The notes beneath the pieces were generated by a model that saw only the letters and a program-made list of their open reading frames with translations, searched no databases and had not been told where the DNA came from. From Cepaea nemoralis (Eukaryota > Mollusca > Gastropoda > Stylommatophora > Helicidae): a stretch of 64,000 nt of DNA. A program made the position numbers and the translations under genes. Below, in pieces: positions 1 through 64,000 of the stretch (position 1 is its first letter; the number at the start of each line of letters is the position of its first letter). The stretch lies in assembly GCA_014155875.1 (NCBI GenBank), contig JACEFZ010027757.1, positions 124,001 to 188,000 of the forward strand, in the 5' to 3' direction.

Positions 1-168
1 AAGTGTCCTTTGCTGTCAGGTGACTTCGAAAGTACTTGTAATTAACATCCCCAAGTCAAGGATGACAGGTCCAGCTATCTGGTGTAGGGGTTGAACCGCT
101 TACCTCGGCATTAGCATACCAGATATTTAAGAACATGCATTCTTATCCATCCGGCCATGTGGACCTGT
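1..168 (-). repeat. SINE4 copy, tRNA-derived, cut by the window edge
   Basis: The right side read on the minus strand is a tRNA-like head: an A-box-like stretch in a Leu/Ser-like context (atggccggatggataag) and a B-box-like ggttcaaccc. The body (ccccaagtcaaggatgacag and flank) recurs at 33218-33390 (+), 46030-46215 (-) and 56820-57000 (-), so this is a dispersed family. Other copies extend further on the side that is cut off here at base 1. Confidence 0.75.
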
Positions 169-174
169 ATGTGT

Positions 175-703
175 GACAGATTGAGCTCATTCAAAAAGTC
201 GACCAAGTTGTAGAGGAAAAACGCTGTTTCACAATTTCAGATCTTTCTACAGAATTTCCACAAATTTCTAGGACTAGTCTGTTTTGAATTGTCACAGAGA
301 AGTTAGGTTACCACAAATTCCTTGTCATCCTTGTCCACCCTCATCATGCACAACTTTACGCCCATCTCTGAATTTCCTGCACTATTCCCTCACAGAACTG
401 TCACTCATAATGTTATCATTGTACAGACAACACAATCAACGATTAATCTTGGCTGCATTGTGACCTTCTGCTTGAAGAAAATGAAACACACCACAAATTT
501 CACAGCTGGTGGGAAAGGCAATAACAGTGTCCATGTTTATTTGTTCACGATTTGTGAACCACAGAACAAATGTGACTGCAGGTTGATGTGTAGTGAGCTA
601 AACAACTACTGAATGATGCTAGCAATGAACCGTGTCACTATGGTAACCGATTTATTATTACCAGTCAATCTGTGGTTAATTTTGGAATAGCCCTCGTATA
701 TAC
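175..703. mobile_element. Rearranged mariner transposase remnant (two pieces in opposite orientation)
   Basis: On the minus strand from about 560 to 321 the sequence translates to the N-terminal helix-turn-helix region of a mariner/SETMAR-type transposase (HNAAKINR, NIMSDSSVRE, KFRDGRKVVHDE), with in-frame stops after INR, after VRE and near the end. On the plus strand from 184 to 318 it translates to the next part of the same protein (QKVDQVVEEKRCFTISDLS, FPQISRTSLF, stop, IVTEKLGY). In an intact element both lie on one strand, so one piece is inverted or two copies are joined. A mariner-like terminal sequence (tatacgagggctattc, minus strand) marks the outer end near 703. The catalytic DDD part is absent. 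Confidence 0.75.
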
Positions 704-904
704 TAAACACTGTTCAACTCACTGACTACCACAAGCCACAGACAGAGACAAACCCCATGCCAGTACATAATCCAAATTGTGTGGAAACTAATTCAAATTG
801 TTCCGATATCATCAGAAATATATATCATATACTAGACACTGGAAAGCACTAGCTGATTGTGTAGGCACATCACCCATTGATACATATAAATGCTGCTTTG
901 ATGA

Positions 905-1287
905 GATTATATATTAGTTTCTGACCTCCATATTGGTGAGATTGTAGATCAGTTTCTGAAATGCTTGTTGGCGAGGTTAAAGGTTAGTTTCTGAATGTAG
1001 TTTTGTGAGATTACAGATTAGTTTCTGACATCCATAATGGTGAGATTACAGATTAGTTTCAGACATTCACATTTGTGAGATTACAGATTAGTTTCTGACC
1101 TCCATATTAGTGAGGTTAAAGATTAGTTTCTGACATCCATATTGGTGAGGTTAAAGATTAGTTTCTGACATTCATATTGGTGAGGTTAAAGATTAGTTTC
1201 TGACCTCCATATTGGTGAGGTTAAAGATTAGTTTCTGACCTCCATATTGGTGAGGTTAAAGATTAGTTTCTGACATCCATATTGGTG
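905..1287. repeat. 35-bp minisatellite, left part
   Basis: Imperfect direct repeats of 35 bp containing gattagtttctgac and ccatattggtgag. Units differ mainly by ac/cc and by gaggttaaa versus gagattaca. The array is broken by a SINE1 insertion at about 1288 and continues on its other side. No coding potential. Confidence 0.93.
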
Positions 1288-1525
1288 AACCGAGGGGTTA
1301 GCAGCTTTCTCTGTAACACTGAATACACTCGTGGTTGACGTGAGCGCACAAGAATTTGAAGCGGTTTGAGTCGCGCCAGTGACTTATGAGAATATGGAGC
1401 CGGTCGCTCAGAAAGTCGTGGCGTGCTGATGAGCGTAATCTAGCCTAGGAATCAACATACAGCTGAAAGATGCTGATGTTAACCGCAATATCCTGAAACA
1501 GGATGGAAACGCAGAAAAAAAAAGA
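1288..1525 (+). repeat. SINE1 copy inserted in the 35-bp minisatellite
   Basis: The body matches the SINE1 family (gagccggtcgctcagaaag, atcaacatacagctgaaaga, then a short A-rich tail), with a divergent tRNA-like 5' part (cgaggggttagcagc; ggtttgagtcgc). The first bases of the head seen in other copies are missing, so it is 5'-truncated or rearranged. The minisatellite resumes straight after the tail, so the insertion is younger than the array. Confidence 0.85.
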
Positions 1526-2175
1526 GATTAGATTCTGCCCTCCATATTGGTGAGGTTAAAGATTAGTTTCTGACCTCCATATTGGTGAGATTACAGATTA
1601 GTTTCTGACCTCCATACTGGTGAGGTTAAAGATTAGTTTCTGACATCCATATTGGTGAGATTACAGATTAGTTTCTGACCTCCATATTCGTGAGGTTAAA
1701 GATTAGTTTCTGACATCCATATTGGTGAGGTTACAGATTAGTTTCTGACCTCCATGTTGGTGAGGTTATAGATTAGTTTCTGAAATCCATATTGGTGAGA
1801 TTACAGATTAGTTTCTGACATCCATTCTGGTGAGGTTAAAGATTAGTTTCTGACCTCCATATTGGTGAGGTTAAAGATTAGTTTCTGACATCCATATTGG
1901 TGAGATTACAGATTAGTTTCTGACCTCCATATTGATAAGGTTATAGATTAGTTTCTGGCATACACATTTGTGTGATTACAGATTAGTTTCTGACCTCCAT
2001 ATTGGTGAGGTTAAAGGTTAGTTTCTGAAATCCATATTGGTGAGGGTAAAGATTAGTTTCTGCCTTACACATTTGTGTGATTATAGATTAGTTTCTGATC
2101 TCCATATTGGTGAGGTTATAGATTAGTTTATGAAATCCATATTGGTGAGATTGCAGATTAGTTTCTAACATCCAT
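1526..2175. repeat. 35-bp minisatellite, right part
   Basis: Continuation of the 35-bp repeat after the SINE, with about 18 more units of increasing divergence toward 2175. Variant units carry cacatttgtgtgatta in place of the usual ccatattggtgaggtta. Confidence 0.93.
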
Positions 2176-2233
2176 ATACAACATTACACCATTGTTACCC
2201 AAACATGGAAACTAGACAAAGCAGAAAAGGAAA

Positions 2234-2425
2234 GCTCAGAAGCCACATGGTTAGATCCCAGCATATGGTTTAGAACTGTTCCCAGAACCAGTGGTGTTTA
2301 ATGATATCACACATCAACCTGATCTCAGGCTCAGAAGCCACATGGTTAGATCCCAACATATGATTGGGAAGTGTTCCCAGAAGCAGTGGTGTCTAATGAT
2401 ATCATACAAACCCCTGATCTCTAGG
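2234..2425. repeat. Two-copy 97-bp direct repeat
   Basis: The segment beginning gctcagaagccacatggtta occurs at 2234 and again at 2331, with about 85-90 percent similarity by eye. 2426-2815 holds no feature I recognise. Confidence 0.8.
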
Positions 2426-2818
2426 GTAGTGAGATCGATACCTAGTATTTTCTTACAATGGTGAAACACAAGAGGTCCCGCGTGCAAGTTATGCATGTCA
2501 AAAATCATAGGGCAGATGGAAATGCCAAAAATTGTTAGGAAAGAAATACTATCCATGAGTAGTTAGAGCCCATTACATCGGATAGAATCTGTTGGGATGA
2601 AGCAAACTTTACACAAATGAATGCCAGAGTTGGACACTGTCACCTTGGAGATGTGTAACTCGAAATGGGAATGAAGAATGGTCACTGAGTTTGTGTTGTA
2701 AACAAATAGTCACAGTATGTTTATTTCTACGCAAACACTTTTGGTGACCTATAATCTTATATCTATCAGTAACACAGTAAGCATGAGCAAGTGTGTGTAT
2801 CTGCCAGCATCTCTCTCA

Positions 2819-3058
<240 letters not shown>

Positions 3059-3255
3059 ATAGTATACATAAGTATAAGAAAATTTAGATACAAAATATGT
3101 ATATTTGAGTGTTTATGGACACATACACACACATACTGAATGTATCCATATGTACAATGATGTGTGGAGAGAGAGAAGAGATAGAGGATGAAAGAAGATC
3201 ATGAGAGAGACAAAGTGAGAGACAGTGAGAATGTGCGAGAAAGTATAGAGAGAAT

Positions 3256-3267
3256 GACAGACAGACA

Positions 3268-3298
<31 letters not shown>
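3256..3298. repeat. (GACA)n/(GGCA)n microsatellite
   Basis: GACA repeats followed by seven GGCA repeats. The surrounding 3060-3255 is AT/GA-rich low-complexity DNA, and 3300-3690 shows nothing recognisable. Confidence 0.9.
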
Positions 3299-3694
3299 TA
3301 TGCATATGATAACATTATTCATGTGTCTTATGGCTCTGACACAAAAACAGCAAAACTTCAACAACCAGATGGAACAAAGAAAGCATTTACATGAAGCACA
3401 TGCTTCAGAAATACCAATGCCACTTCCACAAATAGACTAGACAATAAATAAATGCACAATCAATTCCTCACAACAACATGATTTTAGCGATTCCAACAAA
3501 AGAAACAGTAAACAAACTGGCGCAATCATCAACAGTACGACACATTAATTATAGCAACATGTTACGTGGGATGGCAGACGGCAAAGCAGAGATTTCAAAT
3601 GTCAAAAACTTTGGTCTGGTGTTCAGTGCACTGATGAAGCCGTGAAACAAGTTACTGTTTTCATGCCTATTAAGTTTACAATAGATAAGGCATG

Positions 3695-3880
3695 TTCAAG
3701 CCCAGGTCTTTCTGATCCCTTTGTCTGAATGGCTTGACCACAGGGCGTAATCAAGACAAAAACACTGAGCTGATCCACGACTCTGGTGATCAAGTGAGAT
3801 GGCGTACCATGACTGCTCATAATTATCGGCATGGAACATGATGGTGATGATGATGTTGATGCAATGATTATGATGATGGA
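3695..3880 (+). mobile_element. LINE H 3' end with (GAT)n tail
   Basis: Matches the 3' end shared with 20270-20405, 31790-32035, 22160-22380 (-), 36295-36490 (-) and 52571-52790 (-): actctggtgatcaagtgaga and ttatcggcatggaacatgat. In translation the family's C-terminus has a W-x-x-M-T-x-H-x-x-R-H-G-T pattern. It ends in GATGAT-type repeats, which resume at 6598 beyond LINE A. Confidence 0.65.
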
Positions 3881-3892
3881 CAAACGAATGAA

Positions 3893-6597
3893 CAAACAAA
3901 CTTTATTTTCAAAGGGTTATGAATTGGGCACGCAGGTCCGTCTGACATTCTGCTCTTCTTCTCTATTTCCTCTCATACATTATTTCATTCAACATAACTT
4001 ATGAAGCTAATCTTAGACAACAAATGAAAAATAAGTATTAAAATGCATGAAAAACTCAGGCAATGTTTAACATGGGCATTCAAAATACCTAAGGAAGGTG
4101 TAACATACCATACATATGGGAATGTTTTTTTTCTAGTTGTCGTTTGAGACAATTTTCCATTATTATTTTTTCTTTATGAGAGTATGTAGTCTGTACTGAG
4201 GTAGTGTTCAAACAGGTTGTGACTGTATGTATAGTGATTGGTGGTGTCCTTGACTTCTTGTGGAAGATTGTTCCACAATTGAGCGGCAGAGTATGCTAAG
4301 CTTGTTTTATATAAGTCTATCTTAGGTTTAGGGACATGAAGTATATTTAGTCGTTCACTATGTCTTGTGTTATATTTTAACAATGGCCAAAGGTAGCTTG
4401 GAGATTGAAATAGGATTTGAAATAGGAATTATTTTAGCCTTATTAAAAGGTAGGCATTTGTAGAGTGGCAGTAACTGAAGACGTTCATGTAGGTTAGAAT
4501 TGTCGGTAAGATCTTCACCATTAATTAAAGCAAACCTCTTTTCTGGAGTGAATAAAGGTGTTTTGTTATTGGTTTGAAGCATCCATCCCAGATTGTGGAG
4601 CAATAATCAATATGTGTTTGTATGTGGGAAGTATAGAATATTTTTCTTGTGTTTTCATCAAGGAAATTTTTTTATTTTGGCAAATTGGTATACTTTTTTG
4701 GCTATTTGTTTAACGAGAGCATGATCATGGGAGTTAAAGATTAGATTTTAATCAATGATCAGATCCAGAGCCTTGTGCTCAGTTACACTTTCTACAGGCG
4801 TGCTACCAACGTGTAGCTGAAGAGTTCTCTGCAAGTTTAGAGTGCGAATTCTTTGCCTGGTTGCTATTAACATAGATTTTGTTTTAGAAATATTAATTTG
4901 CATGCAGTTTGCATGACTCCAGTTAACTACACTGTTTATTTCCTGTTGCAAGGATGATTCTAGCACATTACAGTCTATAGCGCTTGTATATACTGTGCAG
5001 TATATACTGCAAATAGATCGCAGGATGATGAAAGATATAAGGAAAGATCATTTATATAAATGGCAAATAATAGAGGGCCAAGTAGAGACCCCTGATGTAC
5101 TCCAATGTTAGTGGTGAGGGCTTGAGATACAAATTTATTGTGTGATACTACTTGTTTTCTGTCTAATAAAAATGATTTTATTAATGTCACCATATTAAAG
5201 CTTACTTTCACTGTTTCTAGTTTATTAATTAGAATAGTATGATCTATCATATCGAATGCTTTTCTAAAGTCTATAAAACTGCTCCATATAGAGTATTGTT
5301 GTTAATATTTTGGTGCCAGTTTTCTATCATGTTTGTTAGGTCCGCATGACAAGAATATTTTGGCCGAAACCCTGACTGACTGTCAACTATTAGTTTGTGG
5401 CAAACTAAGTGTTCTAATGTTGTTTTGTGAATGTGCTTTTCTAGCAGTTTGGATAGTGAGGATAATATGGAAACTGGCCTATAGTTACTCATGAGACAAT
5501 AGTCTAATGAACCAGTTTTTAAATGATATACTTTAGCGATTTTAAAGGCTGATGGGAAGTGACCTTTGGTGAGACATTGATTGTATATGAAGGTTAGTGA
5601 CTCGCAGATGGCTGGTGTAGCTTAGCAAAGTATCCTATTACTTATTTTTTAGGTTACTGAGATGAGTAAATACTTCAGTGGTCGTCATTAGCAGTATGTT
5701 GGAGGGAATGTCTCTGTAGCATTTGTTCTCACAAAATGATGACAATAAAGATATGTCATGAGGAGAATCTGGTATTGCAGCCCTCAATTGGTTTATGTCG
5801 GATTGAAAGAAACTACTAAATTGATCACATGTAACCTGATTTGATGGTAGTGCTTGCTTGCTTGCTTGTGTTCGTTGGCTTGAGCTCCAACGCGAAGTCC
5901 TGTATGTCGGATGAAGGCATCCTGTTGTCCAACATCAGTGTGATGTTGTTACAGGACCTGAGGTTTGCGTGAGTATCCGTTGTCCCATGTCTGGCTTTTT
6001 GGTGTGCAGACTGGTGGTTCCTCACCATACAGGCAGACACTCTCCGACTTCAGAGGAAATTTGATGGTAATGATTGTGATGACCTGTGTTTGTTTGTCAA
6101 GGTATTAATTGCTTTCCATACATCTTTGGTGTTGGTTTTGTCTATTATGAAATTCTTAAAATAGTTTTTCTTTTCCTTTCGAATAACATATTGAACTTTG
6201 TTTCTCAGGCTACGGTACGTGGTTAGATCTCTATTTTTATGTGCCCTGTCCCGGTCTCTCATAATTTCAACTACCTCCTGGGTGATCCACGGGGGCTTAG
6301 TGTAATGTTTAACTTGAACCTCCTTAAATGGAACATGCTTATCAAATACATTTAGAAAGGTCTTCATCCAATGGTCCAGAGCATCGTCTGGGTCAGGAAG
6401 CTGGTAAACATAGTCCAGAGATGAGTTCAGCAAGTCTTGTAAAAAGATATCTTGATTGAAATTATTATAATTTCTATATTTTATACTTATGTGTTTGTGT
6501 TTCGGAGTTTTGGTACCTTTTTTCGACTAGCGTGCAACATACCTGGTAGTGACTGCTCATTGTATTAATAGGCACAGTACATTCTGTGATGTTGTCA
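3893..6597 (-). pseudogene. LINE A: 5'-truncated, inactivated non-LTR retrotransposon
   Basis: Minus-strand pieces in protein order: the last bit of the endonuclease and the linker (about 6597-6050; PPWITQEVVEIMRDRDRAHK), RT fingers (5492-5271; SNYRPVSILSSLSKLLEKH, GFRPKYSC), RT palm (5250-4990; HQGSLLGPLLFAIYINDL), thumb (4966-4370) and a C-terminal tail (4383-4174; SLAYSAAQLWNNLPQEVK). This is a jockey/CR1-like layout. The catalytic FADD box reads FAVY, several stops and frameshifts separate the pieces, and most of the endonuclease is missing. An AATAAA followed by a T/G-rich stretch near 3893-3910 (minus) marks the 3' end. The 5' end stops at a GAT microsatellite. Confidence 0.85.
5850..6058 (-). 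repeat. SINE-like insertion in LINE A with an 11-bp TSD
   Basis: A 209-bp insert is flanked by a perfect direct repeat ATTTGATGGTA (5839-5849 and 6059-6069), and the LINE A coding frame resumes on both sides. On the minus strand it begins cggagagtgtctgcctgtat and ends in (CAAG)n repeats, suggesting a retroposon with a simple-repeat tail. No other copy was noticed in this window. Confidence 0.8.
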
Positions 6598-6714
6598 GCA
6601 CATGATGATGATGATGGTGATAATGATGATGATGATGGTGATGACGATGATAGTGATGATCATGGTGATGTTAGTGATGACGATGATGATGATGATGATT
6701 ATGATTGTGATGAC

Positions 6715-6770
<56 letters not shown>

Positions 6771-6772
6771 CC
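6598..6772. repeat. (GAT)n trinucleotide microsatellite
   Basis: GAT/GAC repeats, becoming a pure run at the right end. The poly-Asp, poly-Met and poly-Ile open frames over it are artefacts. It probably began as the tail of LINE H at 3695-3880, now separated by LINE A. Confidence 0.95.
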
Positions 6773-6849
6773 ACAAGGGCGGATGATGACATATACATAA
6801 AATGAAACCTGTACTACACCCATCGTTAATTTTTTTAAATATATAAGTT

Positions 6850-7090
6850 CACAAGGAGCATTTTGCCGAGTGGCTAGTATACCAATCTCCCATTCAGGAG
6901 ACCCCAGGTCAAATCCTCGCTAAGGTAATGGATTTGTTTTCTTCTGTCCTGTCAAAATAAAAATCCTAACTTGCAGTTTGTGGCCACTGCCCAAGCCAGG
7001 AGGCCTTAATTCCCCAGGCTCAAGACCCTCCCCCCTTCCTCCCAGTCCTACAATGCAAGGTACTTTAGGCAGTAATGACACTTTTTTTAT
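6850..7090 (+). repeat. SINE6 copy, tRNA-derived
   Basis: A tRNA-like head with an A-box-like ttgccgagtggcta and a B-box-like aggtcaaatcc, then a body with tgtggccactgcccaagcca and caatgcaaggtactttaggc. The body recurs at 8840-8975 (ggtgactgcactagccaggc; ccacaaggtactataggcag), which defines the family. Confidence 0.75.
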
Positions 7091-7129
7091 ATACAGGTCC
7101 CACTTGTCACCATGGGGGTATGAAGGAAG

Positions 7130-7920
7130 TTATTAAAAATTAGGCTTTACAACCAACATTAATGTAAAACCCATTTTCAATTACGTGTCTAGTCCAATAT
7201 GAAGTAATACCCTTTATTATTAAGTTTCCGTAACAATATGAATATAATCCCCACTACTATTACATTTCCTAACCAACAAGATATGCATAGGTGGCCATGG
7301 TTCGCCATCTCACACAATCAACAGTCTTCGTGTTTGATAGGTGATGCAGTCAATACCATACCGGCCACTTATACTTCCCAGAAGATTTTCTGTTGCCCAT
7401 TTTAGGTTGGGTACCTGGGGGGCCGCCGGTCTCCGTGGCGATGAAGTTGCAGACGCGATTCATAATGCCGCTTACCAGCATTTGAAACACAGCGGTGACC
7501 GAATTGGCAGCAGACCGTGTCACGCTGGTTTTAACGTGTTGGTATGGGAGCCGGTTGTTCAGAAAGCAATGGCAAACTACTGAACGTAAAAACTTGCCAA
7601 GACATCAACAACGGCAGTAAAATGCTGGTGTTGACTGCAACATCCTGTAAGGGATGTGCAACTTTCAAAGAAAAAAAGAACCAACAAGATATATAAAACT
7701 TACTACTATTAAGTTTCCGAAACAACATTAATACAACACCCATTACTATTTCATTTCTGACAAAAATAAATATAAAACCTATTGCTAAATTTCCAAACCA
7801 ACATAATATAAAACCTATTATTAATATTAAACTTCTGAACCAAAATAAATATAAAATCTATTACTATTAAGTTTCCAAAACAACATGAATAGAAACCCTC
7901 TTACTATTACTGAATAGAAA
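7130..7920. repeat. Degenerate AT-rich tandem repeat (about 40-48 bp)
   Basis: Repeated motifs actattaagtttcc, aaccaacat and aatataaaaccc on both sides of an insertion at 7285-7678. The duplicated 14-mer AACCAACAAGATAT at 7271-7284 and 7679-7692 is either the insertion's TSD or two array units. Confidence 0.75.
7425..7678 (+). repeat. SINE1 copy
   Basis: Begins gccgccggtctccgtggcga and carries gagccggttgttcagaaagc, aatggcaaactactga, tgctggtgttgactgcaac and an A-rich tail. 7285-7424, just upstream, resembles the minus-strand LINE H end (ggtggccatggttcgccatc), so the inserted block is compound. Confidence 0.88.
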
Positions 7921-8136
7921 TTTCATAGCTCTCCAGACAGTCCCATTGGTACTCAGTTTCCCTTTTAATTGGTAAAGACTAAAGATTATGAATACTTACT
8001 GCTCCTCCATTACACTTTATATTCACGTCCACTGATCTCTCCATTGTCCCTTCCACTAGCCTCTCAATTTATCCATTTGTGTGACCTCTTCATTTTTCCT
8101 CTCACTAACCTCTCCAGTTCTCCTTTCACCAGCCTT

Positions 8137-8470
8137 CCCCCCCCCCCCCCCCAAAGCCTCTTTATTTCTCATTCCAATAGTTGCTCCATTTCTCCTTTCT
8201 GCCAGTGCAATATTTGAATTCATATCCTAGTAGTCTATGAGATTTCTTCTTCCAACTGCCTCTCCAGTTTTCAATCCAATAACCTCTAAATGTCTCCTTC
8301 TCCTAGGCTAACAACTGCTCCTTCCTCTAGCCTAACAATTTCTCCTTCCCCTTGCATAACAATTTCTCTTTTCCCCCACCCTAATAATTTCTCTTTCCCA
8401 CAGCCTAACAATTTCTCCTACCCCCAGCCTAACAATTTCTCCTTCCCTTAGCCTAACAATTTCTTCTTTC
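8137..8470. repeat. Poly-C run and pyrimidine-rich tandem repeat
   Basis: A poly-C run of 16 at 8137-8152, then repeats of a roughly 33-bp unit with cctaacaatttctccttccc from 8300 to 8470. 7921-8136 is pyrimidine-rich with no gene. Confidence 0.7.
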
Positions 8471-8474
8471 CCTC

Positions 8475-8640
8475 ATCATCATCATCAAGTGTCATGCCGG
8501 CTGGCGTAGACGTTCATGAATTTCCACAGATCTAGGTCTTTGGTTTTCTGGATCAACTCTGCTGCTGATATTCCTCCATGCCACCGTCTCAATCCATCCA
8601 ACATCATTTCTCTCGGTTTTCCTCTCCCTCTCTTCTTTTT
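8475..8640 (-). mobile_element. LINE J 3'-end fragment (diverged)
   Basis: Begins with a CATCATCATC tail (minus-strand GATG), then agtgtcatgccggctggc, as in 17335-17560 and 46628-46990. Minus-strand translation gives the RGRPR-like basic C-terminus typical of several LINE ORF2 proteins. This is the most diverged of the three copies. Confidence 0.5.
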
Positions 8641-8839
8641 TTCTATTTTTCTTGAATTTGTTTATCTACCTTCAAAACCTTTATTAAGTCTCATGTTCTT
8701 AACCACTTTTTTTTCTTCAGTCTCACTTTTATTAGTACACATAATTCTCCTTTCCCTAGCCTAACAATTTCTTCTTCCACTGGCCTCTCCATGACTCCTA
8801 TCCCCGGCCTCTTCGTGTCTTCTTTTTACCTATGCTATG

Positions 8840-9165
8840 GATTTTTTTCTGACGGGGCCAAACTGAAAAACCATAAACTGCACATCTCGTGGTGACTGCA
8901 CTAGCCAGGCAGCCCTTAATTCCTCAGGCTCAAGACCCTTTGTAATACACCACAAGGTACTATAGGCAGGAGATGACAGTAAAAGTAAGTTTTCTTTCCT
9001 AACAAGTGTGCCAGGGCAGTGATCTGAAGGCCTGCTCTTTGTGATTTCCAGCTGCCATGGAATTGTTTAAGTGTGCAACCTGTACATGAAGCCTCCTATG
9101 TTTCACCTGTATACGAGAGAGCAAAGTGTCTGACCTCACTACCCAAGATTTCAGGGAACACCTAT
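8840..9165. repeat. SINE6 body fragment and a SINE3-like fragment
   Basis: 8840-8985 matches the SINE6 body. 9005-9165 (tgccagggcagtgatctgaa; ctgccatggaattgtttaag; ctcactacccaagatttcag) resembles 59825-60090 and, more weakly, the SINE3 body at 19200-19330 and 27240-27370. Both are truncated. Confidence 0.5.
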
Positions 9166-9412
9166 ATTGCACTCACGCATGCACGCATGCACACACACAC
9201 ATATATATATATATATAAAATTATACATAGTTTCAAGATGGATTTAGAAGTGATAGATTATGTACACATGACAGTAAGAGAAGCAGGACTCATGGCTTAC
9301 GAAAGATAAAAAATTTTGAAACACTTTGAAATACTGTTAGTAGTTATTTTTTGTTATTGTTATGATGGGGACACGTTTTTCACAGGACATAAACATGATG
9401 AAGCAACTAGAG

Positions 9413-9812
9413 CAGTGGTTCTCAACCTTTTTTGGCCCGTGCTCCCCCTTCACCATATTTTCAGAACGTCATCCCCCCTTTCATATTTCCTACCTAAAAA
9501 TTTGGCCCGTGCCCCTTCTCCATATTTTCAGAACGTCATCCCCCCCCCCCCGCCCTTTTCGTATTTCCTACCTAAAAATCCCCCCCCCCCCTAACACAGT
9601 ATACGTAATAATGGAATGGAAGCACATACTAAAATATGTCTAGACATCCACATAAAACGTGACTTGTGGGTCTACTTACTTTATAAAATGAATTTTAGAA
9701 GGGTGAGACGTACAGAACCATAAAGTATGAAGGGAAACACAAGATCAAGTAATCAGTTCTTGTATTAACGCGATCTTGTAATAATTTTCATTCCCCCCTG
9801 GAAACCCCAAGA

Positions 9813-9845
<33 letters not shown>

Positions 9846-9870
9846 ATTCCCCATCAGTTGAGAACCACTG
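9413..9870. mobile_element. hAT-type MITE with an 8-bp TSD
   Basis: The terminal inverted repeats start CAGTGGTTCTCAAC and end GTTGAGAACCACTG, and the element is flanked by the perfect 8-bp duplication AACTAGAG (9405-9412 and 9871-9878), as expected for the hAT superfamily. The 458-bp interior is non-coding and contains C-rich runs and a 30-bp poly-G (9815-9844). Short internal duplications (catattttcagaacgtcatc) are visible near 9460 and 9520. Confidence 0.9.
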
Positions 9871-9894
9871 AACTAGAGACTACAGAGATAATTC

Positions 9895-10374
9895 AGATCT
9901 CATCTCATCTCATCATGTTCCTCTTGAACCTTGCGGTGTCGAGGTGAAGTATAAACAGCGGGAGAGTGCTTCTTGTACGATATTCCCATGGACTCTCCTA
10001 TTCCCCGCATCCATCGTTTACGTGGTCGGCCTCTTCCTCTGCTTCCTTCTGGTCTGTACATCAATGCTTGTTGTGGTATACTGTTAATTGGTAACCTACT
10101 TACATGGCCAAACCATTTGACTTGCTGCCTTCTAATAAAATCTAGTGCAGCTATAACCCCCACTTTAGTCCCGATCTCTTCATTTCTGATCTTATCTCTT
10201 CTTGATACATTGAGTATTCTTCTCAGGAATCTCATTTCTGTTGTTGGGATGTTTCTTTTCTCTTTTTCTGTCTTTGTCCAGGTTTGGCATTGATAACATA
10301 GAGTTGGTAGGAAGATTGTGTTGTAAAGTGCTTTCTTAATAGTTATTGATACATGTTTGTTCTTTAATATTGGT
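9895..10374 (-). pseudogene. LINE B, 3' half (split by LINE C)
   Basis: An open minus-strand frame (10400-9900) reads into LINE B's C-terminal domain: KKALYNTIFLPTLCYQCQTW, RFLRRILNVSRRDKIRNEEI, WFGHVSRLPINSIPQQAL, GRGRPRKRW. The 3' end has ATGAG repeats (catctcatctcatctcatc on the plus strand). Other copies at 60125-60400 (-) and 61155-62345 (+) have the same C-terminus and tail. The protein continues at 14831-16120 on the same strand; the copy at 61.8-62.0 kb shows the two parts are normally adjacent. Confidence 0.9.
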
Positions 10375-13300
10375 TCAGATATATGCTCATGCAGTGCCAA
10401 AGTTTCATTCTAGCCCACAACAGTGCTGTTTCAGTTGACAGAGAAATGTATTTATTTATATGCCACTTGAAGTTTTCTGAAAGTTTTAGTGTTTTTGAAA
10501 ATTTACTGTAATTTTCCTCATTATTGTCCATCATTAGATATAATAAATCTGATTTAAATGTTTCATATCATTTTACAAATCTTGATTATTAATTATCCTG
10601 CATTTACATAATTTATACACAACACCATTAGAGTTCTTAAATGCTATATAGAACCTGTTATGCTGAATGGCATATATAACATAGGGTAGCACAGATCTTT
10701 TGAAAACAAAATAACGATAGTGTGTCATTGAAAAGGTCAACAAAATTTCAGTATTTTTTATGGTTAAGAACTAACTGGTCCATTAAGGTGATTTTGAAAA
10801 AAAAATGTACAGTTAAATGTAATAACTGGCGGTGGGCACAGAGGGCGAGGCAGGATTTCAGGGTGGGTTCTGAGTTCCTTAGAAAATGCCTCATATGCTC
10901 GGAGACGTGCCTGCCAAGCGAGTCAGGGGCACTCTAACCCCTCCCCAGGGTAGGTGGAACCTGTTAGCTTTGGACAGCAGTCCATATAGGAGACGGAAAA
11001 CTCCAAATATAAACCCCCAAGTTCAAGGTGGACCAGCGTGCTGAGGAACTGGATGGCCATGGGTAAACTGGTCGTGAACGTTGGACGTCTGGCAGGCGTG
11101 TGGGGGTTGCACCAGGCGTATGGACTCCTGCGTGACATCCCCTGCCTCTTCCCTAGCAAGCAGGCAATGCTAGGGCGACCGTTTATTTCCTGCAATATCC
11201 AAACTTTGCTTATGGAATTAATTCAACACAGGAATCGTCGCAAGAGCTACAGAGCACGTGCTCTGCGCTTGACACATCTTTCAGAGGCTAGTGAAGAGAG
11301 AGTGAGGAGGAGAAGACGAGGAAATGGTGTGAGAAGAAGACATAGAAATAGGAGAGCAGGCGCCAGGAGAACAAGATGAAAAGTGGAGAGACTAGGTTTC
11401 AACCATGTAAGAGTGGGATACTGGAATTGACGTAGTGCCAGGCAGAGAGGTCCTGTATTGGAGAGGCTTATATATGATTTTGATGTCCTCATGCTCCAGG
11501 AGCTAAATACAGACAAATACCATTGCCCTCGGTACGCCAGTTATATAAACCCTACAGGGCAGAAGAGACATGGGCAAGGTCTGCTGGTGAAGAAAGGAGT
11601 GAAGCATGTGGTACTTGACTTGAGCCAGTGGAATCATAGTGCAAGAGAGGTCCAGGGTATACAAATGGAGATTGGTGGCTTAAGTTGGAACATCATAAAT
11701 GTATATGCTACAGTGGACTGTTTTGTCAGAAAGGAACACTGGGACTGGCTTAAGGAATTAGAGGAATTACCAGGTGATAGGCTACTCATATGTGGAGACT
11801 TCAATGCGAGGAGCAGAGATTGGGACAGTAGTGGAGAAAACCGACAGGGAATTGCCCTTGCGGATGCCATGGTGGACTCCGATGTGGCCTGCATAAATGA
11901 TGGTAGGCCGAACAGAATGGCAATGAGGCCTAGCGATGCAGACACAGATATTAACTTGGCACTTGTCTCCCAGTCATCAGTCCTTGATGTAAAGTGGACT
12001 GTTTTGAATGACCATGGGAGTGATCACTTGCCATGCTCAGTCCTGATCTCTAAAGCCAGGAAAGTTAAGGCTGGAAGAGTGCGCAAGACCTTCTGGTATC
12101 AGTGGACCAATAGCCTTCTTGGACGCCTCAGACAGCGGGCTTGCAACAGGAATGTTAAAACTCCTTTTTTGCAGCCCCCATGGTGGACCCCAGAAGTAGA
12201 CCAGGCTTGGAAAGCAAAGACAGCTGCAGTGAAGCAGCTAAGGAAAGTGCGACAGACACCCCGAAGCTCACGAGAGGAAGTGGACACAGCGGAAAATATC
12301 AAGAAAGACAAGGTGGAGGTTTTCAAGCACTGTGCTGCAGAGGCCAAAAAGGCAAAATGGGAATGTTTCATGAAGGAGATTGGAGGTGATAAAACACTGC
12401 GAAAATTCTGGAAACTGCACAGACAAATGCAAAGAAAAGATCAGCCTATGACAGTGGGAACAATTGATAGAGATGATGGTGTGCGCGTGACAACAGACAA
12501 AGAGAAAGGGGAGACGTTTCTCCAGAGATTTTTAGAGCAGACCAATCATAATGATGCGGACACCAGAGATGCAGTTAGAGAGGAATTATCTGGCACCATG
12601 AAGAATATGCATTATGAAGACATCATACGGGTGGAAGATGTTAAACATATTTTGAACAATGCAAAAGACACGGCACCAGGGCCCGATGGGGTCAGGTATG
12701 GCCACATGAAGGGTTTGAGCGATGTAGACCTAAAGGAGATGGCCGACTGATTTAACCAGAGCATTAGGACAGCATCAGTACCGCAGGATTGGGTGTACAG
12801 CTATCTCATCCCTCTCCCAAAACCATTCAAGGATCATTCAAAGCTTAGTGGCTTTAGGATCATCACTCTTCAAAATACATTTGGGAAGGTTCTAGAGAAG
12901 ATAGTCGCTGTCAAGCTGCAAGAGTTCTTGGAAAGGGGGAAGCTTCTTCCAAGAGGCCTGGGGAGCTACAGGCCAGGAAAAGATACCTGGTAAAATGCAG
13001 CCACTTTTGCCTTTGATGTTTATGAGGGTTCCAGAGTAGACAGGAAACGATGGCGGTAGCGCTGGATCTCGAGGATGCATACAATAGAGTTCGATATGAT
13101 ATTTTGATGATCGTACTGATGGAGAAGGGGGTCAATCCCTGGTTGGTGAACTGGATAGCAGCCGTCCTACATTCTCGCCGGGTTGCTCTCCGTCTGGGTG
13201 CATGGACCTCAGAGCCACATATTTTAACCCCGGGACTGCCACAGGGATCAGCAATCTCACTGGTGCTCTTTAATGTGTATACGAGCAAGATTGCAAACCT

Positions 13301-14830
13301 AGAAGCACCAGGGGTTGGAAGGATACTAACATTTGCAGATGATATTCTTGCATATAGGCAGGGGAGAGATAGGGAGCAAACAGCCCAGGAGCTACAAGCA
13401 ACAGTAGACAATGTGATTGACTGGTGCACTGAAATGAGTGCTGTCATCCCCCCAGAAAAGGCAGCTGTTTTGTTGTGCTCTCTGGACAACAGGATTGTGA
13501 GAGCTGATGTCCCAAGCCTCACGATAGATGGTAGAGGCGTCAACAGAGAGAACAAACTGAAGTATCTGGGAATCACATTTGACAGGAGCCTGTCCTTCAA
13601 GGACCATGTGGAGACGGTTGTGATAAGGTCTCAAAAGGGACTCAATGCACTTAAAACCATGGCTGCAATGGACACAGAGCAGAGAATGCTTTTCACACTA
13701 TACCAGCACTTGATCCTCTCAGTGATTGATTATGGACTAGGACTGCTCACTGTCCCAAGGAGTCAGCTGGTGAAATTAGAGCGCATACAGAACGAAGCGA
13801 TGCGAGTCATTCTGGGACGCACCAGAGACACCCCAGTTGTGTGTATGCGTTACATCCTTGAATTGCCGTCTGTTGCAGGTAGGCTCAAGGTGATGCAGGC
13901 GAAGGCATACCTCAGAGTAACTGCAGACACAGATCACCCGTTGCATGAGGCGCTGGACACCGTTAAGGGTCAGCGACTGATAAGAGGGAAATCATGGATG
14001 GCTCAGTCAGAGGATATGATCAAGCAGGTGTGCCCCTTGGAGAACATTAGGAGAGGAGAAGAGTGGGTCAGAGTGTCAGCGGAGCAGTCAGAATTGTGCA
14101 GAGTTATAAACACAATGAGCCGGGAGTGCAGGGAGTGGCCAGCAGGGGCCACGAAAGTGGAAGCTCAGGGATGTGATTATCTACACAGATGGGTCGGTGT
14201 TGAGAGGTAGGAGAAGTGCCTGTGGGTTCTTAGCAAAAGCCAATGGTCAACGTTTGGTGCAGGAGAGCCTGGCATATGATACCACAACATCTAGCTTAAG
14301 AATGGAGGTGGAGGCGGTCAGTGCAGCTTTCCGCTGGATGGAGAATACGATACACACACACACATCGTGATTGTAACTGACTCAGAAAGCATGCTGAGTA
14401 GGGTGAAGACAGGCAAACTTTGTGCAGAGTGGCTTGCTTCGCTTCGGAGGTCACGGGTGACAAGCATCGTCTGGATCTTTTCTCCGGGGCATGCTGGTGT
14501 GCTGGGGAATTAACAAGCGGACAGATTGGCTGGCTATGCAAAACTTGGTGGAGTATTGATGCATGACAAAGCAGATGTGGTTGCGACCTTGTGGGAACAT
14601 GTCGGAGGAGCAAATGGATCACCATGGTCTGGCAAAAATGCGACAGCGAGGGGTGACGAGGGGATCTGGCCGACAATCAATGCTCAGAGAAAAGGCGAGA
14701 CGGACATATAAACAGATTGCCACTGGTACTATAAGTGTTGGAACTCTTCGCTGGCTGCTGAGGATGGGGACGGAGCGCTTATGGGAATGCCCAGAATGCT
14801 GTGATGTCGGTTCCTAAATCAATCAATCAA
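10375..14830 (+). mobile_element. LINE C: RNase H-bearing non-LTR retrotransposon nested in LINE B
   Basis: The 4456-bp insert is bounded by the perfect 14-bp duplication TCTTTAATATTGGT (10361-10374 and 14831-14844), which interrupts the minus-strand LINE B ORF within its A-P-I-L-K codons. Contents in order: an AT-rich 450-bp lead (10375-10830), a GC-richer 5' region with a basic RRRRRG-type short frame (11038-11379), endonuclease, RT, RNase H, stop at 14815-14817, and an AATC repeat tail. The EN-RT-RNase H order fits the I superclade (I/Ingi/Nimb-like). A 5'-truncated relative of the 3' end is at 57012-57413. Confidence 0.92.
11395..14817 (+). pseudogene. LINE C ORF2: AP endonuclease, reverse transcriptase, RNase H (inactivated)
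   Basis: Endonuclease (11395-12045): DFDVLMLQELN, LLICGDFNARSRDWDS, NDHGSDHLP. Linker, then RT (12655-13700): DTAPGPDGVRYGH, LSGFRIITLQNTFGKVLE, VALDLEDAYNRVRYD, TPGLPQGSAISLVLFNVY, intact FADD at about 13335, KLKYLGITFD. RNase H (14170-14560): IIYTDGSVLRG, VTDSESML, SPGHAGVLGN. Lesions: TGA at 11428-11430 next to the catalytic WN of the endonuclease; TGA at 12748; TAA at 12991; frameshifts near 13045 and 14165; a slip in the CA run at 14351-14364; TAA at 14511. The element cannot make a full protein. In life ORF2 nicks target DNA and primes reverse transcription. Confidence 0.92.
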
Positions 14831-16120
14831 TCTTTAATATTGGTGCCATTTGTCCAATGAGTTGGTTTGCCTTATTGCATCTATTTTTTATCTCATCTTC
14901 TGATTTGCCATTTAATGATATTATACTTCCTAGGTACATGAAACTCTTTACTTGTTTCAAGGGATGTTCATTTAGGTGAATCGTTGTTGCTTTTTCTTCT
15001 TTAGTTACAGTCATTACCTCTGTTTTACTTGTGCTAATTTTCATGTTATGTTCCCTACACATTCCATTTAGACTATTCATGTGGTCTTGTAATTCAGCTT
15101 CTGATTTTGCTATCAGTGCTTGGTTGCCCGCAAACAGTTCTCTAATGGTTAGATTTGCAGATGGTTCTTCTTCCGTGTTCTCATCATGTGGTGTTCTTGC
15201 GGTCTCTGTTTGGCTGGTTTCTTTACATATGTTGTCTATATATTTTATGAACAAGAGAGGGGACAGGACACAACCTTGTCGTACTCCGGATCTTATGGTG
15301 AAGGGTTCTGAGTGTCCTCCAGTTGCTCTCACTATGCATTCACTGTTGTTGTATAAGCTTCTACATAGGTTTGTTAGATGTGTACTCACTCCATATTGTT
15401 TAAGGATTTCCCACAGCTTGTTTCTATCTACTCTATGAAATTCCTTTTCTTGGTCGACAAAGGCTAAGTAGATTGTTTCATTGAATTCGATTGATTTTAC
15501 TATAAGTTTTCTAAGAGCAAAAATGGCATCTGTGCATTCTTTGCTTTTCCTAAACCCAAGTTGTGATTCGCTTAGCTGGTGACTCAACAGTGAAATGCCT
15601 CTGTATTGTGTGCAGTCTCTTTTGCTGCCTTTGTTTTTCCAAACTGGGATAATTATGGCATTTCCCCAGTCTCGTGGTGTCTGTTGTTCTACCTAAACAT
15701 GGTTGAATAGTCTATGTAGCCATGCTGTTCCTACTTCTCTTGCCGCTTTAATTAGTTCATTTGGTATTTCATCTTGTCCTGGTGATTTGTTCAATGGGGC
15801 TAATCTGACTGCTTCTCTAATTTCTTCTTTCAGTTTGTCTGGTTCTAGTTCTTCGGTGGCATCTGTGTCGGTTTCTTTAATTCTTGTGACATCTGATGGG
15901 ATGTTGAGAAGTTGTTCGAAGCACTGTTTCCATCTTATTAGGATTTGTTTTTGTTCACTTATTCATATTGGTTCTCCATTTTCGCTGTTATAATATATTT
16001 CAGCTGGGTCTCAAAGGATTCTCCTCTGGTTCTCATTGCACGTATCTTTTTGTAGAAGTTTCTAGTTGCCTCCTCATAGTTTTAATTTAAGGTTTCTCCA
16101 TACTCCTCCCAGTCTTTTTT
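14831..16120 (-). pseudogene. LINE B, 5' half: reverse transcriptase
   Basis: Read on the minus strand: LAPLNKSPGQDEIPNELIKA near 15800, then SESQLGFRKSKECTDAIFAL, YLAFVDQEKEFHRVDRNKLW, IRSGVRQGCVLSPLLF, KTEVMTVTKEEK and VKSFMYLGSIIS. The catalytic box is changed to FAGN from the usual FADD, and there are stops near 15600-15700. There is no endonuclease at the upstream end, so the copy is 5'-truncated near 16120. The style is RTE/CR1-like; I cannot fix the clade. Confidence 0.9.
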
Positions 16121-16762
16121 TTTTTGTTTTTCTCTCTTTACTATTCTATTCACATGACTTCTCACTATTCACTATTCTATAACTATAATATATATATTTA
16201 TAATTCTGTGTAATCCGAATCGCATTCCAAACCGGAAATGCGAATTCAGATATAAAAATAAAATAATTTAGTGATTAATGGCAACTTTACAAGCCACAGA
16301 CAGCAAGAAACATATCCACAAAAAGCAAATTCGTCCTTCGTGAACTGTATTCCTGCACTAGCTTGCAGGACATGTAGAGAAAACCGTTAATTTGCTTACA
16401 GAAGTGACTACAATAAACCAGGTCAGGGGCGTATGTCGTTGGAAGTATGGCGACGGCGGCTGGTGAAAGTGGGTGCAGTCAGACAGCTGCTGTCTTCAAC
16501 TAAACAATAACAACTATCAGGTATAATGGTATACTTGGTACAATCTGTCAGATAACGAAAACACAGATGCTAAACGGGAATAATATGGTGATACAAACCT
16601 GGAAATATGACGGGTTTCAGTTACTTAGTTTGTTAGAATAAACAATGTCTTATAGAAACCGATCGTTGAACTAGAGAATGGTGCGATATAATTTTAGCAG
16701 GATTGGAAATGTATCAGGAACACTTCGTATATTGAAAGTTTCGCAGTTTTATTTCACATTAC
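16121..16762. other. No recognised feature
   Basis: AT-rich unique-looking sequence. I see no exon with splice borders, no repeat family shared with the rest of the window, and no long frame. Confidence 0.5.
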
Positions 16763-16774
16763 TATACTACTAAT

Positions 16775-17013
16775 GCCGGCTTCGTGGCTTAGAGGTTATG
16801 ACTTTTCTCCGTAATCTCGTATACTCTCGTCGGTAACGTGATGACGGTGAGAATCAGCAGTGGTTCGAATCGCATCGGTAACTTACGGGGTATGTGAGCC
16901 GGCCGCTCAGAAAGCAATGGCAAACTAGTGAGCGTAATCTTGCCAAGAAATCAACATACAGCTGAAAGATGCTGGTGTTGACAGCGATGTCCTGTAAAGG
17001 ATATGAAAAAAAA
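16775..17013 (+). repeat. SINE1 copy with a 12-bp TSD
   Basis: Near-complete copy flanked by TATACTACTAAT (16763-16774 and 17014-17025). Head: gccggcttcgtggcttagag with A-box-like gtggcttagaggtta and B-box-like ggttcgaatcgc. Body: gagccggccgctcagaaagc, cttgccaagaaatcaacata, ggtgttgacagcgatgtcct, then a short A tail. Confidence 0.93.
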
Positions 17014-17029
17014 TATACTACTAATATTT

Positions 17030-17334
<305 letters not shown>

Positions 17335-17335
<1 letters not shown>

Positions 17336-17560
17336 GTCATCATCAGGTGTCTTGCAGAGCATGCTTCTCTACAAATTGCTATTTTCAACAGCTTGTATCA
17401 ATTCGTGTGTGACAAAGAACGCTGTCAAGAATCATCCCTGATTGTCTTCCTTTGTCCACTATCTCTTCATACTGTTGTGACATGTTTCAGTTGTTCTCTT
17501 CTCATAATGTGACCACAAACTGCCGAATGCCCTATCTGATGTTTGAAATAATCTGTCTTT
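17335..17560 (-). mobile_element. LINE J 3'-end fragment
   Basis: Homologous to 46628-46990: catcatcaggtgtcttgcag, gcatgcttctctacaaattg and ttctcttctcataatgtgac (minus-strand HIMRR-like codons). It ends in CATCAT (GATGAT on the minus strand). Confidence 0.6.
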
Positions 17561-17639
17561 ATGCCATAGTATATTGATAACATTTAGATTTACTTATTGT
17601 TTGCATCCAACTTCAACTAGACAGATTGCAGACAAGAAA

Positions 17640-18417
17640 ATCCGGCTGCTGTGGAGGCGGAAGTATAGGCTTTGATCTTCGAGAATTCATTAGAGGGTGA
17701 TGCTGTCATTTGCATAGATCGTTCGATGAGTGAGAAGTTCATGGGCCTTTACGGTTCAGGTCGGAGGGAGAGTTGTGAAGAAAGATTCTGGTGCTTTTGC
17801 TTTGACCGCAAGTAGCCTGACTATGGAAGTCATGGCAGTAAGTAAAGCAATAATATATGGATATGGCTCGAGACACAGACATTCACTCGGGCATGTGTCC
17901 TTAGTGACTCAATGAGCATGCTCAGGCAGATAGAAATGGGATGGGTCCGAAGAGAGTGGTTACTGTCTCTGGAGTGGTCTCGGTTGGCAAAAATTAGTTT
18001 CATTTTCGTGCCAGACCATGCGGGTGTACGAGGAAATGAGCGGGCTGACAAGCTTGCGGGTAAGGCTACTGCGGAAGACGGTCGAGCCATGAACCAGGCT
18101 GATATTCTGAATACGATGCGAGAAGCAAGTCGTTTGCGAGAACGAAATTATGACTGCGAATCTACAACCATGGTCAGGCTGCGAGAACAGCAAGTTAAAA
18201 GAGGGGTGGCCAAATAAGAAACTACGCAGGAAGCCAAAGAAGCTTAATAAACCAACACAGAACTGGTGTCGTTTGACGCTACACGCTGCGGAATGTACTG
18301 AGGAGAGGATCCGAGCACTTATGGACTGAATATTTCAAGTACAATGCGGATGCTCTGTCGACTAACTAACTAACTAACTAACTAACTAAACTAACTAAAC
18401 TAAACTAAACTAACTAT

Positions 18418-18464
<47 letters not shown>

Positions 18465-18465
18465 G
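17640..18465 (+). pseudogene. LINE RNase H fragment with an (AACT)n tail
   Basis: Translates to the end of a LINE RNase H domain: SLTMEVMAVSKAI, DSMSMLRQIEMGW with one disrupted codon, PDHAGVRGNERADKLAG, then a linker and a Cys-containing end before 18360. Stops and a frameshift break it. ACTA/AACT repeats fill 18361-18465 directly after the last codons, so they are the retroposon's tail, now expanded. Confidence 0.8.
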
Positions 18466-18474
18466 ATTACTCAT

Positions 18475-18650
18475 ATCTTCTCCGTGGCGAAGTCGTCAGG
18501 CCGTCTACCTTGCGCGATGGAAGAACTTGAGTTCGTTTCCTTCCCCCATTATTCGGTTTGTGAGTGCAGTATGTGTTGGACGACTCCAGGGAAAATCCGG
18601 TGCAATGAGGTCATTGCTCTTGGGTTTTAACTTACTTTTAAAAGTAATTG
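18475..18650 (+). repeat. tRNA-like SINE fragment (SINE7)
   Basis: tctccgtggcgaagtcgtca resembles an A box and acttgagttcgtttcc a B box, followed by a body with actccagggaaaatccggtg. The head is similar to SINE2's, but the body differs. Confidence 0.5.
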
Positions 18651-18704
18651 TGAGTAGTAGTAAATGCCCTTTTCACGCGCCTTAATTGGCATTGGACATA
18701 TGGT

Positions 18705-18936
18705 TAAAAGTCAGTTGCATATCCTTTACGGACATAGCAGTCAACCCCAGCATTTTTGGCTGTTCGTGATTCCTGGGCAAGTTTACATTCAATGGTTTGC
18801 CATTGCTTTCTGAACGACCGGCACCCATACCGTTTTCATTAAAAAAAAACAAAAAGAAAAAAAAAATGCAGCTGTGTTTCGAACGCGGTATGCTGCATTA
18901 CGAACTGCGTCCTTAACACCTTCACCATGGCGCCAG
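18705..18936 (-). repeat. SINE1 copy with a 12-bp TSD
   Basis: Flanked by TGGACATATGGT (18693-18704 and 18937-18948). Read on the minus strand it has the SINE1 head and body; the plus strand shows gcatatcctttacggacat and ggtttgccattgctttctga. An A-rich patch (18841-18866) lies between body and head. Confidence 0.92.
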
Positions 18937-18948
18937 TGGACATATGGT

Positions 18949-19197
18949 GCTACGAGGGTAAGTCAATAAGTAAGTCGCAAATGACTGTAGAATAATAACT
19001 ACACATGATAACACTTGAAACCAGTTTATTTTTATACATACATTGTCCCTTTATTTCTCAACATAATTTCCACCAACATTGATGCATTTATCCCATCGTT
19101 TTATCAGTCCTCCCAACCCGGCTGCATAGAACTGCGTGCTTTGTTTTCATTTATCGGCCATCCCACAGAACTGTGTGACTGCTTATTGACTAAGTGT
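18949..19197. mobile_element. Mariner-derived MITE (about 250 bp)
   Basis: The left end (gagggtaagtcaataagtaa) and right end (gtgactgcttattgacta) are inverted repeats also found at the ends of the longer mariner remnant 30308-30990. The interior retains only the transposase's 3' end (minus strand: RWDKCI..GGNYVEK-like codons around 19060-19110). It is an internal deletion derivative. Confidence 0.8.
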
Positions 19198-19458
19198 ATA
19201 TTTTTATCTCGAAATTTTGCCCGGGCAGCGCCGTTAGGCTACTCTTTTTCGATTTCCGACTGCCAAGGGATTTTTTACGTGCACAAATAATACACACGGG
19301 CGCCCAATCTCACTACCCAGAGACCAGGGGCAATTTTATTACTAGAAATCAAAGTGAAAAACTCCCGGCCCTCACCGGGGCTTGAACCCAGGACCTCCAG
19401 CACCTCCAGCACTCGAGGCGGACACCATACCTAGAAACCACTCAGCCCCCGAGAGGTG
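19198..19458 (-). repeat. SINE3 copy, tRNA-derived
   Basis: On the minus strand the head gggggctgagtggt...tagg with B-box-like gggttcaagccccgg is followed by a body shared with 27228-27481 (attttgcccgggcagcgccg, gatttttt acgtgc). The copy carries an extra cacctccag triplication near 19395. Confidence 0.85.
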
Positions 19459-19759
19459 AATGGCAAACTAGTCCCTAGATCAGGAGATCGGCATCGGGAT
19501 TCGGTGGCGCAGTGACACATGAACAGGTTAACAAAGCGTCTGGGAGAATGGGGGGGGGGGGGGGGGGTTTCTGCCAAAACAAAAGACCTTGTCTATTAAG
19601 CCTATGTCCTTGGTACTCTTCTGTATGGCAGTTAGACCTGGTCACTTACTCACACCAAGAGAAAAGTTTAAACAGCTTTCAGTATGCGGTGTCTGCGACG
19701 AATACTTGGTATTAAATGGCAAAACAAAATTACAAATATTGATGGGGTATGGGAGAAAT

Positions 19760-20262
19760 CAGGTTGTGTGACGGTTTGTTTAGTGCTCAGTCTTAGATGG
19801 GTAGGACACATTAGGAAGGATGGATGATGGTAGAATACCATAGGACATCTTCTTTGACGAATTACAGATGGGTAAGAGATCTCGGGATCGGCCTCTACTA
19901 CGATACACAGATGTGTGTAAGCGGGGCATGATTGATACAGGCATTGATATCACACATTGGGAGCAAGTCGCCGCTGAACGTGTTGCATGGAGGGCAAAGA
20001 TCAGAAATGGAATAAAGACAAAGGAGAAAATTATTCCAGGTAGGTCAAACACAGTGACACAGAAAGTGTGTGAGACATAAGATGGTGCGTAATGGTGGAA
20101 ATGACCATGTGTTCACATGCATCCATTGTGGACGAACATTTACAGCGCGAATAGGTCTGATCAGTCACATTCGCTACCGCCATGGGCTGTAGTTATTATG
20201 TCTTTTTGAAGCACAATGTAACAAACTATCTTATGTCAAGACGGTAAGGTGCCAATGAATGA
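19760..20262 (+). pseudogene. LINE L, C-terminal part with a C2H2 zinc finger
   Basis: Degraded C-terminus of a LINE ORF2, homologous to the better preserved 53762-54237: LRWVGHIR, GKRSRDRPLLRYTDVCKRGM, GIDITHWEQVAAERVAWRAK. It ends with FTCIHCGRTFTARIGLISHI then RYRHG and a stop (20108-20192), a C-X2-C-X12-H-X4-H finger. The 3' UTR (tttttgaagcacaatgtaac) follows. Frameshifts and stops occur upstream. Confidence 0.8.
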
Positions 20263-20269
20263 GTGAATT

Positions 20270-20405
20270 AGCGGTGTGTAAGACAGAGAAGTAAAAACCT
20301 GGATGGCTTTGTCTAGACAAGAATACTGAGCTGATCCACGACTCTGGTGATCGAGCGAAATGGTGAATCATGACCGCCCATGCTTATCGGCATGGCACAT
20401 TATGG
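20270..20405 (+). mobile_element. LINE H 3'-end fragment
   Basis: Same 3' end as at 31790-32035 and 3695-3880: ggatggctttgtctagacaa, gactctggtgatcgagcgaa, cttatcggcatggcacat. Confidence 0.7.
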
Positions 20406-20499
20406 ATGGATTACAGAACTCCAAGAACCAAGATATGTGGGGATGCATGAATGCTTACGTCAGTCGGCAGGACATGTCAAGCTCATGTTTACAGCAGAG

Positions 20500-21045
20500 C
20501 TACAATATCTACATAATTAAGTAGATATATGTCAGGTCTTAGATATGGCCAAGCTGCCGTATGGCAGTATATGGAACTACCTGCGTTTAGTTAGCGCTGA
20601 ACGTTGGACGGAGCTAATAAAAACCGGACACTTCACAGTGTGCCAACGGTTTTGGGCAGAGTAAAGGAATTGGGAGGGAACAAGCCTTATCCTGGTGCAA
20701 GGAAATGTAACTTATGACTAAAGGTCTTGGCGGGACAAACCAGGCCCTAAGTCTTGGTCAGCAACTGGTCTAGGATGTAAGCTCAGACAGGCGGACAGTT
20801 AGAGCATTGCTTTGCTGATCCGGCAGCTTCTGCAGCTTGACTTTTCCAGTTGTATTGGCAAAACTTTTCTTCTGGGGTAAATTAGTTTTCAACATATGGT
20901 CGCTATAGTTCAGCCCTGGCTTTGTGCTATGAAGAGGTAGAACTCCATCCCTCGTTTTACCGCCATGGGTTGTAGTTATTATGCCTTTTTGAAGCACAGA
21001 ATAACAAACTATCGTCTGTCAAGATGGCCAGGTGCCAGAGAAGAA
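20500..21045 (+). mobile_element. Head-to-tail deletion derivative of LINE L
   Basis: Starts with the LINE L 5' region (gtcaggtcttagatatggcc, gtttagttagcgctgaacg, gggaacaagccttatcctgg, gcattgctttgctgatccgg) and passes at about 20960 directly into the LINE L extreme 3' end (taccgccatgggttgtagtt, tttttgaagcacaga). All coding sequence is missing. Similar derivatives occur at 53267-54237 and 54240-54790. Confidence 0.75.
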
Positions 21046-21526
21046 GATATATCTAGCCTCTTTCCAACATTTGTTGACGGTTAGCATTTCTGGGCACAAA
21101 ATTTAGTTATGCACATGTTGCATAGTCCAATGGTATTTTAGCCATATATGCGCTGTGATTATTGATAATATGCTTCTGTCTTTTATCCCTTAATGTTGCA
21201 TAGACCATCAACCAACATAGACCGAGTCGTTATCTTTTAAATTATCTGTTATATCTCCTGCAGCTCTCTCCATACCCTCCCCACATGATCCGCTGCCCGA
21301 ATTTATCCCCACCGGATGTTTTTGGTCATCCTCTGTTTCTTTTGCCGTGTGGTTTCCAGCGGAAGGACAAAATAAAACACAGGGAGATACACACATGTAT
21401 AATAGTATACTTATCTTAAAAACGTACAGATCATCCATTACAGATACAAGATTATGGGTTCAAACCTCGGCAACCCAAAGACACAGTTACACACTCCACG
21501 ACTGTATCATCATGTAGAGGAGGTTC
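21046..21526. other. No recognised gene; short tRNA-like patch
   Basis: Mostly unremarkable sequence. Near 21440-21500 gattatgggttcaaacctcg looks like the B-box side of a tRNA-SINE head just before the 14-bp array. Confidence 0.4.
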
Positions 21527-22040
21527 GTCGCTCTCATCACGGCACTCTCATCACAGCGCTCTCATCACGACACTCTCAACATGTTGCTCTCATCACATCA
21601 CTCTCAACACGTGGCTCTCATCACATCACTATCATTACGGCACTCTCGTCACGTCGCTTTCATCACGACACTCTCCACATGTCCCTCTCACCATGGTGCT
21701 CTCATCACAGCGCTCTCAACACGGTGCTCTCATCATGTCATTCTCAACACGTCACTCTCATAATGTCATTCTCAACACGTCACTCTCATCATGTCATTCT
21801 CAACACGTCACTCTCATCATGTCATTCTCAACACGTCACTCTCATCATGTCCCTGTCATCACAGCGCTCTCAACACGTCACTCTCATCATGTCATTCTCA
21901 ACACGTCACTCTCATCATGTCCCTGTCATCACAGCGCTCTCAACACGTCACTCTCATCATGTCATTCTCAACACGTCACTCTCATCATGTCCCTGTCATC
22001 ACAGCACTCTCATCGTGTCCCTCTCACCACGGCACATCCA
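21527..22040. repeat. 14-bp minisatellite (about 37 units)
   Basis: A basic unit of 14 bp (ctctcatcacgtca with variants ctctcaacacgtca and ctctcatcatgtcc). In the right half two units pair into 28-bp dimers, and a larger block with ccctgtcatcacagcg recurs three times. The His/Ser-rich frames over it are artefacts of the repeat. Confidence 0.95.
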
Positions 22041-22159
22041 CCAGTCTCTTGCCACCCCCCCCCCCCCCCAACTCTTGTAGAACGTTATTTCTCTTCTTCT
22101 CAGTCCATGATATACTAATAACTTTTCTGTAACATTTAAGCTCAAAAGCCTCAATGTTA

Positions 22160-22818
22160 TTCTTTCATACTCATCATCGTGTGCCATGCCGATAAGCATG
22201 GGTGGTCATGTTTTGCCATCTCATTCTATCACCAGTGTCGTGGATGAGCTCAGTGTTGTTGTCTCTACCATGCCACGACGCCAAGCCTTCCATGTATTTA
22301 CTTCTCTGCCTTCCTCTTGTTCTCTTCTCCTCGGTCTTGCCAGTTGTCAGTAAGTTCTCCAATTTATTTCTTCTCATAACGTAAAGAAAATTTTTTTGAC
22401 TGTTTACGTCTAGTTTCTCTAACCAGTTTACGATTTTTGTTTCTTGTAGGACTTGGTTATTGGTTTTTTCTGCTTGTCCATGGTATTCATTCTATTTTCC
22501 TAAGAAACCACATTTCCACAGCCATCAAGATGTTTTTCAACTTGTCTGCTCATTGTCCACGCTTCACATCCATACAAAAGTACAGGTTCTATGTAGCACC
22601 TGAACACTCTTTTGCTCATTGCAAATGACATCATTTTATTGGTCAGTGTGTTTCTTGCAAAAGGCTACCTTCGCTATGGCGATTCTTATTTTAATCTCTT
22701 CAAGGCACCTCCCATCAGATGTTACGACTGATCCGAGATAATTGTACCGATTCACTTGTTGAAGAATATTCCCATTTACTTGTATTTTTTCCCCCCCGCA
22801 TATCCTATTACAAGACAT
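22160..22818 (-). pseudogene. LINE H, 3' part
   Basis: Minus-strand translation gives ILQQVNRYNYLGSVVTSDGR (about 22700-22760), then with frameshifts the C-terminus MRRNKLENLLTTGKTEEKRT, RGRQRSKYMEGLASWHG and a final RHGTR at 22174. The catalytic RT core is absent from this copy. Relatives: 36295-36490 (-), 52571-52790 (-), 31790-32035 (+). Confidence 0.8.
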
Positions 22819-22819
22819 A

Positions 22820-23030
22820 GCTGTCTGTCAACACCAGCATTTTACCGCTGTTGTTGATTTCTTGGCAAGATTACGCTCAGTAGTTTGCCACTGCTTTCTG
22901 GGCGGGCGGCTCACATATCCCGTAACAGATGCAGCGAGAACCGCTACCGATTCTCGTGCAGCTGCGTTTGCTCACGTGGATAAACGGGATTAGAGAAAGT
23001 TGCTAACCCCTAGGCCAGGGAGCCAGCTTT
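22820..23030 (-). repeat. SINE1 copy
   Basis: Plus strand: tgtctgtcaacaccagcatt, ttgatttcttggcaagatta, gtttgccactgctttctggg, then the tRNA-like head ending cctaggccagggagccagc. No clear TSD was found by eye. Confidence 0.85.
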
Positions 23031-23044
23031 GTATAATGTTTATA

Positions 23045-23640
23045 CAGCCTTATACAGTATAATGTAAATTTATATAGCCTTGTATATATAAACATACAGA
23101 CACTTGTATAATGCATTGAGGTATTTCCTTCTTCTTTAATGATTGCGAAAAGCTCCACATCTCACATCCATATGTTGCCACAGTAAAGATGCATGTTCTT
23201 AAAAATTGTAGAATAGCTTCTCTCCTGGTGTCAATGATTTCACAATGTGTGATTCTAGAACTCATCTGGTTAGTATAACTTCTTTGCTGGTGTCAATGGT
23301 TTCACAATGTGGGATTCCAGAACTCATCTGGTTAGTATAACTTCTTTGCTGGTGTCAATGATTTCACAATGTGGGATTCCAGAACTCATCTGGTTAGTAT
23401 AACTTCTTTGCTGGTGTCAATGATTTCACTATGTGGGATTCCAGAACTCATCTGGTTAGTACAACTTCTTTGCTGGTGTCAATGGTTTCCCAATGTGGGA
23501 TTCCAGAACTCATCTGGTTAGTATAACTTCTTTGCTGGTGTCAATGATTTCACTATGTGGGATTCCAGAACTCATCTGGTTAGTACAACTTCTTTGCTGG
23601 TGTCAATGATTTCCCAATGTGGGATTCCAGAACTCATTTG
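23045..23640 (-). repeat. LINE fragment with an internal 62-bp tandem array
   Basis: At 23050-23265 the minus strand encodes a LINE piece (CEIIDTRREAILQFLRTCIF, VATYGCEMW). From about 23215 to 23640 a 62-bp segment overlapping its HCEIIDT codons is repeated about seven times (tctttgctggtgtcaatg; gggattccagaactcatctg). Offsets of 62 bp are exact between 23281, 23343 and 23405. Confidence 0.88.
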
Positions 23641-24281
<641 letters not shown>

Positions 24282-24584
24282 ATAAGGGGAAAAAAGGGGG
24301 GGGGGCTGTGGTAAATGGTTAGAGGGGGGGGGGGGCCTGAAAAAACCCTTTGGGGCCCTATTTGCCATGTCCTGATTCAAATTGTTTGCTATTGGTGTCC
24401 CCCTATCAAAGTTGGTAATAAATCAAAAAATTTTATCTAAACTTTTGGTTTTTGCAATTTTAATTTTTTAAATTTTTATCTAAATTTCTTGTACACCCCT
24501 TTGTCAAAATCACTTCACACTTTTCCCCATCATTTTTTAAACATTAAAAATTTTTTTTAAAAAGGTGTTTAAAGGTGAAAGGAT

Positions 24585-24800
24585 CGACTCCATTGCCCCG
24601 GGTTTTATCCCATTTGACTCGGTCTCATTATGCAAGGCGGTCTGTTGAAAGCATCACACAAACTCCGTAGCTCTAGCTGACACTCAGGAGTCTCTGGAAA
24701 ACTGCACTGGTGAGCCACATGACAGAACTTGGCTACAAACCCACGATCTTCAGAGCACGAGGCAGGCATCTTGACCACTTCACCACAGAGTGGAGACTCC
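24585..24800 (-). repeat. SINE2 copy (old)
   Basis: Plus strand: cccgggttttatcccatttg, aactccgtagctctagctga, then the reverse of the tRNA-like head (tgaccacttcaccacagagt, gagactcc). It is diverged relative to 45310-45556, 48495-48738 and 55949-56191. Confidence 0.85.
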
Positions 24801-25009
24801 AAATGTTTTGTGTTTGTTTTTAGTGAGAGCATTATTCCTTATTCAAGCAGGAAGACTCTAGCCATGTAGTCTGGCTGTAATTTTGGCGGGCTCTTTTATT
24901 GTCTGCTTGCGGAAATAGTCTCAGATTGCCGAGTTCAAGCTAATTCCTTACAGTGCATCTTTGTATGTTAGGTCAGAAGCCTTTTGCTCACAGATTGTAG
25001 TGCACGTAG

Positions 25010-25800
25010 AAATGTAAAGGCTAGGTGGTTGGGCTCCAGGGAACTACTGTCAAGGCCATGGGGTGTACATGGAAATGAGAGGATTGGTTGGTTTACCTCA
25101 AGAGAACTACTGTCAAGGCCATGGGGTGTACATGGAAATGAGAGGATTGGTTGGCTTACCTCAAGAGAACTACTGTCAAGGCCATGGGGTGTACATGGAA
25201 TCAGAGGATTGGTCGACTGACCTCTGGGGAACTGATGTCCAGGCATGGGGTGTACATGGAAATGAGAGGATTGGTTGGCTTACCTCAAGAGAACTACTGT
25301 CAAGGCCATGGGTGTACATGGAATCAGAGGATGGTTGACTGACCTCTGGGGAACTGATGTCCAGGCATGGGGTGTACATGGAAATGAGAGGATTGGTTGG
25401 CTTACCTCAAGAGAACTACTGTCAAGGCCATGGGGTGTACATGGAATCAGAGGATTGGTTGACTGACCTCTGGGGAACTGATGTCCAGGCATGGGGTGTA
25501 CATGGAAATGAGAGGATTGGTTGGCTTACCTCAAGAGAACTACTGTCAAGGCCATGGGGTGTAAATCAAAATGAGAGACATGACTGGCCGACCTCCAGGA
25601 AACTGTTAAGGTCATGGGGGTGTACATGGAAATGAGAGGGTTTGTTGGCCGACCTCCATGGAACTTCTGTCAAGGCCATGAGATATCAATGGAAATGAGA
25701 GACCTGATTGGCTGATTCAAAGGAACTACTGTCAAGGCCATGGGGTGTACATGGAAGCGAGACCTGATTGGCTGACCTCCAGGGAACTACTGTTCAGACC
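25010..25800. repeat. 63-bp minisatellite with a higher-order dimer
   Basis: Units of about 63 bp with ctactgtcaaggccatgggg and gtgtacatggaaatgagagg. Between about 25150 and 25560 two unit types alternate (aactactgtcaagg versus aactgatgtccagg), giving a roughly 123-bp dimer repeated three times: ggaatcagagg recurs near 25198, 25320 and 25444. Flanking units are diverged monomers. Confidence 0.92.
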
Positions 25801-25869
25801 ATATTGATGTATATAAAAATGAAAGGGCTGGCTAATTGTTTGTTCTCTGGAAACTACTTTCCAGCAGGC

Positions 25870-26140
25870 ATATACTGTTTTAACTAAGAGGTGAAATGAC
25901 CATTGGGTATATCATCAGACAATATTATATTGTTGTAGTCCAGTAGTGAAATGACCAATGAGTAGATGACCAGCCAATATTATAGTTTTAAATGGTGAAA
26001 TGACCATTCAATATATCATCAGGCAATAATATACTGTTTTAACTAAGTGGTGAAATGACCACTGGGTATATCATCAGACAATATTATATTGTTGTAGTCG
26101 AGTGGTGAAATAACCAATGAGCAGATGACTAGACAATATT
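25870..26140. repeat. Tandem repeat, 54-60-bp unit with a 161-bp higher-order copy
   Basis: The motif gtgaaatgaccattgggtat and variants recur four to five times. The block from aactaagaggtgaaatgacc (25879) recurs at about 26040 as aactaagtggtgaaatgacc. Confidence 0.8.
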
Positions 26141-26209
26141 ATACAGACATAAAACAAGCTAACAACATCTGGTGCTGCACACTTTGGTATAAAATGATTC
26201 ACAACTTAT

Positions 26210-26665
26210 GGTTTATGAATTAAGTTGAGTTAAAAACCAACATCACAGCACCCAGGATATTCCCATACGTGCTACATCTCCATCTTCAACAATGAGTGAA
26301 GAATCCCAACACTAAAGGTACCAACTGCAATCTGATTATGTGTCTGTCTGGCCTCTCCTTGAAGAACCGAGTGTTGGCCAGATAATTTGGTCACTCCCTG
26401 CAGCATCATTCAGTCCAGACAATGATGGTGTATCTGTTCTTCTACACTATACACACAATCTTAATGGGCCCTGGCCACGTCTGCCTTGTTGTGTACCAAT
26501 ATCCCAGCCAACATGCTGACCCAGACAATGTGTTCGTCTGCTGGTTTCCCAACACACTAGACTGCCCTGAGGAAAAGATCCAATAGATACTCCTTATCTT
26601 TGATTGATTAATTGAAGAATCCCATCCTGCACAAAGCATGCCTGTCATCACCCTTCTCAGCATGC
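26210..26665 (-). pseudogene. LINE C-related 3' end with an (AACTC)n-type tail
   Basis: Minus-strand translation aligns with the LINE C RNase H region (MLRRVMTGMLCAGWDSS, WIFSSGQSSVLGNQQTN) and the final ECP..CCDV region near 26240-26290. The tail is short (gttgagtt). Related 3' ends at 29287-29560 and 33765-34010 also end in AACTC repeats, unlike the AATC tail of LINE C. Confidence 0.75.
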
Positions 26666-27227
26666 ATATGCTGCTTGTTCTCCAGAGAATGGAACATCTC
26701 AGTATGGTTTATACGCAGCAACTACAGAACCAAGTGGGAACTAGAGCATCCAGGCCATCAGAAAGATGATACATATAACCAACTCCATAGAAGTGAACAA
26801 ACTTCAGACTCAGCACAGAGTATAACAGACCTTTTCTTCATCTGTGTTCATCCAGAATATTGTTTTGGATGTAATTGTGTTGTGTCTGTTTACAGCAGAG
26901 CTGCGATATTTAACCTTTCTGCCAAAACAACCAACTTCTTCAGGCATTTATTGACTTGGTTACCTTCCCGGATATAACAGATTGAGGGACCACCTGTTCA
27001 ACAAGCTAAAGACATGAAACACTGATGAATCTAATTGTGAAATTGGTAAAATAATAGCTAAACATTTGCTGCAAGTGTCCGTCGTCTTATCCAAAACAGA
27101 GACAATTATTTTGACACACATTGGTTCCATATAGTTAGTTAGTTCGTCAGTTAGTCGACGGATCAACATCACGGCACACGGGTGCAACCCATAAGTGCTC
27201 CTTTCTCCTCCTAACTCAAACCTGAGT
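26666..27227. other. No recognised feature
   Basis: 26666-26850 may still be decayed LINE (cagtatggtttatacgcagc). The rest to 27227 shows no repeat family, exon or motif I can name. Confidence 0.4.
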
Positions 27228-27481
27228 CACTTTGGGTAGATTTTTAACTCAAAATTTTGCCCGGGCAGCGCCATTAGGCTACTCCTTTTCGATTTCCAAC
27301 CACCAAGGGATTTTTTACGTGCGCAACAATACACACGGGCGTCCGATCTCACTACCCAGAGACCAGGGGAAATTTATTACTAGAGGTTCATGAGAAAAAA
27401 ATCCCGGCATCGCCGGGGCTTGAACCCGGGACCTCCAGCACTCGAGGTGGACACCATACCTCAAGACCACGCAGCCCCCTA
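27228..27481 (-). repeat. SINE3 copy
   Basis: Minus-strand head: gggggctgcgtggtcttgag (A-box-like) and ccgggttcaagccccgg (B-box-like). The body matches 19198-19458 (attttgcccgggcagcgcca). Confidence 0.87.
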
Positions 27482-29286
27482 GTAACATATAGTAGTTTCA
27501 TATAGTAACAAACTCTATGATGGTGTTAACAACTGCAAGTTGACGGCTGCTTTAAATATATTCATGTTGACGTCAGAGGATTTAAGGAGAAGATAAACCA
27601 ATTTATTTTTAATTATCTGCATTTATCAGCTGAAAAACAGCAAATAAACATTCCCCCCCCCCCCCCAAATAAATGCACAATGGAAAGAAAACATCAACAA
27701 GGACATACATATAGCAAATAATACCAATACAAGATATCACTGACATAAAACATTAAAAAATATCAACAAAAGTGTTTACTCATACATGCACAGTACTGCT
27801 ATCTGTCTATGTAGTTTCTGTCTATACGCTGACTGTATAAGTGACGACCATGCAGTGGATAGGGACACAACTTATCTATTGAGCAAAATACAATAGGAAC
27901 ATAAAAAATACAAATAGTGCATATGATCAACATATATCAAGAAAATAATGCTCGGCCATATCTTTGTCAAGATGAATGAATATTGATACATTTTCTTCAA
28001 GTCTATGAAGTATATTTTCAGTTTTGTTGCTTCCATATGTATATAATAATTTTCACTGTTTTCTCTACATATACCTGGCATGGTAACACTCCCCTAGTGA
28101 TTAGTGAGCTTGAATACTGAGTTGGAGTCCCAATATAAGAGGAACATTTCCTGCCAGTAGTGGGGTACTAGCACCACTCCAGCCTCCAAACACGGCACCA
28201 GAGATGTCTGACTGGTCAAGCGGGAGAATGAACAGGCTGATAGACAGGCAGGGAATGGACTTCTCAGTGGTAGATTACCAAGGAACTAGTAAAAATCAGT
28301 TTAGTGTACTAGAAATAACATGTGTATAGACTAAGCTTGAGGTCAAAATGAATGAACACAAAAGAAAAAATTTTTTTTTTAAATCAGCAAACAGTAGAGT
28401 ATATTCTAGAAGTAAAATTAGCAGCTTCCACATTTTTAGGAAGGTTGCTGCCCACTTTTTTCCCAGACCATAGTCTAGCTCATCCACGCATACACACACC
28501 CCTCTTGGTATCAAGACTACTGTGAAGTCAATACCTCATCATATGCTGGACCTGATCATAGTCTTCAAGAGGGTATCAGTACCTCACAAATTGTAGAACT
28601 AACCAAAACAACTCTCAACAATGTAGCAATAGTATTAGCAAACACAAATAAATTATTCATTTTCTATGGCTCTGCCCTCAAAGTGCTTCATTTTCAATAC
28701 AAAAAGCCACGCACAAAAAAACAAACAAACTAAAAACACACCCATCACAGCATTTTTGAATTGCCAGGATGCATAAGGGAAATTTTGGCCGGCATCCTAC
28801 AGGGAGATAGGCCAGCACCCCAGAGGGAAATTTTGAGGGATGAACAATAAAGACAGCTAGCCCCTGCTGTTGTTGACTGTGCTTTATTTTCTTCTACTTA
28901 TTTAAACACAAAAGTCACAAACAATATGTTGCACGATTTAATGCCAGGCATATTTTGCTGCATACTGCAGTTATACATCATATGAAGAGAATAATTCAAT
29001 AATACCTTAGTTGACACAATTACCACACATAATCACAGATAATGTTAGAATTTAGAGCATCTGTTATCCCCATGGTAATGTGATTAAAGAGAACTGGGGA
29101 ACGGGGTCACTCGGAAAGCCAGTTTTCTTTAGTAAACTCGAACCAAATGTAAAAAAGGTATAGGACATATTACACAATGGTTGAGATACAATGGGAAGAG
29201 TTGGACCTGCAAGAGTTAAACTGAAATCTCCAGACTTGAGAGCCACAGGTTCTAACTATGCAATCAGGCAACTCTTCTATTTAACA
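27482..29286. other. No gene identified
   Basis: AT-rich sequence with a poly-C run (27653-27666) and no convincing exon. A 57-codon minus-strand frame at 28097-28270 (ending QLSIQAH, stop) lacks a good splice acceptor and is not called. 28340-28380 has A/T homopolymers. Confidence 0.5.
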
Positions 29287-29560
29287 GTTGAGTTGAGCTA
29301 AGAACTTACATCACTGTACTCAGGACATTTCCAAACACACTCAGTCCTCTCATTCAACAACCAGCAAAGAGCCACACTACTAATCGTTCCCACCGCTATC
29401 TGATTGCAAGTTCTCCTGGTCTTCCCTCTCATTTTTGAGATTCTACCAGAACCCCTGCCAATCCCCAGCAATCTCATCCTTTCTGTTCTTAATCTGTTCT
29501 CCACCTGGTCCCATAGGTGCATGACTACCTCTCCCTTGTCCTTAGGTAACCTCTATTTAA
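29287..29560 (-). pseudogene. LINE C-related 3' end
   Basis: Minus strand: GSGRISKMRGKTRRTCNQIA, VGTISSVALCWLL and a final ECV.KCPEYSDV, matching the last part of LINE C ORF2 (RTYKQIATGTISVGTLRWLL). The tail on the plus strand reads gttgagttgag. Confidence 0.8.
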
Positions 29561-30307
29561 CATCATCATCAATACATAGCAAATCCTTTGCAGAAATTTG
29601 CCTTCATCACAACATGCCAGAAAGGTTCTCATTTCTACGCCAGCTCTTTTGCCTCATGCTTTTACATGCACAGGGTCACTAAGTCTTTTGACCCTTGCCT
29701 CTACTTCCAGGAACCATGCTTTTCAAAACTGTTCTTACTAAAACACTGCAGTGTTCAATATGGCCAAACTATTTACGATTCCGAAGCTGTATATAAGCCA
29801 GTTTTCTTCTTCAATGTTCAAATCTGGTAAAATTTCAGTTTATCTCTTAGTAGTTACAGAAATTAATTGTAACATTTAAGTTCAAAAGTCTTGACTTTCT
29901 TCTTGAGTGATTGTGAATACTTGATGATTCACGTCCATGTCTCTACATCACAAGTATTTTAATATCACAACCCAACAGACCAACATAAATGCAGTAATAC
30001 AAAATCACAGCGAAACAAATTTAAATCATCACAATTGAAAAAACAGAAAAATCAAAGAGTGATAGCATTACTGCTTACATTAAACAATATAATCAAACAA
30101 TGGTACAAGTGGTAAAGTATTACAGATGGAACTTATCACCAAAATGGTCAAACAACAGTGCGGTCTTATGATAAAATTGTTTCATAAGAAATGGCAAATC
30201 ATGCAATGTAACTATATATTAATACAGTGAGTCAAATCACTGTCAGATGCCTGTAAGATAGTGTGCCTTTATCTCCCAGGCCAACCATTATTTCCTCATA
30301 CTGACAT
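29561..30307. other. No recognised feature
   Basis: AT-rich, with no shared repeat or coding motif. 29870-29950 (taagttcaaaagtcttgact) weakly resembles LINE C-terminal 3' sequence near 22140. Confidence 0.4.
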
Positions 30308-30990
30308 ATACGAGCGGAAGTCAATAAGTAAGTCACAAATGGCTGTAGAAAAATAACTAAATATGATAACAACTGTGGTTTATTTTTATACATACATTGT
30401 CCCTTTATTTCTCAACATAATTTCCACCAATACTGATGCACTTATCCCATTGTTTTATGTCCTCCCAAACCAGCTGCATAGAACTGTGTGCTGTTTTGTA
30501 CACCACGTATTCACTTCACATTCAACTTCGGCGTCATTCGTGGAATGTCTCCTGCCAAGGTGGGTTTTCAGTGGACCAAAAAGGTGGAAATCGCTAGGGG
30601 CTAAGTCTACAGAGTCTATCGTTACTTCGCCTGTCACCTCTAATCATCTCCACCCGCTGCACGGATGCTTCTGTCGCAATCTCAACAGGACGATCAGATC
30701 GGATTTCATCAACAATTTTAGAGCGTCCTTGAGAGAATTTTCTACCCAGCTATGCACCGCTTTAAGAGGACAAACATTTGTCAGCATAAACAGGAAGCAT
30801 TTCCCTTATGAATGGTCCTTTGCCATTTTGTTCATGCGCTGCGCATGCGCATGAGACACCTAACGCCACCTTGACGAACGGGAATATAAAGTTCGATGTT
30901 GCTGTCACCTAATAACACCTGTAGAAAACACCAACTACATTTACCTGCCATCCCACAGAACTGTGTGACTTACTTATTGACTCGCCCTCA
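30308..30990 (-). mobile_element. Mariner deletion derivative with matching TIRs
   Basis: The end sequence gtcaataagtaagtcaca at 30323 is exactly the reverse complement of tgtgacttacttattgac near 30963. The minus strand encodes the C-terminal part of a mariner transposase (LAPSDFHLFGPLKTHLGRRH, NDAEVE), including the SDFHLF catalytic-region motif, then the end RWDKCISIGGNYVEK-like before the left TIR. The N-terminal part is missing or replaced by sequence I do not recognise (30640-30900). Confidence 0.85.
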
Positions 30991-31263
30991 CATAAACATC
31001 TCTTTCTTAGCATTAAGTCTACCTAATATCCCACATAACCACATCCCACGATGAATTTTCTCAAATACAGCTGTTGCCTGAATATGAAGCTGCTCACAGC
31101 ATAGACAAGGATGATTCCAAGATCCTGCCAACCAGCTCGCAACAGAGCCAATCAGCATCCACAACCTTTGACCTCTGCCAGCAAGAGACTGAGTACTCAT
31201 GAGTTTGTCCTTAGTGTAGTCATGTTGATTCTTCATGATTAAATCATACATGAAGTAAGGCAT
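30991..31263 (-). other. Unassigned open frame, possible exon or pseudogene
   Basis: A 91-codon minus-strand frame (MPYFMYDLIMKNQHDYTKDK, then SLAGRGQRLWMLIGSVASWL) would continue hydrophobically after a one-base shift near 31120 (GIILVYAVSSFIFRQQ). That pattern resembles a decayed membrane-protein segment. A pyrimidine-rich stretch and AG precede it at about 31300, but neighbouring 31310-31500 looks like a degenerate SINE5, so the case is weak. Confidence 0.2.
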
Positions 31264-31309
31264 ATTGGGAGATATGGTGTCAGGCTGATGCTTTCAGTGA
31301 CAGAACAGC

Positions 31310-31500
31310 ACACAAACAGGAGGGGAGCAGGTATGATCAGTAACAGCTGGCAACATTTACTTTCATAGATTTTCAGATACTCATTCTGTGAGGCTGGGCT
31401 GACCCCAGATGTGTACCCGATAAAACAAAACCAAACTTCCTCCACTACCTGGAGTTGACTAGAGACCACTGTGCCAGTAGGAGAGTGCATTCACCACAGC
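31310..31500 (-). repeat. Degenerate SINE5-like copy
   Basis: Minus strand carries ggggtcagcccagcctcaca and tgaaagtaaatg, resembling the SINE5 body, with a possible head (tactggcacagtggtct) near 31460. Confidence 0.4.
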
Positions 31501-31584
31501 TTAAAATACACAAAGCAAGTATGACATCATTAAATAATTAAAACAATGGATTGGATTTCAGAAATATAAATAATTTTACACAAC

Positions 31585-31585
<1 letters not shown>

Positions 31586-31639
<54 letters not shown>

Positions 31640-31660
31640 ACCACACACACACACAGACAC

Positions 31661-31741
<81 letters not shown>
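31586..31741. repeat. Poly-C (54 bp) followed by (AC)n and (GA)n
   Basis: Pure C at 31586-31639, CA repeats to about 31660, then GA repeats to 31741. Confidence 0.96.
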
Positions 31742-31744
<3 letters not shown>

Positions 31745-31789
31745 CACATACCATGGACAGACAGAAAAACCAATAAGCAAGTCCTACAA

Positions 31790-32035
31790 GAGTCAGATGA
31801 GAAAATAAGACAAAGACAGTTAACACTGTTTGGACACGTTATGTGAAGAAATAAATTGAAGAACTTGGTGACAACTGGCAAGATTGGGGGGAAAAGAACA
31901 AAGAATGGCAGAGAATTAAATATCTGGATGACTTGGCCACATGGCATTGTCGAGACAAGAACACCAAAACTCTAGTGATCGTGTGAGATGGTGAAACATG
32001 ACCATCCACGCTTATCAGCATGGCACATAATAATC
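31790..32035 (+). pseudogene. LINE H C-terminus and 3' end
   Basis: Translates as FGHVM, stop, RNKLKNLVTTGKIGGKRTKN with a later RHGT-equivalent region (cttatcagcatggcacataa). Same family as 22160-22818. Confidence 0.75.
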
Positions 32036-32296
32036 ATGACCACAATTATGAGAAGATATCCTGGCATCTTGAGTCAATGATAATCCACTTTTCCTTAGTG
32101 AAATCATACCCATATGTAGGCAGCAATATAGACAAAATTTAGGTGAGTGGGTGTGTATATGTGGGGAAAAGGGGGAGGGGGGGGGGGGGGGGTGTATTGA
32201 TATTAAAATGAGTAAAAAGGGAAAGAGGAGCTTAATATCACTAGGATATTTGTGGAAGAAAAAAGAAATTAAATCTAGTACCAAACTTAGGGTCTA

Positions 32297-32640
32297 AAAG
32301 GTGTGGACTGTGCTTGGCCCTGCGGGCAATATGGTTTGGGTTGGCTAGCCTCTCTCAGGTGGGGGTGAAAGAAAAAATGTGTTGTCTGCCGATGACCCGA
32401 AAAGTAAGACTACACATGTCAACCTCACCTCCTCCTGGTGTAGACTGGAAAACAATGACTGCGAAGTCTTGGGCCAAAGGAGCTCTAGCTCGCTAGGGAA
32501 ATGGACTCCCCTTGGTCAAATTTTCCCGTCCTAAACCTGCGACTGACCTAGCAAGCTGACAGGGGATTTTTTCTACTGCTCAAAGAAAAAGAATGAAGCA
32601 TAATCGGACTGACCAAGCTTAGAAGACCTCGAGCTATGCA
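32297..32640 (+). mobile_element. Solo 5' end of the LINE B family
   Basis: Homologous to 61155-61500, the 5' end of the LINE B copy there: gtgtggactgtgcttggccc, ggctagcctctctcaggtgg, cctaaacctgcgactgacct. No EN or RT coding follows. The GC-rich 32640-32840 is not matched elsewhere in the window. Confidence 0.75.
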
Positions 32641-32839
32641 ATACTCTTTGTATCTCAGTGACTTTGTTTGGTAGAGACCAGGAGGGTACTTTGTTAACCC
32701 TCTACCGGGCAAAACGTCTGGGAACGTTTCTACCCCGGAACGGGCAATCTATCAGAAAGCGCCCGCGACTATTTTGCATTGTAAAAACACGATCTCTCGG
32801 CTTTCCGAGACTTCCGATTGTCTACTTTCGGTTTCGCCG

Positions 32840-32915
32840 ATAGCTTCGTAAATGGAATTTGAACACTCGACCACCAGGCTTGTGTGCTAGCCACTGCCCT
32901 ACTGTGGTTCCCACA
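32840..32915 (-). repeat. SINE5-like tRNA head
   Basis: Minus strand reads cagtggctagcacacaagcc (A-box and D-arm-like) and gtcgagtgttcaaattcc (B-box-like). Only the head is recognisable. Confidence 0.5.
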
Positions 32916-33217
32916 CCACTGACAGCCGTGAATAAGTATTGGAAATGGGACAAAGCAATAAAGGACAGGACATGAGAACAGCTAAACAGTTACTCAGAGG
33001 CACAACACAGAAGAAGTACCAACTGAAAAGGTAGGCAAAAGAAATGACCAGCGGAACCCTCTTGATAATATATGCCTCAATCAAAAAGGAAACCATCATC
33101 ACTTAGGTTCAGGAGAAAATAAAATCATATTAATGTCCACTGTCCTATTTCACATAACAAATATTACGATAAGCCAATAGCCATTTATATATTATCAATC
33201 CCTAACACATGTTAATG

Positions 33218-33390
33218 TGGAGGTCAGCATGGCTGAATGGATAAGAAGCGTATGCTCTTAAACTTCCGGTGTGCTGATGCTGAGGTAGCGAGTTCTACCT
33301 CAACACTGGCCAGATGGACCAAAATGTTGACTTCTTGTCCTTGACTTGGGGACGTAAATTATAAGTACCTCAGAAGTTGGTGTGGGTTAA
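33218..33390 (+). repeat. SINE4 copy
   Basis: Head gaggtcagcatggctgaatg and gctcttaaacttccgg with a weak B box (cgagttctacctc), then the body ttgtccttgacttggggacg and aagtacctcagaagt, matching the minus-strand copies at 1-168, 46030-46215 and 56820-57000. Confidence 0.83.
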
Positions 33391-33764
33391 TGGTAATAGG
33401 GAAAGCTTATCACTAGTAGTAGTAGTACGTGTATGGATTATGCTTGAGATCAAAGCAAGTGAAGCGCACACACACACATAATAATAAATGACATAAATTG
33501 TAATGATGTGATCCATTTGCCTTAAAAATAATTTTTTTCATAGAAAAATATTTAAAAAATGATAAACAGAATTGTTCTTCCAACACTTTGTTATCAATGT
33601 CAAACTTGGTCCGTATCAACATCCCAAAATAGAAAATTGTCACATCTGAGACGGAATGTTTGAGAAAGACTGCTGCGGTTTCCAGAAGAGACAGAATGCA
33701 AAATGAGGACAGCATAAATATGATAAACATACATGAACAAAATTATTAACTGGCAACAAATAGT

Positions 33765-34010
33765 TGAGTTGAGTTGAGTAAGAATTGACATCACAGCACT
33801 TGGGGCATTCCCATATGTTCTCCATCCTCATCTTCAACAGCCAGCGAAGAGTCTCAATTACTAATAGGTACCAACTGCAGTCTGATTATGTGCCAGTCTG
33901 GCCTTTCCTTTGAAGTAGACAGTGTTGGCCAGATTTTCTGGTCACTCCAAGCTGACCCATTCTCTCCAGGTCATGATGATCGATCTGTTCCACCAGACTA
34001 TACACTTTAT
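33765..34010 (-). pseudogene. LINE C-related 3' end with (AACTC)n tail
   Basis: Minus-strand pieces EQIDHHDLERMGQLGVTRKS and WECPKCCDV match the last 80 residues of LINE C ORF2. The plus strand begins with GAGTT repeats (33763-33780), which are the tail. Confidence 0.8.
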
Positions 34011-34032
34011 CACAAAGGCAACAAATAAAGTA

Positions 34033-34893
34033 CTGGAAGGCCCCAGTTAACGTCGGAGTTACATTCATGGAAAACGTGACTTTAAGTGAAATGATATATA
34101 GCAAAACACTATTTCCCAATATAATTAAATGAAATACAGTGTATTATGTAATGTTTATTTTGATGGTTGTTGATATTTATTGGCTAAATAAAGGTGGTTT
34201 CAGGGCAAATGGTAGGAGTTATTGGGACATAGAGGCATTAAATTCTGCCTCTTCATCTGAGGATGAAACTGTTACCCCTTCCTGCCTCTTTTCCTGGCTC
34301 TTCTCTGCTTGAACAAAACATTTGTCAAATGTCTGCCGCACATTAACCACCCTCCTCGATCATGGCCTTTAACTCTGCAGCTGCAGTATCAGCATGCACT
34401 CGCCGCTTCACCTGTTGTTTGAATGATGTGCAGGTGTGAATGTTTCTTAAAGCACTCAAACCAACCACGACTCACTCCAAAACTATCATCAGCACTACTA
34501 GTACTGCTCTCACCCGCTTTCTTAGCTAGATCTTCATAGAGAGACTTTGCTTTCTCTTGGATAACCATCCTGCTCATAGGTATATTCCATTGGTTCTGGT
34601 CTTCATTCCAGACGCTAATAATGCTTCCATGTTCTCCATAATAGTACTTTCTGGTACGAGTGATCTTGGAAACACTCAAAGGGGTTACGTTTTTAGCACC
34701 CTCTTTGATTTTGTCAGCACCTGCATGAATTGTCCTTACCATGATTGGAGGTAAATCATGGACTTTACAATATTAATAGCCCGATCGCCAGCCTCATAAC
34801 GATGTTATGGCAAAACGTAGCGACGTAAAGTAAAGTTAGTCCCCTATGTGACAATGACTTTATATCGAAGCGACGTATAGCGGGGCCTTCCTG
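34033..34893 (-). mobile_element. Tigger/pogo-like transposon, internally deleted
   Basis: Inverted ends CTGGAAGGCCCC (34033) and GGGGCCTTCCTG (ending 34893) are flanked by TA on both sides (34031-34032 and 34894-34895). The minus strand at 34742-34389 encodes the CENP-B/Tc5-type DNA-binding region: DKIKEGAKNVTPLSVSKITR, NQWNIPMSRMVIQEKAKSLY, GVSRGWFECFKKHSHLH, GEAASA. The DDE catalytic domain is absent; 861 bp is well below a full-length element. Confidence 0.9.
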
Positions 34894-34895
34894 TA

Positions 34896-35535
34896 GTTTG
34901 AACACAAGAATAAAACATGATCAAGTACCTATAAGAACATGCAACCAGACAATATATGGAAACAGAGCCAGAGAAAGACCAACAAAATTATGTACAGACA
35001 CTAAATAAAACTAAATAAAAGTACGCTAAACAATCACACATACTAAGGCAACACATCTGGCCTTAGAATGCAAAATTTAGACTTCACACTGTAAGTGTGG
35101 ATCAAAGAATGAGACATCATCTACCTGGAGTCAGACAATAGACAACAGGTTGACAAACTGTCACTATAAAAGGTAATTACTACAGCAGGTGTCTCTGGGA
35201 GAAATTTGAGGGCTAGAGAAACCAGAGGCCCAAGGGTTAAAGATCATTTGTCCTTGCTGTCACACACTGTGCTAGCCAGGTTTCATAAATTTTAACCCCA
35301 AACAGATAAAAACAAGTGCCTTACCAGGACTGAGAACATGCATTACCCGATTTGAGCAACCTTAACCTCCGATTACCTTAATCATCCAGTCATCTAAGTT
35401 TCATATAATCACAAAATGGTTAGCAAACATTTTAAAAGAAATACAAAACAGTAAAATGTTACATAATTGACGTATCAATAAAAAGGGTCCGCTGTTGAGC
35501 TTATACCAGAGTAAGAAAAGATGGTCTTTTATACA
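34896..35535. other. No recognised feature
   Basis: AT-rich, with no shared repeat, coding motif or tandem structure noticed. Confidence 0.4.
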
Positions 35536-35539
35536 AGAA

Positions 35540-35790
35540 GTTCTATACTCTAGTAAAGACTCGACAGCAAACCTGTCTTAACGACACTTCTTTGTTCTGC
35601 TGCACTACATTGTTCTTTTCACACTGTAGACTCGACAGCAAACCCCTCTTAGCAACACCTCTTTGGATTCCTTGTTCTACTGCATCACATATGTTCTTTT
35701 CATACTCTAGTATAGACTTGACAGCAAACCCTACTTAGGCTTCTATGTTCTAATGCATCACGAGTATACTTTTCATACACTAATACATAA
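35540..35790. repeat. Three diverged copies of a roughly 80-bp tandem repeat
   Basis: Each unit has actcgacagcaaaccc (or acttgacagcaaaccc), cttctttgttct or an equivalent, and ttcttttcatactctag. The spacing is irregular because of indels. Confidence 0.75.
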
Positions 35791-36294
35791 ATGAACTCTG
35801 AAAGAAATGGGATTTTGTATTATTTGGTGCAGACTGTATGCCTCTTTAAGTTTTCACACATAGTTGAAGTTTATAACTGGATAATTTCACAACTGTTGTT
35901 TTTCAAAAGTGTATTGATGTAATATATAGTTACAATTACAAAAAATGGGAACACAAAGGCGTAATACTATAGTCACTGTATCATTTCCATTTGTGTGCGC
36001 TTGTGTTTTTCTGTTTACTTATGAAGGCTTTGTCGACACAACATACTACTTTTAGTAATGGAATTTTGTGAAGCTGCCCTAAAATTTGATTCCCAAATTT
36101 TTAAACACTGCAGCTCAAACCGTTTCATTTATAAATATAAAGGAAACATTTACAAAATATAACCAGGTGGGGAAAAAAAGAAACAAAGATTATGATAGTT
36201 ACCAGCCACTCTACATTGCCATTACCAGCTCCAAATACTGGCTCCCAGGTCGAATGAGTTAAGAGAGAACATAAATTATGAGACATTACAATCA
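35791..36294. other. No recognised feature; possible 3' UTR or flank of flower
   Basis: AT-rich sequence on the 3' side of the flower stop codon (minus strand). I see no unambiguous polyadenylation signal and cannot place the transcript end. Confidence 0.35.
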
Positions 36295-36490
36295 TATCAT
36301 CATCATCATGTGCCATGTCACAGACATAAGCAGCCATGGCTCACTAGGTCACCAGTCATAGATCAGGTCTGTGTTCTTGTCCTGATAATACCATATAGCC
36401 AAACCATCCAGATATTTAACTTTGTCTTCCCCCTGCTCTTTTTCCCCAGGTTGCCAGTTGTCACCAAGTTTTTGGCTTATTTTTCCTCAG
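36295..36490 (-). mobile_element. LINE H 3'-end fragment
   Basis: Plus strand: atcatcatcatcatgtgcca (tail and end), aagcagccatggctcactag, atagccaaaccatccagata, ccaggttgccagttgtcacc. Matches 22174-22380 and 52571-52790. Confidence 0.75.
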
Positions 36491-36629
36491 AATGTACAAT
36501 TGTGTAAAAACAAATAAACACTAGGTTTTAAGCTGAACTGGAACATAAGATAAGCTTTCCTTAGATGAACGTACACAGCACATACACTGTGAGAGATGGA
36601 TGTATGTTTCACAATGAGCTTTATATTGA

Positions 36630-36738
36630 TCATGGATTGGCTGGATAAGGATTGGGGCTGACCTCATTTGTTATCAATGTTTCTTTCAACTCCACATCAT
36701 CCCCTCTGGCTCTGGATATCATAGTGTCTCTGTCGGCT
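36630..36738 (-). CDS. CACFD1: Flower (calcium channel flower homologue), terminal coding exon
   Basis: The minus-strand exon starts at 36738 after a polypyrimidine tract and acceptor (tttcatctgttgcag) and ends at a TGA at 36632-36630. Its first base completes the lysine codon begun in the exon at 45652-45759. It adds 35 residues (ADRDTMISRARGDDVELKET ...), ending NPYPANP. The polar tail directly after ALGKK fits the cytosolic C-terminus of Flower proteins. The intron before it is 8913 bp and holds the 60-bp satellite, SINE1 copies and other repeats. No alternative reading explains the in-phase join. Confidence 0.85.
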
Positions 36739-37122
36739 CTGCAACAGATGAAACAAGATCAATCAAAAATAAGGTTGCTGTCACAATGCTAATACAGCTT
36801 GGGTTTTTGTGGGATGCCAAACTTATACAGCTCATAAATCAGCAGTTACAAACATCTCTTGTCATATCGACAAACACAGCTGTCTCATCACACACCACAG
36901 GCACCCACCAGACTACAGGCACCACCAGAACCCACTTCAGTCTCACAGCTTTGGACGTAATCTCACTTGGCTACTGTCTGTCATGGCTAGCCACTATGAT
37001 TCAGATTGCCAAATTTAACCGGAAATATATTTGCGAATTTGTTCGGTAACTATGTTTTGTGTCTCCAATTTAAGGAGATTTAGAGTACTCATGATGTTAA
37101 ATTCCCTGATTATTTCAAGATC

Positions 37123-37376
37123 GCCGGTCTCTCTGGCCGAGGGGTTACAACACTTTCTCCATAATCCCGTTTATCACGCAGAGTCTCGTAGCGGGAGAGA
37201 ACTGGGAGCGGTTCGACCCCCGCTGGTGACTTGCGGGATACTGAGCCGGCCACTCAGAAAGCAATGGCAAACTACTGAGCGTAATCTTGCCAAGAAATCA
37301 ACAGACAGCTGAAAGATGCTGCTGTTGACAGCGATGTCCTGTAAAGGATATGCAAAAAAAAATTTAAAAAAAAAAA
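37123..37376 (+). repeat. SINE1 copy with an 11-bp TSD (best preserved)
   Basis: Flanked by ATTTCAAGATC (37112-37122 and 37377-37387). Head: gccggtctctctggccgagg with A-box ctggccgaggggtta and B-box ggttcgacccc. Body: gagccggccactcagaaagc, aatggcaaactactgagcgt, gctgttgacagcgatgtcct, then an A-rich tail. It lies in the last flower intron, antisense to the gene. Confidence 0.95.
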
Positions 37377-37439
37377 ATTTCAAGATCACGTTAAAAAAGG
37401 GACCGATTACTTTAAATAGTTTTTCCCTCCTCGGTTTAC

Positions 37440-38270
37440 GTTGTGTACATCTCGTGTTGCTAGAATTTGTTTCCTGCACAGAAATACAGAGTGACTTTTT
37501 CAGACGTAAGTAGACCCAAAAATCACGTTGTGTGTAGATTTTTATTATTCTAGTATGTATTATTAGATTTAGCATCTATTTTTACGTAAAATGTGTAATT
37601 TTTGACTATTAAAGTTGGGGGGAGGTGGCATCCCAAACTAAAATGTAAAATGAAGATTGCGCGCTGTTAACGTGATATTTTAATGGCGGGAAATAGCCGC
37701 TTCCTTGTCATACTCCAGCGATGACTATCTAATATTGTTATGGATTGTTCACAGCAATCTGCATGCCAATAAACACATGTTTGCATTCAACATCAATTGT
37801 AGTATTTGTGTGTAATTTTTCATCACACTACACGGTCTCGGTGGTTTATTTTTGGGTAACTTTTCATCATGACGTAACTCAGACTCAGGTCTAGCTTTGT
37901 GTTCTGAATTTCAGGCACTTCAGGAATCCTTGTTATACCAGAGAACCAGGCTACCTATTCTAAGTGGTGAGTAAACCCATAAATACCGTTTTATGAGACG
38001 TATTACATTGTTCTGCTATGTATTATTAAATTAAATTTAGCATCCATTTTTACGTGTATTTTGTAATTTTCGACCATTTAAGTTGGCAGCCAATCTCACA
38101 CTGAAATTATGAAGATCACATGCTGTTTTCCTTGTCATATTCCAGCTATGACCATTTAATATTGTTATGGAATATTCAGATCGACTAACATGATAATGAA
38201 TGCATGTGTACATTCAATGCCCATTATTGTATTTATGTGTAATTTTTCATCACTCTACAAGGACAAGATC
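37440..38270. repeat. Diverged tandem duplication (about 480-bp offset)
   Basis: 37530-37860 and 38010-38265 share, in order, tgtattatta, agcatc(t/c)atttttacgt, cttgtcatactccagcgatg and its variant, taatattgttatgga, and gtgtaatttttcatcac. Each copy is preceded by a splice-donor-like sequence followed by agaccc/aaaccc (gtaagtagaccc at 37506; gtgagtaaaccc at about 37967). It may be duplicated intron sequence or an unknown element. Confidence 0.6.
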
Positions 38271-39839
38271 ATTGATAATTTTGCAACTTTTTAATGCAAA
38301 TGCTATGGTAAAAATGAATCTATGTTCACGGCATTGCACTAACAGTCAGCATGCACTGTAAGCTCCTGCTGACTGATGTCATCACAGCATGGCGTGCCAC
38401 GTGTATAATCTGTGTGTGTGTGTGTATATATATAATAGGAAGCAGGTATCTTCCCTTTAGTTAGAAAACATCCGCAGTTGTAAACTCCCTTGGTGTCTGT
38501 GTTACCGACAGTGGTGTGAGTGTGTAGGTCACATTTTGTCAAAGGGTAAAATAGTATTTTGCTCTTTGTTCATATTAAATGATAAAGTGATACACAAACT
38601 TTAGTATTTCAGCTTAGAATTGACCTACAGACTTGAATAAGGTACCATTAGATTTGTTTTTTCAAGAGGTATCCAAATATGCAGGTTACATAATTAAAAA
38701 GAAATTTAGAAAATGTTACTAAAGTGTCTAGTCATGGCGTAAATACTCCGCAAGGCTAGTCTCAAAAAGAATCTAGCTCAATACACATAATGTCATGGAG
38801 AAAGGGGGACATTACTCTACAGTCATAACTCAACCAAGCCAGTGACAGTTATCCCTTGGCAGACAATGCTAAAGTGCTTTGAAGAAACAAGCTGATGTAA
38901 TAGCAGTATTAAATTTCCTGAAAAGACAGCAAGCACAATTGTTTGCCATGCATCATGATTGAAAACAGACTGCCTGACAAAAAGCCATGAATGAATGACC
39001 CGAAAACAAGAAGCAGACCGTAAGCTTACTATAATACGATCACAAGTATCAAAATGGACGTTGCGGTCAAAGCCTTTGTCAGTACAGAAACAACAATCAC
39101 AAACTGATAAAACAACATAAAGTACACTGCAAAATATGGAAATTTTAGAGTAACTCAACATAAAAAAAGAAACTGCTGAAGAAACTAAAGACGAGCAAAT
39201 GCCTTTGTACATTGGACACATTAAATGACATTAAAAACCCTCTGAAAACTATAGTGGAGGGGAAAAGTGAAAGCTAAAGAGTTAAAGGGCGCCAAAGATA
39301 AAAAGAGACAGATATCTATCATCAAAAGGCATATGAAAAGCAGTCTGTCAGAGTGTAGAAGTAAATCAAGAGACAGATATAAAGATACACTCATAAAGAC
39401 AGACACACATTGTAGGTGAGTCAAATAAAGGAGCCTTTCCAAAGCTTGAAGGGTTTTAGATATCTGGCGATAACCCCACAATTCCATAGACCAATCAGCT
39501 TTCACTTTGTGGAAGTCAAAGAAATTAAACTGAGCACACAACTTAGAATATTTAATTCTAACGTTAAATCATTTACTGCTGCATGGATCAGAAACATGTA
39601 GAACAACGAAAATGATTATGAATAAACTATCAACATGCACTAATTGTTGAATGTGCAAAATAGAAGGAATACAATATGATAAAATCAAACAAGTGGAGCT
39701 CATGGAAAGAACTAAAGTATCAGTGAACTAAGGGGTGAAGAAACGATGCTGGCGATGGATAGACCATACATTGAAAAAACCTGATAATAGTATAACTAGA
39801 AAAGCCTCAGTCTGAAACCCAGGGGAACAGAAATAAAGT
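38271..39839. other. Intronic sequence, no gene seen
   Basis: Within the last flower intron. A short GT/TA run sits at 38409-38440. The rest shows no repeat family shared with other parts of the window and no exon-like frame. Confidence 0.45.
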
Positions 39840-40075
39840 TAGTTGCATTTCCTTTACAGGATGTAGCAGTCAACTCCAGCATTTTTATGGCTGTTTGTGA
39901 TTCCTGGGCAAGCTTACTTTCAGTAGTTTGCCATTACTTTCTGAACAGCCGGCACTCATACCATTATATGAAAACCAATGCAAGGCGGTCTGTTTCCAAA
40001 TTTCCCGCAGCTGTGTTTTGAACGCGGTATGTGAGATACAAATTGCATTCATAACCCCTTTACAAGTGCCGGCAA
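39840..40075 (-). repeat. SINE1 copy next to the 60-bp array
   Basis: Plus strand: gttgcatttcctttacagga, ccagcatttttatggctgtt, gtttgccattactttctgaa, then the reversed head ending ccctttacaagtgccggc. A possible imperfect TSD is gaaataaag / gaaatcaag. It lies 66 bp from the start of the satellite. Confidence 0.87.
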
Positions 40076-40141
40076 AAGAAATCAAGGAAGACCTAAAATT
40101 TTATGGAGATAAGAAGCAGAAATAGAAATGAACAGCATGGG

Positions 40142-43100
40142 AAGGACACTGACAGAGCAGGGAGACTCACTAGCGTCATGGCTAGACACACGTCTGCCAA
40201 CCAGGACACTGACAGAGCAGGGAGCCTCGCTAGCACCATGGCTAGACACCCATCTGCCAACCAGGACAATGACAGAGCAGAGAGACTGGCTAGCGTCATG
40301 GCTAGACACCCGTCTGCCAACCAGGACACTGAGAGAGCAGGGAGCTTCACTAGCATCATGGCTAGACACCAGTCTGCCAACCAGGACACTGAGAGAGCAG
40401 GGAGCTTCACTAGAATCATGGCTAGACACTTGTCTGCCAACCAGGACACTGACAGAGCAGGGAGCCTCACTAGCATAATGGCTAGACACCCGTCTGCCAA
40501 CCAGGACACTGACAGAGCAGGGAGCCTTGCTAGAGTCATGGCTAGACACCCATCTGCCAACCAGGACAATGACAGAGCAGAGAGACTCGCTAGCGTCATG
40601 GCAAGACACTTGTCTGCCAACCAGGACAATGACAGAGCAGGGAGCCTTGCTAGAGTCATGGCTAGACACCCATCTGCCAACCAGGACAATGACAGAGCAG
40701 GGAGCCTCGCTAGCATCATGGCTAGACACCCATCTGCCAACCAGGACAATGACAGAGCAAAGAGACTCACTAGCGTCATGGCTAGACACCCGTCTGCCAA
40801 CCAGGACACTGAGAGAGCAGGGAGCTTCACTAGCATCATGGCTAGACACTCGTCTGCCAACCAGGACACTGACAGAGCAGGGAGCCTCACTAGCATCATG
40901 GCTAGACACTCTTCTGCCAACCAGGACACTGACAGAGCAGGGAGCTTCACTAGCATCATGGCTAGACACTTGTCTGCCAACCAGGACACTGATAGAGCAG
41001 GGAGCCTCACTAGCATCATGGCTAGACACTTGTCTGCCAACCAGGACACTGAGAGAGCAGGGAGCTTCACTAGCATCATGGCTAGACACTCTTCTGCCAA
41101 CCAGGACACTGACAGAGCAGGGAGACTCACTAGCGTCATGGCTAGACACACGTCTGCCAACCAGGACACTGACAGAGCAGGGAGCCTCGCTAGCACCATG
41201 GCTAGACACCCATCTGCCAACCAGGACAATGACAGAGCAGAGAGACTGGCTAGCGTCATGGCTAGACACCCGTCTGCCAACCAGGACACTGAGAGAGCAG
41301 GGAGCTTCACTAGCATCATGGCTAGACACCAGTCTGCCAACCAGGACACTGAGAGAGCAGGGAGCTTCACTAGAATCATGGCTAGACACTTGTCTGCCAA
41401 CCAGGACACTGACAGAGCAGGGAGCCTCACTAGCATAATGGCTAGACACCCGTCTGCCAACCAGGACACTGACAGAGCAGGGAGCCTTGCTAGAGTCATG
41501 GCTAGACACCCATCTGCCAACCAGGACAATGACAGAGCAGAGAGACTCGCTAGCGTCATGGCAAGACACTCGTCTGCCAACCAGGACAATGACAGAGCAG
41601 GGAGCCTTGCTAGAGTCATGGCTAGACACCCATCTGCCAACCAGGACAATGACAGAGCAGGGAGCCTCGCTAGCATCATGGCTAGACACCCATCTGCCAA
41701 CCAGGACAATGACAGAGCAAAGAGACTCACTAGCGTCATGGCTAGACACCCGTCTGCCAACCAGGACACTGAGAGAGCAGGGAGCTTCACTAGCATCATG
41801 GCTAGACACTCTTCTGCCAACCAGGACACTGACAGAGCAGGGAGCCTCACTAGCATCATGGCTAGACACTTGTCTGCCAACCAGGACACTGACAGAGCAG
41901 GGAGCTTCACTAGCATCATGGCTAGACACTTGTCTGCCAACCAGGACACTGACAGAGCAGGGAGCCTCACTAGCATCATGGCTAGACACCCGTCTGCCAA
42001 CCAGGACACTGACAGAGCAGGGAGCTTCACTAGCATCATGGCTAGACACTTGTCTGCCAACCAGGACACTGACAGAGCAGGGAGCCTCACTAGCATCATG
42101 GCTAGACACCCGTCTGCCAACCAGGACACTGACAGAGCAGGGAGCTTCACTAGCATCATGGCTAGACACCCGTCTGCCAACCAGGACACTGATAGAGCAG
42201 GGAGCCTCACTAGCATCATGGCTAGACACCCGTCTGCCAACCAGGACACTAACAGAGCAGGGAGCCTCACTAGCATCATGGCTAGACACCTGTCTGCCAA
42301 CCAGGACACTAACAGAGCAGGGAGCCTCACTAGCATCATGGCTAGACACCCGTCTGCCAACCAGGACACTAACAGAGCAGGGAGCCTCACTAGCATCATG
42401 GCTAGACACTTGTCTGCCAACCATGACACTTACAGAGCAGGGAGCCTCACTAGCATCATGGCTAGACACTTGTCTGCCAACCATGACACTGACAGAGCAG
42501 GGAGCCTCACTAGCATCATGGCTAGACACTTGTCTGCCAACCATGACACTGACAGAGCAGGGAGCCTCACTAGCATCATGGCTAGACACTTGTCTGCCAA
42601 CCATGACACTAACAGAGCAGGTAGCTTCACTAGCATCATGGCTAGACACTTGTCTGCCAACCAGGACACTGATAGAGCAGGGAGCTTCACTAGCATCATG
42701 GCTAGACACTTGTCTGCCAACAATGACACTAACAGAGCAGGGAGCTTCACTAGCATCATGGCTAGACACTTGTCTGCCAACCAGGACACTAACAGAGCAG
42801 GGAGCTTCACTAGCATCATGGCTAGACACTTGTCTGCCAACCAGGACACTAACAGAGCAGGGAGCTTCACTAGCATCATGGCTAGACACTTGTCTGCCAA
42901 CCATGACACTAACAGAGCAGGGAGCTTCACTAGCATCATGGCTAGACACTTGTCTGCCAACCAGGACACTAACAGAGCAGGGAGCCTCACTAGCATCATG
43001 GCTAGACACTTGTCTGCCAACCATGACACTAACAGAGCAGGGAGCTTCACTAGCATCATGGCTAGACACTTGTCTGCCAACCAGGACACTGATAGGGCAG

Positions 43101-44700
43101 GGAGCTTCACTAGCATCATGGCTAGACACTTGTCTGCCAACCAGGACACTGACAGAGCAGGGAGCTTCACTAGCATCATGGCTAGACACTTGTCTGCCAA
43201 CCAGGACACTGACAGAGCAGGGAGCTTCACTAGCATCATGGCTAGACACTTGTCTGCCAACCAGGACACTGACAGAGCAGGGAGCTTCACTAGCATCATG
43301 GCTAGACACTTGTCTGCCAACCAGGACACTGACAGAGCAGGGAGCTTCACTAGCATCATGGCTAGACACTTGTCTGCCAACCAGGACACTGACAGAGCAG
43401 GGAGCTTCACTAGCATCATGGCTAGACACTTGTCTGCCAACCATGACACTAACAGAGCAGGGAGCTTCACTAGCATCATGGCTAGACACTTGTCTGCAAC
43501 CAGGACACTGACAGAGCAGGGAGCTTCACTAGCATCATGGCTAGACACTTGTCTGCCAACCAGGACACTGACAGAGCAGGGAGCTTCACTAGCATCATGG
43601 CTAGACACTTGTCTGCCAACCAGGACACTGACAGAGCAGGGAGCTTCACTAGCATCATGGCTAGACACTTGTCTGCCAACCAGGACACTGACAGAGCAGG
43701 GAGCTTCACTAGCATCATGGCTAGACACTTGTCTGCCAACCAGGACACTGACAGAGCAGGGAGCTTCACTAGCATCATGGCTAGACACTTGTCTGCCAAC
43801 CAGGACACTGACAGAGCAGGGAGCTTCACTAGCATCATGGCTAGACACTTGTCTGCCAACCAGGACACTGACAGAGCAGGGAGCTTCACTAGCATCATGG
43901 CTAGACACTTGTCTGCCAACCAGGACACTGACAGAGCAGGGAGCTTCACTAGCATCATGGCTAGACACTTGTCTGCCAACCAGGACACTGACAGAGCAGG
44001 GAGCTTCACTAGCATCATGGCTAGACACTTGTCTGCCAACCATGACACTGACAGAGCAGGGAGCCTCACTAGCATCATGGCTAGACACTTGTCTGCCAAC
44101 CATGACACTGACAGAGCAGGGAGCCTCACTAGCATCATGGCTAGACACTTGTCTGCCAACCAGGACACTGACAGAGCAGGGAGCTTCACTAGCATCATGG
44201 CTAGACACTTGTCTGCCAACCAGGACACTGACAGAGCAGGGAGCTTCACTAGCATCATGGCTAGACACTTGTCTGCCAACCAGGACACTGACAGAGCAGG
44301 GAGCTTCACTAGCATCATGGCTAGACACTTGTCTGCCAACCAGGACACTGACAGAGCAGGGAGCTTCACTAGCATCATGGCTAGACACTTGTCTGCCAAC
44401 CAGGACACTGACAGAGCAGGGAGCTTCACTAGCATCATGGCTAGACACTTGTCTGCCAACCAGGACACTAACAGAGCAGGGAGCTTCACTAGCATCATGG
44501 CTAGACACTTGTCTGCCAACCAGGACACTGACAGAGCAGGGAGCTTCACTAGCATCATGGCTAGACACTTGTCTGCCAACCAGGACACTGACAGAGCAGG
44601 GAGCTTCACTAGCATCATGGCTAGACACTTGTCTGTCAACCAGGACACTAACAGAGCAGGGAGCCTCACTAGCATCATGGCTAGACACCCGTCTGCCAAA
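40142..44700. repeat. 60-bp satellite array, about 76 units, in a flower intron
   Basis: Head-to-tail 60-bp units containing cactagcatcatggctagac, tgtctgccaaccaggacact and gacagagcaggg. 40141-41100 (16 units, 960 bp) is repeated almost base for base from 41101 to about 41820. From about 43080 to 44640 the units are nearly identical. A single base is missing at 43498 (ctgcaac for ctgccaac), which shifts the phase downstream. As 60 is a multiple of 3 and the unit has few stops, long frames exist on both strands (up to about 1545 codons), but they are repeat artefacts. The final unit runs into a SINE5 body. Confidence 0.97.
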
Positions 44701-44890
44701 CAGGAAGTCATGGGTTCAAGCCTCAGCTGGGCGAATTTGAATTTTTAAAAAGTTACCTGGGCGCCCAGGTTGACCCAGCCTAAATTGAGCACTAAGAATC
44801 TCTTGGGAAGTCACGGCACGGGCACGATACTGACCCCGTCACCTGCAGAATGTCGATAGGTCTATACAAATATGTGTCTATCACCACATG
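44640..44890 (+). repeat. SINE5 copy whose head grades into the 60-bp array
   Basis: The last array unit continues as ctgccaaacaggaagtcatg then ggttcaagcc (B-box-like) and a body ccaggttgacccagcctaaa, gatactgaccccgtcacctg, gtctatacaaatatgtgtct. The same body is found at 49600-49720 and 55057-55110, so this is the only non-repeated part of a SINE whose A-box and anticodon region forms the array unit. Confidence 0.85.
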
Positions 44891-45295
44891 CCCCATGCAT
44901 CTTACGGTCTGTACAAAAGTCCTCTACTTTTTATTAATGGACAAAGGTGTATGCAATAGCTGCGGGTGGGTGGGTCTGGAGGGGGTGATGGATCTGGAGT
45001 GAGTGGATTGAGGGCCTTTGCCTCATTGGTGACAGAAGGCAAAAGAAGAAGCAGAACCAACATTTGATGGTGTTGTGGTCGATATCACGCCAGTGCTTTT
45101 ACTTCTCGGAATATTGCCTGGTAGACATTTTCAAATGGGCACTCAGGTTTATACATATATACAAACTGGCACCTGGCAGCTGACAGTGTGCTACAAAGTG
45201 CCTTATAAAAAAAATAAAACACTTTAACTACAACCTGTGGCGGTAGCGAGCGTGACTGATGAGACCAATTTGCACGGTTAAATGTTCGCTGACAA
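44891..45295. other. Intronic sequence, no gene seen
   Basis: G-rich patch at 44965-45010 (gggtgggtgggtctggaggg). No repeat family or exon recognised. Confidence 0.4.
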
Positions 45296-45309
45296 TGGAT
45301 TCATGTGAA

Positions 45310-45556
45310 AAAGTCTCTTAAAAGTCGACAGGGTTGACTTCATTGCACTGGGAGTTATCCCATATGGCTCGGTCTCTTTCCGCAGTGAACTGCCGAAAGC
45401 TTCTCACAAAGCACAAATTCCGTAGCTCCAGTGACGACCCCCCAGGAGTCTTTTTAAAAAATACACTCGTGAACCGAAGGATGCGGCTCACAATAGAACC
45501 CACAACCTTTGGAGCCAGAGTCAGACGGCTTGACCACTTCGCCACGGAGACTCCCT
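45310..45556 (-). repeat. SINE2 copy with a 14-bp TSD
   Basis: Flanked by TGGATTCATGTGAA (45296-45309 and 45557-45570). Minus strand: head ggagtctccgtggcgaagtg with A-box tggcgaagtggtca and a B-box region, body gagctacggaatttgtgctt, end cttttaagagact. It lies 96 bp from a flower exon. Confidence 0.93.
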
Positions 45557-45651
45557 TGGATTCATGTGAACACTAGCGTATATAAATATATGTGCAAGAG
45601 AATACAATATCTGCATCTTCAAGTAATTGTCATTGGTAGAAAAATACTTAC

Positions 45652-45759
45652 TTCTTTCCTAAAGCAATTAACCCATATATAACTCCTGAAGCTATCAACA
45701 GGGCACTACCACAAGCAGTTGTCACGGAGAAACACAACAAAGGTGGCAGAAATGGAGGT
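45652..45759 (-). CDS. CACFD1: Flower homologue, internal coding exon (membrane segment and ALGKK)
   Basis: A 108-bp minus-strand exon from 45759 (acceptor ttttttaacag) to 45652 (donor gtaagtat). The first base completes an isoleucine codon with the upstream exon, and the last two start a lysine codon. It encodes PPFLPPLLCFSVTTACGSAL followed by LIASGVIYGLIALGK. The pattern A-I-P-P..L-C-F..GS.LI..G..YG..ALGKK is the signature of Flower/CACFD1, a four-pass vesicle membrane protein linked to Ca2+-dependent endocytosis and, in Drosophila, cell-fitness signalling. SVTTACGS replaces the usual small-residue segment. Confidence 0.9.
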
Positions 45760-46029
45760 CTGTTAAAAAAAACAAATACAAATTAGGACACATATATAAA
45801 GCAACATTTTACAAAATATAATTTAACAAATAAGTGAAAAATTAGTAACATAAATCTATAGAGATGTGAATGCATGCTTTATGAGAAATATGTAGATATT
45901 TGTATGTTAGCAAAAACATTCTGGGTTGTACAACTCGTAAAACACAAGAAATTTTTTAAAACGTTCCCTCGCTATGAACTCAAGCGTAGTCAACACACAT
46001 GCTACTACTTCAAGTGAACTGGGCTGTGT
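45760..46029. other. Intronic sequence, no feature
   Basis: Start of the 3568-bp flower intron on the genomic right of the exon. AT-rich, nothing recognised. Confidence 0.5.
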
Positions 46030-46215
46030 TTTGCATGTGGATTAGCTGTCCCTATTACCAGTGTCCCTTGCAATCAGGGAAACTTCTGAGGTACTTGTAA
46101 TTTACATTCTCAAGTTAAGAACAAGAAGTTAACATTTTAGTCCAACTAACCAGTGTAGGGGTTGAACCCGCTACCTTAAGTTTAAGAGCATGCACTCTTT
46201 TCCATGATGACCTCC
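46030..46215 (-). repeat. SINE4 copy
   Basis: Plus strand: gtggattagctgtccctatt, accagtgtcccttgcaatca, gtaggggttgaacccgctac, then the reversed head ending tgatgacctcc. Matches 1-168 and 56820-57000. Confidence 0.85.
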
Positions 46216-46627
46216 AAGAAATGAATAATAATAATAACAAAAACAATAATTCCTAAGCTCATTCACTGTCAGATTTGTAATACAAATGGAGGAAAAGCTT
46301 TATCAGAAATAATTGGTGGCAGGCAAGTCAGCAAAATGTAAACAGTCTGATAGAAAATGAAAATAGTAAGGTATGGTATCTGTGACTCCTGCTAAAAAGT
46401 GACAGATAATGAACATGGACAGTGGTCATACCTTACAACAAACTCAAATTCATTAAATGTGTGGAAAATAACAATAATAATAACATAAAATTAAGGTAAG
46501 ATATGTACACTGTGTCTTGTGTTTATTAACTCTGACTTGCTTGCAGGCGTCACACAAGCCTGCTTTCATTTTGTATTGTTATATCCTGCTGCTGCCATTA
46601 CTTCTGTGATCTGTAAATGGTCTTGTT

Positions 46628-46990
46628 GTCATCATCATCCAGTGCCTTGCGGGCTGGCTTGGGCAATCATGCTTCTCCACAAATTGCAATCTCCGGCGGC
46701 CTGGATCAACTTGTGTGTTCACTCCCTTCCATGCTATGACCCGACTGTCAATAATCTTCTCACGCAGTCTTCCTCTACCTCTCTTTCCACAGATCTGTCT
46801 GATTGTCACAATATTTCTCAATGTTTGTCTTCTCATAACGTAGCCAACAAATTATGACAGTTTCTTTCTGATGTTTGTGGTAAGTTGTCTTTGCGACTTA
46901 GCCTCCCTCAAAATGCTGATTGCACATTTTGGCTGTCAAATTAATTTTCAGCATTCTTCTATAAAACCACATCTCCAAGGCTTGCAGGGA
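46628..46990 (-). pseudogene. LINE J C-terminus and 3' end
   Basis: Minus strand: MRRQTLRNIVTIRQICGKRG, RGRLREKIIDSRVIAWKGVN, then a Q-F-V-E-K-H-D region and the GATGATG tail (catcatcatcc on the plus strand). Upstream (46860-46990) is decayed coding sequence. The family matches 17335-17560. Confidence 0.75.
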
Positions 46991-47084
46991 TTTTTTTCAC
47001 CTGGTCTTGTTGTATGATTGCTTAATCCTCTGGAAGAGTGAGCTTACCCTGAAAGGTGCTGGCATCTATCAGAGTAAGCCTGGT

Positions 47085-48225
47085 GCAGAAACCTTTCACA
47101 CAACCCCATACTAAAGCACCAGCTGTGTGCAGACTACAGAGCTCTCAATCTCCAGAGACCTTTCACACAACCACACACTAAAGCACCAGCTGTGTGCAGA
47201 CTACAGAGCTCTCCTTCCCCAGAGATCTTTCACACGACCCCATACTAAAGCACCAGCTGTGTGCAGATTACAGAGCTCTCCTTCCCCAGAGACCTTTTAC
47301 ACAACCCCATACTAAAGCACCAGCTGTGTGCAGACTACAGAGCTCTTCTTCCCCAGAGACCTTTCACACAACCCCATACTAAAGCCCCAGCTGTGTGTAG
47401 ACTGCAGAGCTCTCCTTCCCCAGAGACCTTTTACACGACCCCATACTAAAGCACCAGCTGTGTGCAGACTGCAGAGCTCTTCTTCCCCAGAGATCTTTCA
47501 CACAACCCCATACTAAAGCACCAGCTGTGTGCAGACTGCAGAGCTATTCTTCCCCAGAGATCTTTCACACAACCCCATACTAAAGCACCAGCTGTGTGCA
47601 GACTACAGAGCTCTCCTTCCCCAGAGATCTTTCACACAACCCCATACTAAAGCACCAGCTGTGTGCAGACTACAGAGCTCTCCTTTCCCAGAGATCTTTC
47701 ACACAACCCCATACTAAAGCACCAGCTGTGTGCAGACTGCAGAGCTCTCTTTCCCCATAGATCTTTCACACAACCCCATACTAAAGCACCAGCTGTGTGC
47801 AGACTGCAGAGCTCTCCTTCCCCAGAGATCTTTCACACAACCCCACACTAAAGCACCAGCTGTGTGCAGACTGCAGAGCTCTTCTTCCCCAGAGATCTTT
47901 CACACAACCCCATACTAAAGCACCAGCTGTGTGCAGACTGCAGAGCTCTTCTTCCCCAGAGATCTTTCACACAACTCCATACTAAAGCACCAGCTGTGTG
48001 CAGACTGCAGAGCTCTCCTTCCCCAGAGATCTTTCACACAAACCCATACTAAAGCACCAGCTGTGTGCAGACTGCAGAGCTCTTCTTCCCAGAGACCTTT
48101 CACACAATCCCCATACTAAAGCACCAGCTGTGTGCAGACTGCAGAGCTCTCCTTCTCCAGAGACCTTTCACACAACCCCACACCAAAGCAGCAATTGTGT
48201 GCAGACTACAGAGCTCTCCTTCCCC
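47085..48225. repeat. 67-bp minisatellite, about 17 units, in a flower intron
   Basis: Unit: actaaagcaccagctgtgtg, cagactacagagctctcctt, ccccagagacctttcacaca. Every second frame gives overlapping 62-codon ORFs, which are artefacts. The flanks (47020-47085 and 48226-48440) match 53010-53240, where the same segment occurs only once. Confidence 0.95.
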
Positions 48226-48445
48226 ACCCCAAGTTCAGAAACCAGAGGGGTGTGCAAATCCAGCACTGAAACTTCACATTTGCACACTGCATGTTGGGAT
48301 GTAACCAGACCATGATTCAGTACAGCACTTACAGCCTGGCTGGGGTTAGGCCTGGGGTTGGTCATGTTTCCTCTGAGGGTTTGAGGTATTTCATTGTCAA
48401 CAGACTCCAGCCCAAAGCTCTGAGGCAGATGAGCACATGCAAGAC
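48226..48445 (+). repeat. Right part of the dispersed element that carries the 67-bp array
   Basis: aagttcagaaaccagagggg resembles aagctcagaaaccattggca at 53190. 48300-48420 (gtaaccagaccatgattcag, catgtttcctctgaggg, actgtcaacaacc-like text) resembles 55120-55160 and 55515-55590, which flank the 30-bp array. Confidence 0.6.
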
Positions 48446-49170
48446 AATATGTCAGGAACTATGCCAAGAAGTAAGAGGAAGGAATGCTAACAGCTTAAAA
48501 AAATTGCTTAAAAGTTGACAGGGTTGACTTCATTGCACCGGGTTTTATCCCATATGGCTCGGTCTCTTTCCGCAGCGCGGAAAGCGTCGCACAAAGCACG
48601 AACTCCGTAGCCCTAGCGACGACCCACAGGAGTCTCCGAAAAATTTAACTCATGAACCGAAGGACGCGGCCCGGAATCGAACCCACAACCTCCGGAGCCC
48701 TAGTTAAACGGCTTGACCACTTCACCATGAAGACTCCTGAATGCTAACAGCAAGCTTCAATATGTCAGGAACTATGTCAAGAAGCAGGAGGAGGGAATGC
48801 TAACTGCGAGCTTCAATATGTCAGGAACTACGTCAAGAAGCAGAAGGAGGGAATGCTAACTGCAAGCTTCAATATGTCAGGAACTATGTCAAGAAGCAGA
48901 AGGAAGGAATGCTAACTGCAAGCTTCAATATGTCAGGAACTATGTCAAGAAGCAGAAGGAGGGAATGCTAACTGCAAGCTTCAATATGTCAGGAACTATG
49001 TCAAGAAGTAGACGGAGGGAATGCTAACTGCAAGCTTCAATATGTCAGGAACTATGTCAAGAAGTAGACGGAGGGAATGCTAACTGCAAGCTTCAATATG
49101 TCAGGAACTATGTCAAGAAGTAGACGGAGGGAATGCTAACTGCAAGCTTCAATATGTCAGGAACTATGCC
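48446..49170. repeat. 56-bp minisatellite interrupted by a SINE2
   Basis: Unit: gaatgctaactgcaagcttc, aatatgtcaggaactatgtc, aagaagtagacggag. Exact 56-bp offsets occur at 48795, 48851 and 48907. The first unit lies left of the SINE2 insertion, the remaining seven to eight on its right. Confidence 0.95.
48495..48738 (-). repeat. SINE2 copy with a 13-bp TSD inside the 56-bp array
   Basis: Flanked by GAATGCTAACAGC (48482-48494 and 48739-48751), which is array sequence. Minus strand: gagtcttcatggtgaagtgg, B-box-like gggttcgattccgg, body and an end in cttttaagc. The duplicated site shows the insertion came after the array's first units existed. Confidence 0.95.
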
Positions 49171-49186
49171 AACTCTGCTAACTGCA

Positions 49187-49207
49187 CACACACACACAGA
49201 GCGAGAG

Positions 49208-49281
<74 letters not shown>
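49187..49281. repeat. (AC)n/(GA)n microsatellite near a flower exon
   Basis: CA repeats then GA repeats, ending 46 bp from the exon's 5' splice site (minus strand), so the intron begins with a long CT run in transcript sense. Confidence 0.96.
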
Positions 49282-49286
<5 letters not shown>

Positions 49287-49327
49287 ACTCAATATATGAC
49301 CGAATATTTATAAAGTAAGTCACTCAC

Positions 49328-49453
49328 ATTGCATAAGCTATGGCCTTCTGCCAGTACGTTCTCCTCTCACTGAACCGACTGATTGGTTGAATGAAGTCCA
49401 GGAACTGGCAACAACACGGAGCTTCCATGATTATCACAAAAAACCCCAGCAAC
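49328..49453 (-). CDS. CACFD1: Flower homologue, internal coding exon with the MEAPCC motif
   Basis: A 126-bp minus-strand exon from 49453 (acceptor tgtctttgcag) to 49328 (donor gtgagtga). It starts with the last base of a codon, gives 41 full codons and ends with two bases (AT) that join the next exon as ATA. It encodes LLGFFVIIMEAPCCCQFLDF followed by a polar loop (ISRFSERRTYWQKAIAYA). The glutamate in the membrane segment before APCC is the conserved acidic residue implicated in Ca2+ permeation of Drosophila Flower. The upstream exon should end with two bases completing a codon with G; I did not find it between 49454 and 64000. Confidence 0.9.
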
Positions 49454-49504
49454 CTGCAAAGACAAGTGCACAATGTGTTACTACCTACACACAGGTCAAG
49501 GCAG

Positions 49505-49720
49505 CAGCAGTAGCGTAGTGGCTGGCCACTCCTCTGCTGTCCCAGTGATCAGGGGTTCAACCTGCAGTGGAGTGGACTGAAAGTTGTACACTTGACCTCG
49601 GCTTCCAGGTCAACCCAGCCTAAAATGGCTACCAGGAAATGTCTGGGGAAGTAAAGGTGGTTAGTGTGGTACTGACCTTATCACACATGAGTGCTGATTG
49701 GTCTATAAAACATATGTCTA
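49505..49720 (+). repeat. SINE5 copy
   Basis: Head agcagtagcgtagtggctgg (A-box-like) and caggggttcaacc (B-box-like), body ttccaggtcaacccagccta, aatgtctggggaagtaaagg, tactgaccttatcacacatg, end tgattggtctataaaacata. The segment from 49571 is duplicated 201 bp further on at 49772. Confidence 0.87.
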
Positions 49721-50350
49721 GTAACATGAGTGCTGATTGGTTTATAACACATATGTCTGCAACATGAGTGGAGTGGACTGAAAGTTGTACACTTGACCTC
49801 GGCTTCCAGGTCAACCCAGCCTAAAATGGCTACCAGGATATGTCTGGGGAAGTAAAGGTGGTTAGTGTGGTACTGACCTTATCACACATGAGTGCTGATT
49901 GGTCTATAAAACATATGTCTAGTAACATGAGTGCTGATTGGTTTATAAAACATATGTCTAGCAACATGAGTGCTGATTGGTTTATAAAACATATGTCTAG
50001 CAACATGAGTGACGATTGGTTTATAAAACACAGGTCTAGCAACATGAGTGCTGATTCATCTATAAAACATATGTCTAGCAACATGAGTGATGATTGGTTT
50101 ATAAAACACAGGTCTAGCAACACGAGTGCTGATTGGTCTATAAAACTTCTGTCTAGCAACATGAGTGATGATTGGTCTATAAAACATCTGTCTAGCAACA
50201 TGAGTGATGATTGGTCTATAAAATATATGTCTATCAACATGAGTGATGATTGGTCTATAAAACTTCTGTGCCTAGTAACATGAGTGATGATTGGTCTATA
50301 AAACATCTGTGTCTAGCAACATGAGTGATGATTGGTCTATAAAACATATG
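49690..50350. repeat. 39-bp minisatellite in a SINE5 tail
   Basis: Units of 39 bp (aacatgagtgctgattggtc, tataaaacatatgtctagc) begin in the tail of the first SINE5 copy, are interrupted by a second SINE5 body (49772-49915), then run for about 12 more units. Several units vary (aggtctagc, tctgtgtctagc). Confidence 0.93.
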
Positions 50351-50383
50351 TCAAGCAACATATGCCAATGCACCTTTGAGGCA

Positions 50384-50552
50384 TGTATAGGGTGTATTTT
50401 TAATGACTGCAGTTTCTGAAAATAGTGCCGTTCCAAGTTTTGTATTTACCTACTGTGGAGTTCATGTAACACAATGCACAATAGTAGGTAAATACAAAAC
50501 TTGGAACGGCAATATTTTCAAAATTACAGTCATTAAAAATACACCCTATACA
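50384..50552. mobile_element. Foldback MITE with arms of about 70-75 bp
   Basis: Starts tgtatagggtgtatttttaa and ends with its reverse complement ttaaaaatacaccctataca. The arms match nearly throughout (gccgttccaagttttgtatt / aatacaaaacttggaacggc), with a spacer of about 30 bp. No coding capacity. The TSD is unclear. Confidence 0.9.
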
Positions 50553-50679
50553 AGGAATGTGTTATTTTAATTATACACATGTAATGGGACTAAATGGGCT
50601 GGAGTTGAAGATAGTGGATGGTCTCTCTAAGGAGGTGAAGTCTGTTACAGTTAAGCTTCATTTTTATTACAGGCCAGGT

Positions 50680-51420
50680 GAGTATAAGAGAAAATGAACA
50701 AACTGACTGGGCCAGGCTACTGTGGAAAGTGGATGAGAATGGGCCAGGTGGATATACAGAATGCTCTCAGAGAGGCAGGGAAATTAAGCAAATCGCATTA
50801 CGACTGTGTATCTGCTGCCTTAAACAGAATATCAAGTAAAAAGGAGTGATGCCAAATAAGAGCGCTATGTTTGGAACCAAAGAAGAATTGTCAAACAACA
50901 CTGGTCTCGCCAGCTGCTACACAATAAAAGACAGAGGTTGAAAAACCTAAACATAATTCAGGAGCCAGTCCCTTTTTCTCAGGAACCAGCATATTTCTTT
51001 GGCAGACACTGGCTAAGAAAATTACTGGAAATTCAAGTGCCAGGCAGACATGTTTAGGAGCCATGGTGACAGAGCACCTGGATTTTTCTACCCCTGCCAA
51101 AGGAGATACAGAACAGGGTATCTGAGCACTTATAGTTTGATGTGCAGTGAGGATAATCTGACAACTGACTAACTAACTAAAACTACATAACTAACTACCT
51201 ACCTACCTACCTAATCAATCAACCAACCACCTACCTATCTAACCAACCAAACAACTAAATAACTAACTCTAATTTACTTACTCAAACTAAATAATTAACT
51301 AATTAACTACATAATCAATCAACCAACCACATACCTACCTACCTACCTAACTAACCAACAAACTAACTACCTCAAATTGAACACCTGACCACCTACCTAA
51401 CCAACCAACCAATTAATGTA
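50680..51420 (+). pseudogene. LINE RNase H end with a degenerate (AACT)n tail
   Basis: VSIRENEQTDWARLL at 50690-50735 resembles the RGNEQADRLA motif of LINE RNase H, and the frame decays to about 51160. 51166-51420 is a long, varied AACT/CCTA/AACC repeat, the expanded tail, as at 18361-18465. Confidence 0.6.
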
Positions 51421-51519
51421 ATTGGACTGGTAACTGTGTCATGGAAAGCAAACTGCCAGGACCTCACTTATATATTAGCAACCTAAAGTAGTCAGGCACA
51501 GGGTACATGGTTTGGCTTG

Positions 51520-51860
51520 TAAAGCAGCCATGGTGGCACACTGGTTGGCATATTTGCCTACAAAGACAATGGTTATGGTTTAATCAAATGCAGTGGCAGG
51601 ATTGCTTTTTTTTTTACCCGTAGAGCTATGGTGTTGAAGTAAAAGAAAAAACACAAAGGATCTTTTTATATGTCTTGAGGCCTAGTGGGCCAATGGTCCT
51701 AGCCATATATTTTTCTGAACTGAATTGGCACTCTACAGGTAATGTGATCAACTTTATGGTCAAAACATATGGTCAACATTATGGGGCCAACATTACGGTC
51801 AATATTAATATTTATGGACCGAATTGGCACTCTACAGGTAATGTGGTCAACATCATTTTA
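51520..51860 (+). repeat. tRNA-like SINE head and a two-copy repeat
   Basis: gcagccatggtggcacactg and ttatggtttaatcaaatgc resemble A and B boxes. Further on, aattggcactctacaggtaa occurs twice (51724 and about 51822). Confidence 0.5.
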
Positions 51861-51894
51861 GTCACCTTCATTTCTCAGGAAATTCCCTGGTGCA

Positions 51895-52018
51895 CATTTA
51901 TGCTGATATGACCTCGGGGACAAGATCAATTTTTAAAAATGCCCTGATGGGGACTTGACCACACAACCACCCGGCTGGCAGGCAAGCATGCTAGTCACTG
52001 CACTCATCTCATAGCATA
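51895..52018 (-). repeat. SINE5-like head, minus strand
   Basis: Minus strand: gtgcagtgactagcatgctt, gcctgccagccgggtggttg and tggtcaagtccccatc (A box, anticodon arm, B box order). 52019-52282 holds no named feature. Confidence 0.6.
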
Positions 52019-52282
52019 GGTACAATAACTTGCAGAATTTTCTGGGAACTGCCTGGGACAGAGAGGTGGCAAGGAAGAGAATGGGCCACCTAACCTCAGT
52101 TTACCATGGTCCAGAATATGTGAAAACTTAACCCCTCATGCCCTAACAGCAGTATTTGTCATGGGGGCCGCCACTGGCATTTTTAATGTCATATGTGAAT
52201 CTCTACCTCCTCGCACAATAAAGCAGACAAAAGACAACAAGTGACTGCCTAGCTTTTCTACATTATAAAATGTTATTGGCAT

Positions 52283-52562
52283 GTCCCGTACTGGACTTTG
52301 CAATCAACCCCAGTATTTAATGGCGGCTTATGATTTAATCATCGTCATCATGTACTGTCAGCTCTACGGCGAAGGAGTTACAGACGCAGTTCGTAATACC
52401 GCATACCCACACTGCCCACCTTGCGTTTGTTTTTTTACAAAATGGTATGGGTGCCGGTCGTTCAGAAAGCAATGGCAAACTACTGAATGTAAACTTGCCA
52501 AGAGATTCCAACAGCAAACAATTCTGGTGTTGACTGTGATGTCCTGTAAAGGATATGCAACT
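52283..52562 (+). repeat. SINE1 copy with an inverted fragment at its 5' side
   Basis: 52358-52562 is a plus-strand SINE1 (ggtgccggtcgttcagaaag, tggtgttgactgtgatgtcc). 52283-52330 (caatcaaccccagtatttaa, cggcttatgattt) resembles the SINE1 3' end in the opposite orientation. Confidence 0.75.
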
Positions 52563-52570
52563 AACTTAAC

Positions 52571-52790
52571 ATCATGTACCGTGCCGATAAGCGCGGGTGG
52601 TCATGTTTCGCCATCTTACCAGAGTCATGGATTAGCTTTGTGTTCTCATCTAAACCATACCACATGGCCAAGCCATCCAGGTATTTACTTCTCTGCCTTC
52701 CCCTTGTTCTTTTCCCTCAATCTTGCCAGTTGTCACCAAGTTCTTCAATTTATTTCTTTTCATAACATGTCCAAAACATTGTCATTTAAC
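52571..52790 (-). mobile_element. LINE H 3'-end fragment
   Basis: Plus strand: gtgccgataagcgcgggtgg, ccatggccaag-like text, tttacttctctgccttcccc, tgccagttgtcaccaagttc, ttttcataacatg. Adjoins the SINE1 tail. Confidence 0.8.
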
Positions 52791-53009
52791 AATGCTAGTT
52801 CAGTTTGTTAGTACTTTCTAAATGGCTAAAGTCTTATAATATCAAAATAAACAGAAAATGATCTGCTTCCAAATCCCCAGTGACCGAGTACGAACCCTGG
52901 ACTCAGTATGTCGGGAAGTTATGAAACTCCACGTTTCACTATCCCCAAAGCCACAGATGGTTTCTATATTATAACAGCAGAACAAGAGCACATCACAAAA
53001 AGCTGTAAT

Positions 53010-53240
53010 TGGTAAATCTTCTGGAATAGTGAGTTTTAACTAAAGTCCAGTGCATTGGCCTGCAGATCACCCAAAACCTGACAAGAACTTGCTTCAACTG
53101 GAGTGAGGCTGTTGCAAGGATTCTCCTCCCAACTCATTACTGAAGCACCATCTGCATGTAAACTGTGCTGCTGAGTTCTCCTTCCCTTCTACAAGCTCAG
53201 AAACCATTGGCATGTGCAAGACTGGATGCTAAGAAGCCAG
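53010..53240 (+). repeat. Dispersed element with one copy of the 67-bp array unit
   Basis: tctggaatagtgag, ctgaagcaccatctgcatgt, gctgagttctccttcc and aagctcagaaaccattggca match, in order, the left flank, unit and right flank of the array at 47020-48290, but the unit appears once. Confidence 0.65.
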
Positions 53241-53266
53241 GGAGTCGGTTGTTCATAGCATACTGT

Positions 53267-54237
53267 GTCAGGTCTTAGTCAGATATGACTGAGCTACTGT
53301 ATGACAGTAAGTCAGGTCTTAGTCAGATATGACTGAGCTACCGTATGACAGTAGACGGTACTACCTGCTTTCTGTCAGCGCCGAATGTTTGGCGGCGCTT
53401 ACCAAACCCGACACCCCACATTGTGCCACGGCTTCGGGCGGAAGAGCACAATTGGGAGGGTACTAGCCTTATCCTGGTGCAAGGTAATGCAACCCAAAGA
53501 CAAAATAAGTCATGGCAGGGCAGACCAGGCCCTAAGCCTTGGTTGGCAGCTGGTCTAGGATCGAAGCTCCGACAGGCGGACAGTTAGAGCATTGCTTTGC
53601 TGATCCGGCAGCTTCTGCAGCTTGTCTTGTTCCAGATTATAGGTGTTAACTTTCCTCTGGAGTGAACTAGGCAGGCCGAGAGAGGGATCATGCTGCATGG
53701 GCAACACATGGTTTCTTTAATTTAGCCCAGGCTTTGTGCAATGGAGAGTTGATCAGGTTGTGTGACGGTGTATTCCATGCTCAGTCTTCGTAGACTTAGA
53801 TGGATAGGACACATTAGGAGGATGGATGATTGTAGAATACCAAAGGACATCTTTTTTGGTGAATTACAGATGGGTAGGAGATCTCAGGGTCGGCCTCTAC
53901 TACGATACAAAGATGTGTGTAAGCGGGACATGATTGATACAGGCATTGATAATGCACATTGGGAGCACGACGCCGCTGAACGTGTTGCATGGAGGGCAAC
54001 TATCAGAAATGGAATAAAGACAAAGGAGAAAATGATTGCAGATAAAGCACACACAGAGCGTGAGAGACGTAAGATGGTGCAAAATGGTGGAAATGACCAT
54101 GTTTTAAACATGCACCTACTGTGGGCAAACATTTGCAGCAAGAATTGGCCTTACCAGCCATGGATCATAGTTATTAAAGCCTTTTTGAAGCACAATGTAC
54201 CAAACTATCATCTGTCGAGGTGGAAAGGTGCCAATGT
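53267..54237 (+). pseudogene. LINE L deletion derivative: 5' head joined to the C-terminal end
   Basis: 53267-53750 is the LINE L 5' region, with a duplicated 45-bp start (gtcaggtcttagtcagatat twice). At about 53750 it joins the ORF2 C-terminus: LRWIGHIRRMDDCRIPKDIF, GRRSQGRPLLRYKDVCKRDM, IDNAHWEHDAAERVAWRATI, then a decayed C2H2 finger (hLLWANICSKN region) and 3' UTR to 54237. Endonuclease and RT are missing. Confidence 0.8.
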
Positions 54238-54239
54238 AA

Positions 54240-54800
54240 ACTGTATGACAGTAGACGGTACTACCTGCTTTCTGTTAGTGCCGAATGTTGGGTCTTAGAC
54301 AGATATGACTAAGCTACCTTATGACAGTAGACGGTACTACCCGCTTTCTATTAGCGCCGAATGTTGGGTTACGCTCACCAAAACTGACATCACACATTGT
54401 GCCAACGACTTTGGGCGGAGTAGCGCAATTGGGAGGGTACAAGCCTTATCCTGGTGTGAAGAAATGCAACCTAAAGACTACTAAGTGTCATGGCAGGGCA
54501 GACCAGGCCATAAGTCTTGGTTGGCAGCTGGTCTAGGATCGAAGCTCCGACAGCTTTGCTGATCCAGCAGCTTGTCTTGCTCAAGACATATTGGTGTTAT
54601 CTTTCCTCTGGAATAAACTAGGCAGGCCAAGAGAGAGATCATGCTGCATGGGCAACACATGGTTTCTACAATTCAGCCCAAACTTTGTGCTATGGAGAGG
54701 TAGAACCCCATCCCTGATCTTAACTGGTCTCAGAATCAAATCAGCACAATGTAACAAAATATCGTCTGTCAAGACAGCCAGCTGCCAGTCAGTCACAGAG
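54240..54800 (+). mobile_element. Second LINE L head-to-tail deletion derivative
   Basis: Begins tgtatgacagtagacggtac, repeats it after a short duplication at 54320, continues through the LINE L 5' region (gtacaagccttatcctggtg, tttgctgatccagcagctt) and ends in the 3' UTR motif atcgtctgtcaagacagcca near 54780. Confidence 0.75.
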
Positions 54801-54814
54801 GTAAGGTGACACAT

Positions 54815-55135
54815 TCCCTTTCCATTTTGTGAGACTAGCACAGTGACTAGATTGCTGGCCAGCCAGCCCGGTGGATGTGAAGAGACCTGGTGGCCATTTG
54901 TTATAACAAAATGAGGTGAGGTGGCCTATTCCCTTCCTTGCCACCTTTCCATTTTGTGAGACTAGCACAGTGACTAGTTTTCTGGCCTGCTAGCCTGGTG
55001 GTCATGGGTTCAAATCCCTATCAAAGCAGGTGTTATTTTTAATGGACCTGAGCTGCCAAGTCAACCCAGCCTCAAATGGCCACCAGAAAATGTCCTGGGA
55101 AGTAAATACAACCAGAATATAACCAGGTCAAGATT
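54815..55135 (+). repeat. SINE5 copy with a duplicated head
   Basis: The head region ttttgtgagactagcacagt, gactag occurs at about 54830 and 54952. After the second come B-box-like gggttcaaatcc and the SINE5 body aagtcaacccagcctcaaat, gtcctgggaagtaaat. The 30-bp array starts directly downstream. Confidence 0.85.
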
Positions 55136-55515
55136 CAGCCAGGCACACATAGACAGGTCATGATTCAGCCAGGGACACATAGACAGGTCATGATTCAGCT
55201 AGGCACACATAGACAGGTCATGATTCAGCCAGGCACACATAGACAGGTCATGATTCAGCCAGGCACACATAGACAGGTCATGATTCAGCCAGGCACACAT
55301 AGACATGTCATGATTCAGCCAGGCACACATAGACAGGTCATGATTCAGCCAGGCACACATAGACATGTCATGATTCAGCCAGGTACACATAGACAGGTCA
55401 TGATTCAGCCAGGCACACATAGACAGGTCATGATTCAGCCAGGCACACATAGACATGTCATGATTCAGCCAGACACACATAGACAGGTCATGATTCAGCC
55501 AGGCACACATAGACA
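55136..55515. repeat. 30-bp minisatellite, about 12 units
   Basis: Unit: cagccaggcacacatagaca, ggtcatgatt. Very regular from 55150 to 55515. 10-residue repeats in the open frames are artefacts. Confidence 0.96.
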
Positions 55516-55799
55516 GGTTGAGATTAGGCTTGAGTGGATGTTTCCTCCACAGCTTCTAGGTGTGCCACTGTCAACAACCAAATGTCCTGACAAAATGAAA
55601 AGCTATAATTGCATAAATGATCAAACAGGGAGAAGGCAGACTACTCACATCAGAAGAATTCCTGCGACCAGACACAGCGGCGTAAATGTTATTATCCTAA
55701 ACAGACCTGTGATCATTGCACCTGAAGGAACAAACAACATTTATTTTCAGTATAAATTATTTCTTAGGTCAGCCAAAAAGAATAGTCTAGATGTTTTAA

Positions 55800-55912
55800 A
55801 AGAAGTTAACACACAAAAGCAACTTATCACAAACATCTGCAAGAGTCAACTGACATGTTTTGGCCACATTATGAGAAGAAAAAAACCTGGAACATGTTAC
55901 AGATATTATTTT
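55800..55912 (+). mobile_element. LINE H fragment
   Basis: Encodes NICKSQLTCFGHIMRRKK, the FGHxMRRxK motif of LINE H. A similar short piece lies at 59500-59600 (LARYEK-like frame; cacgttatgagaagacaaaa). Confidence 0.6.
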
Positions 55913-55948
55913 TCCCTTTACTTTCACTCATTTTAAACTCAAGTGTAG

Positions 55949-56191
55949 GAGTCTCTGTGGCGAAGTGGTCAAGTCGTTTGACTCGCCCTCCGAAGGTTGT
56001 GAGTTCGATCCCGGGCCGCGTCCTTTGGTTCACGAGTTAAATTTTTCTGAGACTCCTATGGGTCGTCGCTAGAGCTACGGAGTTCATGCTTTGTGCAACA
56101 CTTTCCGCGCTGCAGAAAGAGGCCGAGCCATATGGGATAAAACCTGGTGCAATGAAGTCGACCCTGTCGACTTTTAAGCGACTTTATTTTT
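55949..56191 (+). repeat. SINE2 copy with a 10-bp TSD (best preserved head)
   Basis: Flanked by TCAAGTGTAG (55939-55948 and 56192-56201). Head: gagtctctgtggcgaagtgg and gtgagttcgatcccgggccg (clear A and B boxes). Body: actcctatgggtcgtcgcta, gccgagccatatgggataaa, end tcgacttttaagcgac and T-rich. Confidence 0.95.
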
Positions 56192-56201
56192 TCAAGTGTA
56201 G

Positions 56202-56800
56202 CCCATACACTGGCTACTACTCCTATAGTCTGTCCAGAAATGAATGCCTTCATTCACGATCAATTATTTTGAAAACTGTTGCATCGTTATGAAATTTTTC
56301 CTGCCGTCTTATATTTACCCCCACCTAAGGAATATGTCTTTGATAGGTCCAAATGCAAATTAAATCATGGAAAGTGGCAACATTTCTTTGATGTTTTGGT
56401 GAAAAACTAGTGATTTCTCGCTAACAAACTTGTTTTACAGTAATTTCCCGCCAGTTCGGATGACGACACAAGGCTCTACATGAGGCACTTGTCATAAGGC
56501 CAATCCCATGTCCCACGAGAAAATTAACTATTCAGCGCTAATGTTTCTGTGTGAAGATGTAATACATTTAATAACATGCACTTCATCTGTCCCGTAAATT
56601 ATATACCGCATATAAACAAACTTTGAAATCTGCTGTACAATCTCCAGAACAAAATTTTATTTGTTGGGTGGACACAATGATAAGGTTATATGCTAAATCT
56701 CATCATTTTCCCTCAGTTGGTTACTGAGATATGGAATTTGATATTGGGGCAGACAAAAGTAAACAGACTATAGCAGTTTTCACCACCAGGGAGTACACTG
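56202..56800. other. No recognised feature
   Basis: Mostly unique-looking sequence with no exon or repeat I can identify. Confidence 0.4.
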
Positions 56801-57000
56801 GACTGATTTTTGCATGTGGAATAGCTTTCTCTATTACCAGTGTCACTTGCCATCAGGCGAATCCACTCTGACTTATGAGGTTCTTGTAATTTATGTCCCA
56901 AGTCGAGGATGAGAAGTCAACATTTTAGTCCAGCTGACCGGTGTACAGGTTAAACCCACTTTGACATCAGCAAACCAGAAGTTTAAGAGTGAGTGCTCTT
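56801..57000 (-). repeat. SINE4 copy, target of a LINE C-type insertion
   Basis: Plus strand: ttgcatgtggaatagctttc, gtgtcacttgccatcaggcg, aagtcgaggatgagaagtca, gtttaagagtgagtgctctt. The head is cut at 57000 by the LINE insertion, and its last bases are duplicated as the TSD. Confidence 0.82.
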
Positions 57001-57011
57001 ATCTGTAGTGA

Positions 57012-57413
57012 CCTGCGCTTCGGAGGTCACGGGTAGCAAGCATCACCTGGATCTTTTCTCCGGGGCATGCCGGTGTGCTGGGGAATGAACAGACGGACAG
57101 ATTGGCTGGCTCTGCAAAACTTGGTGGAGTATTGATGCATGACAAGACAGACGTGGTTGCGGCATTGTGGGAGCACGTGTACACCTCGGAGGAGCAAATG
57201 GATCACCATAGTCTGGTAAGAATGAGACAGCAAGGTGTGACGAGGGGATCTGGCCGACGATCGACACTCAGAGGAAAGGCGAGACGGACATATAATCAGA
57301 TTACTACTGGAACTATTAGTGTTGGAACTCTTCGCTGGCTGCTGAGGATAGGGACGGAGCGCTTATGGGAATGTCCCGAACGCTGTGATGTCGGTTCCTA
57401 AATCAATCAATCA
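57012..57413 (+). mobile_element. 5'-truncated LINE C 3' end with an 11-bp TSD
   Basis: Flanked by ATCTGTAGTGA (57001-57011 and 57414-57424). Encodes the end of ORF2 in one open frame: VLGNEQTDRLAGSAKLGGVL, KTDVVAALWEHV, RGKARRTYNQITTGTISVGT, ERLWECPERCDVGS, stop, then the AATC tail. It keeps the Glu that is a stop in the copy at 14511. Confidence 0.93.
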
Positions 57414-57599
57414 ATCTGTAGTGATTGATGAAGACAGCAAGAGAAGATTCTTGACAGCCTTGAGTCACATATAATTGGTAGACATTGTAGTGAACTTCCA
57501 ATCTGACGAGTGTCTACATGTCAACTACAACAAAATTCACCACTAGGGCCTTGACTACAAACATTGCAGGGCATGAACTTTGCTGGGGTCTATGTCATG

Positions 57600-58140
57600 T
57601 ACATTCATTCATTCATTCATTTCAGTAGCATGTCCTTTGCAGAACCTCGCTCCCATAACAACCTTCCGGAAAACCTCTCGATCATAAGCAAGATGTCCCG
57701 CGTCTGATACACCCATCTGGAGATCATCCGCCACATCCTGCACCCATCTTCTCTTTGGCCTTCCTCTTCCTCTCTTCCCAGGCATATACCCTTCCATTAT
57801 TGTTCTCCCCAAACTTTTGTAAAGTTTAAAGTGACCGAAATATTTCAATTTTCTTTGTTTTATCGTCTTTAATAGCCAACCTTCTTCAATATTCAACTCT
57901 TGAAGTATGGATGCATTTGTTCTTTTCTTTACCCAAGATATTCTTAGAACTCGTCTATAACATTTATATTCAAAGGCGTTTATGTGCTGTTCAGCTTGTT
58001 TAGTAAGTGTCCATGTCTCACAGGCGTATGTTGCAATGGAAAAGATGCATGCTCTTAAAAATCTAATTTTTGTAGTTCTGTCTGTCCCATTCCATAATTT
58101 ATTCAGCTGTTTTAGTCTTTGAAGAGCAACTGAATGTCAT
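57600..58140 (-). pseudogene. LINE K C-terminus with (ATGA)n tail
   Basis: Minus strand: LLKTIKQRKLKYFGHFKLYK, MPGKRGRGRPKRRWVQDVAD, GHLAYDREVFRKVV, RFCKGHATEMNE. The tail is ATTC on the plus strand (57602-57621). Upstream, 57900-58110 encodes the preceding thumb region with frameshifts. Confidence 0.82.
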
Positions 58141-58189
58141 GTACAGGGTAGAAAAATCTTGGGTGCCAGACATCATGGTTACAAGTTAG

Positions 58190-58430
58190 TTGCATATCTT
58201 TTACAGGATGTTGCAGTCAACTCCAGTATTTTTTTGGCTGTTTGTGATTTCTTGGCAAAATTAGATTCAATAGTTTGTCATCCCTTTCTGAGCAACTGGC
58301 ATTCATACCACTATATGAAAACTAACGCAAGGCAGTCTTGCTGCTAAATCGCCCACAGCTGTGTATTGAACCCGTCATGTGGGATTACAAATTGTGTCCG
58401 TAACACCTTTGCCACAGAGATGGCAGTCAT
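58190..58430 (-). repeat. SINE1 copy
   Basis: Plus strand: gttgcatatcttttacagga, agtcaactccagtatttttt, tttgtcatccctttctgagc, then the reversed head ending cctttgccacagagatggc. Confidence 0.85.
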
Positions 58431-59499
58431 CGGGTGCCTGGAAACATTTACCTTACACCTGCATTTTCAATTACTTGCTAAAAATATCTGCTGAATTATG
58501 GTTAGCCTTTTCTACCTGTGGTCATGCCCCTTATTCGCTTTCTGATCATATATGACTCAGTCACGAAGATTATAAGTTTTTTGGGAGTTTAGGAACCTGA
58601 ATCCTGCTTGTTTTGATGAGGAATACTTATTACAAATGTGAGTCGTTCTTTATGGATCTTTTAGTTATTTCACTAGCCCATTTCACGGAGCATAATGGGG
58701 ACGACCCGTTGCTATGAAGTTGGAACTGCGACTAACTAACTAACTAACTAGCTCATTTATTACAATACATAGTGGTAGAAAATTCCAGGGTGCCAGTTTC
58801 CATAACATTTTTACCAAGCGCCTGAATTTTCAATAATTGTCTTAGCCTTTATTTGCAGAAAACAAAATTCTGACTCCCGAGAACAGGGTGCCGTCTCCTG
58901 AATTATGTTTTTTTTTCTACCTCTGACTATAAATTTTGAATTGCTTAAAATTGTCACAGGCATTTAACAGAGAAAGCTTAGTTTCCATGGCACAAAAGTT
59001 GCATAATTTGTTTTTCAAAAATAATGTAACATTAATTGGTTCTCTTTATACTAATGGGCATTCATTCTTAATGGTTAATGTGATCTTCTGACACAATACG
59101 TCAAAACGAATTATTTATTTGAATAGGTCTTATCACAAACACAGTTATATATGGTTGTTAAGGTATTTGTTCAGACAAAAAAGTTACAGTGATTTCAGGG
59201 TTAAGCAGCAAGTTATAAAAGTGCTCAGTTGGTCAACCAGAGAGACGAAAGGAGACGGATTGTATCTGCAGCAAAGAACCTCAATGGCTCGGAACGCTGA
59301 AGAAGAAGAAGAGAATCCAACTATGCAGATTGCCTAACTTAAAAGTAAATTACGAAAAAAAATCTCCTTCCTTTCTTTCAAGGGGAGTATATCACAAGTG
59401 AAAAAATCTCTGGAAGCCTTGGAGATGTGGTCGTATAGAAGATACTGAAAATTAATTGGACAGTCAAAATGACTAATTTTAGAAAGAGGCATCAGAAAG
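58431..59499. other. No gene; one LINE-tail-like repeat
   Basis: 58722-58752 has CTAA/ACTA repeats preceded by gttggaactgcgactaac, probably another RNase H LINE 3' tail. The rest is AT-rich without a recognised feature. Confidence 0.4.
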
Positions 59500-59824
59500 A
59501 GGCAGCCATAATTTTTTGGCCACGTTATGAGAAGACAAAAACTGGAACATGTTGTGACAACTGGAAAGATTTGCGGAAAGAGAGCCAACACGCCAATTGA
59601 TACATGATGTTGTAGATCATAATTTGTGGAGGCATGATCACCCACACCAGCCGTTAAGCCATTGGATGATGATATCACACCTAGTTGTGTACCTCAAAGT
59701 TCTGCGAGTCCGACCGACTCTAGCATGCATCCATGTAAGGTTTGCTTCCTCTAGACAAGACTCCATCCGATGTAATGGTCACTATTTACCCGTGATTGTG
59801 GGTAGTTTTCGTTAATAACAATTT

Positions 59825-60090
59825 GCCAGAGCAGTGACCTTAAAGTGTAATCTTTGCGAATTTCAATTTCCGTGGGATTTTTAAAGTGCACAATTGGCAC
59901 AGAGGACCTCCTTTTGTTTGCCCTTATCCGAGCAGGCTAGGTATCACTGATACTGTCAGATCTCCCTAATCAGGAGATCAGAAATGCATGTGTTGCATAC
60001 CAGTGGTTCTAGGAAAAATTATCAGCCCTATGCTGGGATCGAATCTATGCGGAGTCTGAAGCAGACATAAGTTCTCAGCCACAACTTCCA
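59825..60090. repeat. SINE3-like copy
   Basis: tgccagagcagtgaccttaa, ttccgtgggatttttaaagt, aatcaggagatc and a B-box-side gggatcgaatct resemble 9005-9165 and the SINE3 layout in the reversed orientation. Confidence 0.5.
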
Positions 60091-60124
60091 GTTTAGAGTA
60101 GAGTGATTTTGGGACTTAGACCAA

Positions 60125-60400
60125 GTAAGTAAAGTCATCTCATCTCGTTCCTCTTATACCATGCAGTGTTGAGGTTAAGCAAAAACAGCAGGAAAGAGCC
60201 AGTTAATGGGCGTCATGTATCGAGATTTCCCATGGACTGTTATTCCCTCTGTCCATTGTTTACGTGGCCGGCCTCTTATTCTGACTTCATTGGTCTGTAC
60301 CACATTGCTTGTTGTGGTATACTGTTAGTTGGTAACCTAGTTATGTAGCTGAACCATTTCATTTGCTGTTTTCTAATGAAGTCTAGTGCTGCTACATAGT
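60125..60400 (-). mobile_element. LINE B 3'-end fragment
   Basis: Plus strand: tcatctcatctcgttcctct, catggactgttattccctct, tgcttgttgtggtatactgt. Same C-terminal region as 9900-10200. 60401-61150 holds no recognised feature. Confidence 0.8.
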
Positions 60401-61154
60401 CATTACTATTAGTAGGGAATTCGATCGTGCTGCGGCCCGAAATGAAACCGGAAGTGATATACCATGCCACCTTGCAATGATCCACTGTGTCCCCAAAAAT
60501 GGCTATGTAAAGACCATTCATACTTTCGACATCATTCATTCATTCAAATATCATGTGTCAATAACAGACACCATCTTGGGTTCTGCAGAAATGGTTAGTC
60601 TAATATTCCATGCACAGTGATTGGTTGAAATTATCATGGCTTTTAAATAAATGTTATTATCTGCCATAAAGTAATTTTATTTTCTAGAGCTTGTGTATTT
60701 AATTTGAATGATATTTTTCTATGGATATTCAAATTCTGCACCCATTTTTACATATATGAGGAAAGTTTCAGCGATTATGGTCAACTATGGGGGTAGACAA
60801 AAATTATTTCTGCTGGCATATTTCATCTTTGTGAATGGAAATTCAAGATGGCAGCCGACGGGAGTATCAATAGGACAAGGCTCAAAACGGGCAATCTGAA
60901 CTACTAATGTTATAGAGAATACAAGTTTAAAGATTATTAATGATTTATTTGTATACTTGTACTATTTTGTTATCATTTAACATGACGGAACATATATTTG
61001 AAGTCGGGTTTCATATCCGTCTATGAGACAATCTCGCATGGACCAGAAGTGGAAATAATAGGCTACACTGAAGATCTCCAAAATTACAGGATTTATGACA
61101 AAATTTTAACCCTAGGCACCTACACTCAATTGTGAATATCTCCACTTAGAAATG

Positions 61155-62345
61155 ACATAGGTCTGCAAGGTGTGGAATGTGCCTGGCCCTGCAGCCAGCA
61201 GGATTAGGATCGGCTAGCCTCTCCCAGGAGGGGTGAAGAGCGAAAATTAGTAGCCGGCCGATGACCCGCAGACTACACAAGTCAACCCCCACCTCCACGT
61301 GGTGCAGACCAGGCAACCATGACTGCGAGGTCATGGGCTAACGGGGCTATGGCTCGCCATAGGGGATGGACTCCCTGTGGTCAGATTAGTGTCCTAAACC
61401 TGCGACTGGCCTAGCAAGCCGGCAGGGGACCTTCATACTGCTCATAGAAAAACTAAGAAGTATAAACGAACTGACCAAATGGACATCGACCGTGCAATGT
61501 TAATGGACTACGAGATAGATCAGAGACTCAAAAAATAGGCACAATGAACGTCTGTGGTTTCAATAGTAAAGAAGAAGAGCTCATAGAAACAATGGAAGAG
61601 AGGAACATTGGACTGATGGGAATAGCGGACACCAGAACAAAGGGGAAAGGATGCAAGGAGCTTCACCAAGCAAAACAGAGGTAATGACTATAACTAAAGA
61701 AGAACAAACAACAACAATTCACCTAAACGAACATCCCTTGAAACAAGTACAGAGTTTCAAGTACCTATACTTCCGAAGTATAATATCATCAAATGGCAGA
61801 TCAGAAGACGAGATCGAAAATAGGTGCAATAAGGCAAATCAACTCATTGGACAAATGGCACCAATACTAAAGAACAATATCAATAACTACTAAGAAAGCA
61901 CTTTACAACACAATCTTCCTGCCAACTCTATGCTACCAATGCCAAACCTGGACAATGACAGAAAAAGAGAAAAGAAAAATCACAACAGAAATGAGGTTCC
62001 TGAGAAGAATACTCAAACGTATCAAGAAGAGATAAGATCAGAAATGAAGAAATCAGGACTAAAGTGGGGGTTAAAGCAGCACTAGATTTTATCAGAAAGC
62101 AGAAAGTCAAATGGTTTGGCCATGCTAGTAGGTTACCAGTCAACAGCATACCACAACAAGCAATGATGTACAGACCAGACGGAAACAGGAAGAGGCCGAC
62201 CACGTAAACGTTGGACGGAGGGAATAGCAGAGTCCATGGGAATATCGATATATGAAGCCCATAATTGGGCACTCTCACGAAGTTTATTCTTCACCTCGAC
62301 ACCGCAAGGTATAAGAGGAACTTGATGAGATGAGAAATGACATAC
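61155..62345 (+). pseudogene. LINE B copy with both ends but an internal deletion
   Basis: 5' region 61155-61530 as at 32297-32640. ORF2 begins about 61549 with TMNVCGFNSKEEELIETMEE, IGLMGIADTRTKGKG (endonuclease start). At about 61660 it jumps to the RT thumb: KTEVMTITKEEQTTTIHLNE, GRSEDEIENRCNKANQLIGQ, MAPIL, then KKALYNTIFLPTL-type codons (61895-61930), the C-terminal domain with frameshifts, and the ATGAG tail at 62323-62335. The rest of the endonuclease and the RT palm are missing. Confidence 0.85.
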
Positions 62346-62647
62346 AGGCATAATTGAGGTACCATTAGATTTGGTTTTTCAAGACATATCCATCTGCTGT
62401 GGTCTCATTAGTAAATACTAAATTTAAAAAAAAATCATGATGGAACCTACTAATTACCAACACTTTACTTTAGTACTACCATTTATGAACTATGAATGTC
62501 ATCATTTATGTTTTTCTCTCTTCCTGATTCATTGAGTATTCTTCTCTGGAATCTCATTTCATTGTTGTGATTTGTCTTTATTATTTGTCTGTCAATGTCC
62601 CGCTTTGGCACTGGTAGTGGTAGCATAATAAGCTAAGCAATCATTAT

Positions 62648-63873
62648 CATCGGAGTGACTATTCGCAATGTCATTGCGAATAGAAAAAATTATATTCGCA
62701 ATGGAAGTAGGTCATGAGATGATTCCTATGCGTCTTTCCGTATTACAATATTTTTTTGAAATATTAGCGTGTCCTCAGTAGCATAGTGGTTAGTGTCTCC
62801 GCCTGGTAGACGGGAGCTCGAGGATCGATTCCCCGCCGGGAGGCAGTATTTTTTTTTTTTTCATTTTCAGGAATTAGGTGACACCAATGCTAGTCTGATG
62901 ATTTCGCTTTAGGCATATGTTTTCTACGGATTTTGTGTATTAGGTGTTGTTTATCTTGCTGCACAAGAACCTGCGCACTTCTCTTTCTGTTCTTATCTGG
63001 CCTCTACTTTTGTTGTCTTGGGAAAGGCGCTTATTAGCCATCCGAACACGAGTTCTTCTCTCTCTCTTTCGCTCTAAGTCTCGATCTCCCACCTCTCTCT
63101 TTCTTGTCTTTACCACTCTTTAATGTCTTTCAATACATCTTTCTCGTATCTCTGTCTCTCACACTTTCTTCGTTATCTATCTCTCTCCTCTCTCTTTTCC
63201 ACCTGCTTCATATATACCAGGTTTTCCTGCACTTTATATGCGTAGCATTTCTTTATCCTTGTTTATTTATTAATTCATGAGGCCAGTCAGTCGAAAGCCT
63301 GGTGTTTTAATTGCTTAATCATGTCTCTCTGAGGCGAAGCATATTACTGGAGGCCATAGAAAGTGTCAAATTAAGAGAATCATCACTGCTGCGATATTAT
63401 CAGGACATAAATAGTAGGATGGTAACCTAAACAAACATGAATGCCTGGTAATAGTAAGTGTACAGAAATGAAAGTTAACAATTCTTGAACTCGCCAGAGG
63501 ACAGAATTATTTGTAGGGATCGTTATTTGTATTGGGGATACCAGTTCTGAAAAATTATTCTTGTTATTTAAACAGGGCTAAAGTAATGTAAAAATAAAAC
63601 GGGATGCCAAAAGAATGGACAGAAGTAAGAAGAAGAGTGATTCATTAAAAAATACGGAGAATTCGACAGAATTAAACTCGCAACAGTGAGCATCCCTATT
63701 TAAATTAACCACCTTCTTAGACTTCTTAATGGCCCAAACTAAAATTGACTAGTGAGCAGACGCTGTGACATGTTTGTTACTTCCCGCAATTCGATTGCGA
63801 ATATAATTTTTCTCTATTCACAATTCCATTGCGAATATAATTTTTTTTTCTATTGGCAATGGAATTGCGAATA
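62648..63873. mobile_element. Putative 1.2-kb element with palindromic terminal inverted repeats
   Basis: Left end: ctattcgcaatgtcattgcg, then agaaaaaattatattcgc. Right end: gcgaatataattttttttt, then ctattggcaatggaattgcg. Each end contains small palindromes of attcgcaat type, and the left arm is the near reverse complement of the right, with one extra module at 63787-63830. The interior has a tRNA-like segment and a pyrimidine-rich stretch, no transposase. Confidence 0.6.
62768..62846 (+). repeat. tRNA-like sequence (SINE head or tRNA pseudogene)
   Basis: tcctcagtagcatagtggtt matches an A box and gaggatcgattccccgcc a B box, in the arrangement of tRNA-Asp. The anticodon position reads GGT, the anticodon stem has a C/A mismatch at its inner pair, and a T-run follows at 62849. 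It is probably a retroposed tRNA-like element. Confidence 0.55.
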
Positions 63874-63876
63874 GAG

Positions 63877-63898
63877 CCCCCCCCCCCCCCCCCCCCCC
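63877..63898. repeat. Poly-C run of 22
   Basis: Directly follows the right inverted repeat. 63899-64000 shows nothing recognised. Confidence 0.9.
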
Positions 63899-64000
63899 AT
63901 AGTCAAGTCATAGAGTTTGAGTGAATGAGTGGATAAGGAAAGTTAAGTTGAGTAACTTATTAAATTTACAGTAACCACCTATTGCGGCAGTCGAAGTTAC

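What the first reader, a model, noticed from the sequence alone, without database searches (positions are those of the whole stretch)
40142..44890. 60-bp satellite made from the tRNA-like head of a SINE, still attached to the SINE body
The repeat unit has an A-box/D-arm-like part (actagcatcatggctagac) and an anticodon-arm-like part (tctgccaaccagg). After the last unit the sequence does not leave the element but continues into a B box (gggttcaagcc) and the body of SINE5 known from 49.6 and 55.1 kb. The simplest reading is that the box A to anticodon segment of one SINE insertion expanded in place about 76 times. If so, the array might present dozens of partial Pol III promoters.
Basis: partly seen in the sequence, partly recalled or inferred. 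Interest (0 to 1): 0.82.

Follow-up and report, generated by a model that had tools for sequence, protein, structure and literature searches.

The report
SINE-head tandem array in snail intron
Inside an intron of a probable gastropod mollusc, the front end of one copy of a short tRNA-like repeat element, together with about 20 bases next to it, has been copied head-to-tail 76 times in place; this is a clear example of a process already described in reptiles and limpets, and it does not look like a row of working promoters.

Summary
40143-44701 is an array of 76 units, 75 of 60 bp and one of 59 bp. After the last unit the sequence continues in register into the B-box region and body of an interspersed SINE-like repeat ("SINE5"). 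A profile built from four other SINE5 copies in the window, array locus excluded, matches 44663-44873 without a break (E 1.4e-25). The consensus unit alone outscores all 10,000 shuffles, in the expected register. Paralogues at 49.5 and 52.0 kb carry a single, unexpanded head.

Corrections: only about 40-43 bp of the unit is SINE head. The first ~20 bp resemble no other copy compared and are probably locus flank. The unit is weak as a Pol III promoter: exact A-box match in 2 of 76 units, no B box with fewer than two mismatches in the array, and a T5 run 19 bp after the B box of the attached copy. tRNA origin rests on weak evidence. SINE5 copies are not significantly enriched near minisatellites.

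Best reading: a SINE-derived satellite formed in place by tandem duplication and later unequal exchange or slippage, probably in the last coding intron of a gastropod flower/CACFD1 gene. New member of a known kind. No copy from outside the window could be examined.

The parts
40143..44701 (+). array of 76 units of 60 bp (one of 59 bp at 43443): ~20 bp non-SINE + ~40 bp SINE5 head
   Evidence: TRF; unit-by-unit cut
40143..41102 (+). first 16 units, whose first ~13 recur 960 bp downstream (from 41103): higher-order block duplication
   Evidence: only 2 mismatches (40611, 40852) between i and i+960 from 40143 to 40910
43143..44701 (+). units 51-76, the most homogenised part of the array, next to the SINE body
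   Evidence: 25 full units, 5 distinct, 98.6% mean pairwise identity, against 90.1% for units 1-16
44642..44701 (+). trailing unit, differing from the consensus at 5 positions
44663..44705 (+). SINE5 head part of the trailing unit plus AGGA (profile positions 16-58)
44670..44680 (+). box A-like TAGCATCATGG (one mismatch to the recalled consensus)
44713..44723 (+). box B-like GGTTCAAGCCT (one mismatch to the recalled consensus)
44742..44746 (+). T5 run, possible Pol III stop 19 bp after box B
44706..44905 (+). rest of SINE5 copy A (B box, body); 3' end not fixed
   Evidence: profile hit to 44873; alignment with copy B
40111..40121 (+). AAGAAGCAGAA, repeated exactly at 45046-45056: candidate target-site duplication or chance
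   Evidence: not tested against a null
49490..50361 (+). SINE5 copy B: single unexpanded head, body with its own 39-bp array and 201-bp duplication
51709..52020 (-). SINE5 copy D: single unexpanded head; tail segment partly repeated (by eye)
   Evidence: profile hits 52020-51808 and 51752-51709; sequence
54817..55106 (+). SINE5 copy C with an extra headpiece C' (54817-54879) upstream; a 30-bp array begins 18 bp after the body
45651..45773 (-). flower/CACFD1 exon match upstream of the array (gene on - strand); exact exon start not fixed
   Evidence: tblastn with P0121, E 2e-14; Pfam PF10233 on 45651-45731 below cut-off, E 0.05
36687..36738 (-). probable last flower exon (3' end not fixed); puts the array in an intron
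   Evidence: tblastn with P0122, E 1.4 alone but right order and strand, preceded by ttgcag

Best explanation
One copy of a SINE-like interspersed repeat (SINE5) lies probably in the last coding intron of a flower/CACFD1 gene of a gastropod. A 60-bp stretch, made of about 20 bp outside the recognised head and about 40 bp of head up to the anticodon-arm-like part, was once duplicated in tandem (inferred). The duplication then grew in place to 76 units by unequal exchange or replication slippage, including at least one block duplication of about 13 units at a distance of 960 bp and a late homogenisation at the 3' side (pattern shown, process inferred). The trailing unit was left joined to the B box and body. 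It is a SINE-derived satellite or minisatellite: passive intronic DNA (inferred), with at most one complete though degenerate Pol III promoter at its 3' edge.
For: Array and unit structure. Profile made without the array locus runs unbroken from unit position 22 through the last junction into the body, E 1.4e-25; consensus unit alone in the same register, 0 of 10,000 shuffles as good. Copies B and D in the same window carry one head and stand for the unexpanded state. The 5' entry and the internal junctions differ from the 3' exit just as one 60-bp duplication predicts: flank-AGGA-CACTG on entry, CCAACC-AGGA-CACTG inside, CCAAAC-AGGA-AGTCAT at exit. Block duplication and homogenisation gradient. 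A known process: SINE-derived satellites with a longer terminal unit continuing into the SINE (PMC10702118, parts 1-4 of 5 read).
Against: The unit matches copy C poorly (113 of 2000 shuffles as good), and the trailing unit alone scores only 0.0 bits (4 of 10,000 shuffles as good). Shared AGGA at the breakpoints is not beyond chance (17 of 239 breakpoint pairs have 4 or more). No other individual, species or genome-wide copy was seen: the genome search did not answer in 10 tries. Target-site duplication and 3' tail of the SINE copy were not settled, and 3 of 4 copies carry a T5 run after box B, so 'SINE' is itself provisional.
Confidence: 0.85

Rival explanations
1. The 60-bp satellite existed before and a SINE5 copy, or its body, came to lie beside it; the head similarity is chance or convergence.
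For: About 20 bp of the unit have no SINE5 likeness; the single-head comparison with C is not significant.
Against: A profile without this locus matches the consensus unit above all 10,000 shuffles and in the exact register needed to continue into the body; no other head lies between the array and the body of copy A.
Confidence: 0.06
2. The array spreads as a unit: SINE5 copies with multiplied heads are themselves retrotransposed, so the array came in ready-made.
For: A headpiece is also present twice at copy C (C' 54817-54879).
Against: No second copy of this 60-bp unit in the window (best match outside the array E 0.24); the unit includes probable non-SINE bases; 4.5 kb is far beyond SINE length; B and D have one head.
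Confidence: 0.04
3. The array is a functional Pol III or TFIIIC-binding platform kept by selection.
For: A box A-like motif sits at the same place in the 76 units: exact in 2, one mismatch in 68, two in 6; a second one-mismatch site lies in 65 of 76 units.
Against: No B box with 0 or 1 mismatch in the array; a T5 run follows the B box of the attached copy. Homogeneity follows position in the array, as neutral homogenisation would. Box consensuses are recalled.
Confidence: 0.05

Closest known systems
SINE-derived satellites (sSat1-3) of squamate reptiles, Vassetzky et al. 2023 (PMC10702118; parts 1-4 of 5 read)
   Same: Unit from a part of a tRNA-related SINE, shorter than the SINE, a few to hundreds of units (over 1200 at one locus); in most, a longer terminal unit running on to the SINE terminus; some units include 14-44 nt of unknown origin; longer arrays more homogeneous; locus-specific sub-variants.
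   Different: Other SINE family and phylum; unit is 60 bp, slightly under the ~70-290 nt stated there; only one locus seen; intronic, with chromosome position unknown.
PcH-sat of the limpet Patella caerulea, derived from a Nin-SINE (PMC11121367; passages read)
   Same: Satellite in a gastropod with a unit partly of SINE sequence and partly not.
   Different: 179-bp unit from the 3' part of Nin-SINE, lacking boxes A and B, about 10% of the genome, mainly pericentromeric; here the 5' head, one intronic locus known.
Minisatellites grown from Alu or mouse B1 copies, and Hy/Pol III and Xenopus satellite 1 from tRNA-related regions (table and reference list of the review PMC9659126; passages read)
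   Same: Tandem repeats seeded inside SINE or tRNA-related sequence.
   Different: Units, taxa and genomic scale differ; PMC10702118 judges the amphibian cases inconclusive as SINE-satellite links.

Membership tests
SINE-derived satellite (sSat) | at least four tandem units made of part of a SINE, shorter than the SINE | tested here: met
   76 units; unit positions 20-63 match profile positions 14-57; unit 60 bp against at least 211 bp of matched element. Depends on SINE5 being a SINE, which is provisional (rows below)
SINE-derived satellite (sSat) | longer terminal unit continuing into the SINE up to its end | tested here: met
   44663-44873 unbroken profile match on the 3' side; the exact 3' terminus of the element is not known
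SINE-derived satellite (sSat) | long arrays homogenised | tested here: met
   98.6% identity in units 51-76 against 90.1% in units 1-16
SINE-derived satellite (sSat) | many loci in the genome, subtelomeric bias | not testable with these tools
tRNA-derived SINE (for the SINE5 element) | dispersed copies on both strands | tested here: met
   A, B, C on + and D, E on -, with weaker pieces at 45.1, 32.9 and 31.4 kb
tRNA-derived SINE (for the SINE5 element) | boxes A and B at tRNA spacing | tested here: inconclusive
   A: one mismatch in each box; B: exact box A, two mismatches in box B; C: one mismatch in box A, exact box B; D: two mismatches in box B and no box A with 0 or 1 mismatch at the aligned place; consensuses recalled
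tRNA-derived SINE (for the SINE5 element) | recognisable tRNA homology | tested here: inconclusive
   default ARAGORN and Rfam: no tRNA; at 85% and 80% threshold a tRNA-Gly(GCC)-like call at 44663-44733, but 61 of 2000 shuffles also give a call at 80%; the calls in A and C begin at profile positions 16 and 15
tRNA-derived SINE (for the SINE5 element) | target-site duplications and a 3' tail | tested here: inconclusive
   only an 11-bp purine-rich repeat 40111/45046 beyond the recognised ends; tail not identified
tRNA-derived SINE (for the SINE5 element) | no early Pol III terminator (expected of an active SINE, not strictly defining) | tested here: not met
   T5 run after box B in 3 of the 4 copies examined there (A, C, D; not B); possibly decay or a leaky stop, so I call the element SINE-like and its membership provisional
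classical heterochromatic satellite DNA | abundant, long arrays, (peri)centromeric or subtelomeric | not testable with these tools
   one 4.6-kb array in a probable intron is all that is seen

The most novel reading that the evidence does not exclude
The gap between the anticodon-arm-like part and the B box may be a recurrent breakpoint that makes tRNA-like SINE heads natural seeds of satellites. Here two repeated headpieces in one window end there: the array at profile position 58 and the headpiece C' of copy C at 60-65, with box B at 66. The main snake sSat3 unit also has a border just before box B (it covers Squam3 positions 42-108 and includes box B; that box A lies outside it is my inference). 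The folding test gave no sign of a structural cause.
Probability: 0.1. Interest if true: 0.55.

Novelty: new member of a known kind. Interest (0 to 1): 0.3.

Why it matters
It is a clean case, in a probable gastropod, of how one insertion of a dispersed repeat turns into a satellite array: the array is still attached to the source element, and unexpanded copies of the same element lie within 10 kb as internal controls. It also shows that an array made of a tRNA-like head need not be a promoter array. If many loci in the genome show the same border, the origin of satellites from SINE heads could be studied locus by locus.

Tried and rejected
Association of SINE5 with minisatellites: 19 merged arrays of period 20 or more (from the 38 TRF rows; short-period rows dropped) against 8 SINE5 pieces; 2 of 8 overlap an array, 3 lie within 20 bp and 4 within 50 or 100 bp; random placement gives as many with P 0.55, 0.28, 0.11 and 0.14 (circular shift 0.56, 0.29, 0.15 and 0.19). 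No enrichment shown. The weak hit at 19.4 kb (its head differs), the second B repeat and C' were left out of the 8, and the 51.75-kb piece was counted with D.

Microhomology AGGA at the breakpoints: 17 of 239 breakpoint pairs 60 bp apart have 4 or more shared bases, so no support.

Strand secondary structure as driver: single unit z -0.61, dimers z -1.13 and -1.24, heads of C and B z 0.36 and -0.32; not remarkable.

Continuation of copy B past its 39-bp array: score 21, 271 of 1000 shuffles as good, so not shown. C after its 30-bp array: no convincing body match by alignment, not tested by shuffles.

Outside copies: a 20-base pattern of the body and a 20-base pattern of the unit gave 0 hits in viral contigs; the body pattern gave 1 hit in genome contigs, a Bacillus contig, taken as chance (about 0.5 expected by arithmetic). 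A search of the phage collection gave 1 match of 29 bases, E 0.9.

Literature: 7 answered searches. A molluscan SINE paper recalled by DOI is not held, so whether SINE5 is a named molluscan family is open.

Full report
WHAT IS THERE. The window holds a tandem array at 40143-44701: 76 units, 75 of 60 bp and one of 59 bp at 43443. Mean pairwise identity of the 75 full units is 92.9%, with 33 distinct sequences. Identity rises along the array: 90.1% in units 1-16, 90.5% in 17-32, 95.0% in 33-50 and 98.6% in 51-76 (25 full units, 5 distinct). The first ~13 units recur 960 bp (16 units) downstream with two mismatches from 40143 to 40910. Because 60 is a multiple of three, long reading frames run through the array on both strands (1547 codons on +, 1147 on -); I take them as by-products of the period.

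THE ELEMENT NEXT TO IT. Behind the last unit (44642-44701) the sequence goes on with AGGAAGTCATGGGTTCAAGCC and a body that recurs in the window. I built a profile from copies B (49.5 kb), C (55.0 kb), D (52.0 kb, minus) and E (7.4 kb, minus; body only), leaving the array locus out. It hits 44663-44873 at E 1.4e-25, profile positions 16-223, without a break at the array's end. It also finds weaker pieces at 54.82, 45.1, 32.9 and 31.4 kb (E 5e-10 to 2.5e-7) and marginal ones at 51.75 and 19.4 kb (E 6e-5 and 0.003).

IS THE UNIT REALLY THE HEAD. The consensus unit with AGGA scores 7.5 bits, above all 10,000 dinucleotide shuffles (best 4.1), with unit 20-63 on profile 14-57, the register needed to continue into the body. 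The trailing unit alone scores 0.0 bits, reached by 4 of 10,000 shuffles. Against single heads the result is uneven: B 0 of 2000 shuffles as good, D 13, C' 22, C 113. Unit bases 1-28 match the sequence upstream of none of the four other heads (1872, 4436, 1564 and 2272 of 5000 shuffles as good for B, C, C', D). I conclude that about 40-43 bp of the unit is SINE5 head and that the first ~20 bp are probably the old 5' flank.

HOW IT AROSE. Entry, internal and exit junctions fit a single 60-bp tandem duplication that later multiplied: CATGGGA-AGGA-CACTG at the 5' side, CCAACC-AGGA-CACTG inside, CCAAAC-AGGA-AGTCAT at the 3' side. The shared AGGA is no proof, as 17 of 239 breakpoint pairs share four or more bases. 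Copies B and D have one head each and serve as unexpanded paralogues. Copy B in turn has a 39-bp segment of the body expanded (12 copies, 49886-50361), which is single in A. Copy C has a second headpiece 127 bp upstream and a 30-bp array beginning 18 bp past the recognised body. This points to a genome prone to minisatellites rather than to a special property of the head: association of SINE5 with arrays is not significant (P 0.11 to 0.55 with random placement), and the unit does not fold unusually well.

POL III. With recalled consensus boxes, box A at unit 29-39 is exact in 2 of 76 units (TAGCATAATGG), has one mismatch in 68 and two in 6. No B box with 0 or 1 mismatch lies in the array; 23 places have two mismatches. 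Copy A has a one-mismatch box A at 44670 and a one-mismatch box B at 44713, followed by T5 at 44742; the array has no run of four T on either strand. So the array offers at best one degenerate promoter, at its 3' edge, preceded by 75 lone box A-like motifs. tRNA origin: no tRNA at default in ARAGORN and Rfam. At 85% and 80% thresholds, not at 90% or above, ARAGORN calls tRNA-Gly(GCC) at 44663-44733, but at 80% 61 of 2000 shuffles also give a call, and the window gives 52 calls, 21 of them on the minus strand of the array. The calls in A and C start at profile positions 16 and 15, which is mild support.

PLACE. Exons of a calcium channel flower/CACFD1 homologue lie on the minus strand at 55648-55722, 49327-49461 and about 45651-45773 (tblastn). 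Pfam PF10233 scores E 1.4e-10 on the second, 0.05 (below cut-off) on the third and nothing on the first. A C-terminal exon probably follows at 36738 (E 1.4 alone, but right order and strand and a ttgcag acceptor). The array is therefore most likely in the last coding intron. Organism: flower relatives with names are Bradybaena similaris and Lottia gigantea (2 named of 3 hits). For a reverse transcriptase in the window, 4 of the 120 listed relatives (of 188) bear organism names: Elysia chlorotica, Bradybaena similaris, Candidula unifasciata and the barnacle Amphibalanus amphitrite. Hence probably a gastropod; species unknown.

WHAT IS KNOWN. Vassetzky et al. 2023 (PMC10702118, parts 1-4 of 5 read) describe SINE-derived satellites in squamates, most of which end in a longer unit that continues into the SINE, some with 14-44 nt of unknown origin in the unit. 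That is the anatomy found here. PcH-sat of a limpet derives in part from a Nin-SINE (PMC11121367, passages). The finding is thus a new member of a known kind. The authors of PMC10702118 leave open whether such satellites occur beyond squamates. I make no claim of first report; only seven answered searches of one open library were made.

LIMITS. No copy of SINE5 or of the unit outside the window was seen; the tool for the source genome did not answer in ten tries.

Noticed in passing
window 49558-50361: SINE5 copy B has its own in-place growth: a 201-bp duplication and 12 copies of a 39-bp body segment that is single in copy A.
   Followed up: partly
window 54817-54879 and 54942-55106: A headpiece (C') stands 127 bp before that of copy C, 91% alike over 58 bp, ending at profile 60-65, close to where the array unit ends; a 30-bp array starts 18 bp after C's body.
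   Followed up: partly
window 54908-54949 and 52102-52061: 42 bp at 88% identity (GAGGTGAGGTGGCC...) lie upstream of the heads of both C and D; not found upstream of A or B. A longer element or a shared target repeat.
   Followed up: no
window 48482-48750: A copy of another SINE-like family (48497-48738, minus strand) sits beside a 56-bp minisatellite, flanked by the exact 12-bp repeat GAATGCTAACAG (48482 and 48739, the only two in the window on +); further copies at 55946-56188, 45310-45554 and 24561-24790.
   Followed up: partly
window 50384-50552: Near-perfect inverted repeat (87% over 171 columns) of MITE type just after SINE5 copy B.
   Followed up: no
window 40111-40121 and 45046-45056: Exact 11-bp repeat AAGAAGCAGAA around the array plus SINE5 copy A; possible target-site duplication of a larger insertion, or chance in purine-rich DNA.
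   Followed up: partly
window 24111-24280 and 31586-31639: A G-rich run (168 G in 170 bases, longest pure stretch 73) and a pure C run of 54: unusual lengths, possibly sequencing or assembly effects.
   Followed up: no
window 11431-14207: Endonuclease and reverse transcriptase pieces of a non-LTR retrotransposon (PF14529, PF03372, PF00078).
   Followed up: partly
window 36687-55722, - strand: Exons of a flower/CACFD1 homologue spread over 19 kb of repeat-rich introns.
   Followed up: partly
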